Assembly: GCA_013696965.1 (NCBI GenBank)
Contig: JACCXN010000093.1
Coordinates: 57,760 to 121,759, forward strand
From: Bacteroidota bacterium
GTDB taxonomy: Bacteria; Bacteroidota; Bacteroidia; JACCXN01
DNA length: 64,000 bases
Direction: 5' to 3'
The translations under genes were made by a program, and so were the position numbers. Every line of letters starts with the position of its first letter. The first letter of the stretch is position 1. The notes beneath the pieces were generated by a model. The model was not told the origin of the DNA and searched no databases. It saw only the letters and a program-made list of their open reading frames with translations. Of this stretch, positions 1 through 64,000 are shown one piece after another.

Positions 1-819
1 CGAATTGTGTTTTTTGAAAAAATTGAAAATTCAACCGGACTCAAGGAAATGACTTCCATTCCTGTTTTTGGGGAAATCATATATGCCAACGAAGCGGAGA
101 CAGAATATATAATAGTGGATAGTAATCCCAAGTCAGCAATTACAGAATCATTTAGAAGCGTAAGAACAAATTTAGAATACTTGCCAGTAGAAGGCCTTTG
201 TAAAACTATATTGATTACGTCTCATAATCCAAATGAAGGAAAAACATTTTGTTCGATTAACCTTGCTGCTATTATTGCTAAGGCCGATAAAAAAGTATTG
301 CTACTTGAACTTGATTTACATAAGCCAAAAGTATATGTGGGTCTTAAATTAAAATCCGAATTAGGTATAAGTTCTATACTTGCTGGAAAAGTGGATACCA
401 AGGAATGCATAATGAAAACTTCAATAGAAAATTTAGATGTTATTTTATCAGGACCTATTCCTCCTAATGCTTCAGAATTAATTTTGAATAAGAGACTACT
501 AGATTTGCTTGAATATGGTAAAAATCTTTATGATTATATCATTATTGATACACCTCCAATTGGTTTAATTACAGACGCCCTTGTTTTAATGAAATATGCA
601 GATGCAACTCTGTTTGTTTTAAATACACAGTTTGCCAAAAAAGAATATGTAAAAAATGCGGAAGAAGTAGTAACAAATAATGGAGTTAGGAATTTTGGCT
701 TTTTGTTAAATGGAGTAAAAATTAAAAAGTCCAAGTATTATTATAATTACAGCTACGGTTATAAATATGGATATGGAAAAGGTTATGGATATGGCTATGG
801 AACAAACAAAAATAGCTGA
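1..819 (+). CDS. BY-kinase (Wzc-like) C-terminal tyrosine kinase domain, 5'-truncated by window edge
   Basis: This is the cytoplasmic kinase domain of a Wzc/CapB-type bacterial tyrosine kinase, which controls chain length and export of surface polysaccharide at the inner membrane. Counting from the GTG at base 7, a Walker A-like motif (SHNPNEGKT) lies near residues 72-80, a Walker A' (LLLELDLHKPK) near 98-108 and a Walker B (YIIIDTPPIG) near 178-187. The last 25 residues are a Tyr/Gly-rich tail, the usual autophosphorylation cluster. The first Asp of the canonical Walker A' is Glu here. The frame is open to base 1 and the usual N-terminal Wzz and transmembrane parts are absent, so the gene almost certainly begins upstream; the GTG at 7 is not a credible start. 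The tail overlaps the next gene, suggesting translational coupling to the exporter. Confidence 0.9.
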   Translation, partial: RIVFFEKIENSTGLKEMTSIPVFGEIIYANEAETEYIIVDSNPKSAITESFRSVRTNLEYLPVEGLCKTILITSHNPNEGKTFCSINLAAIIAKADKKVLLLELDLHKPKVYVGLKLKSELGISSILAGKVDTKECIMKTSIENLDVILSGPIPPNASELILNKRLLDLLEYGKNLYDYIIIDTPPIGLITDALVLMKYADATLFVLNTQFAKKEYVKNAEEVVTNNGVRNFGFLLNGVKIKKSKYYYNYSYGYKYGYGKGYGYGYGTNKNS

Positions 820-1672
820 TACGGCCATAGAAGCAAACCATTGGACTTTGGTTATTAAACCTGTATCCGGATGGTTCAATTTAAATTTAAATGAATTATG
901 GAATTATAGAGACCTTATATTTTTATTTGTAAAAAGGGATTTTATTTCACTGTACAAACAAACCATATTAGGTCCTTTGTGGTTCTTTATTCAACCCTTG
1001 TTAACCACAATTACTTTTACTGTTATTTTTGGAAATATAGCACAACTTTCAACAGATGGATTGCCTCCTGTGCTGTTTTACCTTGCGGGAATTACCTGTT
1101 GGACCTATTTTTCTGAATGTTTTAATAAAACCTCAAATGTTTTCAGTGCGAATGCAAGTATTTTTGGTAAGGTATACTTTCCTCGTTTGGTTTTGCCATT
1201 TTCTATAATTATTTCTAACCTTTTTAAGTTTGGTTTGCAGTTTTTGATTTTCCTTGTTTTTTATTTTTATTTTAAAATAAATGGCCATGCAATTAATATA
1301 GGCATTTCAGTTTTGTTTTTTCCCCTTCTAATTGTTATTATGGCTGGATTGGGTCTTGGTTTAGGAATTATTATTTCATCTATGACAACAAAATATAGAG
1401 ATCTTCAGCACCTTATAGGCTTTGGAGTTCAATTGATGATGTATGCATCTCCCATTGTTTATCCCTTATCATCCGTTCCGGATAATTATAAATGGATTTT
1501 GTTGTTAAACCCTATGACTAGCATTATTGAAGCCTTTAAGTTTAGTTTTCTAGGGGTCGGTGTTTTTTCAGTTGCTGGGTTAATTTACAGCTTTTTGTTT
1601 ATGTGTATTGCCTTAATAATTGGAATTGTAATTTTTAGTAAAGTAGAAAAATCTTTTATGGACACTGTTTAA
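797..1672 (+). CDS. ABC-2 type polysaccharide export permease (Wzm-like)
   Basis: Inner-membrane permease of an ABC exporter for lipid-linked O-antigen, capsule or teichoic-type polymers (Wzm/TagG/KpsM family). The N-terminal part (ELWNYRDLIFLFVKRDFISLYKQTILGPLW) is the characteristic amphipathic entry of this family, followed by about six hydrophobic segments. The motif TTKYRDLQHLIGF and a late ASPIVYPLSSVP also fit. The next gene encodes the matching ATPase and begins one base after the stop codon. In-frame ATGs occur at 767, 773, 785, 791 and 797. I chose 797 because the earlier ones lie deep inside the Tyr-rich coding end of the kinase gene, but 767 or 791 cannot be excluded. Confidence 0.9.
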   Translation: MEQTKIADTAIEANHWTLVIKPVSGWFNLNLNELWNYRDLIFLFVKRDFISLYKQTILGPLWFFIQPLLTTITFTVIFGNIAQLSTDGLPPVLFYLAGITCWTYFSECFNKTSNVFSANASIFGKVYFPRLVLPFSIIISNLFKFGLQFLIFLVFYFYFKINGHAINIGISVLFFPLLIVIMAGLGLGLGIIISSMTTKYRDLQHLIGFGVQLMMYASPIVYPLSSVPDNYKWILLLNPMTSIIEAFKFSFLGVGVFSVAGLIYSFLFMCIALIIGIVIFSKVEKSFMDTV

Positions 1673-1673
1673 A

Positions 1674-2978
1674 ATGAAAACGGTAATTAAGGTAGAAAAT
1701 GTAAGTAAACAGTACCGTTTAGGTAATATTGGCACCGGCACTTTAGCCCATGACTTTAGCCGTTGGTGGGCAAAAATTAAAGGAAAAGAGGATCCTTTTT
1801 TAAAAGTTGGACAAGCAAATGTCACTTCTGAAAAAGCAGATTCTGAATATGTTTGGGCCCTGGAGAATATTAATTTTACAGTTAAAAAAGGTGAAATTCT
1901 GGGTATTATCGGTAAGAATGGAGCAGGAAAATCTACCTTACTCAAAATTCTTTCCAGAGTTACTCATCCTACCATGGGGCAAATAAAAATAAAAGGCAGA
2001 ATTGCCAGTTTGTTGGAAGTAGGAACAGGTTTTCATCCTGAATTGACCGGAAAAGAAAATATTTTTTTGAATGGAGCAATTCTTGGGATGTCTAAAATTG
2101 AAATCAAAAGAAAATTTGATGAAATTGTAGAATTTTCAGGTGTTGAAAGATATATAGATACTCCTGTAAAAAGGTATTCCAGTGGAATGCGGGTTAGACT
2201 TGCTTTTTCAGTTGCAGCTCACCTGGAGCCTGAAATATTGATTATTGATGAAGTTTTGGCAGTAGGAGATGCAGATTTTCAAAAAAAATGTCTTGGTAAA
2301 ATGGATGAAGTTGCAAAACAGGGAAGAACTGTTCTGTTTGTAAGCCATCAGTTAGGAATGGTAAAAACATTATGTACGCGTGCCTTATTGCTACGTGAGG
2401 GGCGTCTTGTTTTTGAGGGTGATACAGAGGCAGTTATTGAGCAATATCTTTCAGATGCTTTTAACCAGGTTACAGATAAACCGGTTGTAGAATTTCCTTT
2501 GGAAAAAGAGCTTATTGCACAGGTGAAAAAAGCAAGAATTTTAAATTTAAATGCTGAACCTACATTAGTTTTTGATGTTTTTGATTCAGTAAGGCTAGAA
2601 TTGGAATATATAATAAGACAAAATTTACAGAGTGTTTCCTGTATTATTGATGTGGAAAGAAACGGAGAATTGCTTTTCAGTTCCTTTGATACCGATAGAA
2701 ACCCGGAATTGCTTTCAACAAGATTACCGGGAATCTATACGGCCACCGTTAATTTGCCTACTCCTTTAAAAGCTGGTGTATATACTATCAGTGTAAGGAT
2801 TAGCAGAACGAATGTAGGCACCATCTTCGCATCAAAAAATATTTTTAAATTCACTATTGAAGAACGTTCTTTTGATGCAAGCTTAAAATCATATGCAAGT
2901 AAAAGAAATGGAAAAATAGTGGCAGATTTACCATGGGATGTAATTGAGTTTATTCCAAGTGAAGAATTTGTAAATTGA
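1674..2978 (+). CDS. ABC transporter ATPase with C-terminal Wzt-type domain
   Basis: ATP-binding subunit that drives polysaccharide export with the preceding permease. Walker A GKNGAGKS lies near residues 80-87, the signature YSSGMRVRLAF near 168-178 and Walker B ILIIDEVLAVGDA near 188-200. The protein has 434 residues, about 180 more than a minimal TagH/KpsT ATPase. The extra C-terminal region (from about residue 260) is predicted all-beta, as in Wzt proteins whose C-terminal domain recognises the non-reducing end of the glycan before export. This implies the polymer is finished, and perhaps capped, in the cytoplasm. There is also an insertion between the N-terminal strand and Walker A (residues 28-58). 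The one-base spacing to the permease gene implies one operon. Confidence 0.92.
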   Translation: MKTVIKVENVSKQYRLGNIGTGTLAHDFSRWWAKIKGKEDPFLKVGQANVTSEKADSEYVWALENINFTVKKGEILGIIGKNGAGKSTLLKILSRVTHPTMGQIKIKGRIASLLEVGTGFHPELTGKENIFLNGAILGMSKIEIKRKFDEIVEFSGVERYIDTPVKRYSSGMRVRLAFSVAAHLEPEILIIDEVLAVGDADFQKKCLGKMDEVAKQGRTVLFVSHQLGMVKTLCTRALLLREGRLVFEGDTEAVIEQYLSDAFNQVTDKPVVEFPLEKELIAQVKKARILNLNAEPTLVFDVFDSVRLELEYIIRQNLQSVSCIIDVERNGELLFSSFDTDRNPELLSTRLPGIYTATVNLPTPLKAGVYTISVRISRTNVGTIFASKNIFKFTIEERSFDASLKSYASKRNGKIVADLPWDVIEFIPSEEFVN

Positions 2979-2982
2979 AAAA

Positions 2983-4182
2983 ATGTTTATGGAAGACCAA
3001 TATGTTATATTAACAGGCAGTAAAAATAATGCAGGTGATTTTTTGATAAAACACCGTGCAAAAAAATTATTCTCAGAACTAAGGTCCGATCGTAAAATTA
3101 TTGATATTGATGCCTGGAAGCAATTTTCAGATGAAGAGTTAGAAATTGTAAACAATTCAAGGGCTCTAATTTTAATGGGAGGTCCTGCACTTCAGTTTGA
3201 TATGAGGCCAAAGGTATATGAATTAACCCAATATCTAAATGATATAAAAGTTCCAATTATTTCTATGGGTATTGGTTGGAAATCAAGGGAAGGTGAATGG
3301 CGATCATCTCATACTTATAAACTGAATGAACCCACGCTTGAATTATTAAAAAGAATTGATAGTTCCGGATACTGCTCAGGCGTAAGAGATTACCACACCT
3401 TAAACATTTTGCTTAAAAATAAATTCAGCAACTTTTTAATGACAGGTTGCCCAGCCTTATATAATACCGATTTTATTCGTAAAGCATTTGATACCAATAT
3501 CCCAATCATTAATATTTCCTATTCTTTAGGAGTGAGTTTTGTAGAAAGCGATTCCATGGAGACCTCCATGAAAGAGAACATTTTGGGTTTGTCTTCTTTT
3601 TTTAAAGAAAAAAACTTCCAGGTAGTATTTCATCATTCTTTGAAAAAAGAAGTGTATCAGAGTTCCCCGGAACATGATAAATTTTATAAAAAACATGTAG
3701 AATTTCAAGCTTGGTTAAATGATAATCAAATAAATTACAAAGATATTTCCGGTTCTGCTGAAGGGCTCATTGAGCATTATCAAAAATGTGACCTGCATAT
3801 TGGTTATAGGGTACACGCCCATATTTTTATGTGCAGTGAATCACGGCTTTCTGTTTTATTGAATGAAGATGGTAGGGGTAAGGCTTTAAAATATGTTATT
3901 TCAGGCTTAATGTTTGATGCTTATGAACTTGTTAAAAATGAGTTAAAACTTCCAAACCTCAACAACAAATTATATTTAAAAGCAATTAATAAAATTTATT
4001 TAGCACTACTGCCTTCTGTGAAATATCAAATCGAAATGAAGGGTCATCCTTTTTTAACAGAAGATATCATTCAGAACCTTAGCTATGAGATCGAGAATGC
4101 TTTCCCGAGGATTTCTGCAACCAGGAAAAATATCGATTTAAATTATTTGCAAATGAAAAAGTTTATTTTGCAATTGCCCTAA
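2983..4182 (+). CDS. Polysaccharide pyruvyl transferase family protein
   Basis: Resembles the CsaB/WcaK polysaccharide pyruvyl transferase superfamily (GT-B-like fold), which moves pyruvate from PEP to sugar hydroxyls. What is seen: N-terminal ILTGSKNNAGDFLIKHRA (family G.NiGD pattern), ALILMGGPALQFD near residue 62, a central SLGVSFV strand, and a late HIGYRVHAHIFMCSES matching the conserved GxRlHA motif. At 399 residues the length is normal. The gene starts four bases after the ATPase gene stops, so it is co-transcribed. A second in-frame ATG at 2989 is an alternative start. The acceptor sugar is unknown; transfer of pyruvate is inferred from family membership only. Confidence 0.8.
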   Translation: MFMEDQYVILTGSKNNAGDFLIKHRAKKLFSELRSDRKIIDIDAWKQFSDEELEIVNNSRALILMGGPALQFDMRPKVYELTQYLNDIKVPIISMGIGWKSREGEWRSSHTYKLNEPTLELLKRIDSSGYCSGVRDYHTLNILLKNKFSNFLMTGCPALYNTDFIRKAFDTNIPIINISYSLGVSFVESDSMETSMKENILGLSSFFKEKNFQVVFHHSLKKEVYQSSPEHDKFYKKHVEFQAWLNDNQINYKDISGSAEGLIEHYQKCDLHIGYRVHAHIFMCSESRLSVLLNEDGRGKALKYVISGLMFDAYELVKNELKLPNLNNKLYLKAINKIYLALLPSVKYQIEMKGHPFLTEDIIQNLSYEIENAFPRISATRKNIDLNYLQMKKFILQLP

Positions 4183-4185
4183 GAG

Positions 4186-5250
4186 ATGAATAGAAATAAA
4201 AATCTTGATTATTTAAGAGGTATTTCTGCCTTTGGAATAATGCTGTATCATTACTCTTCTTGGATGTTCGGAAAATACTCATCAGAAGATTTTTTTGGAA
4301 GGGTTGGTATTTATGGAGTTTCATTATTTTATATTTTAAGTGGATTAACTCTTTTTTGTGTTTATAATGATAAATTAACTCTAGAGAAATGGAACATTTT
4401 AGATTTTTTTAAAAAAAGGATTTTAAGAATATTTCCTCTATTGTGGTTAGCTACACTAATAAGTGTTTTTGTATATCATTTTAATCGTTTTGATAATTTA
4501 AATTTAGCATTGAACTTGAGCGGTTTGTTTGGGTTATTTAATTGGGATAAATATTATGCTGTTGGGGCATGGTCAATAGGGAATGAAATGGTCTTTTATA
4601 TTTGTTTTCCCTTTTTGGTCTATTTTACCAAACACTCTAAAATAACTTTCCTTTTAATTTCTCTTTTTATTGCTATTTTATTTTTGTTTTTCACGTTTAA
4701 TATATTAAATGCTGAAAGACCACTAAGTGAACAATGGAGAAACTATGTAAATCCTTTAAATCAATTATACCTTTTTTATGCAGGAATTTTGATCGGGAAA
4801 TTTGTTAAAAATGTTTCATTTTCTACATTAACAATTAGATTAATTTTTGTTGTTGGATTATTGATTTTTATTTTTTTTCCCGTCACTGGAAATACTATAA
4901 ATTTGATAACTGGAATCAACAGGATCGTTTTTTCAATTAGTTGTGTTTTGCTTTGCTTTTCTTTTTTTAAATTAAACATTACTTTACCGAGTTATTTGGA
5001 ATTTTCTTTAACACAATTAGGCCATATAAGTTATTCTGTTTATTTGCTTCATCCTATCCTTTTCCACTTTTTGCATCCATACCTAAAATCTATTTTGCCA
5101 TATTCAACTTTTTCACATTACATAATTTTTTCATTAATGATCTTAACAACTATAATCTCAAGCTACTTTGTTTATGAATATTTTGAAAAAACATTTATTA
5201 GATTTGGACATGGAAAAACACCAGTCTTACTTAAAAACTATAAAGGCTAA
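4186..5250 (+). CDS. Acyltransferase 3 family membrane protein (O-acetyltransferase-like)
   Basis: Integral membrane acyltransferase (OafA/NodX family) that typically O-acetylates surface glycans with cytoplasmic acetyl-CoA. The protein opens with RNKNLDYLRGISAFGIMLYHYSSW, containing the family motif L.GlRaia...V...H in the form LDYLRG...YHYS. About ten hydrophobic helices follow and the C-terminus is short and basic, without an SGNH domain. The start lies three bases after the pyruvyl-transferase-like gene. A break in tight gene spacing follows, with a promoter-like element at 5258. Confidence 0.88.
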   Translation: MNRNKNLDYLRGISAFGIMLYHYSSWMFGKYSSEDFFGRVGIYGVSLFYILSGLTLFCVYNDKLTLEKWNILDFFKKRILRIFPLLWLATLISVFVYHFNRFDNLNLALNLSGLFGLFNWDKYYAVGAWSIGNEMVFYICFPFLVYFTKHSKITFLLISLFIAILFLFFTFNILNAERPLSEQWRNYVNPLNQLYLFYAGILIGKFVKNVSFSTLTIRLIFVVGLLIFIFFPVTGNTINLITGINRIVFSISCVLLCFSFFKLNITLPSYLEFSLTQLGHISYSVYLLHPILFHFLHPYLKSILPYSTFSHYIIFSLMILTTIISSYFVYEYFEKTFIRFGHGKTPVLLKNYKG

Positions 5251-5257
5251 AAAAAGC

Positions 5258-5266
5258 TAGTTTTGC
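5258..5266 (+). promoter_or_regulatory. Bacteroidota -7 promoter element TAgtTTTGC
   Basis: TAGTTTTGC matches the Bacteroidota -7 consensus TAnnTTTG(C) and lies in the 97-base gap upstream of the nonulosonate genes. No convincing TTTG -33 element is seen at the expected distance, so this is a candidate only. Confidence 0.4.
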
Positions 5267-5347
5267 ATCTTGCACTTTATGGGACTATGTATATACAAAT
5301 ACAATTATTAAAAAATGAAGTTTTATTAAATAGAATTCGAAACATAG

Positions 5348-6979
5348 ATGATCTCAAATATATTAATTGTTATCCCAGCTAGAGGTGGTTCTAAAGGTAT
5401 CCCCAGGAAGAATTTAAGATCTCTTGCTGGTTTGCCCTTAATATATTATTCAATAAATACTGCTTTAATCTCTAAATTTAATCCTGATGTTTTTGTAACA
5501 ACCGATGATGAGGAAATTGCAACTATTTCCAAAAAAGCAGGAGCGAAAATAATTGAAAGAGAAAGGGAATTAGCTAATGATGCAACAACCCTTGATCCTG
5601 TGATTTTTGATGCTTTTGAAAAAGCCTCAAAAATCACAGGAAAAAAATATGATTTAATAATAACTATTCAACCAACCTCTCCCCTTTTAAGAACAGCCAC
5701 TTTAGATGATGCGATAGAGAAGTTATTGGAAGATGACAAATTAGACACTATTATCTCAGCATGTGATGATACCCATCTTACCTGGTCGGAGGCCGATGGA
5801 AAGTTTATTCCAAATTATAAAAAAAGATTAAACAGACAATATTTAATTCCTGTTTTCAAAGAAACCGGGTCTTTTTTAATAACAAAAACCCGTTGTGTTT
5901 CTGCTGATAAAAGAATAGGAGAAAATGTTAGTTTACATTTGTTAAAAGGCCCGGAAGCAATTGATATAGATACTTATGAAGACTGGAATTTATGTGAATT
6001 TTATCTAAAGAGAAAAAAAATACTTTTTGTAGTAACGGGAAATAGCTTAGTTGGACTTGGCCATGCATACAATGCATTAAGTATTGCCAATGAAATATTA
6101 AACCATGAACTGTTTTTTTTAGTGGATAGCAATAGTAAATTGGCATTTGAAAAAATTCAGGAGCATAATTATTCTGTAATGATTCAGGCTGAACAAGAAA
6201 TACAGAGGGATATTATTAAAATTAATCCCGATATTGTTATCAATGATATTTTGGACACTTCTGTTGAATACATGAAAGGACTAAAAAAACAGGGATATAA
6301 AGTAATTAATTTTGAGGATTTAGGTAAGGGAGCTCAAAAAGCAGATCTTGTAATTAATGCCATGTATCCTGAGAATGAAGTTGTGCCTAATCATTTTTTT
6401 GGTCATAAGTACTTTTGCCTTAAAAACGAGTTTCAGTTAGCAGTTCAAAAACAGATTAAAAACAAGGTTGAATTTATCCTGATTTCTTTTGGAGGGGTTG
6501 ATCCTAATAATTATACTTATAAAGTATTAAAGGCAATTTATACCTATTGCAATTCACAAAACATTAAAATTAATGTAATTGCAGGTTTAGGCTATGCAAA
6601 CTATGATACGCTCCTTGAATTTGAAAAAATTCAAATTTTTAGAAATATAAGTGATATGTCTTCACAAATTTTAAAATCTGATGTAGTATTTACCTCAGCA
6701 GGCAGAACGACTTTTGAAATAGCATCAATTGGTGTGCCTACAATTGTACTCTGTCAAAATCAAAGGGAGCAAACACACTTTTTCGCTACAACAGAATTTG
6801 GATTTTGTAATTTGGGAATAGGAACTCAGGTAGAGGCAAATCAAATATTAGAAGTTTTTGAGAATCTTGTAAATGACTTCGAAAAAAGAAAATACATAAG
6901 TAAATTGATGCTCGGGCAAAATTTAAAATTGGGAAAAGAAAGAGTTATTCAATTAATAAAAAATACCATTAATCAATGA
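5348..6979 (+). CDS. Acylneuraminate cytidylyltransferase fused to a PseG-like UDP-sugar hydrolase domain
   Basis: Two enzymes of nonulosonic acid (sialic-like sugar) synthesis in one chain. Residues 1-220 match NeuA/PseF-type cytidylyltransferases, which activate the 9-carbon sugar with CTP: IPARGGSKGIPRKNL near residue 8, VTTDDEEIA near 50, QPTSPLLR near 108 and a late EAIDIDTYEDW. Residues from about 225 to 543 resemble PseG, which removes UDP from a 2,4-diacetamido-trideoxyhexose. They contain GLGHAYNALSIANEI (the GxGH motif of PseG), FISFGGVDPN-like glycine loops and TSAGRTTFEIASIGVP near the end. The downstream NeuB-family gene overlaps by four bases. Normally the two activities are separate genes, so fusion suggests channelling. 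Which nonulosonate is made (pseudaminic, legionaminic or other) cannot be decided here. Confidence 0.88.
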   Translation: MISNILIVIPARGGSKGIPRKNLRSLAGLPLIYYSINTALISKFNPDVFVTTDDEEIATISKKAGAKIIERERELANDATTLDPVIFDAFEKASKITGKKYDLIITIQPTSPLLRTATLDDAIEKLLEDDKLDTIISACDDTHLTWSEADGKFIPNYKKRLNRQYLIPVFKETGSFLITKTRCVSADKRIGENVSLHLLKGPEAIDIDTYEDWNLCEFYLKRKKILFVVTGNSLVGLGHAYNALSIANEILNHELFFLVDSNSKLAFEKIQEHNYSVMIQAEQEIQRDIIKINPDIVINDILDTSVEYMKGLKKQGYKVINFEDLGKGAQKADLVINAMYPENEVVPNHFFGHKYFCLKNEFQLAVQKQIKNKVEFILISFGGVDPNNYTYKVLKAIYTYCNSQNIKINVIAGLGYANYDTLLEFEKIQIFRNISDMSSQILKSDVVFTSAGRTTFEIASIGVPTIVLCQNQREQTHFFATTEFGFCNLGIGTQVEANQILEVFENLVNDFEKRKYISKLMLGQNLKLGKERVIQLIKNTINQ

Positions 6980-8040
6980 AAATAGTAGACCTTTTCGAGA
7001 CCTATAATCCTTCAGAAAAAAAAATTCATAAACCCTATATAATTGCCGAAGCGGGGGTAAATCATGAAGGCTCAATGGATTTGGCCAGAAGGCTAATTGA
7101 CGAGGCAGCAGAAGGAGGGGCGCATGCAATTAAATTCCAAACATACAAGGCAGAAACCATTGCTTCTAAAAACAGTCCCTCTTATTGGGATCGGACCAAA
7201 GAACCTACTGCTTCTCAATTTGAGCTTTTTAAAAAGTATGATAAGTTTTGGAAAAGTGAATATGAACAATTGAAAAATCATTGTCAAAAAGCAGGAATTG
7301 AATTCATGTCTACTCCTTTTGATCAAGAATCGGCTAAGTTTCTCAATGAAATGATGGATGTTTTTAAAATTTCATCCTCTGATATTACCAACTTGCCTTT
7401 TATTGATTACCTAACTGATTTTGGTAAGCCAATTATACTATCCTCAGGGGCTTCTTACCTTTGGGAAGTTCAACAGGCAGTAGAAGTTATTGAACAAAAG
7501 GGAAACCCTTTATGTTTGATGCACTGTATTCTTAATTACCCGACTCGGGATGAGAATGCAAACCTTGGAATGATGCTGGATCAGAAACAGAAGTTTCCCA
7601 ATGCTATTCCGGGTTATTCGGATCATACACTTCCTTGGAATATGGAAGTTTTAACAACCGCTACATTATTGGGGGCGGTAATTTTAGAAAAACACTTTAC
7701 ACATGATAAAACCTTGCCAGGTAATGATCATTACCATGCCATGGATAAAGAAGATCTGAAACATTTCAATAAAAGAATGGATTATACTTTTTCTATTTTA
7801 GGTTCATTCAAAAAGAACCCTTTGGCAAGTGAGGAGATTTCTCGCAAAAATGCCAGGAGAAGTCTTGTTGCAGCTCTTGATATTAAAGCAGGAACAGTAA
7901 TTCAAGAGAAGCATCTGACCTGGAAAAGACCTGCAAATGGTATTAGTCCACAGTTTATAAAAGAAGTAATTGGTAAATCTACGGTTGTGGATATACTAAC
8001 TGACGACATTCTTCAATTTAATATGTTTGATTTTAAATAG
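6976..8040 (+). CDS. NeuB/PseI family nonulosonic acid synthase
   Basis: Condenses PEP with a 6-carbon N-acetylated sugar to give a 9-carbon nonulosonic acid in the cytoplasm. Visible family motifs are IIAEAGVNHEGSMDLARRLI near residue 22, AIKFQTYKAE near 52, FMSTPFD near 114, SDHTLPWNMEV near 215 and the metal/substrate segment LEKHFTHDK..PGNDH near 236-250. The C-terminal 65 residues (ARRSLVAALDIKAGTVI onward) form the antifreeze-like SAF domain. The length of 354 is typical. The ATGA overlap with the cytidylyltransferase-PseG fusion gene indicates tight coupling. The genes for the early steps (PseB/C/H or LegB/C/H type) are not in the window. Confidence 0.92.
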   Translation: MKIVDLFETYNPSEKKIHKPYIIAEAGVNHEGSMDLARRLIDEAAEGGAHAIKFQTYKAETIASKNSPSYWDRTKEPTASQFELFKKYDKFWKSEYEQLKNHCQKAGIEFMSTPFDQESAKFLNEMMDVFKISSSDITNLPFIDYLTDFGKPIILSSGASYLWEVQQAVEVIEQKGNPLCLMHCILNYPTRDENANLGMMLDQKQKFPNAIPGYSDHTLPWNMEVLTTATLLGAVILEKHFTHDKTLPGNDHYHAMDKEDLKHFNKRMDYTFSILGSFKKNPLASEEISRKNARRSLVAALDIKAGTVIQEKHLTWKRPANGISPQFIKEVIGKSTVVDILTDDILQFNMFDFK

Positions 8041-8043
8041 AAG

Positions 8044-9573
8044 ATGGAACATTCAAAGGTCATAGCCATTTTAAATGAAATCGAGGAGAGGTTTCCTGTA
8101 AACAGCTGGAAGGCGAGTGAATTTCATGTATGGCCCCTTATCAGGATCGAAATTGCCATGAAGCTTTATTCCCTTTTTAAACCTTCGGCAAATCCTGAAA
8201 AGATCAATAATGTTGCACAGAAACCATTAGTTGGTCCCGGTTTTTTTAACAAGTTGAAAAGTATAAGTAATTGGGAAAATCGTAGTTTAAAACATAAGTT
8301 AGATGATTTTAAAATGCGCTTTCAATTAAAATCAAATGCCAAGGTCCTTTTTTTAAGTTTTGCAGCAAGTAGAGTTGAATTTAATGGATCTGCATTCAAT
8401 AAACAGGTCGACCCAATAATAAATTACCTGAATAATTCAGAAATTAACTCTTTATTGCTTGAGCTAAAATACAATATTCAACAAAATATTGATCCAAGCA
8501 ATAAAAACCAGTGCATTTGTATTGATCAGCATATGCGGTTTTATCTTTGGAATAACCGTTCAATTGACTTGGACGCTCTTTATCTTGATGGCTATGAAGA
8601 GTTTATGGATTTTTTGGAACAAAGGGTTGGGTTGAAATTTGATGATTTAAGGGGAGAAAATTTGAGAATAAAAATTAAGAATTTCATTCTCCTGATAGCA
8701 TATTTTAAAGAAATTTTGTTGAGGAATAAAACCAAACTTTCATTTGTTACCTGCTATTATGCAATGCCATGCATGGCTTTAAGTGCAGCTTCAAAAACCC
8801 TTGGGATACCTTGTGTGGATATACAACATGGGTTACAGGTAAATCATGCAGCTTACACAAAATGGAGTAAAGTACCTGTGGATGGTTATAGTGCCCTTCC
8901 TTCCATGTTTTGGTGCTGGAGCCATATAGAGACAAAAATTATTATGGATTGGGCAAAGGGTACGAATGGAAAACATAAAGCAGTTATTGCAGGCAATACA
9001 TGGAATGAAATTTGGCAGGATGAGGCTTTGAGTAAGGGAAGTTACATTGAAAGTTTGGAGAGGACTAATCCAACCGGCAAAAGCTTTAACATACTCTATA
9101 CCATGCAGCCTTTAAATGATGCATTGCCGGATTTTTTTATGCAAGCAATAAAACGATCACCAGCAGATTGGAAATGGTGGATCAGGATTCACCCCAGGCA
9201 AATTAACGATATTGAAAAGATTAAAAAGTTGCTTGAACAGGGTTGTGGATTTGAAAAAGTTGAATTGAAAATGGCCTCTGAATTTCCTTTGCCCGTTTTG
9301 CTTCAGCACACTGATATACATATCACTCTTTTTTCAAGTGTGGTTATAGAAGCTGCAGATTTTGGAGTGCCTTCTATTATTATGCACAAGAATGGCCTTG
9401 AAATATTTAATTCTGAAATTGAATCTGGTTATGCTGTTTATGAACCAGGAGATTCAACAAAATTAATAGGGGTAATTGAGCATCTTAAATTAATGAAAAT
9501 TTCCGGTCTTGGAAATAGAAAGACCTCCTCTTTTCGTCCATGCATGGATGAACTGATAAGGCAAATGGTATAA
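8044..9573 (+). CDS. Putative GT-B-fold surface-polysaccharide transferase, possibly for the nonulosonic acid
   Basis: I do not recognise a precise family. The protein has 509 residues, is soluble and looks two-domain. Residues near 250-275 read TLGIPCVDIQHGLQVNHAAY, a D.QHG pattern seen in capsule and polyol-phosphate transferases of GT-B fold. The C-terminal half has the alternating beta/alpha segments ILYTMQPLND, WWIRIHPRQ and THITLFSSVVIEAADFGVPSIIMH, where the last resembles the nucleotide-sugar binding end of GT-B enzymes. The gene begins four bases after the nonulosonate synthase gene, so a role in transferring the CMP-activated sugar is a reasonable but unproven inference. Confidence 0.6.
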   Translation: MEHSKVIAILNEIEERFPVNSWKASEFHVWPLIRIEIAMKLYSLFKPSANPEKINNVAQKPLVGPGFFNKLKSISNWENRSLKHKLDDFKMRFQLKSNAKVLFLSFAASRVEFNGSAFNKQVDPIINYLNNSEINSLLLELKYNIQQNIDPSNKNQCICIDQHMRFYLWNNRSIDLDALYLDGYEEFMDFLEQRVGLKFDDLRGENLRIKIKNFILLIAYFKEILLRNKTKLSFVTCYYAMPCMALSAASKTLGIPCVDIQHGLQVNHAAYTKWSKVPVDGYSALPSMFWCWSHIETKIIMDWAKGTNGKHKAVIAGNTWNEIWQDEALSKGSYIESLERTNPTGKSFNILYTMQPLNDALPDFFMQAIKRSPADWKWWIRIHPRQINDIEKIKKLLEQGCGFEKVELKMASEFPLPVLLQHTDIHITLFSSVVIEAADFGVPSIIMHKNGLEIFNSEIESGYAVYEPGDSTKLIGVIEHLKLMKISGLGNRKTSSFRPCMDELIRQMV

Positions 9574-9590
9574 ATTTATAATGATTTGCA

Positions 9591-10268
9591 ATGAAACGAT
9601 TATTTTCTTTATTGAATCCTAAGAAGAAAAAATTTAGCAATGAAAACTTATCTTCTGATTCCATGATTAGTGAAAAAGCGGAAATTGATTCCTGCAGTTT
9701 TTCAGGTAAGGTAAGAATAGGAGATTTTTGCAGGTTATTTAATGTGTCTTTAAGCGGAAATATATTAATCGGAAAGAATACCAGCATTTTTGGACCAAAT
9801 ACGGATATTTACAGTGTTCATAACAAGGTTGAAATTGGAAATTTCTGTTCCATTGCAAGAAATGTTAGCATACAGGAGTTTAACCATAACTATGAGCGTT
9901 GCTCCACCTACTTTATTTTCAAAAATGTTTTTAAAGAAAAAAATATTATTTCAGATACAGTTTCCAAAGGTGATATTAAGATTGGACATGATGTTTGGAT
10001 TGGTACACAGAGTGTAATTCTTTCTGGTTCAATTATTGGAAATGGAGCTGTAATTGCTGCAAATAGTGTAATAACCGGTGATATTCCTCCATATTCAATT
10101 GTAGGAGGTACACCTGCGAGGGTATTGAAATATAGGTTTTCAGATGATATTATTCAGGCTCTTCAAAAGATTGAATGGTGGAATTGGGACCATGAAAAAA
10201 TAAAAAGAAACAGAGATTTTTTTGAATCACCCATGAATATGAAAAAGATAATCAACGTTGTTTCTTAA
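9591..10268 (+). CDS. CatB-type hexapeptide-repeat O-acetyltransferase
   Basis: Left-handed beta-helix acyltransferase of the xenobiotic/CatB-related group; in polysaccharide loci these usually acetylate a sugar from acetyl-CoA. Hexapeptide-like repeats run through SGKVRIGDFCRLFNVSLSG, VEIGNFCSIARNVSI and IKIGHDVWIGTQSVILSGSIIGNGAVIAANSVITG. They are followed by the typical PPYSIVGGTPARVLKYRF and a C-terminal WWNWDHEKI. A His-containing FNHNYER segment sits where the catalytic loop is expected. The length of 225 residues fits. Its position between the putative transferase and a GT2 gene suggests it decorates the same repeat unit. Confidence 0.85.
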   Translation: MKRLFSLLNPKKKKFSNENLSSDSMISEKAEIDSCSFSGKVRIGDFCRLFNVSLSGNILIGKNTSIFGPNTDIYSVHNKVEIGNFCSIARNVSIQEFNHNYERCSTYFIFKNVFKEKNIISDTVSKGDIKIGHDVWIGTQSVILSGSIIGNGAVIAANSVITGDIPPYSIVGGTPARVLKYRFSDDIIQALQKIEWWNWDHEKIKRNRDFFESPMNMKKIINVVS

Positions 10269-10282
10269 ATTAATGTAATTAA

Positions 10283-11524
10283 ATGCAGGAAAAACAAGCA
10301 AATATTGCCGTAGTTGTCGTTGCTTATAATAGGGAAGTGGCATTAGAAAGAATTCTTAATTCATTAGCCATTGCTAATTATGATGGATTTGCCAATATTC
10401 CTTTAATAATAAGTATCGATAAAAGCGAAACAGATGCCATTGAAAAAATTGCAAAGTCATTCAATTGGTTGTTTGGGAAAAAAAAAATCATTGTTCACAA
10501 TGAAAACTTAGGTTTAAAAAATCACATTATAAGTTGCGGCGATCTTACTTCCACTTATGAAAATGTAATAGTACTGGAAGACGATCTTTATGTTTCACCC
10601 TATTTCTACGATTATGCCTATCAGGCTCGGGAATTTTATAAAAATGATGAAAACGTAGCAGGAATTTCCCTTTATTCAATTGATTGTAATGATCATGCTG
10701 TTTTACCTTTTATTCCAATTGCTGACGGGTTTGATAATTTTTTTATGCAGGTTCCTTCATCTCTTGGGCAAATGTGGACAAAAAAACAATGGCATGAATT
10801 TAAAAAGTTTTATGATTCTGATAATGTTACAATCACCCATGAAGATATTATTCCGGATAAGGTTATTGCATGGGGGGAAAGCTCCTGGAAAAAATATTTT
10901 TATAAGTATTTAGTGAACTTCAATAAATTTTTTGTTTATCCCAGGGTTTCATTTACTACCAATTTCGGTGATCCAGGCACGCATTTTATCCTCGAAACTA
11001 AAAGGTTCCAGGTAAACATTTGTATGAATACCAGAACCTATAATTTCAGCAGATTAAGTGAGGCATTAGCCCAGTATGATTGTTTTCATGAGTTAATGCC
11101 TGAAATAATAAAGAAAATGAATCCACAATTAGGTGAATATGATTTTACCTGTGATTTGTATGGCGAGAAAAACTTAGGCAAAATAAATAATGAATTTATT
11201 ATTTCTATCAGGGATTGCAATTCTCCTTTAAAATCGTTTTCTTGCGGTATGATTCCTCAAGAATTAAATATTGCCCTTGCTATTGATGGAGATTATTTTT
11301 CATTGGGTAAAACAATACATTTCAATAAACAATTTGATCAAATTCATCCCAAAAGGTTAAAATTAACAACTTTCAGTAAAATAAGTACTTTTATCATCAG
11401 GCATAAAGCGTACAATGATGCAGAAAAAAATTTTAAAAATTCAATATCCTATAAAGTTTCCCGCCTGATTTTATTTCCATTATTAATTCTCAAAAAACTG
11501 AAGATAGTTTTAATGAGCAAATAG
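10283..11524 (+). CDS. GT-A family glycosyltransferase (GT2-like)
   Basis: Nucleotide-sugar-dependent glycosyltransferase with an N-terminal GT-A domain: ANIAVVVVAYNREVALERILNSL at the start, LIISIDKSE near residue 45 and the metal-binding acidic motif VIVLEDDLYVSPYF near 100. The C-terminal third (residues 290-413) has no feature I recognise and ends in a hydrophobic, basic stretch (LILFPLLILKKLKIVLMSK) that could be a membrane-association helix. Donor and acceptor are unknown. Neighbours are an acetyltransferase gene upstream and a secreted-protein gene 11 bases downstream. Confidence 0.82.
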   Translation: MQEKQANIAVVVVAYNREVALERILNSLAIANYDGFANIPLIISIDKSETDAIEKIAKSFNWLFGKKKIIVHNENLGLKNHIISCGDLTSTYENVIVLEDDLYVSPYFYDYAYQAREFYKNDENVAGISLYSIDCNDHAVLPFIPIADGFDNFFMQVPSSLGQMWTKKQWHEFKKFYDSDNVTITHEDIIPDKVIAWGESSWKKYFYKYLVNFNKFFVYPRVSFTTNFGDPGTHFILETKRFQVNICMNTRTYNFSRLSEALAQYDCFHELMPEIIKKMNPQLGEYDFTCDLYGEKNLGKINNEFIISIRDCNSPLKSFSCGMIPQELNIALAIDGDYFSLGKTIHFNKQFDQIHPKRLKLTTFSKISTFIIRHKAYNDAEKNFKNSISYKVSRLILFPLLILKKLKIVLMSK

Positions 11525-11535
11525 GTTAGAAAATT

Positions 11536-13611
11536 ATGAATATTAAAATAAATTTAATTTTTTGTTTTTTGTTATTTTTCCTTAATAACTCTTTTGCTCA
11601 AAAATGGCAATGGGTAGAAAAGATAGGATTAAGTGGTTCCGGAAACAATCATGCTTATGATCTTGTTCTTGATTCAGAATCAAATATTTTTGTTGTGGGC
11701 AGAGTAAAAAATTCAGCAACTTTTGGTTCAGGCTCAAATGCTGTAAGCCCTGCTTTTTATGGCGACCGAGATATTTTTGTTGCTAAATATGATAAAAATG
11801 GAAATTTAAAATGGGCAAATAGGTCTGGCAGTGCAAGTGCTGAATGGGCAAATGGAATTGCAGTTGATAAAAAAGGGAATTGTTATGCCACAGGGGTTTT
11901 TCGTTCTAATTGTGCATTCGGTTCCACTGTTGTAAATGCAATTGGCAATTCCGATGCTTTTGTAATAAAATACGATTCTCTTGGAAATATTGTTTGGTTA
12001 AAGCAAGCAGGCGGCTCTTCAGCAGGTGTAACCGCTGAAAGTGTCGCAGTTGATTCATTGGGAAATGTATACATTACAGGAAAGTTTTCTTATACTGTTT
12101 CATTTGATACAATAGTACTGACAAGTAATTCCAATTCGGCTGATATTTTTCTTGCTAAATATGATTCATTAGGAAATTGCCTATGGGTTCAACAATATGG
12201 AGGATCGGGAGACGATACCGGAAATGCAATAAAAATAGATTTAAATGGTAATGTAATTTTTACCGGACATTTTTCAGGAACAGCGACTTTTGATATTACT
12301 GCATTATCAAGTTTTGGAGGGTGGGATATTTTTCTATCGAAAATTAATTCTGACGGAGTTTTACAATGGGTAAAAAATATCGGTGGTTCAGGAACAGATG
12401 AAGGTTATGAATTAGAATGCGATTTATTCAATAATTATTACCTCACAGGATATGTAGGCTCAAGAATGCATTTTTCAAAGCATAATTCTTCTGGAATACA
12501 AATATGGAATAAATCATTCACTGGAACCGGAACAAGTCGTGGTTTAGGAATCTCCATTGATAAGTCAGGAAGCAGTTTTATTACTGGGTACTTTAATGGT
12601 CCCACTGCTTTTGACACAAATATTTCATACTCACCAATGGGAACTCAGGATATTTTTGTTGCAAAATATGATAGTTCATCTTCATTGGTTTGGTTCAAAC
12701 ACGTTCAAAATACAATTATTGCAGGCATTATTCCAACTGGAGCAGCCATTTCAGTTGACACTTTGGGATTTGCCTATGTGACAGGGGATTTTTTATCAAC
12801 TGCTTCTTTTGATACTATTTCAAGGACTGCTTCTGGTACTAGTTCTGATGTTTTTATAGGTAAAATTTCTCCATATTTTAAAGCTGAGGTTTCAGTAAAT
12901 TCTCAGACTTTTTGTGCTGGTGCTAACATATCTTTTTCAGGGCCCCAACCTAAAGCCTATTCCTCGGAATTTTCCTGGCAATGGAGTTTCCCAGGTGGCG
13001 TACCTAATTCTTCGAATGTTTCTAACCCTATCGTTCAATATAACTCAATTGGCAATTATGATGTAACATTAATTGCCTATAACGGTTTTGAATATGATAC
13101 ACTCTCTTTAGCAAATTTTATTACAATTTCTTCTGCACCTGTTGTTTCATTGGGCAATGATACCTCATTATGCCAGGGAGCATCCATTGAGTTGACCACC
13201 GACCCTGTTTTTCAAGAATACCTTTGGTCAGATGGGTCAACTTCCTCCTCTTTAACCGTAACCTCACAGGGTGAATATTATGTTGTTGTTGACGGTTCAG
13301 GATGTGCAGGTTCCGATACTGTTAATATTACTATTGATGTTTGTTTGGATATTGCTGAATTGGGAACAAAAGAAACAATTTCTGTCTTCCCTAATCCGTT
13401 TACTAATCATGTAAGTTTTGTTGTTAACCTAACTTTAGAATCAAATCCTGAGTTGTCTATTTACGACATGTATGGTAAGTTACATCTAAAATCTACGATT
13501 AAGAATACCATTGAAAATGTTAACACAGATTTTTTACCTACAGGAATTTACTTTTATCGAATTTCAGTATCCGAATCAGAAGGATATTCGGGCAAAATTA
13601 TAAAAAGATAG
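11536..13611 (+). CDS. T9SS-secreted beta-propeller (SBBP-like) and PKD-domain protein
   Basis: A secreted protein of 691 residues. Residues 1-21 are a signal peptide ending FAQ. Residues 25-450 consist of about eight repeats with the pattern DIFVAKYD..GNLKWA..GGSG.D.G.AI..D..GNVYITG.F, as in SBBP-type beta-propellers. A PKD-like domain follows (FSWQWSFPGG through NPIVQYNSIGNYDVTLIAYN), then an Ig-like segment (SLGNDTSLCQGASIELTT...). The end is a type IX secretion sorting domain (SVFPNPFTNHVSF...LPTGIYFYRISVSESEGYSGKIIKR). The protein should therefore be exported through T9SS and anchored on or released from the cell. Its placement between glycosyltransferase genes is unusual; it might be attached to, or interact with, the polysaccharide built by the cluster. 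Confidence 0.88.
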   Translation: MNIKINLIFCFLLFFLNNSFAQKWQWVEKIGLSGSGNNHAYDLVLDSESNIFVVGRVKNSATFGSGSNAVSPAFYGDRDIFVAKYDKNGNLKWANRSGSASAEWANGIAVDKKGNCYATGVFRSNCAFGSTVVNAIGNSDAFVIKYDSLGNIVWLKQAGGSSAGVTAESVAVDSLGNVYITGKFSYTVSFDTIVLTSNSNSADIFLAKYDSLGNCLWVQQYGGSGDDTGNAIKIDLNGNVIFTGHFSGTATFDITALSSFGGWDIFLSKINSDGVLQWVKNIGGSGTDEGYELECDLFNNYYLTGYVGSRMHFSKHNSSGIQIWNKSFTGTGTSRGLGISIDKSGSSFITGYFNGPTAFDTNISYSPMGTQDIFVAKYDSSSSLVWFKHVQNTIIAGIIPTGAAISVDTLGFAYVTGDFLSTASFDTISRTASGTSSDVFIGKISPYFKAEVSVNSQTFCAGANISFSGPQPKAYSSEFSWQWSFPGGVPNSSNVSNPIVQYNSIGNYDVTLIAYNGFEYDTLSLANFITISSAPVVSLGNDTSLCQGASIELTTDPVFQEYLWSDGSTSSSLTVTSQGEYYVVVDGSGCAGSDTVNITIDVCLDIAELGTKETISVFPNPFTNHVSFVVNLTLESNPELSIYDMYGKLHLKSTIKNTIENVNTDFLPTGIYFYRISVSESEGYSGKIIKR

Positions 13612-13634
13612 TAAATACAATTCAATACTCAATA

Positions 13635-14666
13635 ATGTCCACACCTTTTCCTAAAGCAGATATTACTGTGTTAATGCCTGTATATAACGCTGCGGATTAT
13701 TTGGTAGATGCTATTGACAGCATTTTAAATCAAACCTTCATAAATTTTGAATTTATAATTATTAATGATGGATCTGAGGATGCTTCAGAAGAAATTATTT
13801 TATCCTATAATGATGAGAGAATTAAATACAGCAAAAATCAAAAAAATAAAGGTATAGTTGCTACTTTAAACAAAGGAATAGATTTGGCAATTGGCAAATA
13901 TATTGTCCGAATGGATGCTGATGATATTGCCATTTCTGATCGTATACAGGTGCAAAAAGAATTAATGGATGCTTTTCCCCGTGTTGGTGTTTCAAGTGGT
14001 TACATAAAATTGTTTGGCAATGACAATAGTATTTGGAAAGTTCCTTTGTCCAATGATGAAATAAAAGCCACCTTGTTATTCGATAGTCCCATTTGCCATC
14101 CTGCTTCAATAATTAGAACATCTGTTCTAAGAGAACATTGTTTACATTATAAAACGACATTCCCTCATATGGAAGACATTGATTTATGGTATAGAATGAA
14201 AGATTTAACGGAATTTGCTAACATTGATAAAATTCTGCTTTATTACAGGTATGAAAATCAAAATATCACATTAAAAAACAAAGCCACTAAAATTGAAAGA
14301 ACAAATCAAAGAAATAGATTAGTACTGAATGATTTGGGTATGAATCCCAGTCAAAAAGAACTAGATTTACATTTTGGTTTCAAAAGCAATTCACTTGAGG
14401 TAAATAATGAAAATGTAATTTTGTACAAAAAATGGTTAAAAAATTTAAAAAGTGTCAATAAAGAAAAAAAAGTGTATCCTGTAATCGGGTTAGAAAATGT
14501 TATAGCAAGAAAGTGGGAACAAGTGTTTTTTAAACTTCCTCCCTATGGTATTTGGGTGATATGGACATATTTTAAAAATTCAGACAAAATTTATTTAAAA
14601 CATTTAAATTATCTTTTAAAATATACTTTTAATATAATAGTGACAAACAAAAGCAACCTGAAATAA
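13635..14666 (+). CDS. Glycosyltransferase family 2
   Basis: Classical inverting GT2 enzyme. The N-terminus reads ADITVLMPVYNAADYLVDAIDSILNQTF, followed by FIIINDGSEDAS near residue 45 and the DxD-type motif YIVRMDADDIA near 95. Later come CHPASIIRTSVLRE and EDIDLWYRM, matching the acceptor/catalytic ED motif. The C-terminal 100 residues are less conserved, with a tryptophan-rich segment that may lie at the membrane. The start at 13635 follows the T9SS protein gene by 23 bases. The sugar transferred cannot be told from sequence. Confidence 0.88.
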   Translation: MSTPFPKADITVLMPVYNAADYLVDAIDSILNQTFINFEFIIINDGSEDASEEIILSYNDERIKYSKNQKNKGIVATLNKGIDLAIGKYIVRMDADDIAISDRIQVQKELMDAFPRVGVSSGYIKLFGNDNSIWKVPLSNDEIKATLLFDSPICHPASIIRTSVLREHCLHYKTTFPHMEDIDLWYRMKDLTEFANIDKILLYYRYENQNITLKNKATKIERTNQRNRLVLNDLGMNPSQKELDLHFGFKSNSLEVNNENVILYKKWLKNLKSVNKEKKVYPVIGLENVIARKWEQVFFKLPPYGIWVIWTYFKNSDKIYLKHLNYLLKYTFNIIVTNKSNLK

Positions 14667-14696
14667 TTATTTTTCAGGTGTTTTTAAATAGAAAAA

Positions 14697-15641
14697 ATGA
14701 TTTCAGTAAGATTAGCAAAAAATTATGCATATCCGGATATTCTTAGGCAAACTCCCGGTAATGCAGGTGTTTGGAAAGATATTGAATTTACTTTTGAACC
14801 CCTTAATGAATGCGATTATCTAATTGTATTTAATTTACCATTACAGGATATTGTTGTAAAGGTTAAGGAAAATGGAACTTGGCTTTTTGTGCAGGAACCC
14901 CCCTATTTAAGAAATAATTACCTGAAAAATTACTTTCCATTATTTGATATTGTGTACAGCCATTTTGAATCAAAAAACAATATTAAAAATACAACTACAT
15001 TACCTTGGCATATTAATAAAACCTTTGATGAACTCGTTGCATTAAAAAAAGATGATTTAGTTGCAAAGAATAATAGCGTGAGTTGGATTACAAGTTCCAG
15101 TAATGTTAATCCCGGACATGAACCCAGGTTGAATTTTTTAAAATTTTTGAAAGAACACGAAAATGAACTTGATTTAACACTTTTAGGTAGAGGATTTCAA
15201 GAAATAGAGGATAAATTTGATGGCATTTATCCTTCAAAATATTCCATTGCCATTGAAAACTATACTGATTATGATTATTTTACTGAAAAAATTGCAGATG
15301 TTTTTCTTTCCTGGTCAATGCCAATTTATTACGGCTGTAAAAATATCGTCAAATATTTTCCGCCAGATTCAATGATTCTCATAGATATCCGCAAACCAGA
15401 GGAGGCATTAACTATTATTAAGAAAGCAATTGCTCAGGATAAATGGAAAAAAAATTTAAATGAAATTGAAAAAGCAAGAAATTTAATTCTTTATGAATAC
15501 CAATTTTTTCCATTTGTATACAATAAAATAAAAAAAGACCTGCTTTTTAATACTAAACCTAAAATAAAAATTAAGAAAGTTTCTAAGAATCCTTGGAAAC
15601 AATTTAAAATTTTAAATTTTTTAAAATGTTTCAAATCATGA
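14697..15641 (+). CDS. GT10-like (alpha-1,3-fucosyltransferase family) glycosyltransferase
   Basis: The C-terminal half carries the signature of family GT10: YPSKYSIAIENYTDYDYFTEKIADVFLSWSMPIYYGCKNI, equivalent to the alpha-1,3-fucosyltransferase motif (YKF..afENs...dY.TEK...a...g.vPvy.G). GT10 enzymes usually move fucose from GDP-fucose to GlcNAc-containing acceptors. No GDP-fucose pathway gene is visible in the window. The protein has 314 residues, is soluble and lacks a signal or long hydrophobic segment. Its end overlaps the next gene by 16 bases. Confidence 0.8.
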   Translation: MISVRLAKNYAYPDILRQTPGNAGVWKDIEFTFEPLNECDYLIVFNLPLQDIVVKVKENGTWLFVQEPPYLRNNYLKNYFPLFDIVYSHFESKNNIKNTTTLPWHINKTFDELVALKKDDLVAKNNSVSWITSSSNVNPGHEPRLNFLKFLKEHENELDLTLLGRGFQEIEDKFDGIYPSKYSIAIENYTDYDYFTEKIADVFLSWSMPIYYGCKNIVKYFPPDSMILIDIRKPEEALTIIKKAIAQDKWKKNLNEIEKARNLILYEYQFFPFVYNKIKKDLLFNTKPKIKIKKVSKNPWKQFKILNFLKCFKS

Positions 15642-16267
15642 GTCCTATACAATCTTTTAATTTCTTAATGAAATTAAATTTGATTGATAGTTTTTTTATA
15701 AAGATTTTTCGTAAAAGTGTTGGTTCCATTAATATGTATAAAAATTCTTCATGTTCTTTTCATAAAGAAGGAAAAATTATAGTTAAAAACGGAACCTTTC
15801 ACTTTAATAGATCCTGGGTAAAAAAAGATCCTTTCCCGTCTTTACTTGCAGTAAGAAAAGATGCAACAATAATAGTAAATAACACTTTTTCTATCTTTTC
15901 GGGTTCCAAAGTATATGTTAATGAAAATGCGACATTAATTTTGGGTTCAGGTTATATCAATAGCAACCTTAACCTGAGTTGTTTTGAAAAAATTGAAATA
16001 GGGGAAAACGTAGCTATCTCTGAAAACGTTTGTATTAGAGACTCAGACAATCATGAAATTTCAACTCCTTTATATAAAAAAACCCAAGCAATTAAAATTG
16101 GAAATCATGTATGGATCGGAATGAATGTAACCATTTTAAAAGGTGTTACAATTGGGGATGGTGCTGTTATTGCTGCAGGGGCTGTAGTAACAAGGAGCAT
16201 TTCTGCCAATTGCCTTGCTGCTGGTGTGCCTGCAAAGGTTATAAAGGAAAATGTATTATGGAAATAG
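15626..16267 (+). CDS. Hexapeptide-repeat acyltransferase
   Basis: Left-handed beta-helix acyltransferase (213 residues), probably acetyl-CoA dependent and acting on a sugar of this polysaccharide. Repeats run from about residue 75 on (TIIVNNTFSIFSGSKVYV, TLILGSGYINSNLNL, IEIGENVAISENVCI). The classical end is AIKIGNHVWIGMNVTILKGVTIGDGAVIAAGAVVTR, followed by ANCLAAGVPAKVIKENV, as in maltose/galactoside and serine acetyltransferase relatives. A catalytic-type His is present in RDSDNHEIS. It overlaps the GT10-like gene, indicating translational coupling. An alternative downstream start at 15638 (MSPIQ) is possible. Confidence 0.86.
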   Translation: MFQIMSPIQSFNFLMKLNLIDSFFIKIFRKSVGSINMYKNSSCSFHKEGKIIVKNGTFHFNRSWVKKDPFPSLLAVRKDATIIVNNTFSIFSGSKVYVNENATLILGSGYINSNLNLSCFEKIEIGENVAISENVCIRDSDNHEISTPLYKKTQAIKIGNHVWIGMNVTILKGVTIGDGAVIAAGAVVTRSISANCLAAGVPAKVIKENVLWK

Positions 16268-16353
16268 AAATTATTTTTTAATATGACAAACAGAATTAAA
16301 TTCAAAAGGAAAATTTCTACAGTAAAAATTTATATTACCGCATAAATTTATCA

Positions 16354-17562
16354 ATGACAAACTCTGCTCTTTACATTGTTTCTGCTTCCTACCCATTTGG
16401 AAAGGGAGAAGAATTCGTACAAAAAGAATTGGTGGAGCTTAGCAAATATTTTGATAAAATTTATTTATTTCCCCTTACTTGCCTAGGGAAGCAGCGCTGG
16501 TTACCAGATAATGTAGAATTAAATTTATCCTTGGCAAACACATCACGGCTAATAGAGAAAAAACAGTTTCTGCTTGATTTTTTTCTGCTTGCAAAAATCC
16601 TTTTACTGGAGTTAATGAATTCAGGTAAAAAGAGTTTTATACTCTCCAACATTCGTGAATTGTTTAATTCTATACTTCAAACACATAATTTGGCTAAAGT
16701 GTTTAGTACTCAAATTAAGGAAAAAAAGAATATTTATTTTTATTCTACATGGATGAACGATGGAGCATTAATGTTAGCTATTCTTAAAGAGAAGGGACTA
16801 ATTCCTCATTTTGTTTTTCGCCTTCATGGATATGATTTATTTGATGATAGAAGAAAAGGAAATTATATGCCTTTTAGGTACTTCAATTTTAAAAATGCAA
16901 GTAAAATTTTCATATTATCCAAAGCAGGATTAGAATACATAATGGCTAAAAATATTTTTCCGCAAAAATTAATATTAAGTTATTTTGGCACCTACGATCA
17001 TGGAATAAATGCATACAACAAAAATGAAATATTTACTATTGTTTCTTGTTCTAATGTTATTAGGTTAAAAAGGATTGACAAAATTATTCAAACATTATCT
17101 CATGTAGATTTTCCTCTGCACTGGATACATTTTGGGGACGGAGAGTTAATGCATGAAATAAAAAATCTTGCATTAACTTTACCTTCGCATGTCGCCTTCG
17201 AATTCAAAGGGCATACCAGCAATGAGGAAGTTTTGGAATTTTACCAAAAAAACTCCGTTAACTTGTTTATGCACCTAAGTGATACAGAGGGATTTGGTGT
17301 TGCAATTGTTGAGGCGCAAAGTTTTGGAATTCCTGCATTGGCTGTTAAAACAGGTGGAGTACCGGAAATTGTTAATGAAACAACAGGAATTTTAATTTTA
17401 TTGGATAAAAAGCCTGAACAAATTGCTGATCTTGTATATGAATTTAAGACAAGCGCTATGAATTCAAAAGAGTATCAAAAGTTAGTCAAACAACATTGGC
17501 AGTTAAATTTTGAAGCGGTAAAGAATTATGGATATTTTTATGAAAAAATTGTTGAAAACTAG
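16354..17562 (+). CDS. Glycosyltransferase family 4
   Basis: Retaining GT-B glycosyltransferase of 402 residues. The N-domain begins ALYIVSASYPFGKGEEFVQKEL; a mid-protein FRLHGYDLFDD and FILSKAGLEYI are typical of colanic-acid and O-antigen GT4 enzymes. The C-domain has IVSCSNVIRLKRIDKIIQTL, WIHFGDGELMHEIK and the donor-binding E-x7-E segment SDTEGFGVAIVEAQSFGIPALAVKTGGVPEIV. Sugar specificity is unknown. The 86-base gap upstream shows no clear promoter. Confidence 0.9.
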   Translation: MTNSALYIVSASYPFGKGEEFVQKELVELSKYFDKIYLFPLTCLGKQRWLPDNVELNLSLANTSRLIEKKQFLLDFFLLAKILLLELMNSGKKSFILSNIRELFNSILQTHNLAKVFSTQIKEKKNIYFYSTWMNDGALMLAILKEKGLIPHFVFRLHGYDLFDDRRKGNYMPFRYFNFKNASKIFILSKAGLEYIMAKNIFPQKLILSYFGTYDHGINAYNKNEIFTIVSCSNVIRLKRIDKIIQTLSHVDFPLHWIHFGDGELMHEIKNLALTLPSHVAFEFKGHTSNEEVLEFYQKNSVNLFMHLSDTEGFGVAIVEAQSFGIPALAVKTGGVPEIVNETTGILILLDKKPEQIADLVYEFKTSAMNSKEYQKLVKQHWQLNFEAVKNYGYFYEKIVEN

Positions 17563-17645
17563 ATTTTTAATAGAAATAACAAGCAATAAGTCATAAAGGT
17601 CCCAAAAAAATAGTTTATAAAACAAATACTAGTTCAGTAATTTCT

Positions 17646-18935
17646 ATGCGCGTTTTGTTATTGACTTTGTATTATCCACCATTAAATAATATTGCTTCTT
17701 TAAGATTACAAGCATTTGAGGAGTTTCTTGTAAAAGAGGGTATTCAGGTAGATGTGATAACCCGACATTATAATCAGGAACAATTAAATAATACTAGTTT
17801 ATTAATTGCAAACGAATCTGCTGAATCCTTTAAGCAATCTTATTTGAAGAAAGACAATATCATCTACACTAACTTTGATAAAGTAAGTTTTCCGTTAAAA
17901 ATTTCACAAATCCTGCCTCCATTTATCAAAGGAATATTCAATTATTTAATGAAGGATGTGTATCATTACGGTTGGCTTAAGTATGTAAACGAAGCTTTTG
18001 AAAAAGAGTTGAAATCAAATAAGTATGATTTCATTATTGCATCTTATGGTCCTCCCATAAGTTTAGTGGCAGCAAAAAAAATGTCGGAAAAATATAATAT
18101 TCCCTGGATAGCTGATTTTAGGGATATTTTTATTGATGAAAGAGATAAATCTTATCATTTATTTTGTAAAAAAATAGTGCAGAACCAGCTTTTGAAGAAT
18201 GCTTCAGGTTTTCTTTTTTCAAGTAAAGGAATGGAAGATTATTTTTTTAAGCACGCCCGTCCTCCTTTGAAAGAAAAACCTTTTAGTTTGGTTTATAATG
18301 GAGTTAATTCTACGCATGTTGCAATGATTGCAAGTAAAGATAATGCAATTGTAAAACAGTTCCAGGCATTAAAACAAAGCTACAATAAAGTATTGTTACA
18401 TACAGGAAGCCTTTATATTGGACAAGATGTTGATTTTTTTATAAAGGCTTTAAATAAATTCAATGAGGATAATAAGGAACAAATTGCACTTGTTTTTATT
18501 GGATTAGCTGACAAAAGCTACGTAAAAACACATGATAATGAAAAGATTTTTATTTTGGATAAAGTACAACATTCCACTTCATTGTATTTACAAAAATTAG
18601 CTGACGCCTTAGTATTACCAGTATGGAATGGGCGATATACTGGTTTATCTGGAAAAACTTTTGAATATTTGCACTCTGGGAATACTGTTCTTTGTGGGCC
18701 TAATCCACAAGAAGATTTGCTCTTTTTTGTTCTACAAAGTAGCAATGCAGAAGTTTTGAAAGATTATGCATCATTCAAATTGGCAATGGAGAATTTAAAA
18801 GATCAGACTACTATTAAAAGGGTTGAATTAAACATTTTACAGCGATCTTACTGGGTCCACAAGCTTGCAAATTTTCTTAAAGAATTGAAATTAAAATCAT
18901 CTGATTCTGGTAGAGAAAAACTAAAAATAGGATGA
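17646..18935 (+). CDS. GT-B glycosyltransferase (GT4-like)
   Basis: The N-terminus MRVLLLTLYYPPLNNIASLRLQAFEEFL is the usual GT4 opening with a glycine/asparagine-rich loop. IPWIADFRDIFIDE near residue 155, FLFSSKGMEDYF near 195, KVLLHTGSLYIGQDVDFFIKAL near 240 and LSGKTFEYLHSGNTVLCGP near 335 complete a GT-B architecture. The E-x7-E donor motif is weak: KTFEYLHSG replaces the normal EG.G...EA pattern. The family assignment is therefore good but catalytic detail is uncertain. The stop overlaps the start of the next gene by four bases (ATGA). Confidence 0.82.
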   Translation: MRVLLLTLYYPPLNNIASLRLQAFEEFLVKEGIQVDVITRHYNQEQLNNTSLLIANESAESFKQSYLKKDNIIYTNFDKVSFPLKISQILPPFIKGIFNYLMKDVYHYGWLKYVNEAFEKELKSNKYDFIIASYGPPISLVAAKKMSEKYNIPWIADFRDIFIDERDKSYHLFCKKIVQNQLLKNASGFLFSSKGMEDYFFKHARPPLKEKPFSLVYNGVNSTHVAMIASKDNAIVKQFQALKQSYNKVLLHTGSLYIGQDVDFFIKALNKFNEDNKEQIALVFIGLADKSYVKTHDNEKIFILDKVQHSTSLYLQKLADALVLPVWNGRYTGLSGKTFEYLHSGNTVLCGPNPQEDLLFFVLQSSNAEVLKDYASFKLAMENLKDQTTIKRVELNILQRSYWVHKLANFLKELKLKSSDSGREKLKIG

Positions 18936-19648
18936 AAAACAATATGGAAAAAGCACAAAGCAATATTGTTGGAAAAGGTTTAATTGCAAACGCTTTTTTT
19001 CATTTAAACAATAAGGGAGTAATCATTTTCGCTTCAGGTGTTTCAAATTCTAAATCAGTAATCGAGGAGGAGTATGTAAAAGAAAAAGAATTGCTTTTAC
19101 ATACAATTAAACAAAATCCAGCCTTTACAATGCTTGTTTATTTTAGTACCTACAGCATTAATGATCCTGAGGCGGCAAAAACCAGGTATGTTAGGCATAA
19201 ACTTGAGATGGAAGAATTGATTAAACAAAAATTAAGTAAGTATCTGATTATTCGCACTGGAAATGTCGTTGGAAAAACAACAAATCCATATACGATAATG
19301 AATTTTGTTTATTCTAAAATCGTTGAAAAACAAACATTTGAACTTTGGTCAGGTGCAATTCGGAATGTTTTAGATATTGAACATCTTTTTCAAATGGTTA
19401 AATATTTATTGGAAAAGGGAATTGTAAATAAGACTTTATATCTTGTTAATCCAATAGATTACAAAATGACAGAGATTGTGCATGTTTTTGAAAAAGTGTT
19501 AAAATTGCAAGCTCAATTGGTTAATGTTAACAAGGGGTGTCACTTTAATTATGAAAGAAATTTATCTAATGAACTCTTTGAAATTTTAAATATATCCTCA
19601 GAAAATTATTTAACAAAATTGATAGAAAAGTATTATTTATGGAAGTAA
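18932..19648 (+). CDS. Short NAD(P)-binding SDR/epimerase-like protein
   Basis: An extended-SDR-like sugar-nucleotide protein, but only 238 residues against about 300 for the family. The Rossmann loop reads NIVGKGLIANAFFH near residue 11. A possible catalytic Tyr-Lys pair is present (YVRHK near residue 90), preceded by a FSTYS stretch, followed by LIIRTGNVVGKTTNPY. The short loop between strand 1 and the active site suggests that the usual NAD adenosine-binding part is reduced. It overlaps both neighbours (4 and 10 bases). It may be a sugar epimerase/reductase or a degenerate, non-catalytic relative. Confidence 0.65.
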   Translation: MKNNMEKAQSNIVGKGLIANAFFHLNNKGVIIFASGVSNSKSVIEEEYVKEKELLLHTIKQNPAFTMLVYFSTYSINDPEAAKTRYVRHKLEMEELIKQKLSKYLIIRTGNVVGKTTNPYTIMNFVYSKIVEKQTFELWSGAIRNVLDIEHLFQMVKYLLEKGIVNKTLYLVNPIDYKMTEIVHVFEKVLKLQAQLVNVNKGCHFNYERNLSNELFEILNISSENYLTKLIEKYYLWK

Positions 19649-20793
19649 AAAGGATACTTGTAGCAGTTGAAAGTCCCGATTTTAATTTACTTAATACATA
19701 TTCAGCCGTATCAAGTGTTATTTATTCATTTTCTGATTTACTACGTAAAAATGGATTTGAGATTTGGGTAAATGATATGAAATTAGAAGATTGGGAGGCT
19801 CTGGGTGGATCTGAAAACACGGTTTTATTACCAGTAAAGAGCTACTACCGCTTTTTTCCGAAAAGAATACGAGAGTTGATAAAAGATATTTTTAAATTTA
19901 AACAACTCCATAAGTTAGAGACTTCTATAGGTATTATTTCTAAGCCGGATGTTATTATTTCTTGGATTTCCCCTTGTTCATCATTTAGCGTTGATTTGTC
20001 AAAAAAATGGCAAGTTCCTTTGATTTCTATTTTTGACCACCCTTATAATGAGGAATATAAATTTTTATTTGGATTTTATCCTTTTTTTAAAAACAGGATA
20101 AACAAACATGAAAAAAGAGTTTTAAATAATTCCCAGTCAGTTATTATATATTCAAAAGTAGTGAGAGATTATATTCAGAATAAATATAACACCAAGACGA
20201 AATTTTATTATAAGGCCTTTGCCGATTTTAAACGAATGAGTTTCAGTGATTTCCAAAGAGATATGTCTGTGATCAACTTGGGTTATATTGGTTCATTTTT
20301 TAATTGGCATAGAATAGATGATTTAATTGAAGCTTTCCTTTTGTTGGATCAGGAAGAAGATTATAATTGCAATCTTTATTTAATTGGGGATGGGCCTGAA
20401 TATGACCGTTTAATAAATTCTGTAAAGCATGATAGAATTATTTTTACGGGTAGGAAAGATGGGGCAGAATTAGAAAATCTTCTGAAACGAATTCATATTG
20501 GGATTATTCCAAATGCATTATGGTTTCAAGGTCCGGTGAAATTATTTCAATATTCTGCTGCACAGATGCCAGTAATTTGCCGCAGGACTCCCACAATTGA
20601 GGAACTGACCAAACAAACTGAAGGATTTCTTTTTTTTGAGAACATTGAAACATTGGTAAAACAATTTAAGGTATTGCTAAATAATAAAAATAAAATTCAG
20701 GAACTTGGAATGATAAATCAGCAATTTGCAAGAGAAAATTTTTCAGAAAAAGAGTATTATTCTTTTTTTAATAAAATTTTTCAGGAAATTTAA
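19639..20793 (+). CDS. Glycosyltransferase family 4-like
   Basis: GT-B protein of 384 residues. The C-terminal donor domain is recognisable: VINLGYIGSFFNWHRIDDLIEAFLLL, NLYLIGDGPEYDRLI, IIFTGRKDGAELENLL and VKLFQYSAAQMPVICRRTPTIEEL, where the last takes the place of the E-x7-E motif. The N-domain begins VKRILVAVESPDFNLL and contains VPLISIFDHPYNEEY. It overlaps the SDR-like gene by 10 bases, so the three genes from 17646 to 20793 are one translationally coupled block. A 144-base gap follows before the next gene. Confidence 0.85.
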   Translation: MEVKRILVAVESPDFNLLNTYSAVSSVIYSFSDLLRKNGFEIWVNDMKLEDWEALGGSENTVLLPVKSYYRFFPKRIRELIKDIFKFKQLHKLETSIGIISKPDVIISWISPCSSFSVDLSKKWQVPLISIFDHPYNEEYKFLFGFYPFFKNRINKHEKRVLNNSQSVIIYSKVVRDYIQNKYNTKTKFYYKAFADFKRMSFSDFQRDMSVINLGYIGSFFNWHRIDDLIEAFLLLDQEEDYNCNLYLIGDGPEYDRLINSVKHDRIIFTGRKDGAELENLLKRIHIGIIPNALWFQGPVKLFQYSAAQMPVICRRTPTIEELTKQTEGFLFFENIETLVKQFKVLLNNKNKIQELGMINQQFARENFSEKEYYSFFNKIFQEI

Positions 20794-20937
20794 AATAGTG
20801 AATTAAAACTCTCTCAAGGAGATATTTTATCTTGATGTTATATGTTTGTAATATTAATGATTACATTGTTTTAATGCAGCAATATAGAAAAGGGTTCTAT
20901 GTGTAAGTAAATTCATGAAAAAGAAAATGATAATTAA

Positions 20938-21840
20938 ATGATAAAAGTACTCATATTTGGCAGTTCTGGTTTTGTTGGTGCTGCACTTGTAAAATACATG
21001 AGTGAACTTGGTTACTCTGTTTCAGGTTGTGATATTATTAATAATGATGAAAAAGAATACCTGAATGCTTTTTATTTTGCACAAGACAACCAAGAAAGTT
21101 TGAATGAAATATTTTTATCAAATTACGATGTATGTATTAACTGTGCCGGTTCAGCTTCAGTTGCCTATTCCTTTGAAAACCCTTTTAAAGACTATGAATT
21201 AAATACCCGGATTGTATTTAGGATACTCTCATCTATAAAAAAAGAAAGCCCTGAATGCAGGTTTATTAATTTGTCCAGTGCGGCTGTTTATGGAAATCCT
21301 GCCTCCCTTCCCATAAAAGAAGAGGATCCGGTAAATCCTGTTTCTATATACGGAAATCATAAATTCATGAGTGAAATGATTTGCAGGCAATTTTACGATT
21401 ACTTCAAAATTCAAACCTGTTCATTACGAATATTTTCAGCTTACGGGCCAGGTTTACAAAAGCAATTGTTTTGGGATATGTATCAAAAAACAATTAAAAG
21501 CAAAAGCATAAATTTATTTGGAACAGGCAATGAAACACGTGATTTTATTTATATAAAAGACCTTGTAAAAGCAATTGAATTAATAGTAAGTGAGAAAAAA
21601 TTTAAATACAGAGAAATTAATATTGCCAATGGAACTGAGGTTTCAATAAGACAAGCAGCGGAAATATTTTATTCCTTATATGATCCTTCAATAAAATTCG
21701 AATTCTCCGGAGAAGAAAAACCCGGAGATCCAAAGAATTGGAAAGCAAATATTGCTGTTTTAAAATCCTTTGATTATAAAACTGAATACGGTATTGAAGA
21801 GGGGATAGCCGAATATGTGGAATGGCTTAAAAAATTATAA
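20938..21840 (+). CDS. NAD-dependent epimerase/dehydratase (GalE-like SDR)
   Basis: Extended SDR acting on nucleotide sugars. The NAD loop is VLIFGSSGFVGAALVKYM at the N-terminus, a GxxGxxG form. NLSSAAVYGNP near residue 118 and the catalytic YGNHK near residue 139 follow, then RIFSAYGPGLQKQLFW, TRDFIYIKDLVKAI and a C-terminal GDPKNWKANI. The length of 300 residues is typical of UDP-glucose 4-epimerases and dTDP-sugar dehydratases. The substrate cannot be decided. It abuts the next GT4 gene directly (stop at 21840, ATG at 21841). Confidence 0.88.
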   Translation: MIKVLIFGSSGFVGAALVKYMSELGYSVSGCDIINNDEKEYLNAFYFAQDNQESLNEIFLSNYDVCINCAGSASVAYSFENPFKDYELNTRIVFRILSSIKKESPECRFINLSSAAVYGNPASLPIKEEDPVNPVSIYGNHKFMSEMICRQFYDYFKIQTCSLRIFSAYGPGLQKQLFWDMYQKTIKSKSINLFGTGNETRDFIYIKDLVKAIELIVSEKKFKYREINIANGTEVSIRQAAEIFYSLYDPSIKFEFSGEEKPGDPKNWKANIAVLKSFDYKTEYGIEEGIAEYVEWLKKL

Positions 21841-22956
21841 ATGTTAAAAATTGTTTTTACAACTGATGGTATTTTCCCTTATTCTGTTGGAGGGATACAG
21901 CGTCATTCAAGATTGCTTATAGAAGAACTTGCAAAAAGAGATGATATTCATCTGTCTGTTGTACATCCTCACAAAAATGTAAACGTATTTCCTTCTTATA
22001 ACAACATAAAGGAAATAACAGTGGATGATATTGATACTTCAAAATTATATATTTCAGAATGTTTTAATTATTCCCAAAGGGTTTATGAGGCAATTAAAGA
22101 TATTGATTGTGATGTTGTTTATGCTCAAGGAATCAGTATTTGGTATAAAATAAATAATTGTAAAAATAAGCTTATTGTCAATCCCCATGGACTGGAAGCT
22201 TACCAGGCTATTTCGTTAAAGGATAAGTTAATTGGTTTTCCATTTCGCTTAATTCAAAATTATATTTTCAGTAAAGCAAGGTATATAGCCTCAGAAGGAG
22301 GGCTTTTAACAAAAATATTAATAGAAAGAAACCCTTCAGATAAAATTGTTTTTTTACCTAATGCAGTTAATCTCCCCCAAATGGAAGCTGAGCATATTTG
22401 GAACAAAGAAAAAATAAACCTGTTGTTCCTGGCACGCTTTGCATCCAATAAAGGAATAAACATTTTAATAAAAGCAATAGAAGAACTAAACTGGGAGGGT
22501 TTTGAAAACAAACTTACTTTCAACTTGGCAGGTAAAGGCCCTTTATTCGAATATTACAGCACAAACTATAAGTTCAGCAATGTGAATTACCTTGGTTTTG
22601 TTGCTGATGACAAGCTGGAAAGTTTGTATCAAGATAATGATTTGTTTGTTCTGCCAACACTTTTTGAAGGAATGCCAACGGTTGTTTTAGAGGCCATGAG
22701 CCATAAAATGCCTGTTGTGGTTTCAGATGTGGGGGCTACTGCTGAACTGGTGGATGATACAAACGGATACCTGATTAAAAAAAATAATGTAGGGGCCTTG
22801 AAAAAGGCCATTTTAAGTTTTTATCATTTACCTGCAGGTGAAAAAGAAATTCTTTCTCAAAAATCTTATCAGAAAGTGAAAAGCGGTTTTACATGGGAAC
22901 AGGTGGCCAAGAAACATGTGGAGTTGTTTGAGAAAATGATAAGTAAGTCCTTCTGA
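21841..22956 (+). CDS. Glycosyltransferase family 4
   Basis: Last gene of the first polysaccharide locus. The N-terminus KIVFTTDGIFPYSVGGIQRHSRLLIEEL is a typical GT4 opening, with the glycine loop SVGGIQRH. NPHGLEAYQ near residue 114 and IYIASEGGLLTK-type acceptor strands follow. The C-domain carries NLLFLARFASNKGINILIKAIEEL, FNLAGKGPLFEYY and the E-x7-E motif in PTLFEGMPTVVLEAMSHKMPVVVSDVGATAELV. The length of 371 is normal. After its stop the gene density drops sharply into a repeat-rich patch. Confidence 0.92.
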   Translation: MLKIVFTTDGIFPYSVGGIQRHSRLLIEELAKRDDIHLSVVHPHKNVNVFPSYNNIKEITVDDIDTSKLYISECFNYSQRVYEAIKDIDCDVVYAQGISIWYKINNCKNKLIVNPHGLEAYQAISLKDKLIGFPFRLIQNYIFSKARYIASEGGLLTKILIERNPSDKIVFLPNAVNLPQMEAEHIWNKEKINLLFLARFASNKGINILIKAIEELNWEGFENKLTFNLAGKGPLFEYYSTNYKFSNVNYLGFVADDKLESLYQDNDLFVLPTLFEGMPTVVLEAMSHKMPVVVSDVGATAELVDDTNGYLIKKNNVGALKKAILSFYHLPAGEKEILSQKSYQKVKSGFTWEQVAKKHVELFEKMISKSF

Positions 22957-23230
22957 ATGTGTAACCGTCATTTTGAGTTCCGATTTTTTTTATCGGGCAG
23001 CAATCTGTTGAAAAGGGGTTGGGAGCTGTTTTCAAACTCCGATAATAATTGAATAAGATTGCTTTTCGAAATAAATTCTGGGACAGTCTGTTCCTGTTGA
23101 GCATGAGAGGGCTTCTACTAGAGAAGAAATTTGTTTTTATGAATAAAATACCCTGTTGTCCGGGGAAAAGGATAGAGATTCCTCATTTCTCTTCATTCCA
23201 TTGGAATGACAAGGGATTCAGTTAACTCAA
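22957..23230. repeat. Intergenic repeat-like debris with CCGAT/ATCGG inverted repeat
   Basis: A non-coding stretch with no credible ORF. It contains CCGAT...ATCGG arms at 22980-22996 within a longer segment (CGTCATTTTGAGTTCCGAT, then GGGCAGCAATCTGTTG) that looks like a degenerate dispersed intergenic repeat. CATTCCATTGGAATGAC-type inverted bits occur near 23195. Similar CCGAT/ATCGG palindromes recur at 24665-24700 and near 63873 and 63970. Confidence 0.5.
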
Positions 23231-23281
23231 TGAGAGGGAGGGGAAGTTGCGGCCTTGCCGTAACTTAACCCCTCCCTCTCA
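23231..23281. repeat. Long G-rich hairpin (23-bp stem)
   Basis: The outer arms TGAGAGGGAGGGG (23231-23243) and CCCCTCCCTCTCA (23269-23281) are perfectly complementary. Inside them AAGTT pairs with AACTT and GCGGC with GCCGT, leaving a two-base AA bulge and a CTT loop. The total is 23 bp. It lies 275 bases after the last glycosyltransferase gene and is much richer in G+C than its surroundings. No T-run follows, so it is more likely a repeat element or RNA structure than a simple intrinsic terminator. Confidence 0.7.
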
Positions 23282-23360
23282 CAAAAGACTTAAAAAGCCT
23301 GTTATTTCGAACGTAGGGAGGAATCTTATTATATTTTACTGGACAACAATGAATAAAACA

Positions 23361-23415
23361 CTCAATCACCATAGAAAATTATAAATGAAATTTATAATTT
23401 TCTATGGTGATTGAG
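23361..23415. repeat. Perfect 26-bp inverted repeat (IR1), 3-base spacer
   Basis: The arms at 23361-23386 and 23390-23415 are exactly complementary over 26 bases with a GAA spacer. The inner part of the arm (CATAGAAAATTATAA) is the same as in the second inverted repeat 40 bases downstream. The right arm contains an ATG at 23404 in the same position relative to the shared core as the ATPase start codon in IR2. It opens only a 26-codon frame. Confidence 0.85.
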
Positions 23416-23448
23416 GCCTCCAATACAGATTATCAAATAAATAATCGC

Positions 23449-23457
23449 TATCTTTGC
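23449..23457 (+). promoter_or_regulatory. Bacteroidota -7 promoter element TAtcTTTGC of the ATPase gene
   Basis: TATCTTTGC fits TAnnTTTGC. Transcription would begin a few bases downstream, inside the inverted repeat 23453-23497, and about 30 bases before the ATPase start. No clear -33 element is visible. Its overlap with a palindrome suggests an operator. Confidence 0.6.
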
Positions 23458-23497
23458 ATAGAAAATTATAAATATATATTATAATTTTCTATGCAAA
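23453..23497. repeat. Perfect 19-bp inverted repeat (IR2) spanning promoter and start codon
   Basis: The left arm 23453-23471 and right arm 23479-23497 are exact reverse complements with a 7-base ATATATA spacer. The left arm begins within the TAtcTTTGC promoter element and the right arm ends two codons into the ATPase gene (ATG at 23491). It could act as an operator for autoregulation or as an mRNA hairpin hiding the start codon. It shares its core with IR1. Confidence 0.85.
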
Positions 23498-24663
23498 TGA
23501 TATTACGTACAGCAGGAAAAGAAATAAAAATTTTACTAAAACAATTTCCGGTAATTGTTTTGTTGGGTCCACGCCAAGTTGGGAAAACAACGCTTGTTGC
23601 AGAACTTGTTCCCGAAATCGAAAAAGATGCGGTCTGGTTTGATTTGGAAAAACCATCTGACTATGATAAAATGAATAATGCAGAATTGGTTTTAGGGAAC
23701 TTAAGGGATAAATGTGTGATTATAGATGAAATTCAATTGCGTCCTGAATTATTTTCATTGCTTCGTCCCCTTGTGGATGCTAAAAGAGAGCCTTGCAGGT
23801 TTATTATTCTTGGTTCAGCCAAGCCTTCTATAGTAAAGGGAGTGTCTGAATCACATGCCGGCAGGGCAGCATATCATCAGTTAATGCCTTTCTCCCTGCC
23901 CGAGGTTCAAAAGAAAATATCCATGGAAAAGCATCACTTTGTTGGTGGTTTTCCTGATTCTGCTTTGGCAGGTTCTGATAATGCATCAAAAAAATGGTTG
24001 GATAATTTTATTCGTTCCTATACCGAAATAGATCTTCAGAAGCTTGGAATTGGAGCTTCCCCTGTTATGTCCAGGCGGTTATGGGAGATGCTGGCCTGGC
24101 AAAACGGTAATCTGGTTAATTATTCAGCCTTGGGAAACTCCTTGGGCATTTCATATAATACCGTTAAAGGTTATGTTGATTATTTTGAAGGTGCTTTTCT
24201 TATTTCCCGCCTTCTTCCTTTTCATAATAACATTAAAAAGCGACTGGTCAAGTCTCCAAAAATATATATTAACGATACTGGTATATTACATCGTTTGCTT
24301 AGAATTCAGGACTTTTATCAATTGCAGGGCTCACCCATGATGGGTGCATCCTGGGAAGCATATGTTCTGGCTCAGGTACGTGCATCATTGCCTTCCGATA
24401 TTGATTTGTACTTTTATCGTACACATGCTGGTGCGGAGGTTGATCTTGTATTCACCAAAGGATTAAAACCTATAGCCACTGCAGAAATCAAATATTCTCT
24501 TTCTCCTGAAATCACCAAAGGGATGTTATCGGTTATCGATGATCTCAAAACATCTGATAACTTTGTGATTATTCCTTCACAGGATGATGATTACCCGATT
24601 AAAAAAAATATTGTCGGCTGCGGATTGAGTATCTTTTTAGAAAAATACCTGCCTGAATTATGA
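23491..24663 (+). CDS. AAA ATPase with DUF4143 C-terminal domain
   Basis: Stand-alone ATPase of the AAA_14/DUF4143 type. Walker A is LLGPRQVGKTTLV near residue 24 and Walker B is CVIIDEIQLRPELF near 77. A sensor-like FIILGSAKPS lies near 105, the winged-helix-like segment ALGNSLGISYNTVKGYVDYFEGAFLI near 220, and a C-terminal GAEVDLVFTKGLKPIATAEIKYS near 312-334. That last segment resembles the D-(x)n-E-x-K core of PD-(D/E)xK nucleases. The family is common and mobile in Bacteroidota and archaea but has no settled function. It is a single gene with its own promoter inside an inverted repeat. An in-frame ATG at 23497 is an alternative start. Confidence 0.88.
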   Translation: MQMILRTAGKEIKILLKQFPVIVLLGPRQVGKTTLVAELVPEIEKDAVWFDLEKPSDYDKMNNAELVLGNLRDKCVIIDEIQLRPELFSLLRPLVDAKREPCRFIILGSAKPSIVKGVSESHAGRAAYHQLMPFSLPEVQKKISMEKHHFVGGFPDSALAGSDNASKKWLDNFIRSYTEIDLQKLGIGASPVMSRRLWEMLAWQNGNLVNYSALGNSLGISYNTVKGYVDYFEGAFLISRLLPFHNNIKKRLVKSPKIYINDTGILHRLLRIQDFYQLQGSPMMGASWEAYVLAQVRASLPSDIDLYFYRTHAGAEVDLVFTKGLKPIATAEIKYSLSPEITKGMLSVIDDLKTSDNFVIIPSQDDDYPIKKNIVGCGLSIFLEKYLPEL

Positions 24664-24664
24664 T

Positions 24665-24700
24665 TCCGATAGTTATCGGATAGCTCCCGAATTATCGGGA
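24665..24700. repeat. Two adjacent palindromes of the CCGATA/TATCGG family
   Basis: TCCGATA-GT-TATCGGA occupies 24665-24680 and TCCCGA-ATTA-TCGGGA occupies 24685-24700, immediately after the ATPase stop. They match the dispersed palindrome seen at the right window edge. They may act as a transcription end or be repeat debris. Confidence 0.65.
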
Positions 24701-24734
24701 AACCCTTAAGAATATAACATGGCGTCCGCCTCAG

Positions 24735-24999
24735 ATGGAAATTAAAAAACAAAAAAACACATTTGATAAAATCCTTATCCTGGCCGGTACCCGGCCAATT
24801 TTATAAAAGCTACCCAGTTTAAAATAGTGGAGGAAAGGTTTGCTGACATTACAGTTGGAATAGTTTACACCACATAGCAATATCCATAAAAATGGAAGAA
24901 GTTTTTTTTGAGCAGTTTAATTTTAAGTCCGGATATTTTTTAAATACCACCTCCCGGAACAGTAAATTCACAAATGGATTTCAAATCACATTAAAATGA
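24735..24999 (+). pseudogene. Remnant of a UDP-N-acetylglucosamine 2-epimerase (WecB-like) N-terminus
   Basis: Translating across frames gives an N-terminus typical of non-hydrolysing UDP-GlcNAc 2-epimerases. From the ATG at 24735 the first frame reads ...DKILILAGTRP and stops at 24804. Shifting frame at about 24797 (one base missing from the Pro codon) continues as NFIKATQFKIVEERFADITVG, then IVYTT and an in-frame TAG at the place of the family's TGQHYD motif. A third frame from about 24890 reads KMEEVFFEQFNFKSGYF, matching the family's M.dvFF.qL segment. The order and spacing match the first 75-80 residues of an approximately 370-residue enzyme, and the rest is absent. The small hairpin at 24781-24797 lies inside it. 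Confidence 0.7.
24781..24797 (+). other. G+C-rich hairpin TGGCCGG-TAC-CCGGCCA
   Basis: A 7-bp perfect stem with a three-base loop, followed by ATTTTAT. It looks like a weak intrinsic terminator for the ATPase gene, but it overlaps the codons for the AGTRP segment of the wecB-like remnant, so it may be only a by-product of that coding sequence. Confidence 0.35.
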
Positions 25000-25048
25000 A
25001 AAATATATATAGATAATCGGTAAATTTCCGTTTATCACATAAAATATT

Positions 25049-25057
25049 TACATTTGC
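25049..25057 (+). promoter_or_regulatory. Bacteroidota -7 promoter element TAcaTTTGC of the AbiE pair
   Basis: TACATTTGC matches TAnnTTTGC and lies only two bases upstream of the ATG at 25060, so the transcript would be leaderless or nearly so. No -33 TTTG is obvious. Confidence 0.55.
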
Positions 25058-25059
25058 AC

Positions 25060-25698
25060 ATGGAATTATTCAGGGAGTTGTCCAAATATACCTCTTATCC
25101 TATTGCGCATCAGGTGCTGGTGTCTTTGCTTAAAGGCTATAAAAGGCCAAATGATAAAATTCAAGACTTACTGTCTAAAAAGATATTGATTCCAATTAAA
25201 AGAGGACTTTATATCACCGGCCCTGTATTAGAAGGCCAGTCCCCGGAACCTATATTAATAGCCAATATTTTGTCGGGGCCAAGTTATGTGTCAATGACTT
25301 ATGCACTTTCACACTACGGATGGATACCTGAAAAAGTATATGAGGTTTCCTCAGTGACCATCAAAGTTTCTAAAATTTTTAAAAATGAACTGGGTATTTT
25401 CACTTATACAAAGCTACCGCTTCCCTATTATAGCTTTGGCATAACCCAATTGAAAATCAGGGATGATCAATATGCTTTAATGGCAAGTGCGGAAAAAGCA
25501 TTATGTGATACAGTTATTAATACCAAAGGGGTGAATTTGAGAAGCAAAAATGAGGCATCCCGTTTTTTGTTTGAGGATTTACGAATAGACAAGGGCATGT
25601 TAAAGGATGCAAATACAGCCGCCATTAAAAGCTGGCTGCCATATGCACCAAAGGGTAGTAGCTTAAATTTTTTACTTAAAGTAATTGAAGAATTATGA
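25060..25698 (+). CDS. AbiEi-like type IV antitoxin / transcriptional regulator
   Basis: Antitoxin half of an AbiE-type toxin-antitoxin pair. AbiEi proteins have an N-terminal winged-helix DNA-binding domain and repress their own operon. Here residues 1-50 (ELFRELSKYTSYPIAHQVLVSLLKGY...LSKKILIPIKRGLYI) have that form. Next come SGPSYVSMTYALSHYGWIPE and a later ASAEKALCDTVI, both typical of the family. It has 212 residues. An upstream TTG at 25054 would add two residues, but the ATG at 25060 fits the promoter better. Its stop overlaps the toxin gene ATG (ATGA), the normal arrangement. Confidence 0.85.
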   Translation: MELFRELSKYTSYPIAHQVLVSLLKGYKRPNDKIQDLLSKKILIPIKRGLYITGPVLEGQSPEPILIANILSGPSYVSMTYALSHYGWIPEKVYEVSSVTIKVSKIFKNELGIFTYTKLPLPYYSFGITQLKIRDDQYALMASAEKALCDTVINTKGVNLRSKNEASRFLFEDLRIDKGMLKDANTAAIKSWLPYAPKGSSLNFLLKVIEEL

Positions 25699-26549
25699 TT
25701 AAAGAGTGGATAGAGAGTTATCAACCTAAAAATAAAACGCAAGCACAGCAGGCACTTCGGGAAATAATGCAGGAAATAGCCTTAGCAGGATTATACAGAG
25801 CTGGTTTTTTTGAAAAAGCAGCTTTTTATGGTGGCACAGCACTGAGAATATTTTATGGATTGCCAAGATATTCGGAAGATTTAGATTTTTCATTGTTAAA
25901 AAGCAATCCTGATTTTTCATTTGATAATTATGTAGATGCTATGTTAATGGAATTTGAAGCCCTTGGAATGAAAGTATCGATGAAGAGTAAAGAGAAGAGT
26001 GCTGCCAGCTCCATAGAATCGGCCTTTCTAAAGTCAGAAACCTTATGGAAAGAATTAATTCTTACCCAAATGCCTATTATCAAAGGGGAAGAGCAAATAA
26101 TCAGACTTAAAATAAAATTAGAAATAGACACACATCCACCATTGGGATTTAATACAGAAGAAAAATTATTGTTAAAACCATTCTCCTGTTATGTTAAATG
26201 TTTTACGCTTCCTGATTTATTTGCCGGAAAAATGCATGCTTTGCTCTATAGAAAATGGAAAAACCGGGTAAAAGGAAGAGATTGGTATGATTTGGAATGG
26301 TATATCAGGCATGCAATACCCTTGAATTCTTCCCATTTTATGATCAGAGCTGTTCAAAGTGGTGATTGGAAGGCTGCTGAACTCATAAGCAATGAAAAAG
26401 TAATACAATTATTATCCAATAAAATAAAGCAAGTTTCATTCAGCCAAATAAAGGAGGATATCATCCGGTTTATTCCTGACCCAAAAGTGCTGGATATTTG
26501 GTCGGAAAATTATTTTCTTGACTTAATAAAACATTTAAAGGTGGAATAA
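25695..26549 (+). CDS. AbiEii-like nucleotidyltransferase toxin
   Basis: Toxin of the AbiE system, a member of the nucleotidyltransferase superfamily that blocks growth and aborts phage infection. Motif FYGGTALRIFYGLPRYSEDLDFSL near residues 48-68 contains the GG-T-x-R and D-x-D elements of the catalytic site. A later conserved AGKMHALLYRKWKNRVKGRDWYDLEWYI near 180-205 is the K...R.KDxyDl motif III/IV of AbiEii, where the second Asp region is RDWYDL. Its length of 284 is normal. It is coupled to the antitoxin by a four-base overlap. AbiEii relatives are reported to modify tRNA, but the target of this one is unknown. Confidence 0.87.
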   Translation: MIKEWIESYQPKNKTQAQQALREIMQEIALAGLYRAGFFEKAAFYGGTALRIFYGLPRYSEDLDFSLLKSNPDFSFDNYVDAMLMEFEALGMKVSMKSKEKSAASSIESAFLKSETLWKELILTQMPIIKGEEQIIRLKIKLEIDTHPPLGFNTEEKLLLKPFSCYVKCFTLPDLFAGKMHALLYRKWKNRVKGRDWYDLEWYIRHAIPLNSSHFMIRAVQSGDWKAAELISNEKVIQLLSNKIKQVSFSQIKEDIIRFIPDPKVLDIWSENYFLDLIKHLKVE

Positions 26550-26883
26550 AACGATCTCATAAAAAGGGTGGCCTTGGTATTTATTTCAGTCCCATCTTAT
26601 AAAGGCTTGTAAATTAGCAACATTTTATAGCTTTTGAAAAAAAAGACCTTGTTAATCTTCCTATCTATAAAGGAAAAATGAATTTACCTGGAAAAATAGT
26701 ATCCAAGGGTAGAACTCTTCCTGAAAATAATAAGCGATTCAAAGCAGTTAATAGCTGGTTTTTAAAATATATATTTTAGTTTTGCGTCTGAATATGGTCA
26801 AGTATTAAGTAATATATTGTATCAGATTTAAATATATACTCGATTAGTGCCAATTTTACTGAATTCAATTAATAACCTATACT
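26550..26883 (+). other. Gap of 334 bases between the AbiE pair and the DUF4956 gene
   Basis: Nothing coding can be supported here. One 33-codon ATG frame (26678-26779) matches no family I know. A promoter-like TAgtTTTGC is at 26777. No clear hairpin terminator is seen after the AbiEii gene. Confidence 0.5.
26777..26785 (+). promoter_or_regulatory. Bacteroidota -7 promoter element TAgtTTTGC of the second envelope cluster
   Basis: TAGTTTTGC lies 99 bases upstream of the DUF4956 start and is the only TAnnTTTGC in the gap. A -33 partner is not evident. It could start the long + strand transcript of the DUF4956-VTC-CotH cluster. Confidence 0.45.
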
Positions 26884-27573
26884 GTGGAAAACATAAATTT
26901 TAATTCTTTTATCAGTGATAATTTTGCAGGATTCTCCCCTAGGGACCTTCCCAATTTTATTTTCAGTTTTATTGTTAGCGCCTTGCTGGCTTTTATCCTG
27001 AGTAAAGTATATATCAAATACGGCAATGCCCTGTCAAACAGAAAGGCATTTGCAAGGAATTTTGTTGTTCTAGCCATTGCCACAATGTTTATTATATCTG
27101 TGGTAAAATCATCTCTTGCCTTATCTCTTGGTTTGGTTGGAGCCCTTTCTATAGTTAGATTCCGCTCTGCTATTAAGGAACCAGAGGAGTTAACTTACTT
27201 GTTTTTAACAATTGCAATTGGACTTGGTTGTGGAGCAGGTTTAACCCTGTTAACAACAATTGCATTTATTGGATTTGTGTTTTTTATCTGGTTAAACAGC
27301 CGAACTCAAAAAGCCCTTGAAAGTAAGAATCTTTACCTTACCCTTTCAGCAAGCCAACCTGATCTTTTTGATTTGAAACAAGTTGTAGAGGTTTTAAAAA
27401 AATATTGTACAGCCGTAAAGCTAAAGCGGACCGATGAAACCCAAAACGAAATGGAAGCCTCATTTATGGTTGAAGTGGAAGATTTTAATCAGTTGCAACT
27501 TGCCAAAGAAGGAATTAAGAGTTTGAACAAATCTATAGCAATTACTTTCATGGATAACAGCAGAGATTTTTAA
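26884..27573 (+). CDS. DUF4956 membrane protein
   Basis: A 229-residue protein with an N-terminal membrane half and a C-terminal soluble half. Hydrophobic segments lie near residues 22-45, 58-75, 80-100 and 108-140. The conserved block SLALSLGLVGALSIVRFRSAIKEPEELTYLFLTIAIGLGCGAG is the DUF4956 signature (Gl.gal.iiRfRt.i..p.d..yif...ig...g). The C-terminal part reads like a small alpha/beta domain. Function is unknown; the family is regularly found next to VTC-domain and CotH genes, as here. The start is a GTG (26884); no in-frame ATG precedes the conserved region. Confidence 0.85.
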   Translation: MENINFNSFISDNFAGFSPRDLPNFIFSFIVSALLAFILSKVYIKYGNALSNRKAFARNFVVLAIATMFIISVVKSSLALSLGLVGALSIVRFRSAIKEPEELTYLFLTIAIGLGCGAGLTLLTTIAFIGFVFFIWLNSRTQKALESKNLYLTLSASQPDLFDLKQVVEVLKKYCTAVKLKRTDETQNEMEASFMVEVEDFNQLQLAKEGIKSLNKSIAITFMDNSRDF

Positions 27574-27578
27574 TTGTT

Positions 27579-28286
27579 TTGATAAACCCATTCCAAAATA
27601 GAACAAATTCTTTTGAAGAATTTCGCTATGAAAGGAAATTCCTTGTTTCCCAATTCCATAAAACTCAGGTAGAACAGCATTTGAAAATGCATCCATCAGG
27701 TTTTAAAAAATTATTTCAGGAAAGAATAGTAAATAACATTTATTTCGATACCCCAGGTTTAATGCATTATTACGATAATGTTGAGGGTGAAAAACACAGG
27801 CTGAAAGTTAGAATCAGGTGGTATGGTGATACTTTTGGCCCTATCTCAAAACCTGTTCTTGAATATAAAATTAAAAAAGGTCTTTTAGGGAAAAAGGCTT
27901 CGTTTAAATTAAATCCCTTTACCCTGGATAAAAATTTCAATAAAACGGTTATTGCAAAGGCCATTGAGAATACTCAAATTCCCAATGCCCTAAAAGATGA
28001 ATTATTGTCTTTGCAGCCTACACTTCTGAACAGGTATAACCGTAAATATTTTTTGTCTGACGATAAAAAAATAAGGGTAACTATCGACAGCAACCTTACT
28101 TTTTACCGAATAAGTTATTTTCACAATACTTTTTTAAATAAATCAAACGATCGTGAAACCCTTGTTTTAGAGATGAAATATGATCCTGAAATGGATAATT
28201 TAGCAAGAAATATATCAACTTTTTTCCCGTTTCCTTTAACTAAAAGTTCAAAATACTTGCAAGGTTTAGAACGAATTTCCCTTTAA
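27579..28286 (+). CDS. VTC-domain (triphosphate tunnel fold) protein
   Basis: Relative of the polyphosphate polymerase domain of the yeast VTC complex. The beta-tunnel signature is visible: FRYERKFLV at the N-terminus (ExExK-type), NIYFDTPGLMHYYDN near residue 50, RLKVRIRWYGD near 72 and VLEYKIKKGLLGKKASFKL near 90. RVTIDSNLTFYR near 160 and a final ETLVLEMKYDPE complete the set of alternating charged strands. Family members may make or cleave polyphosphate or another nucleotide-derived polymer. The gene starts with TTG five bases after the DUF4956 stop; no ATG is available upstream. The pairing with DUF4956 and CotH is recurrent, so the three probably act together. Confidence 0.87.
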   Translation: MINPFQNRTNSFEEFRYERKFLVSQFHKTQVEQHLKMHPSGFKKLFQERIVNNIYFDTPGLMHYYDNVEGEKHRLKVRIRWYGDTFGPISKPVLEYKIKKGLLGKKASFKLNPFTLDKNFNKTVIAKAIENTQIPNALKDELLSLQPTLLNRYNRKYFLSDDKKIRVTIDSNLTFYRISYFHNTFLNKSNDRETLVLEMKYDPEMDNLARNISTFFPFPLTKSSKYLQGLERISL

Positions 28287-28315
28287 AGTATAATTTTTAT
28301 GAATTTCAATAAAGT

Positions 28316-30058
28316 ATGAAACCTGTTTTACAGTCAGAAAAAAAACTCCCTGTTTCTGTTAAATCAGGCTTTATTTTGTCCTTTCTTGCATTAATTTTAA
28401 CAGCAATTATAGGTATTGAAATTGCAGGGGATAAAAAAAAAAACAACCTGCCATTTATTTATTCAAAAAGTGTTATTCCACCTGTTTTTTTAGATTCCGG
28501 TGGGTTTTATGACAAAGAATTTCACCTTGTATTAAAACCTGGTTCATCCAATTCAAAGGTATATTATACAACTGATGGAACTGTACCAGGTAGAAAAGCA
28601 CAAATTTATTCCTCTCCTATCCCTATTAAAATCAGTGCAGACAATGCCAATGGGATTTCAGAAATTCCAACTTCTCCTCGATGGAAACCTCCTTTGAATA
28701 AAGTTTTTAAAGGAACAATTGTTAGGGCAATTTCAGTTACCGAAAATGGAAGTGTAAGTAAGGAAGTAGTAAATACTTATTTTGTGCATTCAAAGGGAAG
28801 AGATAGATATTCCTTGCCAGTTGTATCTCTGGTAATTGATCAGGATGATTTTTTTGGATATAATAAAGGAATTTACGTTATGGGTAAAGGTTATGAGGAC
28901 AAGGACAATTATGCAAAAAAAAATATAAAATTAAATGCAAACTGGTGGGATTACCCCGCCAACTATAAACGAAAGGGTGAAAATTGGGAGCGTCCTATCC
29001 ATATTACATTCTTCGAAAGGGAGAGCAATAAAGGATTTTCATCAAATTCAGGTGTAAGAATAAATGGAAGTGCTACCAGGGCTTACAGTCAAAAATCTTT
29101 AAGGATTTATTTTAATGAAAAATATGGACAGGAATCATTAAACTATAAACTGTTTCCTGAAAACCCAATTGAAGATTTTAACCAGCTTATATTGCGAAAT
29201 TCAGGAAATGATTGGGATAGAACAATGTTTCGTGATGCTCTAATGCATTCACTTTTAAAAAACACCAATCTGGATCTTCAGGATTACCTGCCTTCAATTG
29301 TTTTTTTGAATGGAGAATTTTGGGGCATCCATAATATCAGAGAGCGTTTTAGCAAGGATTATTTTTGTAATAAGTATAATTTTGCCAAGGAATTCGTACA
29401 AATAATTGATCTGAAAGATGGAGTACAAATCAGGGAATCGGGATTTGGTGAATTAATAAGCTTTGTTAAGAATAATGATTTATCAGTAAAAGAGAATTAT
29501 GAGCATTTAAATACATTAATGGATTTAGAAAATTTTACGGATTATCTTATTGCCAATATTTATTTTGCTAATACAGATTGGCCTAATAACAATGCAAGAT
29601 GTTGGAAAAAATTAACCTTAACACCTCAACCAGATGCGCCTTTGGGTCAGGATGGAAGATGGAGATGGATATTTTTTGATACCGATTATGGTTTTGGATT
29701 TACTGGGAATCCCAATGCATACACTGTGAATATGTTGAATAAACTTTCTCCTGATAACAACCTGGGATTGATGTTTAATGCTTTAATAAAAAATCAAGGA
29801 TTTAAGGAAAAATTTATTAATCGATTCAATTATCATTTAGAAAATACTTTTATTCCTGATAAGGTTTTAGAAAAAATAAATCAGATGGAAGCAGTTTTGA
29901 AACCTGAGATGCAAGAACATATTCAAAGGTGGAGAAAACCAACATCGATGAAACAGTGGATACAAAATGTTCAGGTATTGAAAGAGTTTGCAATTAACCG
30001 ACCCAATTTCCAAAAAGAGCAGCTTGAGGATTTTTTAAAAGAGAATAACAAAAAGTAA
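28316..30058 (+). CDS. CotH kinase family protein with chitobiase-like N-terminal domain
   Basis: A 580-residue exported protein. Residues 19-41 form a signal anchor (LSFLALILTAIIGIEIA). Residues 60-150 resemble the CHB_HEX_C type domain (YYTTDGTVPGRKAQIYSSPI... TIVRAISVTENG...). The CotH region follows: SGVRINGSATRAYSQKSLRIYF, LILRNSGNDWDRTMFRDALMHSLL, YLPSIVFLNGEFWGIHNIRERF and WIFFDTDYGFGF. CotH of Bacillus is a secretory-pathway protein kinase. This is a Gram-negative relative probably acting in the periplasm or outside. It lies 29 bases after the VTC gene, in the standard DUF4956-VTC-CotH order. Confidence 0.87.
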   Translation: MKPVLQSEKKLPVSVKSGFILSFLALILTAIIGIEIAGDKKKNNLPFIYSKSVIPPVFLDSGGFYDKEFHLVLKPGSSNSKVYYTTDGTVPGRKAQIYSSPIPIKISADNANGISEIPTSPRWKPPLNKVFKGTIVRAISVTENGSVSKEVVNTYFVHSKGRDRYSLPVVSLVIDQDDFFGYNKGIYVMGKGYEDKDNYAKKNIKLNANWWDYPANYKRKGENWERPIHITFFERESNKGFSSNSGVRINGSATRAYSQKSLRIYFNEKYGQESLNYKLFPENPIEDFNQLILRNSGNDWDRTMFRDALMHSLLKNTNLDLQDYLPSIVFLNGEFWGIHNIRERFSKDYFCNKYNFAKEFVQIIDLKDGVQIRESGFGELISFVKNNDLSVKENYEHLNTLMDLENFTDYLIANIYFANTDWPNNNARCWKKLTLTPQPDAPLGQDGRWRWIFFDTDYGFGFTGNPNAYTVNMLNKLSPDNNLGLMFNALIKNQGFKEKFINRFNYHLENTFIPDKVLEKINQMEAVLKPEMQEHIQRWRKPTSMKQWIQNVQVLKEFAINRPNFQKEQLEDFLKENNKK

Positions 30059-30085
30059 AAAAGCAACAAGTAATAAAAGAAAACA

Positions 30086-31441
30086 GTGATTCTGGCCCTA
30101 AAAGACAATTTCCAGTTTATTATCATTCTGCTATCTTGGCTGATAGTTGGAATATATGGAGGGCCTGTTGCCTATGTGTATATTCCACTTACAGTTTTGC
30201 TATTAAAAATGAAGGGACTGTACGAAGAAATGTTCCTTGGTTTTTGGTTTTTGCTTATTTTGTCTGATAGTCTTGAACCTTCAATGAAGTTTGCCCAAAA
30301 CACAAAAAATATTTATATTGTTTTACTAGCAGGGTTGTTTTTCTTAAATCAAAAAGATTTTAGGCCTATAAACCACTTATTTCAAAAGTTTTCACCCTTT
30401 TTTTTAATTGCTGTTATTGCCCTGGCATATAGTGAAACCTTCCTTATTAGTTTGCAAAAAACTATTTCCTACTTTTTAATTTTCATGATTGCTCCCAATT
30501 ATATGATTAAAATATACCACGATAATGGAAATAGTTTTTTAAAGAAGTTAGTTTATTTTATCACTGCTATTTTAATTGTTGGTCTTATTCTTAAAGTTTT
30601 AATGCCTGAAATTGCTGCTTCACATGGCGGAAGGTTCAGAGGAATTTTTGGAAACCCCAATGGACTGGCTATTTTTTGTATTTTAAGTTTCCTGCTAACC
30701 TATTTAATTAATCATTTCCGCCCACTTTTATTTTCCAGGAATGAGAAAATTTTTATTTTTTCAGTTGTATTATTGTCACTAATATTAACAGGTTCGCGCA
30801 GTGCAGCAGTTGCTTTGGCTATTTTCCTGGGATTTGCAAGATTTTTTAAAATATCACCCTTTTTTGGTTTTATGGTTTTGATTATTGCCATTGTCCTTTA
30901 TGAATTAATAGGAGCCAATTATGTGGCTATTATACGTTACCTGGGATTAGAATCTTTTTTTAGACTTGAAACTCTGGAAAAAGGTGGAGGAAGATATATT
31001 GCCTGGGCCTTTGCCTGGGAACAAATTCAACACAATTTTTTCCTTGGTAAAGGAATTGCTTTTGATGAATATTTTATGCGTAAAAATTATAATTTACTAA
31101 GTAGGTTGGGCCATGAAGGCGGAGTACACAACAGTTACCTAATCCTTTGGCTTAACACAGGGATCATTGGATTGATGTTATTTTTACGTTCTTTTTTTCT
31201 ATCCTTTTCTCGAGCAAATAAAACTACGAAGCTTGCCTATCCAATAATGTTTGCCATTATGTTCACCATTAATTTTGAACCCTGGATAGTATCTTCTTTA
31301 AATCCTTTTACCATTATTTTTTTAATGATTATTACACTTATGTCTGATAAGGTTTTCCATGAAAAAGAGCAGGAAAATGTAGAAAAATTGGTAGAGAATG
31401 AGTTGTTGGAAGATAAAGAGATTTTGCTAGTGGATAAATAA
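30086..31441 (+). CDS. O-antigen ligase/polymerase-like membrane protein
   Basis: A polytopic membrane protein with about 10-12 hydrophobic segments. The large exposed loop near residues 280-350 holds RYIAWAFAWEQIQHNFFLGKGIAFDEYF and GHEGGVHNSYLILWLNTGIIGLMLF. The H-N-S-Y-L...G-I-x-G pattern and the earlier FRGIFGNPNGLAIF and LTGSRSAAVAL are the landmarks of the Wzy_C/O-antigen ligase family. It would polymerise or ligate undecaprenyl-linked sugars on the periplasmic side. The start is a GTG at 30086, 27 bases after the CotH gene. The C-terminal tail is acidic and cytoplasmic. Confidence 0.87.
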   Translation: MILALKDNFQFIIILLSWLIVGIYGGPVAYVYIPLTVLLLKMKGLYEEMFLGFWFLLILSDSLEPSMKFAQNTKNIYIVLLAGLFFLNQKDFRPINHLFQKFSPFFLIAVIALAYSETFLISLQKTISYFLIFMIAPNYMIKIYHDNGNSFLKKLVYFITAILIVGLILKVLMPEIAASHGGRFRGIFGNPNGLAIFCILSFLLTYLINHFRPLLFSRNEKIFIFSVVLLSLILTGSRSAAVALAIFLGFARFFKISPFFGFMVLIIAIVLYELIGANYVAIIRYLGLESFFRLETLEKGGGRYIAWAFAWEQIQHNFFLGKGIAFDEYFMRKNYNLLSRLGHEGGVHNSYLILWLNTGIIGLMLFLRSFFLSFSRANKTTKLAYPIMFAIMFTINFEPWIVSSLNPFTIIFLMIITLMSDKVFHEKEQENVEKLVENELLEDKEILLVDK

Positions 31442-31471
31442 GATAATTTTTAAAATAATAAATTACAAACC

Positions 31472-32401
31472 CTGAAAAGAACAATTCAAATATCGTTTCT
31501 TCTTATTTTTATTCTACTTACGGCAGAACTTGTAGCCCGTTTTTGGCTTGGATTAGGTGAGCTGCCTGTATATATTGAGGATAAGGATTTTGAATACATT
31601 TATGCTCCCAATCAAAGTGTAAAGCGATTTGGAAATTCTATTAGTACCAATGAGTTTTCCATGCGTAGCAAACCATTATCTCAAAAGGATGAAATAAGAA
31701 TACTGAAAATCGGAGATTCAATAATTAATGGAGGTTCCCAAACAGATCAGGACAGTTTAGCCTCAAGTATTCTTGAAGAACAATTATCAAAAAAGTTTAA
31801 AAAGAACATAAGAGTTCTCAACGTAGGCGCAAATAGTTGGGGACCAGATAATGCATTTGAGTACATTAAGAAAAATGGGCATTTTAATTCATCCTTAATA
31901 GTTCTTGTTTTTAGCAGTCATGATTATTACGACCATATGCATTTTCAAAAAGTGGTGGGAGTGCATCCTGCCTGGCCTTCTAAGAAACCTTTTATGGCAA
32001 TTACAGATGGCTTTTTTAAATATTTTATTCCTTGGTTCAATAACAAAATAAGTAGGAATTACAATGCTTACAGTTATTTGTCTTCACACAATAACATCGA
32101 ATACATGAACAAGGGATGGAAAGCATTGTTTAATTATGTAAATGACAATCAAATTGAAATGCTTGTTTACCTTCATCCAAGCAAACAAGAAATTATCAAT
32201 GGTAAATATGAAGATAGCGGATTAAAGCTTCTGGAAGTTTTCAGCCAAAACAAAATTAAATTCCTTTCTGGTATTGAATACAATGCAGATTCTTCCCTTT
32301 ACCGTGATTTTATTCATCTTAATAATAAAGGTCAAAAAGCACTTGCTAATGTGCTTTTTACTCCGTTACAGGCTCATGTTAAAGCCAATTTAAAGGATTG
32401 A
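31472..32401 (+). CDS. SGNH/GDSL hydrolase with N-terminal membrane anchor, apparently non-ATG start
   Basis: Likely an esterase or acyl-modifying enzyme of the SGNH superfamily. Block I is KIGDSIINGGS, block II NVGANSWGPDN, block III LVFSSHDYYDH and block V DFIHLNNKGQ, with the catalytic D-x-x-H. The first canonical ATG in frame is at 31661, but the frame is open upstream to 31454. It encodes KRTIQISFLLIFILLTAELVARFWLG (written here only as far as the hydrophobic anchor), then YIYAPNQSVKRFGNSISTNE, an N-terminal region usual for these proteins. The best upstream candidate is CTG at 31472; no ATG, GTG or TTG exists there. The cluster context (O-antigen polymerase, CotH, beta-helix) fits acyl decoration of an extracellular polymer. 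Confidence 0.72.
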   Translation: MKRTIQISFLLIFILLTAELVARFWLGLGELPVYIEDKDFEYIYAPNQSVKRFGNSISTNEFSMRSKPLSQKDEIRILKIGDSIINGGSQTDQDSLASSILEEQLSKKFKKNIRVLNVGANSWGPDNAFEYIKKNGHFNSSLIVLVFSSHDYYDHMHFQKVVGVHPAWPSKKPFMAITDGFFKYFIPWFNNKISRNYNAYSYLSSHNNIEYMNKGWKALFNYVNDNQIEMLVYLHPSKQEIINGKYEDSGLKLLEVFSQNKIKFLSGIEYNADSSLYRDFIHLNNKGQKALANVLFTPLQAHVKANLKD

Positions 32402-32416
32402 AGTAAAGAATAATAC

Positions 32417-32424
32417 TACTTTTG
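32417..32424 (+). promoter_or_regulatory. Promoter-like TActTTTG
   Basis: TACTTTTG in the 100-base gap before the beta-helix protein gene fits TAnnTTTG. A TTG at 32398-32400 is 16 bases upstream, slightly short for a -33 element. Weak candidate for a second promoter within the cluster. Confidence 0.35.
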
Positions 32425-32501
32425 AGGACAAATTTGTTAAAACAAGTTTAAAAATAAAAACAAAGAATAATTCTTAGCGTTATATAACGAGTTTTTAAAA
32501 G

Positions 32502-35090
32502 ATGCAGATTAAGAAAAATAATAAAGAACAAAGGAGTAGTTTATTTAATATTAAACCTTTTCTCATCTGGGCTTCTTTAGCTGTTTTTATAATTTTAACC
32601 GCTTACTGTATAATTTTTGCATCTAAATTTATCAAAACAAAAGGCTATACCGGGTTGTATGATTTTATTTCCACAGCATCTTCAAATTATTTATTCAGCC
32701 TTGATGCAAAAATTGAAAAAGTAGAAATACAATTTGAACCTTCTGATTTTAATACTATCAAAGAGAAAAGGCAATTAGCATTGAACAGAAATTTAATAAT
32801 AAATGAACCAGATAGTTATGTTCCTGCCATTATCCTTCATAAGGGTAAAAAAATAAGGATTAAAATCAGGCTCAAAGGCCACATGACAGACCATGTTGAT
32901 GGTGAAAAATGGTCATACAGGGTAAAAGTTAAAGATAACGATCATTTTATGGGAATGAGAACATTCTCTTTGCAACATCCAGGCACACGGCAATATGTCT
33001 ATGAATGGGTATATCATAAAATGTTAAAGGCAGAACATTTAATTGCTTTAAGGTATAAATTCATAAATATAGTTCTAAATGGAAAAGATTTAGGGATATA
33101 TGCTGTTGAAGAGCATTTTGATGATGAACTTATTGCGGATAATAATAATTTAATAGGACCTGTTTTTAGATTTAATCCCAATTTATATTGGGTAGATCGA
33201 TACAATGAGATTTTAAAAGACAAGGTAATAGCTGAATTCAGTTCCTTTTCATCTTCCAATTTTGAAATTTACAGAGAAAAAAAGACCCTTTCAGACCCCG
33301 TTCAATTTCAATATTTTTTAAAAGGAATGGCATTGATTGAAGCATTCAGAAGGGGTGAACTTCCTGCAGATAGTGTGTTTGATATAAAAAAACAAGCTAA
33401 GTTCTATGCTGTAATGGATTTAATGGGGGGACATTTTAGTATGGATTGGAGCGATGTGAAATTCTATTATAACCCCATTACATCAAGGTTGGAACCTGTA
33501 GGATATGAAAGCTGCAGCCTTTACCCTACAAAAAAAATAGCAGGCAGTGCCAGGTATAAACCACTTGAAAAAGGTGCCTTTATTAATGATTTCCATAATA
33601 ACCTGTTTAGTAATCCTGCCTTCTTTAAAGAATATATTAAGCAGCTAGAAATCGTAGCAGAAAAAGAGTATTTAGATAATTTTTTCGCCAGTATTGATAA
33701 GGATTTGAATCAAAATCTAAAAATAATATACAGTGAGTTTGCTTATAAAAAGTTTGATAAGGAGCTTTATTACAAAAATCAAAAAAGCATTAAACGAATT
33801 CTAGATACACCTAAAGGATTCCATGCTTTTTTTGATGGCAAAGCAAACGATTCTCTTTTAATCCAATTAGGTGTTATAGAATCATTGCCTATTGAAATTT
33901 TGGGGATTATGTTAAATGATTCGGTTATTTCAAAACCTTTAAATGAACTTATACTTTCTGCTAAATTACCTGAGGAGTACGTAAATTACAAAGGATTTTC
34001 CTTTGTTTTGCCACAAGACTTAATATGGAAAAATAAATTTGCAAAAAAACTTAGTGTAAAATACCGAATTCTTGGTGCAAGTACTGAAAAATCTGCTGAA
34101 GTTTTTCCATACCCCTATAAAGATAAAAATTGGCTGAAGGAGGATTTGCTTAATCAGGTCTCTAATATGGAAGAATTTACTTTTTTAACAGTAAATAAGG
34201 AGCAAAAAGTGGTTTTTATAAGACCTGGAAAATGGCAGATAAATAAAAACATGATTATTCCCCAAGATTATATAGTTAAAGCCTCTGAAAATACTGTTAT
34301 TGATTTAATCAACAATGCTAGAATTGTTTCATATTCTGCTCTTGATTTTTCTGGAAATGAAAAAGAACCAATTGTAATATTTTCTTCTGATTTAACAGGT
34401 CAGGGAATTGTCGTATTAAATGCTTCACTAACATCAAATTTAAAACATGTTCATTTTAAGGAACTTAATAGCTCAAAAGACAATGAATTAAAACTCTCCG
34501 GTGCTGTTACTTTTTATGAATCTGAAGTTAATATTACAAATTGTTATTTTACAAGTGGCAATAATGAGGATATTCTCACTATTATTCGTTCTTCTTTTAG
34601 AGTTAATAAATGCCTTTTTGAGAATTTAGTTAATGATGCCTTGGATATAAAATTTAGTAATGGTAGTGTATCCAGCAGTTCCTTTGTTAATTGCATTGAA
34701 GATGCTATTGATATCACCGCAAGTAATGTGCTGTTAAAGAATATTACTATTAACAAAGCGGGAAATAAAGGACTCAATGCAAAGGCACATTCAGAAGTTA
34801 AAGGAGAAAACATTAAAATATTTAATTCCAACATTGCGGTTTCTGCCGAAGATTTTGCAAATATTATTCTTGATAATGTGACCATAAAAGATAGTAAAAT
34901 TGCTTTTGTATCTTTTCAGAATAAGCCAGAGTTTGGTCCCGCATTTATTACTGCAACAAATGTAGTTCTAGAGAACAACGTAAAGAAAAGCCTTGTTGAA
35001 TCAAAATCAAAAATTAGCATAAATGGCGTTTCTTTATCTGAGACAATAAAGAATGTTGAAGCATTACTTAAACAGGATATAAATGAATAA
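32502..35090 (+). CDS. CotH-like protein with C-terminal right-handed beta-helix
   Basis: A large (862 residue) exported protein with a signal anchor near residues 23-46. Residues 65-350 resemble CotH: IRIKIRLKGHMTDHVDG, MRTFSLQHPGTRQYVYEWVYHKML, FINIVLNGKDLGIYAVEEHFDDELI and MDLMGGHFSMDWSDVKFYYNP. Residues 600-840 show parallel beta-helix rungs such as VTFYESEVNITNCYF, FRVNKCLFENLVNDALDI, GSVSSSSFVNCIEDAIDI and VLLKNITINKAGNKGLNA, as in polysaccharide lyases and carbohydrate-binding proteins. A CotH module joined to a beta-helix is not an arrangement I recognise. The end overlaps the metallophosphoesterase gene by 8 bases, so they are coupled. Confidence 0.78.
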   Translation: MQIKKNNKEQRSSLFNIKPFLIWASLAVFIILTAYCIIFASKFIKTKGYTGLYDFISTASSNYLFSLDAKIEKVEIQFEPSDFNTIKEKRQLALNRNLIINEPDSYVPAIILHKGKKIRIKIRLKGHMTDHVDGEKWSYRVKVKDNDHFMGMRTFSLQHPGTRQYVYEWVYHKMLKAEHLIALRYKFINIVLNGKDLGIYAVEEHFDDELIADNNNLIGPVFRFNPNLYWVDRYNEILKDKVIAEFSSFSSSNFEIYREKKTLSDPVQFQYFLKGMALIEAFRRGELPADSVFDIKKQAKFYAVMDLMGGHFSMDWSDVKFYYNPITSRLEPVGYESCSLYPTKKIAGSARYKPLEKGAFINDFHNNLFSNPAFFKEYIKQLEIVAEKEYLDNFFASIDKDLNQNLKIIYSEFAYKKFDKELYYKNQKSIKRILDTPKGFHAFFDGKANDSLLIQLGVIESLPIEILGIMLNDSVISKPLNELILSAKLPEEYVNYKGFSFVLPQDLIWKNKFAKKLSVKYRILGASTEKSAEVFPYPYKDKNWLKEDLLNQVSNMEEFTFLTVNKEQKVVFIRPGKWQINKNMIIPQDYIVKASENTVIDLINNARIVSYSALDFSGNEKEPIVIFSSDLTGQGIVVLNASLTSNLKHVHFKELNSSKDNELKLSGAVTFYESEVNITNCYFTSGNNEDILTIIRSSFRVNKCLFENLVNDALDIKFSNGSVSSSSFVNCIEDAIDITASNVLLKNITINKAGNKGLNAKAHSEVKGENIKIFNSNIAVSAEDFANIILDNVTIKDSKIAFVSFQNKPEFGPAFITATNVVLENNVKKSLVESKSKISINGVSLSETIKNVEALLKQDINE

Positions 35091-36156
35091 AAAAGTTGCT
35101 TTATATCTGTTTTGTTTTTTATTCAGCATAGATACAATAGCTATCAATCAGCCTGTAGAATCTCCTTTTAACAATAAAGTTTTAAAAAAGGATTCTTTGA
35201 ACAGCAGTTTTTCCTTCATTGTTACGGGTCATTTGCACGGAGCATCTTCCAATATTTCAGGTTTTCCTGCGGCTTCTTTACTAGCTAATATTGATACTAT
35301 TAATAGTTTAAATGCCGATTTTATAATTTCCCTGGGTGATTTGTTTTTGGATGTTAATGATAATTATGTTGCAAATTATAAGAGGAGCTTATTTGATAAA
35401 TTGAATATGCCTTTGTTTAATGCTGTTGGTAACCATGACTTATCGGGTAATCGATATGAAAGTTATTTTGGAAAAACTTTTTTTTCATTCGTTTACAATG
35501 AAAATCTTTTTATTTTTTTAGATACCGAAATCAATGATGGAAGTATAAAAGGAGAGCAAATGGAATTTTTTAAAAATGCCATTTCTCAAGCTCAAAAAAA
35601 CAATGCGATTAAGAATATTTTCATCGCATCACATCGGCCTGTATGGTCTGAAAACAACTCCCGTTACAATACTTTTTTTAAAGGAAATACTCAAACTCAA
35701 TTTGGATTAAATAATTTCAAAACTGAAGTTTCATCTTATTTGAATGAGCTTTCAACGAAATCAATTTTTTGGTTTTCTGGTTCTATGGCTTCAGGACCTG
35801 TTTCTTTTTTCTACGATAAACAAAAAGATTCTAACATTTCGTTTATTATTACCGCAATTCGAGACTTAAAACGAGATGCCATACTTCTTGTTAGTGTAAA
35901 TACGGATAAAGCAGTTGAGTTTAATACAATTTCCCTTACAGGTGAACCATTACATAATTTACAAACCTATGATATTGAATTCTGGAATAGAAATTCAAAA
36001 AATATGGAAATGGATTTCAACTACAGGCTAATACCATATCTTACTTTACAAATGATTAAACATTACCATTTTTGGATTGGTTTAGCTTTTGGAATATTAA
36101 TCATGAGCTTATTTGTTTTTATTAAAAGACGATTTTTTTTTAAAAATAAATTTTGA
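35083..36156 (+). CDS. Atypical metallophosphoesterase-fold protein with signal peptide and C-terminal TM
   Basis: Calcineurin-like fold suggested by the motif order. DFIISLGDLFLD near residue 85 is the GDxxxD motif, FNAVGNHDLSG near 116 the GNHD motif and IFIASHRPVW near 180 the H motif. The first metal motif, normally D-x-H, reads VTGHLHG. The terminal GHxH motif is replaced by WFSGSMASGP. Two or more metal ligands therefore differ from the norm. Residues 1-22 form a signal peptide and residues about 328-350 a transmembrane helix, so the domain would face the periplasm. It is coupled to both neighbours by overlaps (8 and 4 bases). It could be a variant phosphodiesterase or a non-catalytic relative. 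Confidence 0.7.
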   Translation: MNKKVALYLFCFLFSIDTIAINQPVESPFNNKVLKKDSLNSSFSFIVTGHLHGASSNISGFPAASLLANIDTINSLNADFIISLGDLFLDVNDNYVANYKRSLFDKLNMPLFNAVGNHDLSGNRYESYFGKTFFSFVYNENLFIFLDTEINDGSIKGEQMEFFKNAISQAQKNNAIKNIFIASHRPVWSENNSRYNTFFKGNTQTQFGLNNFKTEVSSYLNELSTKSIFWFSGSMASGPVSFFYDKQKDSNISFIITAIRDLKRDAILLVSVNTDKAVEFNTISLTGEPLHNLQTYDIEFWNRNSKNMEMDFNYRLIPYLTLQMIKHYHFWIGLAFGILIMSLFVFIKRRFFFKNKF

Positions 36157-37235
36157 AAAAGACAAAAACAATTCTTTTCCTTTATTCTGAGCTTGCTGCC
36201 TACTTTCTTTCTTGCATTAAAGTGTTAGCAAATGAAGAAAAATATTTAATTCACATAATACACTGGCCTCTAAATGAGCAAGCCCCTTTTGAATTCGATT
36301 TTCCAAAACAAGTAAAATTTTATCCTAAAAAAAAATTTTCTAAAACTGAATTACTAAAAATTGCATCCAATTTAAATCCTGATCTTATATTTTGCAGCGG
36401 ATGGATAGACAAAGATTATCTTAAAATTTGCAAAGAATTCAGAAGGAAAATCCCGGTAATTGTTGGTTTTGATAATCAATGGATAGGGACAACAAAACAA
36501 TGGCTGGCAGTTGCATCAAGAGCATTTACCATAGCTCCCTATTTTTCACATGCCTGGGTTCCCGGAGAAATTCAAGCAGAATTTGCTTTAAAACTTGGTT
36601 TTACTAACAATAGAATTTTGAGAGGCTTTTACGCTGCAGACTTTGATTTCTTTCATGCACTATATCTAAAAAACAAAGAACAAAAAGAAAAAGAATTTCC
36701 CAAACGCTTCATTTACGTAGGCCGCTACATAGAGCACAAAGGCATAAAAGACCTTTGGCAGGCATTTATAGAACTGCAAAATGAAAAGCCCAGCGACTGG
36801 GAGCTTTGGTGTTTGGGAGTTGGCCCATTAAAAGAACAGGAAGTCACGCATCCCAAAATAAAACATTTTGGTTTTGTACAGCCATCAGAAATGAAAAAAA
36901 TCATTGCAGATTCCGGTGTTTTTGTGCTTCCCAGCCATTTTGAGCCCTGGGGAGTTGTAGTGCATGAGTTTGCCGCAGCCGGTTTTCCTTTAATATGCAG
37001 CGATAAAGTGGGGGCAAATTCTGCCTTTTTGAAGCAGGGCGAGAACGGTTTTATATATCATTCAGCAGATGTGGAGGCATTGAAAAACGCACTGAAAAAA
37101 ATGACAGCACAATCCAAAGAACAATTGCTTGAAATGGGGGAGAAGAGTATAGAAAAAGCAAAGTTAATTACCCCCGAAAAATGGGCACAGACCATTACAG
37201 GAGTTTTGTCTCGGCCAGAAAAAGGCATTAGCTGA
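36153..37235 (+). CDS. Glycosyltransferase family 4-like
   Basis: GT-B protein of 360 residues that closes the second cluster. The C-terminal donor domain is clear: RFIYVGRYIEHKGIKDLWQAFIEL, WELWCLGVGPLKEQE, KHFGFVQPSEMKKIIADSGVFVLPSHFEPWGVVVHEFAAAGFPLICS and an E-x7-E-like FEPWGVVVHE. The N-domain begins KTILFLYSELAAYFLSCIKVL. The start is a TTG at 36153 overlapping the previous stop (TTGA); no ATG is available. Unusually for this cluster the C-terminal half is richer in G+C than its neighbours. Confidence 0.85.
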   Translation: MKKTKTILFLYSELAAYFLSCIKVLANEEKYLIHIIHWPLNEQAPFEFDFPKQVKFYPKKKFSKTELLKIASNLNPDLIFCSGWIDKDYLKICKEFRRKIPVIVGFDNQWIGTTKQWLAVASRAFTIAPYFSHAWVPGEIQAEFALKLGFTNNRILRGFYAADFDFFHALYLKNKEQKEKEFPKRFIYVGRYIEHKGIKDLWQAFIELQNEKPSDWELWCLGVGPLKEQEVTHPKIKHFGFVQPSEMKKIIADSGVFVLPSHFEPWGVVVHEFAAAGFPLICSDKVGANSAFLKQGENGFIYHSADVEALKNALKKMTAQSKEQLLEMGEKSIEKAKLITPEKWAQTITGVLSRPEKGIS

Positions 37236-37340
37236 AAAGTTTTTTCATGCCTTCCCGAAGTTTAGGCATAGGATCATGAAATTATTATCCATGGTTGTTT
37301 ATATTTTCCGCACACATTTTTTTTTCGGAATTAAATTGCT

Positions 37341-37976
37341 CCTAACATAAAAAGATTATATAAACCCAACTATATTATATAAAATGTTTGCATTAACATT
37401 ATTACTATGTTACATGAAACGTTTGTGTTTGCCCTCACTATGTTACATAAAATGTTTGTATTTGCCATCACTATGATGCATTAAATGTTTTTATTTACCT
37501 TCACTATGTCACGTTGAATGTTGAATGTTAATATTTGCCCTAACTATGATACATGAAGTGTTTATATTTGGCCTTTCTTTGTTACCTATAGGTTTATATT
37601 TGGCCTTACTATGATACATAAAATGTTTGAATTTACCTTCACCACGTTACATGAAATGTTAATATTTGCCCTTACTATGATACATGAAGTGTTTATATTT
37701 ACCCTAACTATGTTACATAAAATGTATATATTTGCCCTTGCTTTGTTTCATATATGTTTATATTTGGCTTTACTATGGTACATAAAGGTTTACATTGCCC
37801 TCACTATGTTACATTAAATGCTTGTATTTACCCACACTATGATACAACAAGTATTTATATTTACCCTCACTATGATACATAAAGTATTTATATTTACCTT
37901 CACTTTGCCCATTTGTTTTTTTATTTGGCCTTACAATATGATACAAATTAGTTTTATTTAACCAAGGCTTCCACTA
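37341..37976. repeat. Degenerate 33-bp tandem repeat array, about 19 units
   Basis: Consecutive units of 31-35 bases (one of 40) begin TGATACAT or TGTTACAT, continue AAA-ATGTTTATATTT and end GCCCTCACTA. By eye I count about 19 units, the outer ones most degenerate. Since 33 is a multiple of three, one frame stays open for 68 codons (37611-37817) with an 11-residue period. That frame has no recognisable start signal and is broken by indels elsewhere, so I read this as a non-coding minisatellite. The repeats are directly adjacent, so it is not a CRISPR. Confidence 0.85.
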
Positions 37977-38014
37977 TTATAAAAAGCACAGCTTTGATGT
38001 TTTAAATATAAATA

Positions 38015-39373
38015 ATGATAACAAGGGATATAATTTCTACAATGATAAAATGGGCTGCAAAGCCCTCACGGAAACCATTAGTAATTAGGGGAGCCAGGCA
38101 AGTTGGCAAAACTACCCTGGTTGCTCAGTTTTCTCATCAATTTGATCAGTACATATATTTAAACCTGGAATTACCTGATGACAGCCAGGCTTTTTTGGAT
38201 TTTAAAAACATGGATACGCTTATACAATCCATATTTTTTATAAAAAATAAAGTTCATTCCAAAAAGAAAAAAACACTGATTTTCATTGATGAAATACAGG
38301 AGGTTCCCAAAGCACTAAACCTGCTGCGTTATTTTTATGAACAGGCTCCCGAATTATATGTAATTGCTGCAGGTTCATTGTTGGAGACGCTTTTCAGCCA
38401 AAATGTGAGTTTTCCTGTCGGACGCCTGGAATTCCTGGTGGTAAGGCCGGTGTCTTTTTCTGAATTTCTTGCTGCAACTGGTGAACATGCTGCATTGCAG
38501 GCAATGAGGAATATACCTTTACCGGAATTTGCCAATGAAAAACTTTTTGCCCTTTTTAATATTTACACTTTAATTGGAGGAATGCCCGAAATCGTTGATC
38601 ATTATGCAACACATAAGGATTTAACTTCACTGAAACCAATTTATGAATCACTTATAGTTTCATATATTGATGATGTGGAAAAATATGCAGCCAATGCCAC
38701 TCAGGTGCAGCTTTTTCGCCACGTCATTAAAGCCTCATTTGCTGAAGCCGGCAAAAGAATTAAATTCCAGGGTTTCGGAAAATCAAACTACAGGTCCAGA
38801 GAAATGGGAGAAGTTTTAAGGAATTTGCAAAAAGCGTTTCTACTTTACCTTGTTTATCCCACTACCGGTGCAGAACTTCCATTGCAACCGGATTCTCGCA
38901 AATCCCCCAGGTTGCAGGTTTTAGACACAGGAATGCTCAATTATTTCCTGGGAATCCAAAAAGAACTGCTTTGGGCCACTGATTTAAACAAAGTTTACCA
39001 GGGAACTGTTATTGAACATATCGTTGGCCAGGAACTTTTGGCCATAGATCACAGCGTATTAAACCAGCTTAATTTTTGGATACGTGAGAAAAAAGAATCT
39101 TCTGCTGAGGTGGATTACCTTTATTTATTTGAAGGAAAAGTAATACCTGTGGAAGTTAAATCAGGTTCTGCAGGTAAGTTAAGGTCGTTGCATTTATTTA
39201 TGGACCTGGCCCCACATAACATGGCCATTCGCTTTTATGCCGGAGAAATCTCCATAACCGAGGTGAATACCCTGGCAGGTAAAAAATATTTTCTGTTAAA
39301 CCTTCCTTACTTTTTGGTTTCTCAAATTGAATATTATTTAACATGGTTCAAAAATAAGATCAATGAAAAATAA
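38015..39373 (+). CDS. AAA ATPase with DUF4143 C-terminal domain (second copy)
   Basis: Paralogous type to the ATPase at 23491 but a distant relative. Walker A is VIRGARQVGKTTLV near residue 24. Walker B is TLIFIDEIQEVPKAL near 87, followed by YVIAAGSLLE (sensor) and FPVGRLEFLVVRPVSFSEFL, the typical family core. The DUF4143 part includes QVLDTGMLNYFLGI near 308 and the nuclease-like ESSAEVDYLYLFEGKVIPVEVKSG near 370-393. At 452 residues it is longer than the first copy. It sits alone behind the 33-bp repeat array. Function is unknown; such genes are often strain-variable. Confidence 0.88.
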   Translation: MITRDIISTMIKWAAKPSRKPLVIRGARQVGKTTLVAQFSHQFDQYIYLNLELPDDSQAFLDFKNMDTLIQSIFFIKNKVHSKKKKTLIFIDEIQEVPKALNLLRYFYEQAPELYVIAAGSLLETLFSQNVSFPVGRLEFLVVRPVSFSEFLAATGEHAALQAMRNIPLPEFANEKLFALFNIYTLIGGMPEIVDHYATHKDLTSLKPIYESLIVSYIDDVEKYAANATQVQLFRHVIKASFAEAGKRIKFQGFGKSNYRSREMGEVLRNLQKAFLLYLVYPTTGAELPLQPDSRKSPRLQVLDTGMLNYFLGIQKELLWATDLNKVYQGTVIEHIVGQELLAIDHSVLNQLNFWIREKKESSAEVDYLYLFEGKVIPVEVKSGSAGKLRSLHLFMDLAPHNMAIRFYAGEISITEVNTLAGKKYFLLNLPYFLVSQIEYYLTWFKNKINEK

Positions 39374-39720
39374 TTTTTACAGATAGTTCTTTAAAAAAAC
39401 AAAATTGATTCCGCACAAATTGTATAGCTGATTTTATCTCAAACAAAGGCCATAGTTGTAGTGTATGCAGGTCTGGATGAAATAGGATGCTTTTTAAAAA
39501 GAACAATTTTATATGGAATTCAAGTTCCCTTAATTTAAAAAATTAAGGGTTTATAAGTTTTAATAATTAGCATATCTAACTGGTTTATTAAAAAATTACC
39601 CCAAAACTCCTTATTTGACATATATATTCATGTTATACTTAACAACAAATGATTAAACTTTAAAGTTATTTATTCCTTAACTACCTGCTTAACCTAATAC
39701 TTTTTATTTACTTTTGCCTC
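39374..39720 (+). other. Gap of 347 bases upstream of guaA
   Basis: No coding sequence can be supported. A 10-bp A/T-rich hairpin (CCCTTAATTT, loop AAA, AAATTAAGGG) lies at 39527-39549, possibly a terminator of unknown use. The only other signal is the guaA promoter at 39709. Confidence 0.5.
39709..39717 (+). promoter_or_regulatory. Bacteroidota -7 promoter element TActTTTGC of guaA
   Basis: TACTTTTGC ends three bases before the guaA ATG, so the mRNA would be leaderless or have only a few 5' bases. No convincing -33 TTTG is visible. Confidence 0.55.
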
Positions 39721-41253
39721 ATGCAGAATGAAATGATATTAATACTTGACTTTGGGTCACAATACACCCAACTAATTGCCAGGCGGGTAAGAGAACTAAA
39801 TGTTTACTGTGAAATACATCCTTTTAATAAAATTCCTGAAATTCATTCAGGAATTAAAGGAGTGGTGCTTTCTGGTAGCCCTTTTTCAGTAAGGGATGCT
39901 GCTGCACTTAATCCTGATTTAACATTAATTAAAGGAAAATTACCCTTATTGGGAGTATGTTATGGTGCACAACTGCTTTCTCATAAATACGGGGGCGAAG
40001 TAACCCCTTCCAATACCAGGGAATATGGAAGAGCTAATCTTTCTTTTGTGGATGACACAGACACCCTGTTTAAAGGCATTTCTCTGAATTCTCAAGTATG
40101 GATGTCTCATGGTGATACAATTGTGAAAATTCCAGATCATTATAAGGTTACTGCAAGTACAATGGATGTGAAAGTTGCAGGTTACCATATTAAAGGAGAA
40201 TCAACGTATGGCATTCAGTTTCACCCTGAAGTTTACCATTCAACAGAAGGTGCAGTTTTGTTAAGAAATTTCATTGTGGATATTTGCGGTTGCAAACAGG
40301 ATTGGACACCTGATTCTTTTGTTGAAACAACAGTACAACAGTTAAAGGAAAAAATAGGAAATGACAAAGTAGTATTGGGACTCTCAGGTGGAGTTGATTC
40401 TAGCGTTGCTGCAGTGTTGTTACATAAAGCAATTGGAAAAAACCTGTATTGTATTTTTGTTGATAATGGACTGTTAAGAAAAGATGAATTTGAAAGCGTT
40501 TTGCATTCCTATAAAGATATGGGTTTAAATGTAAAGGGAGTTGATTCAAAAGATAGGTTTTATGCCGAACTTGCAGGTGTTTCTGATCCGGAAAAGAAAA
40601 GAAAAGCAATTGGAAAAGTTTTTATTGATGTTTTTGATGAAGAGTCACATCTTATTCAAGATGTTAAATGGCTTGCTCAGGGAACCATATATCCCGATGT
40701 AATTGAATCTATATCTGTAAAAGGGCCTTCTGCCACAATAAAGTCACATCACAATGTTGGGGGCTTACCCGATTTTATGAAACTAAAAATTGTAGAACCC
40801 TTAAATACCTTATTTAAAGATGAAGTTAGAAGAGTAGGAAAAACACTTGAAATAGATGAAAATATCCTTAACAGACATCCCTTTCCAGGTCCCGGACTCG
40901 CTATTCGCATACTTGGAGACATTACAAAAGATAAGGTAAAGATTCTTCAACAAGTGGATGATATTTTCATTAGTTCCTTAAAAAAAGCAGGCTTATATAA
41001 CGATGTTTGGCAGGCTGGTGCCATTTTTCTTCCGGTTCAAACTGTAGGAGTAATGGGCGATGAAAGAACATATGAAAATGCTGTTGCCCTTCGTGCTGTT
41101 ACTTCCACAGATGGAATGACTGCTGATTGGTGTCATCTTCCTTATGATTTTTTAAGTAAAGTATCCAATGACATTATAAATAAAGTTAAAGGTATTAATC
41201 GCGTTGTTTATGACATCAGCTCTAAGCCACCTGCAACTATTGAATGGGAATAA
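39721..41253 (+). CDS. guaA: GMP synthase (glutamine-hydrolysing)
   Basis: Converts XMP to GMP using ATP and glutamine in the cytoplasm, the last step of guanine nucleotide synthesis. The N-terminal class I glutamine amidotransferase domain has the nucleophile Cys80 in [11 protein letters not shown] and the His-Glu pair in [11 protein letters not shown] near residue 165. The ATP pyrophosphatase P-loop [13 protein letters not shown] lies near 220. The C-terminal dimerisation domain includes [16 protein letters not shown] and the terminal motif [10 protein letters not shown]. The length of 510 is full-size. The LysM protein gene begins immediately after the stop, indicating an operon with it and hemF. 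Confidence 0.97.
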
Positions 41254-43107
41254 ATGGTGATGTTTATTAATAGGTCAATCCGCATTTTAAAACTTATGTT
41301 CTTGCTGCTTTTATTTGCAGCAAGCATTCCCTCCGTTTTCTCCCAGGATGATCTTAAAACAGAAACTATAGAGGGGAAAAAGTATTACATGCATAAAGTG
41401 GAGCAGGGGCATACCTTGTATGCGATATCAAAAAAATACTTAATTGAAATTGAAGATATTCTTAATGAAAATCCTGAAGCTTCCGAAGGATTAAAGATTG
41501 ACCAGGTTTTAAGGATTCCACTGGTTAAAGAAAACAAAAAGCTTCATAAGTTAAACAACCCGGAAATTAAAGGAAATTATATTCTTCATACCATTGAAAA
41601 AGGGCAAACTTTATATTCACTTTCTAAATTTTACAATATTGCTTTAGAGGATATAGTTTTTGAAAATCCAGGAGTTCAAAATGAAATGAGAATTGGGGAT
41701 GTGCTCAAAATCCGTGTGAATAAGGTTGAAAACATTAATAAAGAATCTATTGCTCCCGCTAAAGAAGATGGTTGGCTTCGTCATACTATTCACAAAGGAG
41801 AAACCTTGTATTCGCTTGCAAAAAAATATGGTGTAAACATCGATTCAATAAGTATTATCAACAATGGTTTGCCAGAAGGTTTAAAAGATGGTGAGACAAT
41901 CAGAATACCCGTTAAAATATTACCTGGGCGTAATGATATTATTAAGGCAGACACTTCAGTTATTTATAAATACATTAAGGAAAAATTAAAAAGTGGAAAA
42001 TTTGATGAAGATGAACAAAACCCGGGTGAATATAATATAGCCTTGCTTCTTCCTTTATTTATTCAGGAAAATGATGGTATAGAGAAAAATAAAAGACCAT
42101 TTGAAAAAAAAATCCTATTTGACCAATCAATTGTAGCACTCCAATTTTATGAAGGCTTTCTGCTTGCACTTGATTCCATGAATAAAGAAGGGCTTGTGGC
42201 TAATATTTATGTTTATGATACTGCAAAGGATTCATTACAATTAAAAATGGTACTTGCAAAACCCGAGCTTAAACAAATGGATTTAATTATAGGCCCATTA
42301 TTCCTTTCAGGTTTCGTTCAGGCTTCAAAATTTGCACTGGAAAATGAAATTCACATTGTATCACCTTTTATTCAACAGAATTCAATTATTGCTGAAAATC
42401 CTTATGTTAGTAAAGTTGTTCCTGCACCTACAACCCAGTTCGATCAAATAGCAGAGTTTATTTCAGAGGCTTATCCCAATCAAAATCTTGTATTGATTCA
42501 CAACAGTAAATTAGAGGATAAGCCTATTGTTAGAGCGTTCACAAAAAAAGCCGCAGCAAAGAATCTTTCTATAAAAGAAATCAACTATCTAACTTCTGAT
42601 TTTAAAGCTATTCAACTGGCTTTATCCTCAAATAAGAAAAATATTTTAATTGTTCCATCTAACGATGTTGCCTTTGTTACCGATTTAATCAGTAAACTTT
42701 ATTTTTCTTCTACTCAGGAGAAAGAAATAATTGTTTTTGGATCAGATTCCTGGCTTGATTTCGAAAATTTGGATATTAATTACCTTCAAAAACTTAATAC
42801 ACATATTGCAACCGCAAATCATGTTGATTTTGATAATGAAAAAATTAAAAATTTTATTGGAGTATATAGGGAAAAATATCTTTCTGATCCTTCTAATTAT
42901 GCTTTCCAGGGATTTGACCTGGGATATTTTTACTTGTCATTGTTGAATAAATATGGACGGTATTTCTCTCAAAAATACGTGTTATTTACCCATAATGGGC
43001 TGCAACTTACTTTCAATGTAAGCAAAGTTTCTGAACAATCAGGTTTTGAAAACAAAGGATTTTCAATTATCCGTTTTGAGAATTACAAGCTGGTTAAAGT
43101 AAATTAA
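41254..43107 (+). CDS. LysM-repeat protein with periplasmic-binding-like domain
   Basis: Exported protein of 617 residues. After a signal peptide (residues 1-31, ending VFSQ) come three LysM modules: HKVEQGHTLYAISKKYLIEIEDILNENP near 48, HTIEKGQTLYSLSKFYNIALEDIVFENP near 112 and HTIHKGETLYSLAKKYGVNIDSISIINN near 177. They should bind peptidoglycan. Residues 260-610 resemble a type I periplasmic-binding protein/LppC-like fold: YNIALLLPLFI, ALQFYEGFLLALDSM, DLIIGPLFLSGF and FAFQGFDLGYFYL-type strands. This combination is common in Bacteroidota. It begins directly after the guaA stop and hemF follows directly after its own stop. Confidence 0.88.
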   Translation: MVMFINRSIRILKLMFLLLLFAASIPSVFSQDDLKTETIEGKKYYMHKVEQGHTLYAISKKYLIEIEDILNENPEASEGLKIDQVLRIPLVKENKKLHKLNNPEIKGNYILHTIEKGQTLYSLSKFYNIALEDIVFENPGVQNEMRIGDVLKIRVNKVENINKESIAPAKEDGWLRHTIHKGETLYSLAKKYGVNIDSISIINNGLPEGLKDGETIRIPVKILPGRNDIIKADTSVIYKYIKEKLKSGKFDEDEQNPGEYNIALLLPLFIQENDGIEKNKRPFEKKILFDQSIVALQFYEGFLLALDSMNKEGLVANIYVYDTAKDSLQLKMVLAKPELKQMDLIIGPLFLSGFVQASKFALENEIHIVSPFIQQNSIIAENPYVSKVVPAPTTQFDQIAEFISEAYPNQNLVLIHNSKLEDKPIVRAFTKKAAAKNLSIKEINYLTSDFKAIQLALSSNKKNILIVPSNDVAFVTDLISKLYFSSTQEKEIIVFGSDSWLDFENLDINYLQKLNTHIATANHVDFDNEKIKNFIGVYREKYLSDPSNYAFQGFDLGYFYLSLLNKYGRYFSQKYVLFTHNGLQLTFNVSKVSEQSGFENKGFSIIRFENYKLVKVN

Positions 43108-44010
43108 ATGGAAGAAAAAATTCAGGTTGGTGTTTGGCTTAAACAGTTGCAGGATAATATTTGTAAGGAAATTGAAAAAGAAGATTCCCTTGCTAAATTT
43201 AAGGAAGATAAATGGTCAAGGCCTGGTGGGGGAGGAGGCCGAAGCAGAGTAATTGAAAATGGAGCAATTATTGAAAAGGGAGGAGTTAATTATTCCTCTG
43301 TTTTTGGTAAACTTCCTTCCAATATTCAAAAGTCACTTAAGTTAAAAGAGGAAACAGAATTTTTTGCTACAGGTGTTTCAATTGTAATGCACCCTGTAAA
43401 TCCATTCGTTCCAATTATTCATATGAATGTACGTTATTTTGAGTTAGATGATGGCTCAAAATGGTTCGGAGGTGGAATTGACCTTACACCACATTACATA
43501 AATGTACAGGAAGCCAGATTTTTTCATTCTAACCTAAAAATGGAATGTGATAAACACCATAATTCCTATTATGCTCAATTTAAAAAATGGGCAGATGATT
43601 ATTTCTACATTCAACATCGAAATGAAACTAGAGGGGTAGGAGGTGTTTTTTTTGATAAGCTTGCTCCTAATAATGAATTTTCCTTTCAGGATAGATTTGA
43701 TTTTATTAAAGCAATTGGAGATTCATTCGCCCCTGTTTATACTCAGTTAATGAAGAATAACGCAAAAAAAGCCTTTACTGATGATCATAAGAAATGGCAG
43801 TTAATTCGAAGAGGACGTTATGTTGAATTTAACCTTGTTTATGATAAGGGAACAAAATTTGGTTTGGAAACAAATGGAAGAATTGAATCTATTCTCATGA
43901 GCCTACCGCCCGTTGTTAATTGGCCTTATAATTTTATACCTGAAAAAGACAGTCCTGAAGAAAAGACATTAAACCTTTTGAAAAAAAACATAGATTGGCT
44001 AAATGCTTAA
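43108..44010 (+). CDS. hemF: Oxygen-dependent coproporphyrinogen III oxidase
   Basis: Cytoplasmic haem-pathway enzyme converting coproporphyrinogen III to protoporphyrinogen IX with O2. Family landmarks are KWSRPGGGGGRSRVIENG near residue 30, GVSIVMHPVNPFVPIIHMNVRYFEL near 90 with catalytic histidines, WFGGGIDLTPHYI near 118 and HRNETRGVGGVFFD near 170. RRGRYVEFNLVYDKGTKFGLETNGR near 232 and ILMSLPPVVNWPY follow. The length of 300 is normal. Its presence indicates that the organism can make haem aerobically. It is contiguous with the LysM gene upstream. Confidence 0.96.
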   Translation: MEEKIQVGVWLKQLQDNICKEIEKEDSLAKFKEDKWSRPGGGGGRSRVIENGAIIEKGGVNYSSVFGKLPSNIQKSLKLKEETEFFATGVSIVMHPVNPFVPIIHMNVRYFELDDGSKWFGGGIDLTPHYINVQEARFFHSNLKMECDKHHNSYYAQFKKWADDYFYIQHRNETRGVGGVFFDKLAPNNEFSFQDRFDFIKAIGDSFAPVYTQLMKNNAKKAFTDDHKKWQLIRRGRYVEFNLVYDKGTKFGLETNGRIESILMSLPPVVNWPYNFIPEKDSPEEKTLNLLKKNIDWLNA

Positions 44011-44102
44011 AGCAAAATTAGCATAACCTGATTAATCAAAGAATTAACATTAGCTTTTAAAAAATACAGAAAGAATTATTTTTTTTAAAGTAAAAATAAT
44101 TA

Positions 44103-44111
44103 TACCTTTGC
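44103..44111 (+). promoter_or_regulatory. Bacteroidota -7 promoter element TAccTTTGC of rpsU
   Basis: TACCTTTGC lies 52 bases upstream of the rpsU start, giving an mRNA leader of about 45 bases. It matches TAnnTTTGC exactly; a -33 TTTG is not evident in the A/T-rich sequence upstream. Confidence 0.6.
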
Positions 44112-44163
44112 AGCCCCGTTATAGTACAGGTTGAAAATATAAAAAAATCAAAAAACACATAAA

Positions 44164-44355
44164 ATGATCATTATACCAGTAAAAGAAGGCGAAGCAATCG
44201 ATAAAGCTTTAAAAAAATTCAAAAAGAAATTTGAGAAAACAGGAGTAGTTAAGGAATTAAGAGAAAGACAAAAATTCACTAAGCCTTCAATAAAAAAACG
44301 CGAACAGGTTATTAAAGCTGTGTATAAAGAGAACATGCAAAGAGAAGAAGAATAG
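44164..44355 (+). CDS. rpsU: 30S ribosomal protein S21
   Basis: Small basic ribosomal protein of 63 residues needed for translation initiation at the 30S platform. The N-terminus MIIIPVKEGEAIDKALKKFKKKFEKTGVV and the tail KKREQVIKAVY match bS21. The gene is monocistronic in appearance: it has its own TAccTTTGC promoter, and a 23-bp inverted repeat able to form a terminator begins 16 bases after its stop. Confidence 0.95.
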   Translation: MIIIPVKEGEAIDKALKKFKKKFEKTGVVKELRERQKFTKPSIKKREQVIKAVYKENMQREEE

Positions 44356-44370
44356 GCTTAAATATTTTTT

Positions 44371-44445
44371 CATAAAAAAAGAGAAAAACTGCAATGGAAA
44401 TGAAAATTATCCGTTAGATTTATGCAGTTTTTCTCTTTTTTTATG
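44371..44445 (+). terminator. 23-bp perfect inverted repeat between rpsU and xerC, including the xerC start codon
   Basis: The arms at 44371-44393 and 44423-44445 are exactly complementary over 23 bases, separated by 29 bases. The downstream arm ends with a T-run (CTCTTTTTTT) followed by ATG, which is the favoured xerC start. The structure can terminate rpsU transcription. In any read-through transcript it would pair the xerC start codon with upstream bases, so it may also repress xerC translation. Confidence 0.75.
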
Positions 44446-45324
44446 GCTATTAACCGGTTTCTTCAATATCTCGAATTCGAGAAAAGATATTCAGCCCACA
44501 CAATTACCGCTTATAAAGGGGATCTTGAGGAATTCTGTTTATTTATTGAACATGAATATGCTCAAAAGGATGTAATTACTGCCAATTACATGCAAATCCG
44601 TTCCTGGCTCGTAACCTTAATCGAAAACAAGCTTAGTCCTAGAACCGTTACCAGGAAAATTTCAACACTCAAATCATTTTATCATTATTTATTGTGTCAC
44701 CAGGAAATTTCCATAAATCCTATGACAAAGATACTTTCACCTAAAACTGGAAAAAAACTTCCTGTTTTTGTAGAAAAGGAGAAAATGGAAACTCTATTGA
44801 ATGGCAAAGAGTTTGATAATGATTTTGAAGGAATCAGGGATAGGTTAATTATAGAGCTGTTGTATTGCACAGGAATGAGATTAAGCGAGTTGATAAATAT
44901 TAAAATCAAGGATGTTGATGTTTATAACTCAACAGTTAAAGTGTTAGGGAAAAGAAATAAGGAAAGAATAATACCTGTTTTAAATCATTTGAACAATTTA
45001 ATCAAAACCTATTTGGAATCTACTCATCCAACTCCTGAGGAAAATGCATCAAATTTAATTACTACTGTAAAAGGTAAAAAAGTTTACCCTAAATTGATTT
45101 ATAGAACGGTAAATACTTACCTTAGCAAAATTACTACTGCTGATAAGAAGAGTCCGCATGTGTTAAGACATACTTTTGCAACTCATATGCTTAATAACGG
45201 ATCAGAATTAAATGCAATAAAAGAATTGCTTGGCCATGCAAATTTATCTGCAACCCAGGTATACACACACAACACAATTGAAAAATTAAAATCTATTTAT
45301 AAACAGGCTCATCCAAAAGCCTAA
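44443..45324 (+). CDS. Tyrosine recombinase (XerC/XerD family)
   Basis: Site-specific recombinase likely resolving chromosome dimers at dif. The N-terminal SAM-like domain runs from MAINRFLQYLEFEKRYSAHTITAYKGDLEEF. The C-terminal catalytic domain carries the first Arg in CTGMRLSELINIKIKDVD, then SPHVLRHTFATHML (His-x-x-Arg), the second His in LLGHANLSATQVYTH and the nucleophile Tyr in the same segment. The length of 294 is typical of XerC/D. An upstream in-frame ATG at 44422 would add seven Phe/Ser residues encoded by the inverted repeat, so I prefer 44443. hpf follows 20 bases downstream. XerC and XerD cannot be told apart here. Confidence 0.9.
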   Translation: MAINRFLQYLEFEKRYSAHTITAYKGDLEEFCLFIEHEYAQKDVITANYMQIRSWLVTLIENKLSPRTVTRKISTLKSFYHYLLCHQEISINPMTKILSPKTGKKLPVFVEKEKMETLLNGKEFDNDFEGIRDRLIIELLYCTGMRLSELINIKIKDVDVYNSTVKVLGKRNKERIIPVLNHLNNLIKTYLESTHPTPEENASNLITTVKGKKVYPKLIYRTVNTYLSKITTADKKSPHVLRHTFATHMLNNGSELNAIKELLGHANLSATQVYTHNTIEKLKSIYKQAHPKA

Positions 45325-45330
45325 AAAATC

Positions 45331-45336
45331 AGGAGG
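45331..45336 (+). promoter_or_regulatory. Strong Shine-Dalgarno AGGAGG before hpf
   Basis: AGGAGG lies eight bases upstream of the hpf ATG at 45345. Most genes in this window have no such sequence, as usual in Bacteroidota, so this one stands out. Confidence 0.6.
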
Positions 45337-45344
45337 ATAGAATC

Positions 45345-45644
45345 ATGACCAGAGACATTCAAACAGTAAATTTTAATGCAGAACCAGAATTAATTGATTT
45401 TGTAAATGAAAAATTAACAAAGCTTCATCAATACTTTGATGGAATTGTTGCCATTGAAGCTTATCTTAAGCTTGATAACAACAGTGAGGAAGACAATAAA
45501 ATTGCTGAGATAAGGGTTTTTATACCCGGCAGTGATTTGTTTGCAAAGAAAAAGGGAAAGTCTTTTGAGGAGGCAATTGATCAGGCAACGGATTCTGTAA
45601 AAAGGCAGGTTCAAAAGCACAAAGAAAAAATAAAAGGATTATAA
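45345..45644 (+). CDS. hpf: Ribosome hibernation promoting factor (short HPF/RaiA family)
   Basis: A 99-residue protein that binds the 30S decoding region and inactivates ribosomes in stationary phase. The pattern is that of the S30Ae domain: DIQTVNFNAEPELIDFVNEKLTKLHQYFDGIVAIEAYLKLD at the start, then AEIRVFIPGSDLFAKKKGKSFEEAIDQATDSVKRQVQKHKEK. The end lies in the helix where short forms stop; the long-form C-terminal dimerisation domain is absent. It follows the recombinase gene by 20 bases and has an unusually strong Shine-Dalgarno sequence. The tRNA-tuf promoter begins 44 bases after the stop. Confidence 0.92.
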   Translation: MTRDIQTVNFNAEPELIDFVNEKLTKLHQYFDGIVAIEAYLKLDNNSEEDNKIAEIRVFIPGSDLFAKKKGKSFEEAIDQATDSVKRQVQKHKEKIKGL

Positions 45645-45687
45645 ACCAAACCAATAGGAAAAAAAATAAAAAATGTCAGATTTATTT

Positions 45688-45719
45688 TTTGGTACTTAAT
45701 TAAATTTGTATAGCTTTGC
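45688..45719 (+). promoter_or_regulatory. Full Bacteroidota promoter TTTG-N19-TAgcTTTGC for the tRNA-tuf operon
   Basis: TTTG at 45688-45691 and TAGCTTTGC at 45711-45719 are separated by 19 bases, an exact match to the Bacteroidota consensus. It is the best promoter in the window and is suitably placed about 80 bases before the first tRNA. A short G+C-rich inverted repeat (CAGTCC...GGGCTG, 45719-45742) follows in the leader. Confidence 0.8.
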
Positions 45720-45797
45720 AGTCCTTTTTAAAAAGAGGGCTGTTTTTGTTTAATAAGTCGTTATAATAAAAAAACAAAAACAGAAGTATTTAAGATT

Positions 45798-45871
45798 GCC
45801 GATGTAGCTCAGCTGGCCAGAGCAGCTGATTTGTAATCAGCGGGTCGGGGGTTCGAATCCCTCCATTGGCT
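45798..45871 (+). tRNA. tRNA-Thr (anticodon TGT)
   Basis: The acceptor arms GCCGATG and CATTGGC pair (one G-T), the D-arm contains AGCTCAG and the anticodon stem GCTGA/TCAGC encloses loop TTTGTAA, giving anticodon TGT. The T-arm is GGGGGTTCGAATCCCTC. Discriminator base T; CCA is not encoded. First of four tRNAs ahead of tuf. Confidence 0.95.
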
Positions 45872-45902
45872 CTTGTTCTTTTTGTATTAGGAATAAATAG
45901 GA

Positions 45903-45983
45903 GGGGAGATTCCAGAGTGGCTAAATGGGACGGACTGTAAATCCGTTGCGAAAGCTTCGAAGGTTCGAATCCTTCTCTCCCCA
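45903..45983 (+). tRNA. tRNA-Tyr (anticodon GTA)
   Basis: Acceptor arms GGGGAGA and TCTCCCC pair perfectly. Anticodon stem ACGGA/TCCGT encloses loop CTGTAAA (anticodon GTA). A long variable arm (GCGAAAGC region), typical of bacterial tRNA-Tyr, precedes T-arm AAGGTTCGAATCCTT. Discriminator A; CCA is not encoded. Confidence 0.95.
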
Positions 45984-46004
45984 CTTGGCTTTTTGAAATT
46001 AAAA

Positions 46005-46077
46005 GCGGAAGTAGCTCATTTGGTAGAGCATCAGCCTTCCAAGCTGAGGGTGGCCGGTTCGAGCCCGGTCTTCCGCT
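46005..46077 (+). tRNA. tRNA-Gly (anticodon TCC)
   Basis: Acceptor arms GCGGAAG and CTTCCGC pair perfectly. Anticodon stem TCAGC/GCTGA encloses loop CTTCCAA, giving anticodon TCC. T-arm is GCCGGTTCGAGCCCGGT. Discriminator T; CCA is not encoded. Confidence 0.95.
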
Positions 46078-46083
46078 CAATAG

Positions 46084-46117
46084 CGTGTGTGACTCTGTAA
46101 TTTCAGAGTTGCACACG
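46084..46117 (+). other. 14-bp hairpin between tRNA-Gly and tRNA-Thr
   Basis: CGTGTGTGACTCTG and CAGAGTTGCACACG pair over 14 bp (two G-U) with loop TAATTT. It fills most of the 47-base spacer and lacks a T-tail, so it is better read as a processing structure of the polycistronic tRNA transcript than as a terminator. Confidence 0.65.
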
Positions 46118-46124
46118 TTTAAAA

Positions 46125-46196
46125 GCCGATGTAGCTCAGTGGTAGAGTGCGTCCTTGGTAAGGACGAGGTCACGGGTTCAAGTCCCGTCATTGGCT
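46125..46196 (+). tRNA. tRNA-Thr (anticodon GGT)
   Basis: Acceptor arms GCCGATG and CATTGGC are the same as in tRNA-Thr(TGT). Anticodon stem CGTCC/GGACG encloses loop TTGGTAA (anticodon GGT). T-arm ACGGGTTCAAGTCCCGT. Discriminator T; CCA is not encoded. Last tRNA before tuf. Confidence 0.95.
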
Positions 46197-46300
46197 CTTA
46201 GCTATTGAGTTATTAAAGATGGTTTTTATAGTAAAAACGAGTAAAATAAATTTAAAAAAAAGATTAAAATTAATCTAAACTGTTAAACACTAAATTAAAA

Positions 46301-47488
46301 ATGGCTAAAGAAAAATTCGACCGTTCCAAGCCCCACTTGAATATTGGAACTATTGGTCACGTTGACCACGGTAAAACTACCTTAACTGCTGCAATCACTA
46401 CTGTGCTTGCTTCTAAAGGATTGTCAGAAATGAGATCTTTTGACTCAATTGATAATGCTCCTGAAGAAAAAGAAAGAGGTATTACCATTAATACATCTCA
46501 CGTAGAATATTCAACTGCAAGCAGGCATTATGCCCACGTTGACTGTCCTGGTCACGCGGATTATGTTAAAAATATGATTACTGGGGCTGCCCAAATGGAT
46601 GGTGCAATACTTGTTGTTGCTGCTACTGATGGTCCAATGCCTCAAACTAGAGAACATATCCTTTTAGCTCGCCAGGTTGGTGTGCCTAAAATTGTTGTTT
46701 TTATGAACAAGGTTGACCTTGTTGATGACGAAGAACTTTTGGATCTTGTTGAAATGGAAATCAGAGAATTACTTTCTTTCTACGATTTTGATGGTGATGC
46801 TACTCCTATTATCAGAGGTTCTGCTCTTGGTGGTTTGAATGGTGATGCTGCTTGGGTAGATAAGATTATGGATTTGATGGATGCTGTTGATGCTTTCATT
46901 CCAATTCCTCCACGTGAGGTTGATAAGCCTTTCCTTATGCCTGTTGAAGATGTTTTCTCTATCACTGGTAGAGGTACTGTTGCAACTGGTAGAATCGAAA
47001 CTGGTGTTATTAACTCTGGTGAAGAAGTTACAATTCTTGGTATGGGCGAAGCTCCAATCAAGTCTGTTGTTACTGGGGTTGAAATGTTCAGAAAAATATT
47101 AGACAGAGGTGAAGCAGGTGATAACGTTGGTCTTCTTTTAAGAGGTATTGAAAAAACTCAAATTAAAAGAGGTATGGTAATTGCCAAGCCAGGAACTATC
47201 ACTCCACATACTGAATTCAAAGCAGAGGTTTATATCCTTAAAAAAGAAGAAGGTGGACGTCATACTCCATTCCAGAACAAATACCGTCCTCAGTTCTACT
47301 TAAGAACTACTGACGTTACTGGAGAAATCTTTTTGCCTGAAGGTAGAGAAATGATTATGCCTGGTGATAACGTTACTATAAGTGTTGTGCTTATTGTTCC
47401 TGTTGCCCTTAACAAAGGTTTAAGATTTGCAATCCGCGAAGGTGGAAGAACAATCGGTGCTGGACAGGTAACTGAAATTATCAAGTAA
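46301..47488 (+). CDS. tuf: Elongation factor Tu
   Basis: GTPase that delivers aminoacyl-tRNA to the ribosome. Motif G1 GHVDHGKTT is at residues 18-26, effector [13 protein letters not shown] near 58, [12 protein letters not shown] near 81, NKVD near 136 and the GSALGG region near 174. Domains 2 and 3 are complete, ending [14 protein letters not shown]. The length of 395 is normal. The switch sequence contains the variant [12 protein letters not shown] seen in Bacteroidota. It lies 104 bases after tRNA-Thr without an obvious promoter of its own, so it is probably read from the promoter at 45688. Confidence 0.98.
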
Positions 47489-47504
47489 TTTTTAAATAAT
47501 TTAG

Positions 47505-47548
47505 TGGTAAAATGGCACTTCGGTATTAACCGGAGTGCCTTATTACCA
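47505..47548 (+). terminator. Hairpin downstream of tuf
   Basis: GGCACTTCGGT (47514-47524) pairs with ACCGGAGTGCC (47529-47539) over 11 bp with an ATTA loop, and TGGTAA/TTACCA extends the stem after a small internal loop. No T-run follows (CAATAAAAATAG), so it may be a transcript 3' stabiliser or weak terminator rather than a strong intrinsic one. Confidence 0.5.
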
Positions 47549-47658
47549 ATAAAAATAGTGATAGGGGAAAACCAATTTTACAAGCCACTCTTGAAATTTT
47601 TAAATATTGGCGAAATGAGGAGACATTGCAACTCAAAAAGGAATAAAATTAATCCTAT

Positions 47659-47731
47659 ACGGGTGTAGCTCAATTGGTAGAGTAGTGGTCTCCAAAACCA
47701 TTGGCTGGGAGTTCGAGTCTCTCCACCCGTG
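47659..47731 (+). tRNA. tRNA-Trp (anticodon CCA)
   Basis: Acceptor arms ACGGGTG and CACCCGT pair perfectly. Anticodon stem GTGGT/ACCAT encloses loop CTCCAAA (anticodon CCA). T-arm GGGAGTTCGAGTCTCTC. Discriminator G; the CCA tail is not encoded. It sits between tuf and secE, a position it also holds in other phyla. Confidence 0.95.
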
Positions 47732-47752
47732 CTACTTAAGATAATTAAAAGT

Positions 47753-47944
47753 ATGAATAAAATTAAATTATATTTTGAAGATACATACAGCGAACTGGTT
47801 AATAAAGTTACCTGGCCTAGCTGGAAAGAGCTTCAATCAAGCGCAATAATTGTAATGGTTGCATCCGTTATTATTGCTTTAATTGTTTTTGCAATGGATA
47901 AGGCCTTCGGGGAAATTCTCCGTATGTTTTATAATTTATTTTAA
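47753..47944 (+). CDS. secE: Preprotein translocase subunit SecE
   Basis: Small inner-membrane protein that clamps SecY in the Sec translocon. The amphipathic part YFEDTYSELVNKVTWPSWKELQSSA contains the conserved V-T-W-P-(S/T)-x-x-E motif. A single transmembrane helix (IIVMVASVIIALIVFAMDKAFG) follows. At 63 residues it is the short form normal outside enterobacteria. An in-frame TTG-type start at 47729 would overlap the tRNA-Trp 3' end, so I take the ATG at 47753. nusG begins 15 bases downstream. Confidence 0.95.
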   Translation: MNKIKLYFEDTYSELVNKVTWPSWKELQSSAIIVMVASVIIALIVFAMDKAFGEILRMFYNLF

Positions 47945-47959
47945 TCTGGCGTGAAAATT

Positions 47960-48508
47960 ATGAGTGAAGTAGAAAAAAAATGGTATGTTGTTCGTGCAAT
48001 TAGCGGTCAGGAGAAGAAAGTAAAGCAATATATTGAATCTGAAATTAGCCGTTTGGGCCTTACTGATTTTGTTTCCCAGGTTCTTATTCCTACGGAAAAA
48101 ATTTATCAGATTAGAAAAGGTAAAAAGGTAAGCAAGGAAAGAAGTTTTTTTCCTGGCTATATTCTTATTGAAGCTGCTCTTACAGGTGAAATTCCTCATA
48201 TAATAAAAAATATTACCGGTGTAATTGGGTTTTTAGGAGCCAGAGGGGAAGAAAAACCAGTGCCTCTTAGAGAATCTGAGGTTAACAGGATTTTAGGAAA
48301 AGTTGATGAGCTTGCTGAAAGCAGAGAAGAATTAAATAATCCATTTATCGTTGGGGAATCGGTTAAAGTTGTTGATGGACCTTTTAATAGCTTTACTGGA
48401 GTTATTGAGGAAATAAACGATGAAAAGAAGAAGTTAAAAGTAATGGTTAAAATATTTGGAAGAAAAACCCCCTTGGAACTTAGTTTCATGCAGGTTGAGA
48501 AGGAGTAA
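47960..48508 (+). CDS. nusG: Transcription termination/antitermination factor NusG
   Basis: Binds RNA polymerase and modulates elongation, Rho termination and coupling to ribosomes. The NGN domain starts [24 protein letters not shown] and continues with [24 protein letters not shown]. The C-terminal KOW domain reads [48 protein letters not shown]. The ATG at 47960 (MSEVEKK) is preferred over the GTG at 47951, which would add three residues. The position after secE is universal. Confidence 0.96.
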
Positions 48509-48652
48509 GACATAAATATTTTGATCCTTTTTTATAAACAGAATACAAACAATAATTTAATATAAAGAAACTAGAAAAAAGAAATAGGAATGGTTTAGCT
48601 TCCAAACTATAACCTTTTTTGATTTCTGATTTTAATTTCAAAACTAAATAAA

Positions 48653-49096
48653 ATGGCAAAAGAAATAGGAGCAGTAATCAAGCTTCAAATTAAAGGAGGG
48701 GCTGCTAATCCTGCACCTCCAATCGGCCCCGCTTTAGGTGCTAAGGGTGTAAACATCATGGAGTTCTGTAAGCAATTTAATGCCAGAACACAAGAGAAAG
48801 CCGGTAAAGTTGTTCCCGTGGTTATTACTGTTTATACAGATAAATCATTTGAATTTATTACCAAAAATCCACCTGTTCCGGTTTCCCTTTTAGAAGCTGT
48901 GAAAACTAAATCAGGTTCTGCTGAGCCTAACCGTAACAAAATTGGTTCCGTTAATTGGGATCAGGTGAAGGAAATTGCAGAATTTAAAATGTCCGATTTA
49001 AACTGTTTTTCAGTTGAATCAGCCATGAAAATGGTGGCCGGCACTGCAAGAAGTATGGGAATAACAGTTTCAGGAGAAGCGCCTTTTAAAATTTAA
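48653..49096 (+). CDS. rplK: 50S ribosomal protein L11
   Basis: Component of the GTPase-associated centre on 23S rRNA. The N-terminal domain shows [35 protein letters not shown] with its proline-rich hinge. The C-terminal RNA-binding domain has [27 protein letters not shown] and [18 protein letters not shown]. Length 147 is normal. It lies 144 bases after nusG, in an A/T-rich gap that may hold regulatory leader sequence but shows no convincing promoter or L1-binding mimic to my eye. Confidence 0.97.
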
Positions 49097-49107
49097 TAAG
49101 ACAAAAG

Positions 49108-49797
49108 ATGGCTAAGTTGACTAAGAATCAGAAATTGGCACTATCCAAAATGGATACCCAAAAAGCATATCAATTATCAGAGGCAGCTTCCCTGGTTAAA
49201 GATATTACCACAGTAAAGTTTGATGCATCAGTAGATCTTAATATCCGTTTAGGTGTTGATCCTCGTAAAGCAAATCAAATGGTTAGAGGTATTGTTACTT
49301 TACCTCACGGTACTGGTAAAACTATTAAAGTTCTTGTTTTGTGTACTCCCGATAAAGAAGCAGAAGCTAAAGAAGCGGGCGCTGACTTTGTAGGTCTTGA
49401 TGAATTTATCGAAAAGATCAAAGGCGGATGGACAGACGTTGATGTTATTATTACCACTCCTACAGTTATGGGTAAAGTTGGTGCATTGGGTAAAATTTTA
49501 GGACCAAGAGGTTTGATGCCTAATCCTAAAACAGGTACTGTGACTATGGAAGTTGGAAAGGCGGTTAATGATGTAAAAGCTGGTAAAATCGACTTCAAGG
49601 TTGACAAACATGGTATTGTTCACGCATCTATTGGAAAAGTTTCTTTTTCACCTGATAAAATCATGGAAAATGCCCATGAATTGTTACAATCCATCATTAA
49701 ATTAAAACCTTCAGCTGCTAAAGGTACTTACGTAAAAAGTATCTATATGTCAAGCACTATGAGTCCGGGGATTCAAATTGATACCAAATCAATTTAA
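49108..49797 (+). CDS. rplA: 50S ribosomal protein L1
   Basis: Forms the mobile L1 stalk and in many bacteria represses the L11 operon by binding its mRNA. Landmarks: [42 protein letters not shown] near residue 35, [34 protein letters not shown] near 110-140 and [16 protein letters not shown] near 175. Length 229 is normal. It follows rplK by 11 bases. Confidence 0.97.
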
Positions 49798-49833
49798 TAT
49801 CCTAAGGCACCTAAATTTTAAATAAAAAAGCTG

Positions 49834-50355
49834 ATGAAAAAAGAAGAAAAAAATATAATTATTGAATCATTAACTGAACAGTTAAATGCAAATCCTAATT
49901 TCTATTTAACTGACGTTTCTGAGTTAACTGTTGCCAAAACCAATATTTTAAGAAGATCTTGTTATGGAAAGGGTGTTAAACTTTTAACAGTTAAAAATAC
50001 GCTTTTAAGAAAGGCCATGGAAAATACAGGTCGTGATTATTCAGAAATGTTTAATGCACTTAAAGGACCAACGGCTATTATGTTTAGCGAAGGAGCTAAT
50101 GTTCCTGCTAAAATCATTAAAGATTTCCGTAGAACAAATGCAAAGCCTGTTTTAAAAGCAGCTTTCATCGAACAATCTTTTTATCTTGGTGATAGCCAAC
50201 TTGATGCTCTTGTTAGCCTTAAATCTAAAAATGAGCTTATTGCAGATATCATCGCATTACTTGAATCTCCTGCTAAAAATGTTATTTCAGCCCTTCAATC
50301 AAGTGGCGGTAAACTTGCAGGAATTCTAAAAACTTTGTCTGAAAAAGGCGAATAA
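49834..50355 (+). CDS. rplJ: 50S ribosomal protein L10
   Basis: Base of the L10-L7/L12 stalk. The N-terminal rRNA-binding part is EEKNIIIESLTEQLNANPNFYLTDVSELTVAKTNILRRSCYGKGVKLLTVKNTLLRKAM. The C-terminal helix that binds L7/L12 dimers reads NVISALQSSGGKLAGILKTLSEK. Length 173 is normal. It precedes rplL by 65 bases. Confidence 0.97.
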   Translation: MKKEEKNIIIESLTEQLNANPNFYLTDVSELTVAKTNILRRSCYGKGVKLLTVKNTLLRKAMENTGRDYSEMFNALKGPTAIMFSEGANVPAKIIKDFRRTNAKPVLKAAFIEQSFYLGDSQLDALVSLKSKNELIADIIALLESPAKNVISALQSSGGKLAGILKTLSEKGE

Positions 50356-50420
50356 TCAAAATCAGTACGCACTCTTCCAATTCAATAAATTAAGTAAATT
50401 AACTAAAACAAACAAATAAA

Positions 50421-50798
50421 ATGGCAGATTTAAAAGCTTTTGCAGAGCAGTTAGTAAATCTAACAGTAAAAGAGGTAAGTGAATTAGCACAAATATTAAA
50501 AGACGAATATGGCATTGAACCAGCTGCTGCTGCAGTTGTTGCAGGTCCTGCTGCCGGTGGTGGTGGTGCTGCCGTTGAAGCTGAGAAAACATCATTTGAT
50601 GTGATCCTTAAAGCTGCAGGCGGAGCTAAATTAGCCGTTGTTAAACTTGTAAAAGATTTAACCGGCCTAGGTCTTAAAGAAGCTAAAGAATTAGTAGACG
50701 GTGCTCCTAAAGCAGTTAAAGAAGGTGTTTCTAAAGAAGAAGCAGAATCTTTAAAGGCTCAGTTAATAGAGGCAGGGGCAGAAGTTGAGATTAAGTAA
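50421..50798 (+). CDS. rplL: 50S ribosomal protein L7/L12
   Basis: Multicopy stalk protein that recruits translation GTPases. The N-terminal dimerisation domain ([30 protein letters not shown]) is joined by an Ala/Gly-rich hinge ([20 protein letters not shown]) to the C-terminal domain [71 protein letters not shown]. Length 125 is typical. A hairpin between it and rpoB may lower read-through. Confidence 0.98.
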
Positions 50799-50822
50799 TA
50801 TACTGATCTTCAATATTTAATT

Positions 50823-50858
50823 GGTTTAGGTCTCATTTACTTGAGGCCTAAGCCTTTT
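50823..50858 (+). terminator. Attenuator-like hairpin between rplL and rpoB
   Basis: GGTTTAGGTCTCA (50823-50835) pairs with TGAGGCCTAAGCC (50842-50854) over 13 bp with two G-T pairs and a six-base loop, followed by TTTT. It has the form of a partial intrinsic terminator and lies in the same gap that holds the rplL-rpoB attenuator of E. coli. Confidence 0.7.
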
Positions 50859-50900
50859 GCTGTTTACTATAGTTTATTTTACAATTAAAACCCGTGTACA

Positions 50901-53900
50901 TTGGAGCCTAAAAATAAAAATCAAAGAATAAGCTTTACATCCACTAAAAATCAGTTAGAGTATCCTGATTTTTTGGATATACAGATTAAATCATTTCAGG
51001 ATTTTTTCCAGTTGGAAACTACTTCAGAAAACAGACAGAATGAAGGGTTGTATAAAGTTTTCGCTGAGAACTTTCCTATTTCTGATGCTCGTAATAACTT
51101 CGTGTTGGAATTTTTGGACTATTTTATAGATCCTCCAAGATATTCCCTTGAAGAATGTATTGAAAGAGGCCTTACTTATAGTGTGCCCCTTAAAGCAAAA
51201 TTGAAATTATATTGTACCGATCCCGAACATGAGGATTTTGAAACTATTGTTCAGGATGTATATCTAGGTACAATTCCATATATGACACCAAAAGGTACCT
51301 TTGTTGTTAATGGCGCTGAAAGAGTTGTTGTATCCCAATTGCACCGTTCTCCTGGAGTTTTCTTCGGACAGAGTTGGCATGCAAACGGTACCAAATTATA
51401 TTCTGCCAGGGTTATTCCATTTAAAGGTTCCTGGATTGAATTCGCTACGGATATCAACAATATCATGTATGCCTATATCGATCGTAAAAAGAAATTGCCG
51501 GTTACTACACTTCTAAGAGCTATTGGTTACGAGAGTGACAAAGATATACTTGAGATATTTGATCTTGCTGATGAAGTAAAGGTTTCTAAAACTGCACTTA
51601 AAAAAGTTGTTGGTAGAAAACTTGCTGCCAGAGTGCTTAAAACTTGGATCGAAGATTTCGTAGATGAAGATACTGGTGAGGTAGTTTCTATAGAACGTAA
51701 TGAAATTATTATTGATCGTGAAACCATTGTTGGTGACGAACATATTGATATGATACTTGATTCGGGAGCGAAAGTTGTTATTCTTCACAGAGAAGACATC
51801 AATTCTGCTGATTATGCAATTATCTATAATACTTTACAAAAAGATACCTCAAATTCAGCTAAAGAAGCTGTTGAGCATATTTACCGTCAATTAAGAAATG
51901 CTGAACCACCTGATGAGGAAACAGCAAGAGGTATTATTGACAAATTGTTCTTTTCTGATAAGCGTTACGATCTTGGTGAAGTTGGTAGATACAGAATCAA
52001 CAAGAAATTGTATGTTAACAGTACTGATGCAAACAGAGTTTTAACTAAAGATGATATTATTTCAATCATTAAATACCTTATTGAACTTATAAATTCTAAG
52101 GCTGATGTTGATGATATTGATCACTTGAGCAACAGGAGGGTTCGTACAGTTGGTGAACAACTCTACAGCCAGTTTGGTGTTGGTCTTGCACGTATGGCAA
52201 GAACAATCCGCGAGCGTATGAATGTTAGGGATAATGAAGTTTTTACCCCTGCCGATCTTATCAATGCTAAAACACTTTCCTCTGTAATAAATTCATTTTT
52301 TGGTACAAATCAGTTATCACAGTTCATGGATCAAACCAATCCACTAGCTGAGATTACCCACAAAAGAAGAATGTCGGCACTAGGGCCTGGTGGTTTATCC
52401 AGAGAAAGAGCCGGTTTTGAGGTTCGTGACGTTCATTACACCCATTATGGCCGTTTATGTACTATTGAAACTCCTGAGGGACCTAATATTGGTCTTATTT
52501 CTTCCCTTTGCGTTTATGCTAAGATAAATAAGTTAGGTTTTATTGAAACCCCTTACCGCTCTGTAAAAGACGGTATCGTTGAACTTAATAAGCCTGTTAC
52601 TTATTTAACTGCCGAGGAAGAGGATGCTAAAATTATTGCACAGGCAAATGCCGTTATCAATGATAAAGGTGAATTTGCAAATGCTAAAGTTAAAGCAAGA
52701 TTTGAAGGTGATTTCCCCGTGATTGAACCTGATAAACTTGATTTAATGGACGTTGCTCCTAACCAGATTGCCTCTATTGCTGCATCATTGATTCCTTTCC
52801 TGGAGCATGATGATGCTAACAGAGCATTGATGGGATCAAATATGCAGCGCCAGGCTGTTCCGCTTTTAAAGCCGGAAGCTCCTATCGTTGGGACTGGTCT
52901 TGAAGGACTTGTTGCAAGAGATTCCAGAGTTCTTATTAATGCTGAGGGTGATGGTGTTGTTGAATATGTTGATGCAAACCAAATCATAATCAGATATAAC
53001 CGTACTGACGATGACAGATTGGTTAGCTTTGATGACGATACTAAATCATATAAGCTTACTAAATTCAGAAAAACTAACCAGGGTACTTGTGTAAACCTTA
53101 AACCAATTGTAAAAAAAGGTCAAAAGGTTAAACCAGGTCAGGTACTTTGCGAGGGTTACGCCACACAGGATGGTGAACTTGCTTTAGGACGTAATCTTAA
53201 AGTTGCTTTCATGCCTTGGAAAGGGTATAATTTTGAGGATGCTATCGTTATATCTGAGAGAGTTGTAAGAGAGGATATTTTTACTTCTATACACATTGAT
53301 GAATTTGTTCTGGAGGTTAGAGATACTAAACTTGGAATGGAAGAATTAACAGCAGATATTCCAAATGTGAGCGAAGAGGCAACTAAAGATTTAGATGCAA
53401 ATGGACTCATAAGAATTGGTGCTGATGTTAAAGAAGGCGATATACTTATTGGTAAAATTACACCAAAAGGTGAAACAGATCCTTCTCCTGAGGAGAAATT
53501 GCTTAGAGCCATATTTGGTGATAAAGCAGGAGATGTTAAGGATGCAAGTTTAAAGGCGCCTCCATCACTTCAAGGTGTGGTAATTGATAAAAAATTATTC
53601 GCCCGTTTGATTAAAGATAAAAAATCAAAGGTTGAAGAAAAATCAGTTCTATCTAAAGTAGAAGAAGAATATAAGCAGGCTGCAGCTGAATTAAAGGCTA
53701 AACTTGTTGATAAACTGTTTTTACTTGTTAATGGTAAAACTTCTCAAGGAGTTGCTGATTATTTCAAAAATACTGTTGTTCCTAAAGGAACTAAGTTTGT
53801 ACAAAAAGTTCTTCAAGGAATCGATTACGCCAATATTAATCCTAATAAATGGACAACCGATAAGGAAAAGAATGATCAAATCAAGGATTTGCTTCACAAT

Positions 53901-54710
53901 TATAACATTAAAGTGAATGATTTGCTTGGTATTTACAAGCGTAAAAAATTCACTTTGACAATTGGTGATGAATTACCTTCTGGAATCGTGCAGCTTGCTA
54001 AAATTTATATCGCTAAGAAAAGGAAACTTAAAGTAGGTGATAAAATGGCTGGTCGTCACGGTAACAAGGGTATCGTTGCAAGAATTGTAAGGGATGAAGA
54101 TATGCCATTCCTTGAGGATGGAACTCCGGTAGATATCGTTTTGAATCCTCTTGGTGTACCTTCAAGGATGAACATTGGACAGATTTATGAAACTATTCTT
54201 GGATGGGCAGGTAAAAACTTAGGATTGAAATTTACCACTCCAATTTTTGACGGTGCTTCCCTTGATGATATCAATTCATATTCAGATCAAGCTGGTATTC
54301 CACGTTTTGGTAAAACTTACCTTTATGATGGTGGTACAGGCGAGCGATTTGACCAGACTGCTACAGTTGGAGTAATTTATATGCTCAAACTAGGCCATAT
54401 GATTGATGATAAGATGCATGCTCGTTCAATCGGACCATACTCATTGATTACGCAACAGCCATTAGGTGGTAAAGCGCAGTTTGGTGGTCAGCGTTTTGGA
54501 GAGATGGAGGTTTGGGCTCTTGAAGCATTCGGAGCTGCCAATATTCTTCAGGAAATGCTAACAATTAAATCTGATGATGTGCTTGGAAGAGCTAAAGCTT
54601 ACGAAGCTATTGTTAAAGGTGAAAATATGCCAACTCCTGGTATTCCAGAATCCTTTAATGTATTGCTTCATGAGTTAAGAGGCTTGTGCCTTGATATTAC
54701 GCTTGATTAA
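50901..54710 (+). CDS. rpoB: DNA-directed RNA polymerase subunit beta
   Basis: Catalytic core subunit of RNA polymerase, 1269 residues. The start [39 protein letters not shown] is the family N-terminus. The fork/rifampicin region reads [46 protein letters not shown]. Near the end are [17 protein letters not shown] and [47 protein letters not shown]. The start codon must be TTG at 50901: an in-frame stop lies at 50886-50888 and no ATG or GTG precedes the conserved N-terminus. The region has the wild-type residues usually associated with rifampicin sensitivity (DQTNP, HKRR, LGPGGL). Confidence 0.98.
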
Positions 54711-54712
54711 TT

Positions 54713-54738
54713 TAAGCCGGGATTAATTTCCCGGCTTA
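54713..54738 (+). terminator. 10-bp hairpin between rpoB and rpoC
   Basis: TAAGCCGGGA (54713-54722) and TCCCGGCTTA (54729-54738) pair perfectly around loop TTAATT, two bases after the rpoB stop. There is no clean T-run, so it may stabilise or cleave the message, as between rpoB and rpoC in E. coli, rather than end it. Confidence 0.6.
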
Positions 54739-54777
54739 TACTAATTTTTATTATAAATAACACTCAAAATTCTTAAT

Positions 54778-57700
54778 ATGGCTCTCAAAAGAGATAATAA
54801 AGTCAAAAGTAACTTCTCGAAAATAACTATTGGTTTGGCTTCTCCCGAATCTATTCTGGAAAAATCCAGTGGAGAAGTATTAAAGCCTGAAACCATTAAT
54901 TACCGTACCTATAAGCCAGAGAGAGATGGATTGTTTTGTGAAAGAATTTTTGGACCGGTAAAAGATTGGGAATGTCATTGCGGAAAATATAAAAGAATCC
55001 GTTACAAGGGAATTGTTTGCGATAGATGTGGAGTTGAAGTAACTGAGAAGAAAGTAAGAAGAGAGCGCATGGGACACATACAACTTGTTGTTCCTGTTGC
55101 GCATATCTGGTATTTCAGATCTTTACCCAATAAAATTGGTTACCTTCTTGGTTTACCAACTAAAAAGCTAGATTCAATTATTTACTACGAGAGATACGTT
55201 GTAATTAATGCAGGTATTAAAGGTGCTGAAGGAGTTTCTTATATGGATTTCCTTACAGAGGAAGAATATCTTGATACTTTGGAAGCGCTTCCAAAGGAAA
55301 ACCAATATTTGGATGATTCTGATCCAAATAAATTTATTGCCAAAATGGGTGCTGATGCACTTCATATGCTTCTTGCCAGATTAGATCTTGATTCCTTATC
55401 TTATGATTTAAGGCACAAAGCAAATACTGAGACTTCTCAGCAAAGGAAAAATGAAGCATTGAAAAGACTTCAGGTTGTTGAAGCTTTCCGTGGTTCTAGA
55501 GAAAGAATTGAGAATCGTCCTGAATGGATGGTTGTTAAAGTTGTTCCTGTAATTCCACCGGAATTGCGTCCACTTGTTCCTTTGGATGGTGGTCGTTTCG
55601 CTACTTCTGACCTTAATGACCTTTACAGAAGGGTTATAATCAGAAACAACAGGTTAAAAAGGCTTATTGAAATAAAAGCTCCGGAAGTAATTTTGCGTAA
55701 TGAAAAACGTATGCTTCAGGAAGCAGTTGATTCACTTTTTGATAATTCAAGAAAAGCAAATGCTGTAAAAACTGAATCAAACAGAGCTTTAAAATCACTT
55801 TCAGACAGTTTAAAAGGTAAGCAAGGACGTTTCCGTCAGAATTTACTTGGTAAAAGGGTTGATTATTCTGCACGTTCTGTAATTGTTGTTGGACCAGAAT
55901 TGAAAATGCATGAGTGCGGTATTCCAAAGGGAATGGCTGCTGAGCTTTTCAAGCCTTTTATCATTCGTAAGATGATTGAAAGAGGTGTGGTTAAAACAGT
56001 GAAATCTGCAAAGAAAATTGTTGACAGAAAAGACCCTATTGTTTGGGATATTTTGGAAAACGTTCTTAAAGGACATCCTATATTATTGAACCGTGCCCCA
56101 ACTCTTCACAGATTAGGTATACAATCTTTTCAACCAAAACTTATTGAAGGAAAGGCTATTCAGTTGCATCCTTTAGTGTGTACTGCATTTAATGCGGATT
56201 TTGATGGTGACCAGATGGCTGTTCACCTTCCATTAGGAAATGCTGCAATTCTTGAGGCGCAAGTTCTTATGCTTGGTTCTCACAACATTCTTAACCCTGC
56301 TAACGGTGCTCCTATTACTGTACCTTCCCAAGACATGGTTCTTGGTCTGTATTATATGACCAAAGGCCGTTATTCTGAAGAAGGAAATCCTATACAAGGT
56401 GAAGGACTTAGGTTTTATTCTGCTGAGGAAGTTGTTATTGCTTACAATGAACGTAAAGTTAATCTTCATGCAAACATTAAAGTAAAAGCAAATGTGAAAT
56501 TAAACGGTTCACTTACCAATCAATTGATTGAAACAACAGTAGGCCGTGTTATTTTCAACGAAGTTGTTCCTGAAGAAGTAGGTTATATCAACGAATTGTT
56601 GACCAAGAAATCCTTAAGAGACATTATTGGTAAAATAATGAAAATTACCGGAACGGTTAGAACTGCAAGGTTCCTTGATGATATTAAGAGTCTTGGTTTC
56701 AACATGGCTTTTAAAGGTGGTCTTTCTTTTAACCTTGGTGATCTTGTAATTCCAGCCGAAAAGGATAAAATGGTGCAAGATGCAACTAATCAGGTTGAAG
56801 ATGTTACCAATAGCTATAATATGGGTCTGATTACCAACAATGAGCGTTACAATCAGATAATTGATATTTGGACACATACTAATTCCAGGTTGACCCAAAG
56901 ATTAATGGATCAGCTTAAAAATGATAACCAGGGCTTTAACCCTATTTATATGATGTTTGATTCTGGTGCAAGGGGTTCTAAAGAGCAGATTCGTCAGCTT
57001 TCAGGAATGCGTGGTCTTATGGCCAAGCCTCAAAAATCAGGTGCTTCAGGAGGTGAAATTATTGAGAATCCGATTCTTTCTAACTTTAAGGAAGGTCTTT
57101 CAATTCTTGAGTATTTTATTTCTACTCACGGTGCTCGTAAAGGACTTGCCGATACTGCCCTTAAAACAGCTGATGCTGGATATTTGACAAGAAGACTTGT
57201 GGATGTTTCTCAGGATGTTGTTATTACAGAGGAAGATTGCGGAAGTTTAAGAGGTATTATTGCTTCAGCACTTAAAAACAATGAAGAAGTTGTAGAAAGC
57301 CTTTATGACAGGATTTTAGGTCGTACTGGTGTGCATGATGTAATCAACCCGCTAAATGGTGAAATTATCGCTTCAGCCGGTGAAGAAATCAACGAGGACA
57401 TTGCTCAATTAATTGAAGAATCTCCAATTGAATCAGTTGAAATTAGGTCTGTACTTACCTGCGAGATGAAAAAAGGAGTTTGTGCAAAATGCTACGGAAG
57501 AAACCTTGCAACAGGTAGAATGGTTCAAAGAGGTGAGGCCGTTGGTGTAATTGCAGCTCAGTCTATCGGGGAACCAGGTACACAGCTTACATTAAGAACT
57601 TTCCACGTTGGGGGTACTGCCTCTAACATTGCTGCTGCTTCTCAAATTGAAGCTAAATTTGACGGAGTGTTGGAATTTGATGAATTAAGAACTGTTGAGA

Positions 57701-59079
57701 AAGAAAACATAGAAGGTAAGAAATTCCATATTGTAATTGGAAGATCTGCTGATATGCGTATTATTGATCCTAATACAGGAATTACCTTAACAACATCATT
57801 AATACCTTATGGTTCTTCTTTATTTGTATTGAATGGCCAGAAAGTTAAAAAAGGTGAGTTGATTTGTAACTGGGATCCTTACAATGCGGTAATTATTTCT
57901 GAAACAGCAGGAAAGGTATTGTATGAAAATATTGTTGAAGGTGTTACTTACCGTGAAGAGTCAGATGAGCAGACAGGATTTAAGGAAAAAGTAATCATTG
58001 AAACCAGGGATAAAACAAGAAATCCTGGAATTAAAGTTGCAACCGGAAAAAATGATATATTAAGAAATTACAATGTTCCGGTAGGAGCTCATATTATTGT
58101 TAATGACAACGATAAAATTGAAATAGGACAAATTCTTGTTAAAATTCCTAGAACAACTGGAAAATCTGGTGATATCACCGGTGGACTTCCTAGGGTTACT
58201 GAATTGTTTGAAGCAAGAAATCCTTCTAACCCTGCCGTTGTTTCTGAAATTGATGGTATTGTTTCTTTTGGTAAAATCAAACGTGGTAACAGAGAAACAA
58301 TAATTGAATCTAAAACAGGTGAAGTGAAAACTTATCTTGTTCCGCTTTCTAAGCATATTCTTGTTCAGGAAAATGATTATATCAGAGCAGGTGCTCAATT
58401 ATCTGATGGTGCTGTTAGCCCTGCTGATATACTTGCTATTAAAGGACCTACCGAAGTTCAGGAATATCTTGTAAATGAGGTTCAGGAAGTTTATAGATTA
58501 CAAGGTGTGAAAATTAATGACAAACACTTCGAGGTTATCGTTCGTCAAATGATGCGAAAAGTATTGATTGATGATCCAGGCGATACTAAATTCCTTGAAA
58601 AGCAATTGATAAACAAGATGGAATTCATGATTGAAAATGATTACATCTATGGAAAGAAAATTGTAATTGAGTCTGGTGATTCTACTTCACTTAAACCTGG
58701 ACAAATTGTAACTGCCAGGAAATTGAGAGATGAAAATTCAATGCTTAAGCGTAGGGACTTAAAACCGGTTGAAGCCAGAGACGCAATTGCATCTACTTCA
58801 AGTCAGATCCTTCAGGGTATTACCAGAGCATCGCTTCAAACTGAAAGCTTCATTTCGGCTGCTTCCTTCCAGGAAACTACCAAGGTGTTAAACGAAGCCG
58901 CTGTAAGTGGAAAAGTGGATGAATTAAAAGGACTAAAAGAAAACGTTATTGTTGGACACTTAATACCTGCCGGTACAGGACTTAGAACTTACGAAAAAAT
59001 GATCGTTGGTTCAAAAGAGGAGTACGAAAAGCTATTGGCCTCAAAACGTGAATCTGAGTCGGAAGTTGAAGTTGAATAA
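54778..59079 (+). CDS. rpoC: DNA-directed RNA polymerase subunit beta'
   Basis: Catalytic core subunit, 1433 residues. The N-terminal zinc ribbon is [24 protein letters not shown] near residue 62-85. The universal active-site motif [12 protein letters not shown] lies near 473, holding the Mg-binding aspartates. The bridge/trigger helices include [19 protein letters not shown] and [43 protein letters not shown] second zinc site is EDCGSLRG with [15 protein letters not shown]. The C-terminal [20 protein letters not shown] is intact. The SI3-type insertion of gammaproteobacteria is not seen. It is followed by a strong terminator. Confidence 0.98.
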
Positions 59080-59097
59080 TTAGTAATTAACTATATT

Positions 59098-59132
59098 AAA
59101 ACGGGTATCGGAATTTCCGTTACCCGTTTTTT
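59098..59132 (+). terminator. Intrinsic terminator after rpoC
   Basis: AAAACGGGTA-T-CGGA pairs with TCCG-T-TACCCGTTTT, a 14-bp stem with one T-T mismatch and a three-base loop, and runs into TTTTTT. It ends 20 bases after the rpoC stop and is the clearest terminator of the large operon. The next gene starts within 20 bases, so some read-through is likely. Confidence 0.85.
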
Positions 59133-59149
59133 CTTAAATGATAAAAAAG

Positions 59150-59500
59150 ATGAGCCAGGAAAACAATAATAATAACAATAACAATAACAATAATAATTCG
59201 AATCAAAATCAATTGAATATTGAATTATCCGAGGAGGTTGCTGAAGGTGTTTATTCCAACCTTGCTATTATTACACACTCAAACTCTGAGTTTGTAATTG
59301 ATTTTATTAAAATAATGCCTGGAGTGCCAAAGGCTAAAGTAAAATCAAGGATTGTACTTACTCCACAGCATGCCAAAAGACTAATGTTTGCTCTTAAGGA
59401 CAATATTGGTAAATTTGAGGATGCTCATGGTGAAATAGAATTCAGCAAAGACCCAAATGCTATGCCTCTTAATTTTGGAGGGCCAACAGCCCAAGCATAA
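59150..59500 (+). CDS. DUF3467 family small protein with poly-asparagine N-terminus
   Basis: A 116-residue acidic protein. After MSQE comes a run of 12 Asn residues encoded by AAT/AAC triplets (59162-59197). The conserved DUF3467 part is then LNIELSEEVAEGVYSNLAIITHSNSEFVIDFIKIMPGVPKAKVKSRIVLTPQHAKRLMFALKDNIGKFEDAHGEI. Function is unknown; the family is found in Bacteroidota and elsewhere, often beside rpoC. The ATG at 59138 would add MIKK and lies six bases after the rpoC terminator T-run. I prefer 59150, but this is open. Confidence 0.85.
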   Translation: MSQENNNNNNNNNNNNSNQNQLNIELSEEVAEGVYSNLAIITHSNSEFVIDFIKIMPGVPKAKVKSRIVLTPQHAKRLMFALKDNIGKFEDAHGEIEFSKDPNAMPLNFGGPTAQA

Positions 59501-59589
59501 ATCATTTGTTTTTTACCAATTACAAGCTTTTTTTTAACCACTAAAATTTATCTTTTTTTTAGTATCTTCAATAAGCATTTATTTGGCTT

Positions 59590-60957
59590 ATGAAAGGTTT
59601 ACTATCCTCCATACTTTTTTTGTTTATTTGTGCAAACACTTTTGCACAGGATTCATTAGTTTATAAATCTATTGCACAAGAGTTTATAAAACTTCTTGTG
59701 GAAAAGCAATATGATCAGGCTTCACTGTTATTTGATTTTAAAAGTTCCCAAAAATACAACCCTGTTTACTTAAAAAAAACATGGCTTGGAATTCAAAGTC
59801 AGACCGGGGAATTTTTAATTGCTTCTGAATTTAATTCAAAAAAAAATGCAGACGGAAATAGTGTTTTAATCACCTGCGAATTTCAGTTTATAACACTAAA
59901 TATTAAAACTTCTTTTGATAAGCAAAATAAAATTAGCTTAATCGAATTTTTACCTGCCAAAACCCTTTCTTCATCTATATCTGATTACAATCCACCTCCG
60001 TATGTAAAAAAGAGAAGGATAAAAGAGGAGGAAATCTATTTTAAAACTGATGTATTCCTAATTCCTGGGGTTTATACCAGGCCTAAGTGCAAAAGAAAAA
60101 CCCCATTGGTAATTTTGGTTCATGATTTTGGTCCTTTGGATAGGGATGCCACTTTAGGTTCAAATAAAATTTTTATGGATCTGGCCTTAGGATTGGCTTC
60201 CAAAGGAATTGCGGTTATCCGATATGATAAAAGAAGTTTTGTTTATGCGGCAAGAATGATAGAACGGTATGGTGAAAATATCACAATCATGGAGGAAACG
60301 ATATCTGATGTAATTAGTGCGGTTAACCTTGCAAAAACACTTAAAAGAGTTGATTCTGAAAAAATTTATGTGCTGGGACATGGCATAGGAGGAATGGTGA
60401 GCCCCCGGATAGCTTCAATGAAACAAGATCTGGCCGGAATAATAATAATGGCAGGAAATGCTCGTCCATTAGAGGATATGCTTCTTGAACAGAGCAGATA
60501 TCTTTCTGAAATTAGTGTTTCACAAGGAGGGTTAACAGATGCTGAAAAAATTCAATTGTATCAGTTAGAGGATCAGATAATGGCGGTGAAAAATCCAAAT
60601 TTAAATTCTAACACCCCTGCCTCTGAACTTCCCATGAATTTGTCTTCAAGTTATTGGATTGATATGAACAATTACAATCAAATTTCAGCTGCAAAAAATG
60701 CAAGTATACCTATGCTGTTTCTTCAAGGACAAAGAGATTTCCAGGTAACATTAACTGATTTTTCAATATGGAAAAAAGAGCTTGAGGAATTGGAACAAGT
60801 AAGCTTTAAACTTTATGCTGAGTTAAATCACATGTTTATTGAAGGTTCTGGCATGAGCGTACCTAAGGAATATCTTATAAAAGGAAATGTTCCCGGTTAT
60901 GTTATTACTGATATTTCTAAATGGTTAAAAAATAGAAAGTTAGATGATAAACATTAA
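59590..60957 (+). CDS. Secreted alpha/beta hydrolase with DUF3887-like N-terminal domain
   Basis: Probably an exported esterase or peptidase-like hydrolase (455 residues). Residues 1-19 form a signal peptide ending TFAQ. Residues 22-125 resemble the DUF3887 stalk (AQEFIKLLVEKQYDQASLLFDFK...). The hydrolase domain begins TPLVILVHDFGPLDRDATLGSNKIF with an oxyanion-type motif and GIAVIRYDKRSF. The nucleophile elbow reads VYVLGHGIGG (G-H-G-I-G-G, His replacing the usual Ser), QGQRDFQVTL holds the acid and LNHMFIEG the His. Because the nucleophile is not an ordinary Ser, catalysis is uncertain. Confidence 0.8.
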   Translation: MKGLLSSILFLFICANTFAQDSLVYKSIAQEFIKLLVEKQYDQASLLFDFKSSQKYNPVYLKKTWLGIQSQTGEFLIASEFNSKKNADGNSVLITCEFQFITLNIKTSFDKQNKISLIEFLPAKTLSSSISDYNPPPYVKKRRIKEEEIYFKTDVFLIPGVYTRPKCKRKTPLVILVHDFGPLDRDATLGSNKIFMDLALGLASKGIAVIRYDKRSFVYAARMIERYGENITIMEETISDVISAVNLAKTLKRVDSEKIYVLGHGIGGMVSPRIASMKQDLAGIIIMAGNARPLEDMLLEQSRYLSEISVSQGGLTDAEKIQLYQLEDQIMAVKNPNLNSNTPASELPMNLSSSYWIDMNNYNQISAAKNASIPMLFLQGQRDFQVTLTDFSIWKKELEELEQVSFKLYAELNHMFIEGSGMSVPKEYLIKGNVPGYVITDISKWLKNRKLDDKH

Positions 60958-60971
60958 ATTAACAATGAATA

Positions 60972-61008
60972 AAAAAACAGGCACACTACTAAAAGATGCC
61001 TGTTTTTT
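60972..61008. terminator. Bidirectional terminator between convergent genes
   Basis: AAAAAACAGGCA (60972-60983) pairs with TGCCTGTTTTTT (60997-61008) over 12 bp around a 13-base loop. It ends in T-runs on both strands, which suits the + strand hydrolase gene and the minus-strand barrel protein gene that meet here. Confidence 0.85.
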
Positions 61009-61018
61009 AAATTGGTTT

Positions 61019-61813
61019 TTACAGTTTGACCATTAATCCAATGTACATTCCATAAGTTTGCATTCTTGAATTTTCAGCCACAACTTGAAATTGATCCTGG
61101 TTAACAGTAATATCTGTAGCGCCAACATCAAGGATCCCTTGAGTTCCTCTAAAGCCTAAGTTAATATGTAACCATTTGGTTTGGCCAATACCAAAGTCAA
61201 CACCGGCTCCATAGGCAATACCTACATCCAAGGGGTTAACCTCCACCACTGCAACGGCAGTAGTTGGACCATTTCCATTACCAGTAACATCTGTACTTGC
61301 ACCGGTATTTATTCCTATATAAGGACCTGCAGTAACATTAAGGTTAACTGGCCTTCCATAATTGGTGTTAAAAGAAATTAAAATAGGAACATTTATATAG
61401 GACAAATCTACTCTTCTTGTTCTGGCATCATCAGTAAATTCATATGCCTGTCTCATTACATTTACCTCAAAGTGGGTTCCAAAATAATTATTAAAATAGT
61501 AGTTTAAACTCCCTCCAAATCCATGGGCAATATCATATTTGGCAGATATTGTTTGCTCATTTTCCATTCTAAAATCAAGGCGGCCTAAGCTAGGTTGATA
61601 TTTTGCACCTAAGTGAAATCCTCTTTGAGAGGGAGTTTCCCTAACCACATAAGTAGGATCCTGTATATCTGAGGAGATTTCAGGATTAAATGTGGATGTT
61701 TTTGTAAGGTTAACATTGGTGCTGGTTTCATCCTTTTCAACCTGTTGAGCCCTGGTAATATTAGTAAATAACATTACCAGCAATAGCGCTGAAATAATTC
61801 TTATTGTTTTCAT
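61019..61813 (-). CDS. Outer-membrane beta-barrel protein
   Basis: A 264-residue exported protein. Residues 1-22 form a signal peptide (MKTIRIISALLLVMLFTNITRAQ). From residue 70 alternating amphipathic strands fit a porin-family barrel of the PorT/OMP_b-brl_2 type: RGFHLGAKYQPSLG, GGSLNYYFNNYFGTHFEVNVM, VDLSYINVPILISFN, VNLNVTAGPYIGINTG, VGIAYGAGVDFGIG and WLHINLGFRGT. The last strand ends YGMYIGLMVKL with an aromatic near the C-terminus. Such proteins in Bacteroidota are often structural or T9SS-related; nothing here decides which. The upstream 200 bases show no clear promoter. Confidence 0.82.
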   Translation of the reverse strand: MKTIRIISALLLVMLFTNITRAQQVEKDETSTNVNLTKTSTFNPEISSDIQDPTYVVRETPSQRGFHLGAKYQPSLGRLDFRMENEQTISAKYDIAHGFGGSLNYYFNNYFGTHFEVNVMRQAYEFTDDARTRRVDLSYINVPILISFNTNYGRPVNLNVTAGPYIGINTGASTDVTGNGNGPTTAVAVVEVNPLDVGIAYGAGVDFGIGQTKWLHINLGFRGTQGILDVGATDITVNQDQFQVVAENSRMQTYGMYIGLMVKL

Positions 61814-62021
61814 AGTTAATTAAATTAAATTAGATTTATATGCCAAACCGAATTCAAATTAACTGCCAATATTTATATTAGCCTTATGTTTTTTAGATTA
61901 GTTACTGATTAAATTGAATCGAAAAAAACAACTGTGGCAAGTAGAATAAGCCTGTTGTTTTTTTTAAATAGGGAATCCAATTCCAGAATATAGATTTTTT
62001 TTCAAACAGGAAAATTCAAGG

Positions 62022-62351
62022 TTACCATTTTCTAAAAACAAAGAAAACACCCATAATAATAAAAGCAAATCCTACTAAATAATTCCATTTTAACTCCTCT
62101 TTTAAATAGAAAACTGAAAAAACGGAAAATACAGTCAAGGAAATAACTTCTTGTATGGTCCTTAACTGCGCCCCATTAAACTGACCATAACCAATTCTAT
62201 TGGCAGGAATCATAAAGATGTATTCAAAAAAAGCAATAAACCAGCTAATGAGGATTACAACAATTAATGAGGTAGATTTAAATTTAAGATGGCCATACCA
62301 GGCAAATGTCATAAAGACATTTGAAATTAAAAGCAGAATTATTGTTTTCAT
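62022..62351 (-). CDS. DUF486 membrane protein (DMT-like)
   Basis: A 109-residue membrane protein with four hydrophobic helices. The conserved block FMTFAWYGHLKFKSTSLIVVILISWFIAFFEYIFMIPANRIGYGQFNGAQLRTIQEVISLTVF is the DUF486 signature. Related proteins are small members of the drug/metabolite transporter superfamily; no substrate is known. It starts five bases after the stop of the lipoprotein gene on the same strand. Confidence 0.9.
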   Translation of the reverse strand: MKTIILLLISNVFMTFAWYGHLKFKSTSLIVVILISWFIAFFEYIFMIPANRIGYGQFNGAQLRTIQEVISLTVFSVFSVFYLKEELKWNYLVGFAFIIMGVFFVFRKW

Positions 62352-62356
62352 TCAAT

Positions 62357-62890
62357 TTATCTAAAAATTGCAGCCTTTGAAACAATGTTAAACTTTATAT
62401 CTCCTTTAATTGTGATGTCTTGAAAAATTGCTTCGTCCGTAATTGCATTGCATCTGATTTTATAAGAATCATTTTTTATATATTCTATAAGATTTTCGCT
62501 CGATGGTTGTAGAAACAATTCAAGTTGACCTGAATTTTCAATATTGTCTTTTGATGCAAGTAAAACTTCAGGTAAACCTTCTGTTGAAAGGTATATGGAC
62601 ACTGATTTTAAAAAGTTGAACGATTTTCCAGGTGGGCTGGTAATGGTAAACTTTAATTCTTCTAGCCTTACCTCTTTTAAATATTTTGCCCGGGTGTTAT
62701 TGTTTTCAAATTCTTCTTCAAAATTCACCTTTGATTCTTTTCCTGCAATGGATAATGGGGTAAACAATGAAATGGAGGAAGGTATAACAAATTCAGTAGA
62801 GTCATTAACATTAAATTCTTTAGCCTTTCTGGTACAAGAGTTTAACAAGGATAGAATTACCGTGAATAAGAATATAATTTTAATCTTCAT
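62357..62890 (-). CDS. Putative lipoprotein of unknown function
   Basis: A 177-residue protein with a lipobox: the signal sequence MKIKIIFLFTVILSLLNSC has Cys at about residue 19. The mature part is predicted beta-rich (SFNFLKSVSIYLST, GQLELFLQPSSENLIEYI, YKIRCNAITDEAIFQDITIKGDIKFNI), like small immunoglobulin-type lipoproteins of Bacteroidota. I cannot name a family. It overlaps the upstream ABM-like gene by 11 bases, so they are coupled. Confidence 0.75.
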   Translation of the reverse strand: MKIKIIFLFTVILSLLNSCTRKAKEFNVNDSTEFVIPSSISLFTPLSIAGKESKVNFEEEFENNNTRAKYLKEVRLEELKFTITSPPGKSFNFLKSVSIYLSTEGLPEVLLASKDNIENSGQLELFLQPSSENLIEYIKNDSYKIRCNAITDEAIFQDITIKGDIKFNIVSKAAIFR

Positions 62891-63224
62891 AATATATATC
62901 TAAAGGTTCAAAATGTGGAAATGAGAGATTAGCTTCAGGAATTTTATCAATTCCGAAGCCTCCATCATCCCAAAGGTCGCCCATTTTTATCCAAAAAGCA
63001 ATTACTTTTTCGTCTTTATGAGCATTTAGACTAGCTAATTCCGTTTTCCATTCAAAAATTTCAATAAAATAGTCTTCTTCAATTTTTGATTGCAGCAACA
63101 AAGCTGGTCTTTTGGTAACATAGGCTTGTTGCAGAAAATAATTTCTTTTCTCCCTTATTAGCAGAATAAATTCATTTAAATTTTCGGGTTTAACTTTATA
63201 AGTGGCAATAACTACTGCGCTCAT
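62880..63224 (-). CDS. Small ABM-like (dimeric alpha/beta barrel) protein
   Basis: A 114-residue cytoplasmic protein. The start SAVVIATYKVKPENLNEFILLIREKRNYFLQQ has the pattern of antibiotic-biosynthesis-monooxygenase-like dimeric ferredoxin folds, a beta strand followed by a helix. The strand YFIEIFEWKTE and the C-terminal helix KDEKVIAFWIKMGDLWDDGG also fit. No catalytic role can be assigned. It lies 23 bases after maf on the minus strand and overlaps the lipoprotein gene. Confidence 0.7.
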   Translation of the reverse strand: MSAVVIATYKVKPENLNEFILLIREKRNYFLQQAYVTKRPALLLQSKIEEDYFIEIFEWKTELASLNAHKDEKVIAFWIKMGDLWDDGGFGIDKIPEANLSFPHFEPLDIYYED

Positions 63225-63247
63225 AGCTGGAAATTAATTTACAATTG

Positions 63248-63841
63248 TTAGGAAATTTCAACTTTTTCTTCTGAGAATAACCATAATGCTTCGTACAATT
63301 CCTTCATTGGTAAACCCATTACATTATAAAATGAACCGTTTATTTTTTCAATTCCTATATATCCTATCCATTCCTGTATGGCATAAGCACCTGCTTTGTC
63401 AAAAGGTTTATAATTATCCACGTAATAAATTATTTCTTCCTCTGTAAGTCTTTTAAAATGAACATCTGTTACCACGAAAAAAGATTTTGTATTTGTACTT
63501 GATCTTAAACATATTGCCGTAATTACTTCATGCATTCTTCCAGATAGCTTTTTTAACATTGAAATAGCATCCTGGCGTCCTTCTGGTTTATTAATGGCTT
63601 CTCCATTTAGCCAAACAATTGTATCAGAGGTAATTAGTATGGAGTCGTCTGCAACATTGCCATAATCTTCACATTTTTTTCCGGCAAGGTACATTGGAAT
63701 TTCCTCTCTTTTTAAGGTTTCAGGAAAAGACTCATCCACTTCAACTTCATGCGTTTCAAATTCAAATCCTAATTCTTTTAGTAGAGATTGTCTTCTGGGA
63801 GATTTAGAACCCAGTATTAACTTATGCGGATATTTTTTCAT
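63248..63841 (-). CDS. maf: Maf-family nucleotide pyrophosphatase
   Basis: Removes pyrophosphate from dTTP/UTP or modified nucleotides. Motifs: LILGSKSPRRQSLLKELG at the start (with the conserved S-x-R-R), VEVDESFPE near residue 35, ILITSDTIVWLNGEAINKPEG near 68-86, LSGRMHEVITAICL and the end DKAGAYAIQEW and NVMGLPM. The length of 197 is typical. It is the first gene of the minus-strand group maf-ABM-lipoprotein-DUF486. The direct-repeat segment at 63836-63898 includes its start codon and leader. Confidence 0.93.
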   Translation of the reverse strand: MKKYPHKLILGSKSPRRQSLLKELGFEFETHEVEVDESFPETLKREEIPMYLAGKKCEDYGNVADDSILITSDTIVWLNGEAINKPEGRQDAISMLKKLSGRMHEVITAICLRSSTNTKSFFVVTDVHFKRLTEEEIIYYVDNYKPFDKAGAYAIQEWIGYIGIEKINGSFYNVMGLPMKELYEALWLFSEEKVEIS

Positions 63842-63898
63842 ATGTATATAATTTGTTTTTTTAAAATGTCATCCCGATTTATCGGGACGCCAGGTTAT
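63836..63898. repeat. Direct repeat copy A with CCCGAT/ATCGGG palindrome, overlapping the maf start
   Basis: A 63-base segment beginning TTTCATATGTATATAATTTG, which includes the maf start codon (CAT on this strand). It carries the palindrome TCCCGAT-TT-ATCGGGA (63872-63887) and ends CCAGGTTAT. It is nearly identical to copy B about 99 bases downstream. Confidence 0.8.
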
Positions 63899-63934
63899 CT
63901 TCATTAGTGTTTGTGAACGGTTTGTGCATGGCTA

Positions 63935-63996
63935 TTTCATATGTATATAATTTGTTTTTTAACTGTCATCCCGATTTATCGGGATAGCCAGGTTAT
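63935..63996. repeat. Direct repeat copy B with the same palindrome
   Basis: A 62-base segment matching copy A with a few small differences (a shorter T-run, ACTG in place of AAATG, and GATAG in place of GACG around the palindrome). It includes the equivalent of the maf leader and start codon (CAT), but the frame beyond stops after two codons. The palindrome is TCCCGATTTATCGGGA again. More copies may continue past the window edge. Confidence 0.8.
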
Positions 63997-64000
63997 ATTC

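Follow-up and report, generated by a model that had tools for sequence, protein, structure and literature searches.

A DUF4956, VTC, CotH/beta-helix and phosphoesterase cassette that travels across several phyla and probably phosphorylates a cell-surface sugar polymer

Related systems and the eight-gene run

The closest described relatives of the locus studied here are the cotH-PPP-DUF4956 accessory genes of Gram-positive pelDEADAFG loci (PMC7112168), represented in Streptococcus intermedius by SIR_1592-1594 (PMC12345266). In this species, deletion of the DUF4956 gene (SIR_1592) or of the CotH gene (SIR_1594) changed the level of Pel and reduced aggregation, and no effect was reported for the mutant of the VTC gene (SIR_1593) (PMC12345266). 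The same 2025 paper did not find synteny of the trio outside Pel loci and reported it only in those of Streptococcus (PMC12345266). In eukaryotes, the VTC complex couples polyphosphate synthesis to membrane translocation (PMC9911596).

We analysed a run of eight nearly abutting ORFs at positions 26884-37235, all on the + strand, within a window comprising the whole 64,000-nucleotide stretch of a Bacteroidota genome. The features are as follows.

26884..27573, + strand: DUF4956 protein (Pfam E 2e-18)
27579..28286, + strand: VTC-type triphosphate-tunnel protein (Pfam E 3e-31)
28316..30058, + strand: CotH1 (Pfam CotH E 2e-51, plus chitobiase-C/Fn3_assoc)
30086..31441, + strand: Wzy_C O-antigen polymerase/ligase family protein (Pfam E 5e-15)
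31472..32401, + strand: SGNH/GDSL-like hydrolase (Pfam GDSL E 0.008, under the Pfam cut-off; GDS and DxxH blocks seen)
32502..35090, + strand: CotH2bh, a CotH domain (Pfam E 2e-7) followed by a beta-helix
35083..36156, + strand: calcineurin-like phosphoesterase (Pfam Metallophos E 6e-7)
36153..37235, + strand: GT4 glycosyltransferase (Pfam E 3e-24)

An earlier note on this DNA had described eight same-strand genes with these domains, and the open reading frames and Pfam matches agree with that description. None of the eight proteins reaches the cut-off of any NCBIfam family, and tRNAs are the only RNA families detected in the window. Non-ATG starts (GTG/TTG) are frequent within the run. The SGNH hydrolase frame extends without interruption 5' of its first ATG (31661); the most likely start is a CTG near 31472, which would add an N-terminal signal-anchor.

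Like the Pel accessory genes, this locus places adjacent members of the DUF4956, VTC and CotH families in an operon beside a polysaccharide system, and its DUF4956 protein combines a transmembrane (TM) part with an ACT domain. Unlike them, it lacks Pel genes and contains an atypical phosphoesterase, a second CotH protein with an attached AlgG-like beta-helix and, in Bacteroidota, Wzy and GT4 proteins. We propose, with a probability of roughly 0.38, that DUF4956, VTC, CotH2bh and the phosphoesterase form an envelope phospho-modification cassette that is coupled in Bacteroidota to a Wzy-type polysaccharide locus.

A four-gene core across phyla

Gene neighbourhoods were counted starting from the phosphoesterase, retaining only loci with enough flanking sequence (34 in Bacteroidota, 19 in other phyla). 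CotH2bh lies beside the phosphoesterase in 34/34 Bacteroidota loci and in all 19 loci of Chloroflexota, Planctomycetota, Gammaproteobacteria, Gemmatimonadota and others; in contrast, none of ten weak phosphoesterase hits, which served as a built-in control, had any of the partners. On these counts we rejected a chance arrangement of unrelated envelope genes, the probability of which is negligible.

The earlier note had extended the module beyond the trio to the genes past 30058. This was borne out, as DUF4956, VTC, CotH, Wzy, CotH/beta-helix, phosphoesterase and GT4 genes occur in this order in ten other Bacteroidota loci, with SGNH alone variable. The conserved unit is larger than the DUF4956-VTC-CotH trio, as proposed, yet its deepest layer is not this trio but a DUF4956-CotH/beta-helix-VTC-phosphoesterase core. 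The SGNH hydrolase, which had been included in the unit, is hardly conserved and was discarded as a core member: it was found in 2/34 loci, and two further relatives (2/34) have a longer SGNH protein and an MBOAT protein instead.

Outside Bacteroidota the unit is the bare four-gene cassette, which recurs with altered gene orders in several phyla, an observation that we counted in favour of phospho-modification. Halioglobus japonicus (locus L119) is a cultured, non-pathogenic carrier of the cassette. Wzy_C was present in 33/34 Bacteroidota loci and in 0/19 loci elsewhere, and a GT4 ortholog directly follows the phosphoesterase in 14 Bacteroidota loci. To the deep core, Bacteroidota have added CotH1, Wzy, GT4 and SGNH. 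PelG is absent from 15 cassette genomes, including the one studied here. Our results show that the DUF4956-VTC-CotH association is general, spanning at least five phyla and including genomes without PelG.

The surface-polymer setting suggested earlier also holds. The Wzy_C polymerase with glycosyltransferases that characterizes Wzx/Wzy-dependent loci is found here, and none of the eight genes encodes a Wzx flippase or export protein. On the polysaccharide side, Bacteroidota loci carry CotH1, Wzy and GT4; relatives add genes for O-acylation (MBOAT/SGNH), amidation (an asparagine-synthase-type amidotransferase) and an epimerase.

The VTC protein and its membrane partner

The VTC protein is cytosolic, lacks TM segments and consists of a bare TTM domain that exceeds the Pfam cut-off (109 bits vs 23). 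R78, R80, E198, S224, K225 and other tunnel residues are conserved in 100% of 30 homologues. A profile match and alignment to the Vtc4 structure 3g3q revealed that this set includes the equivalents of the Vtc4 tunnel residues R264 and R266 and of its metal-ligand Glu, E426, whose role has been described (PMC9911596). With its catalytic residues kept, the protein is predicted from sequence to be a polyphosphate polymerase, and the complete conservation of the tunnel was counted for the phospho-modification model.

DUF4956 is a polytopic inner-membrane protein, MgtC-like in plan (AlphaFold2 pLDDT 86). An alignment of 22 homologues revealed a conserved basic motif, ALSIVRFRxAIKEPEEL, at residues ~87-103 (with R92, R94 and K98), and the model and Foldseek place a ferredoxin/ACT-like cytosolic domain at the C terminus (residues ~146-228). 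The Foldseek matches of this domain are ACT/ferredoxin folds, including the C-terminal domain of MgtC (2lqj); the fold search was informative for the C-terminal domain only, as the TM part was barely covered. The protein scores below the Pfam MgtC cut-off (14.8 bits vs 31.4), and the agreement with MgtC is one of domain plan (TM plus ACT-like) only.

Among 148 genomes of the same class, VTC and DUF4956 genes are adjacent and co-directional for 70/75 VTC genes, which also supports phospho-modification. The pair resembles the eukaryotic VTC complex (PMC9911596) in its VTC/TTM catalytic residues and in associating a cytosolic (here predicted) polymerase with a membrane protein that has invariant basic residues. 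It differs in that the TTM domain is bare, that DUF4956 (TM plus ACT-like), rather than a Vtc1-type TM domain, serves as membrane partner, and that its polymerase activity is predicted. Other DUF4956 genes adjoin genes for HlyD-like adaptors or for outer-membrane barrels of the DUF2490/KdgM-like type, as would suit a transport partner.

Many Flavobacteriales keep CotH2bh and the phosphoesterase without a local VTC gene. VTC was therefore rejected as an obligatory member of the operon; most genomes of this group have a VTC gene elsewhere. These loci count against the phospho-modification model. The state of DUF4956 follows that of VTC: among Bacteroidota loci with sufficient flank, all 22 of 22 without VTC had a degenerate basic motif and no C-terminal domain in DUF4956, compared to 0/12 with VTC, and an unlinked VTC gene was found in 20 of the 22 genomes tested that have a VTC-less locus, an enrichment for which kinship may account. 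We counted this correlated pattern in favour of the model.

Stand-alone VTC-DUF4956 pairs in many genomes, together with the MgtC-type plan of DUF4956 (PMC12345266), would also fit a pair with a general role in phosphate or Mg homeostasis that now lies beside surface genes and shares their regulation without a common pathway. Against this very unlikely explanation, DUF4956 and VTC of the cassette form a divergent, cassette-specific subtype, pairwise identities within it are correlated with the identities among CotH2bh proteins (rho 0.85-0.89), and the cassette recurs in different orders in several phyla.

CotH proteins, phosphoesterase and a possible route to a phosphorylated glycan

CotH1 is anchored by one N-terminal TM segment, bears its chitobiase-C/Fn3-assoc domain on the N-terminal side and scores 176 bits against a Pfam CotH cut-off of 23.8. 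D421, N426, D455 and D457 are invariant (100% in 40 homologues), and D421 is the proposed equivalent of the catalytic Asp of Bacillus subtilis CotH, D228, with D455 a candidate counterpart of its metal-binding Asp, D251. CotH2bh passes the same cut-off with 31 bits and consists of an N-terminal TM segment, a CotH kinase-fold domain (nt ~32706-33806) and a C-terminal right-handed beta-helix (nt ~34140-35054). Sequence-profile searches against the PDB, run with CotH1 and CotH2bh, recovered no CotH structures; these were found by fold comparison of the CotH2bh AlphaFold2 model (pLDDT 88). The model shares the kinase fold and CotH Pfam family of the Bacillus spore-coat kinases (5JDA/5JD9), aligning to 5jda with Z 26.9 (316 aligned, 3.2 A). 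The best matches of its beta-helix were AlgG (4ozy, Z 27.2, 275 aligned, 2.6 A) and mannuronan epimerases, all polysaccharide-processing enzymes.

The resemblance extends to the periplasmic alginate machinery (AlgG epimerase, AlgI MBOAT, AlgX/AlgJ SGNH), given the AlgG-like beta-helix and the two relatives with MBOAT and SGNH in the operon; here, however, the beta-helix shares one protein with a CotH domain and polymerisation would involve a Wzy-type protein. The CotH kinase fold joined to an AlgG-like beta-helix, in the context of Wzy, MBOAT, Asn_synthase and epimerase genes, supports phospho-modification.

Unlike the Bacillus kinases, CotH2bh has a beta-helix and, at the positions of CotH1 D421/N426/D455, reads D/D/E in Bacteroidota, where D315 and E336 align with D421 and D455, and x/N/D in others. 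The D421 position is A, V, R or I in most non-Bacteroidota homologues, which counts against the model, and judged by this residue CotH2bh may be something other than a conventional kinase. It could instead be a glycan-modifying or scaffold protein with an active AlgG-like beta-helix and a CotH pseudokinase, VTC and DUF4956 making extracellular polyphosphate as a separate matrix component. The loss of the catalytic Asp position and the epimerase-type beta-helix matches agree with this. However, K125, N193, E203, E204 and E331 of the kinase-fold part are near-invariant in 67 homologues, positions 318 (D/N) and 336 (E/D) retain metal-ligand residue types, and locus L037 encodes a 543-aa CotH2bh without the beta-helix, in which the kinase-fold part is kept alongside the remaining cassette. 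We regard this alternative as unlikely.

The phosphoesterase is predicted to be secreted and held by a C-terminal TM anchor. It passes the Pfam cut-off yet lacks the canonical motif set (D-x-H, GD, GNHD/E, H, GHxH): the Asp of motif I is replaced by His (GHxH) in all homologues and the GHxH of motif V is absent, whereas GD, GNHD, H184 and D265 are invariant (100% in 63 homologues). Judged by these motifs it is non-canonical; its profile matched purple acid phosphatases weakly.

The CotH proteins could also phosphorylate proteins, with cell-surface polymerase or export components as targets, and so regulate polymer output, while VTC and DUF4956 tune phosphate supply and the polymer stays unphosphorylated. 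Spore CotH is a protein Ser/Thr kinase (PMC7821199), such control has been put forward for Pel loci (PMC7112168), and the amount of Pel was altered in the DUF4956 and CotH mutants (PMC12345266). This is somewhat unlikely, as the beta-helix attached to the kinase is closest, among solved structures, to enzymes that process polysaccharides, and the cassette also occurs with no polymerase nearby. The unrelated genes beside stand-alone cassettes, which do not point to an acceptor, count against the phospho-modification model. The S. intermedius DUF4956 and CotH phenotypes were also counted for the phospho-modification model, and the VTC mutant without reported effect against it.

From gene content, conservation, predicted folds and topology, residue conservation and the correlated loss of VTC and the DUF4956 motif, we infer for the phospho-modification cassette VTC activity, DUF4956 transport, phosphate transfer by CotH2bh, and a glycan rather than a protein as acceptor; the earlier note, too, had put forward the phosphate role of VTC on this footing. 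VTC, bound to DUF4956 on the cytosolic side, would make polyphosphate from NTP, and the basic motif of DUF4956 would bind or pass it. At the outer face of the inner membrane, the AlgG-like beta-helix of CotH2bh would hold the glycan for phosphorylation by the kinase-fold domain; in Bacteroidota, CotH1 would work alongside CotH2bh. The anchored phosphoesterase would trim or release phosphate. Fam20B and POMK, glycan kinases of the animal secretory pathway (PMC5865150, PMC5142810), offer a functional analogy only, as kinase-fold enzymes that phosphorylate glycans outside the cytosol. A bolder version, which we consider decidedly unlikely as it stands, has the exported polyphosphate itself power the reaction, CotH-type enzymes drawing their phosphoryl groups from it in a compartment that has no ATP. 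If true, this would explain why CotH, VTC and DUF4956 meet repeatedly in unrelated polymer loci.

Until now the trio had experimental links to polymer level and aggregation from a single Streptococcus, without a mechanism, and was said to be absent outside Pel loci. The present analysis names two further core partners, the CotH/beta-helix protein and the atypical phosphoesterase, and points out isolates that carry the minimal four-gene form. The cassette makes testable both the role of bacterial VTC proteins and the source of phosphate for kinases that act outside the cytosol.

The eight-gene run and its conservation in Bacteroidota

Contig C93, which contains the window, belongs to a 3.86 Mb Bacteroidota assembly. 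Gene calls and reading of the sequence placed the eight genes described by the earlier note on one strand, with gaps near zero between them, in the following context:

26884-37235, + strand: DUF4956, VTC, CotH1, Wzy, SGNH, CotH2bh (a second CotH fused to a beta-helix), phosphoesterase and GT4 genes
23491-24663 and 38015-39373: AAA_14/DUF4143 ATPase genes flanking the module on both sides
25054-26549: AbiEii-type toxin gene and probable AbiEi partner
37402-37904: AT-rich array with about 15 imperfect copies of a 33-bp unit in tandem, immediately 3' of the GT4 gene

With the ATPase and AbiEii/AbiEi genes, the surroundings look mobile. The 33-bp unit, searched with as many as 3 mismatches allowed, had no match elsewhere in the assembly. 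Pfam searches bore out the domains named for the eight products (DUF4956, VTC, CotH, Wzy_C, a weak GDSL/SGNH, a second CotH, Metallophos and GT4) and added a chitobiase-C/Fn3-assoc domain at the N-terminus of CotH1, while none of the eight proteins reached an NCBIfam cut-off. The SGNH reading frame stays open 5' of its first ATG, and its start is probably a CTG near 31472.

In genomes of the same class, CotH2bh orthologues lie within a few kilobases of divergent DUF4956 orthologues. Furthermore, the order DUF4956-VTC-CotH1-Wzy-CotH2bh-phosphoesterase-GT4 is present in three genomes from another family, two of which carry a longer SGNH gene and an MBOAT gene inserted between Wzy and CotH2bh. 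Querying a single genome from each species with the phosphoesterase alignment and annotating the flanks of the hits revealed this seven-gene order (SGNH not counted) in ten loci (L054, L055, L056, L057, L060, L062, L063, L066, L067 and L068), three of them contigs of the three other-family genomes. The genes after position 30058, apart from the variable SGNH, are therefore conserved beside the DUF4956-VTC-CotH trio.

A four-gene cassette beyond Bacteroidota

We counted loci with a phosphoesterase score of at least 100 bits and, in Bacteroidota, at least 7.5 kb of upstream sequence (n = 34). CotH2bh and CotH1 were each found in 34/34 Bacteroidota loci and Wzy in 33/34; 12 loci carried full DUF4956 and VTC, and in the other 22 VTC was missing and DUF4956 was reduced to a short remnant. 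Nineteen further loci were labelled Chloroflexota (8), Gammaproteobacteria (5), Planctomycetota (2), Gemmatimonadota (1), unclassified bacterium (1) and Nanohaloarchaeota (2, MAG contigs that may be misbinned). All 19 had CotH2bh, 18 had VTC and 17 had DUF4956, both DUF4956 gaps falling at contig ends, and none had CotH1, Wzy or GT4 in the flanks. As an internal control, cassette partners lay beside none of ten weak phosphoesterase hits. Because the search started from the phosphoesterase, these counts describe phosphoesterase-bearing loci and are silent on partners without it.

Since the four genes are kept outside Bacteroidota, where CotH1, Wzy and GT4 are absent and neighbouring genes are unrelated, the deep unit is DUF4956-CotH2bh-VTC-phosphoesterase. 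The larger module proposed by the earlier note is thus real and conserved beyond the trio, and that view was right in part: the polysaccharide genes are an extension in Bacteroidota.

Halieaceae (Gammaproteobacteria) cassettes (L111, L118, L119, L123) have a conserved extra gene between VTC and phosphoesterase, encoding 183-185 aa with a signal-peptide-like start; one such protein gave no Pfam match.

Linkage and co-loss of VTC and DUF4956

Of 75 VTC genes in 148 same-class genomes, 70 had a co-directional DUF4956 gene no more than 1.5 kb away. The pairs are of two kinds, the divergent cassette kind and a common kind with VTC first and DUF4956 at E about 1e-50; at least 31 of the latter adjoin a DUF2490 outer-membrane barrel gene. 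The window's own genome holds two more common-kind pairs, at L050 7802-9342 (contig C91) and L051 9551-11024 (contig C35), the C35 pair being followed by a DUF2490 (KdgM-porin-like) gene, an association recurrent in the class. Iron-responsive DUF4956-DUF2490 genes are known in Bacteroides thetaiotaomicron (PMC10434189). The control genomes of Corynebacterium glutamicum and Methanosarcina acetivorans each contained matches to VTC, DUF4956 and CotH.

In VTC-less Bacteroidota loci the DUF4956 remnant lacks the C-terminal domain, and the IVRFRxAIK motif was gone from 5/5 sequences read out. Short DUF4956 occurred in 22/22 loci without VTC versus 0/12 with it (Fisher p 2e-9, kinship uncorrected). 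VTC was encoded elsewhere in 20 of the 22 genomes with VTC-less loci, compared with VTC in 68/148 class relatives (p 5e-5, kinship uncorrected). These observations are as expected if VTC and DUF4956 function together and their joint product can also be provided in trans.

DUF4956 genes without VTC at L040 9475-12421 and L046 7215-10310 adjoin genes for HlyD-like adaptors, which would suit a transport role for DUF4956; that at L046 also adjoins a gene whose 1756-aa product matches CotH weakly. In G058, a genome negative in the VTC search, the CotH2bh gene (L143 9827-12172) is split into four frames by decay or assembly error.

Cassette proteins and a possible glycan phosphorylation system

Fold and topology of the cassette proteins were predicted, and conservation and co-loss computed. 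VTC has no predicted TM segment, and all 30 homologues compared share its tunnel residues, including those aligned with R264, R266 and E426, whose replacement inactivates Vtc4 (PMC9911596). DUF4956 has an invariant motif around LSIxRFRxxIKxP, and its AlphaFold2 model combines TM helices with a C-terminal ferredoxin/ACT-like domain. It scores under the Pfam MgtC cut-off, yet shares the MgtC domain plan, as likewise remarked for SIR_1592 (PMC12345266).

CotH2bh has a single predicted TM segment, N-terminal. In its AlphaFold2 model, residues 69-435 resemble Bacillus cereus CotH (5jda; Z 26.9, 316 aligned, 3.2 A). For residues 547-851 the best match is periplasmic AlgG (4ozy; Z 27.2, 275 aligned, 2.6 A), and other beta-helix proteins that process polysaccharides come next. 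CotH1 D421, N426, D455 and D457 are invariant; a gapped profile alignment places CotH2bh D315, D318 and E336 on or beside the first three, the exact register being our interpretation. These positions read D/D/E in 47/47 Bacteroidota and mostly x/N/D elsewhere, the first not being Asp. In the phosphoesterase, which has a predicted C-terminal TM segment, H50, GD, GNHD, H184, G233 and D265 are invariant across 63 homologues; motif I has His instead of the usual Asp, and motif V GHxH is absent from the alignment. On contig C38 of the window's genome, 12646-23265 (L136-L138, L140) encodes four consecutive CotH proteins of about 1000 aa each.

The best reading is that the cassette makes a phosphoryl donor in the cytosol and phosphorylates a glycan beyond the inner membrane; we infer its enzymatic steps, transport and acceptor. 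VTC, bound to DUF4956 on the cytosolic side, would make a phosphoryl polymer or donor for use at the outer face of the inner membrane, where CotH2bh would hold a glycan in its beta-helix and phosphorylate it, and the phosphoesterase would edit the product. The presumed acceptor in Bacteroidota is the Wzy polymer, which in relatives may also be acylated (MBOAT, SGNH) and amidated (Asn_synthase). Two points chiefly weaken this glycan-phosphorylation reading: most CotH2bh proteins outside Bacteroidota lack the catalytic Asp, and no phenotype was reported for a VTC mutant in Streptococcus.

The trio was noticed beside Gram-positive Pel loci, where regulation by phosphorylation was guessed (PMC7112168). 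Deleting the DUF4956 gene of S. intermedius raised Pel and deleting cotH lowered it; both mutants aggregated less, the VTC gene had no reported effect, and the authors found no trio synteny beyond Pel loci (PMC12345266). In contrast to the Pel-locus trio, the genes occur here in genomes without detectable PelG, as a PelG search was empty in 15/15 genomes carrying trio or cassette. The cassette is a form of a known, unexplained gene association, whose core is now sharper and whose predictions are testable.
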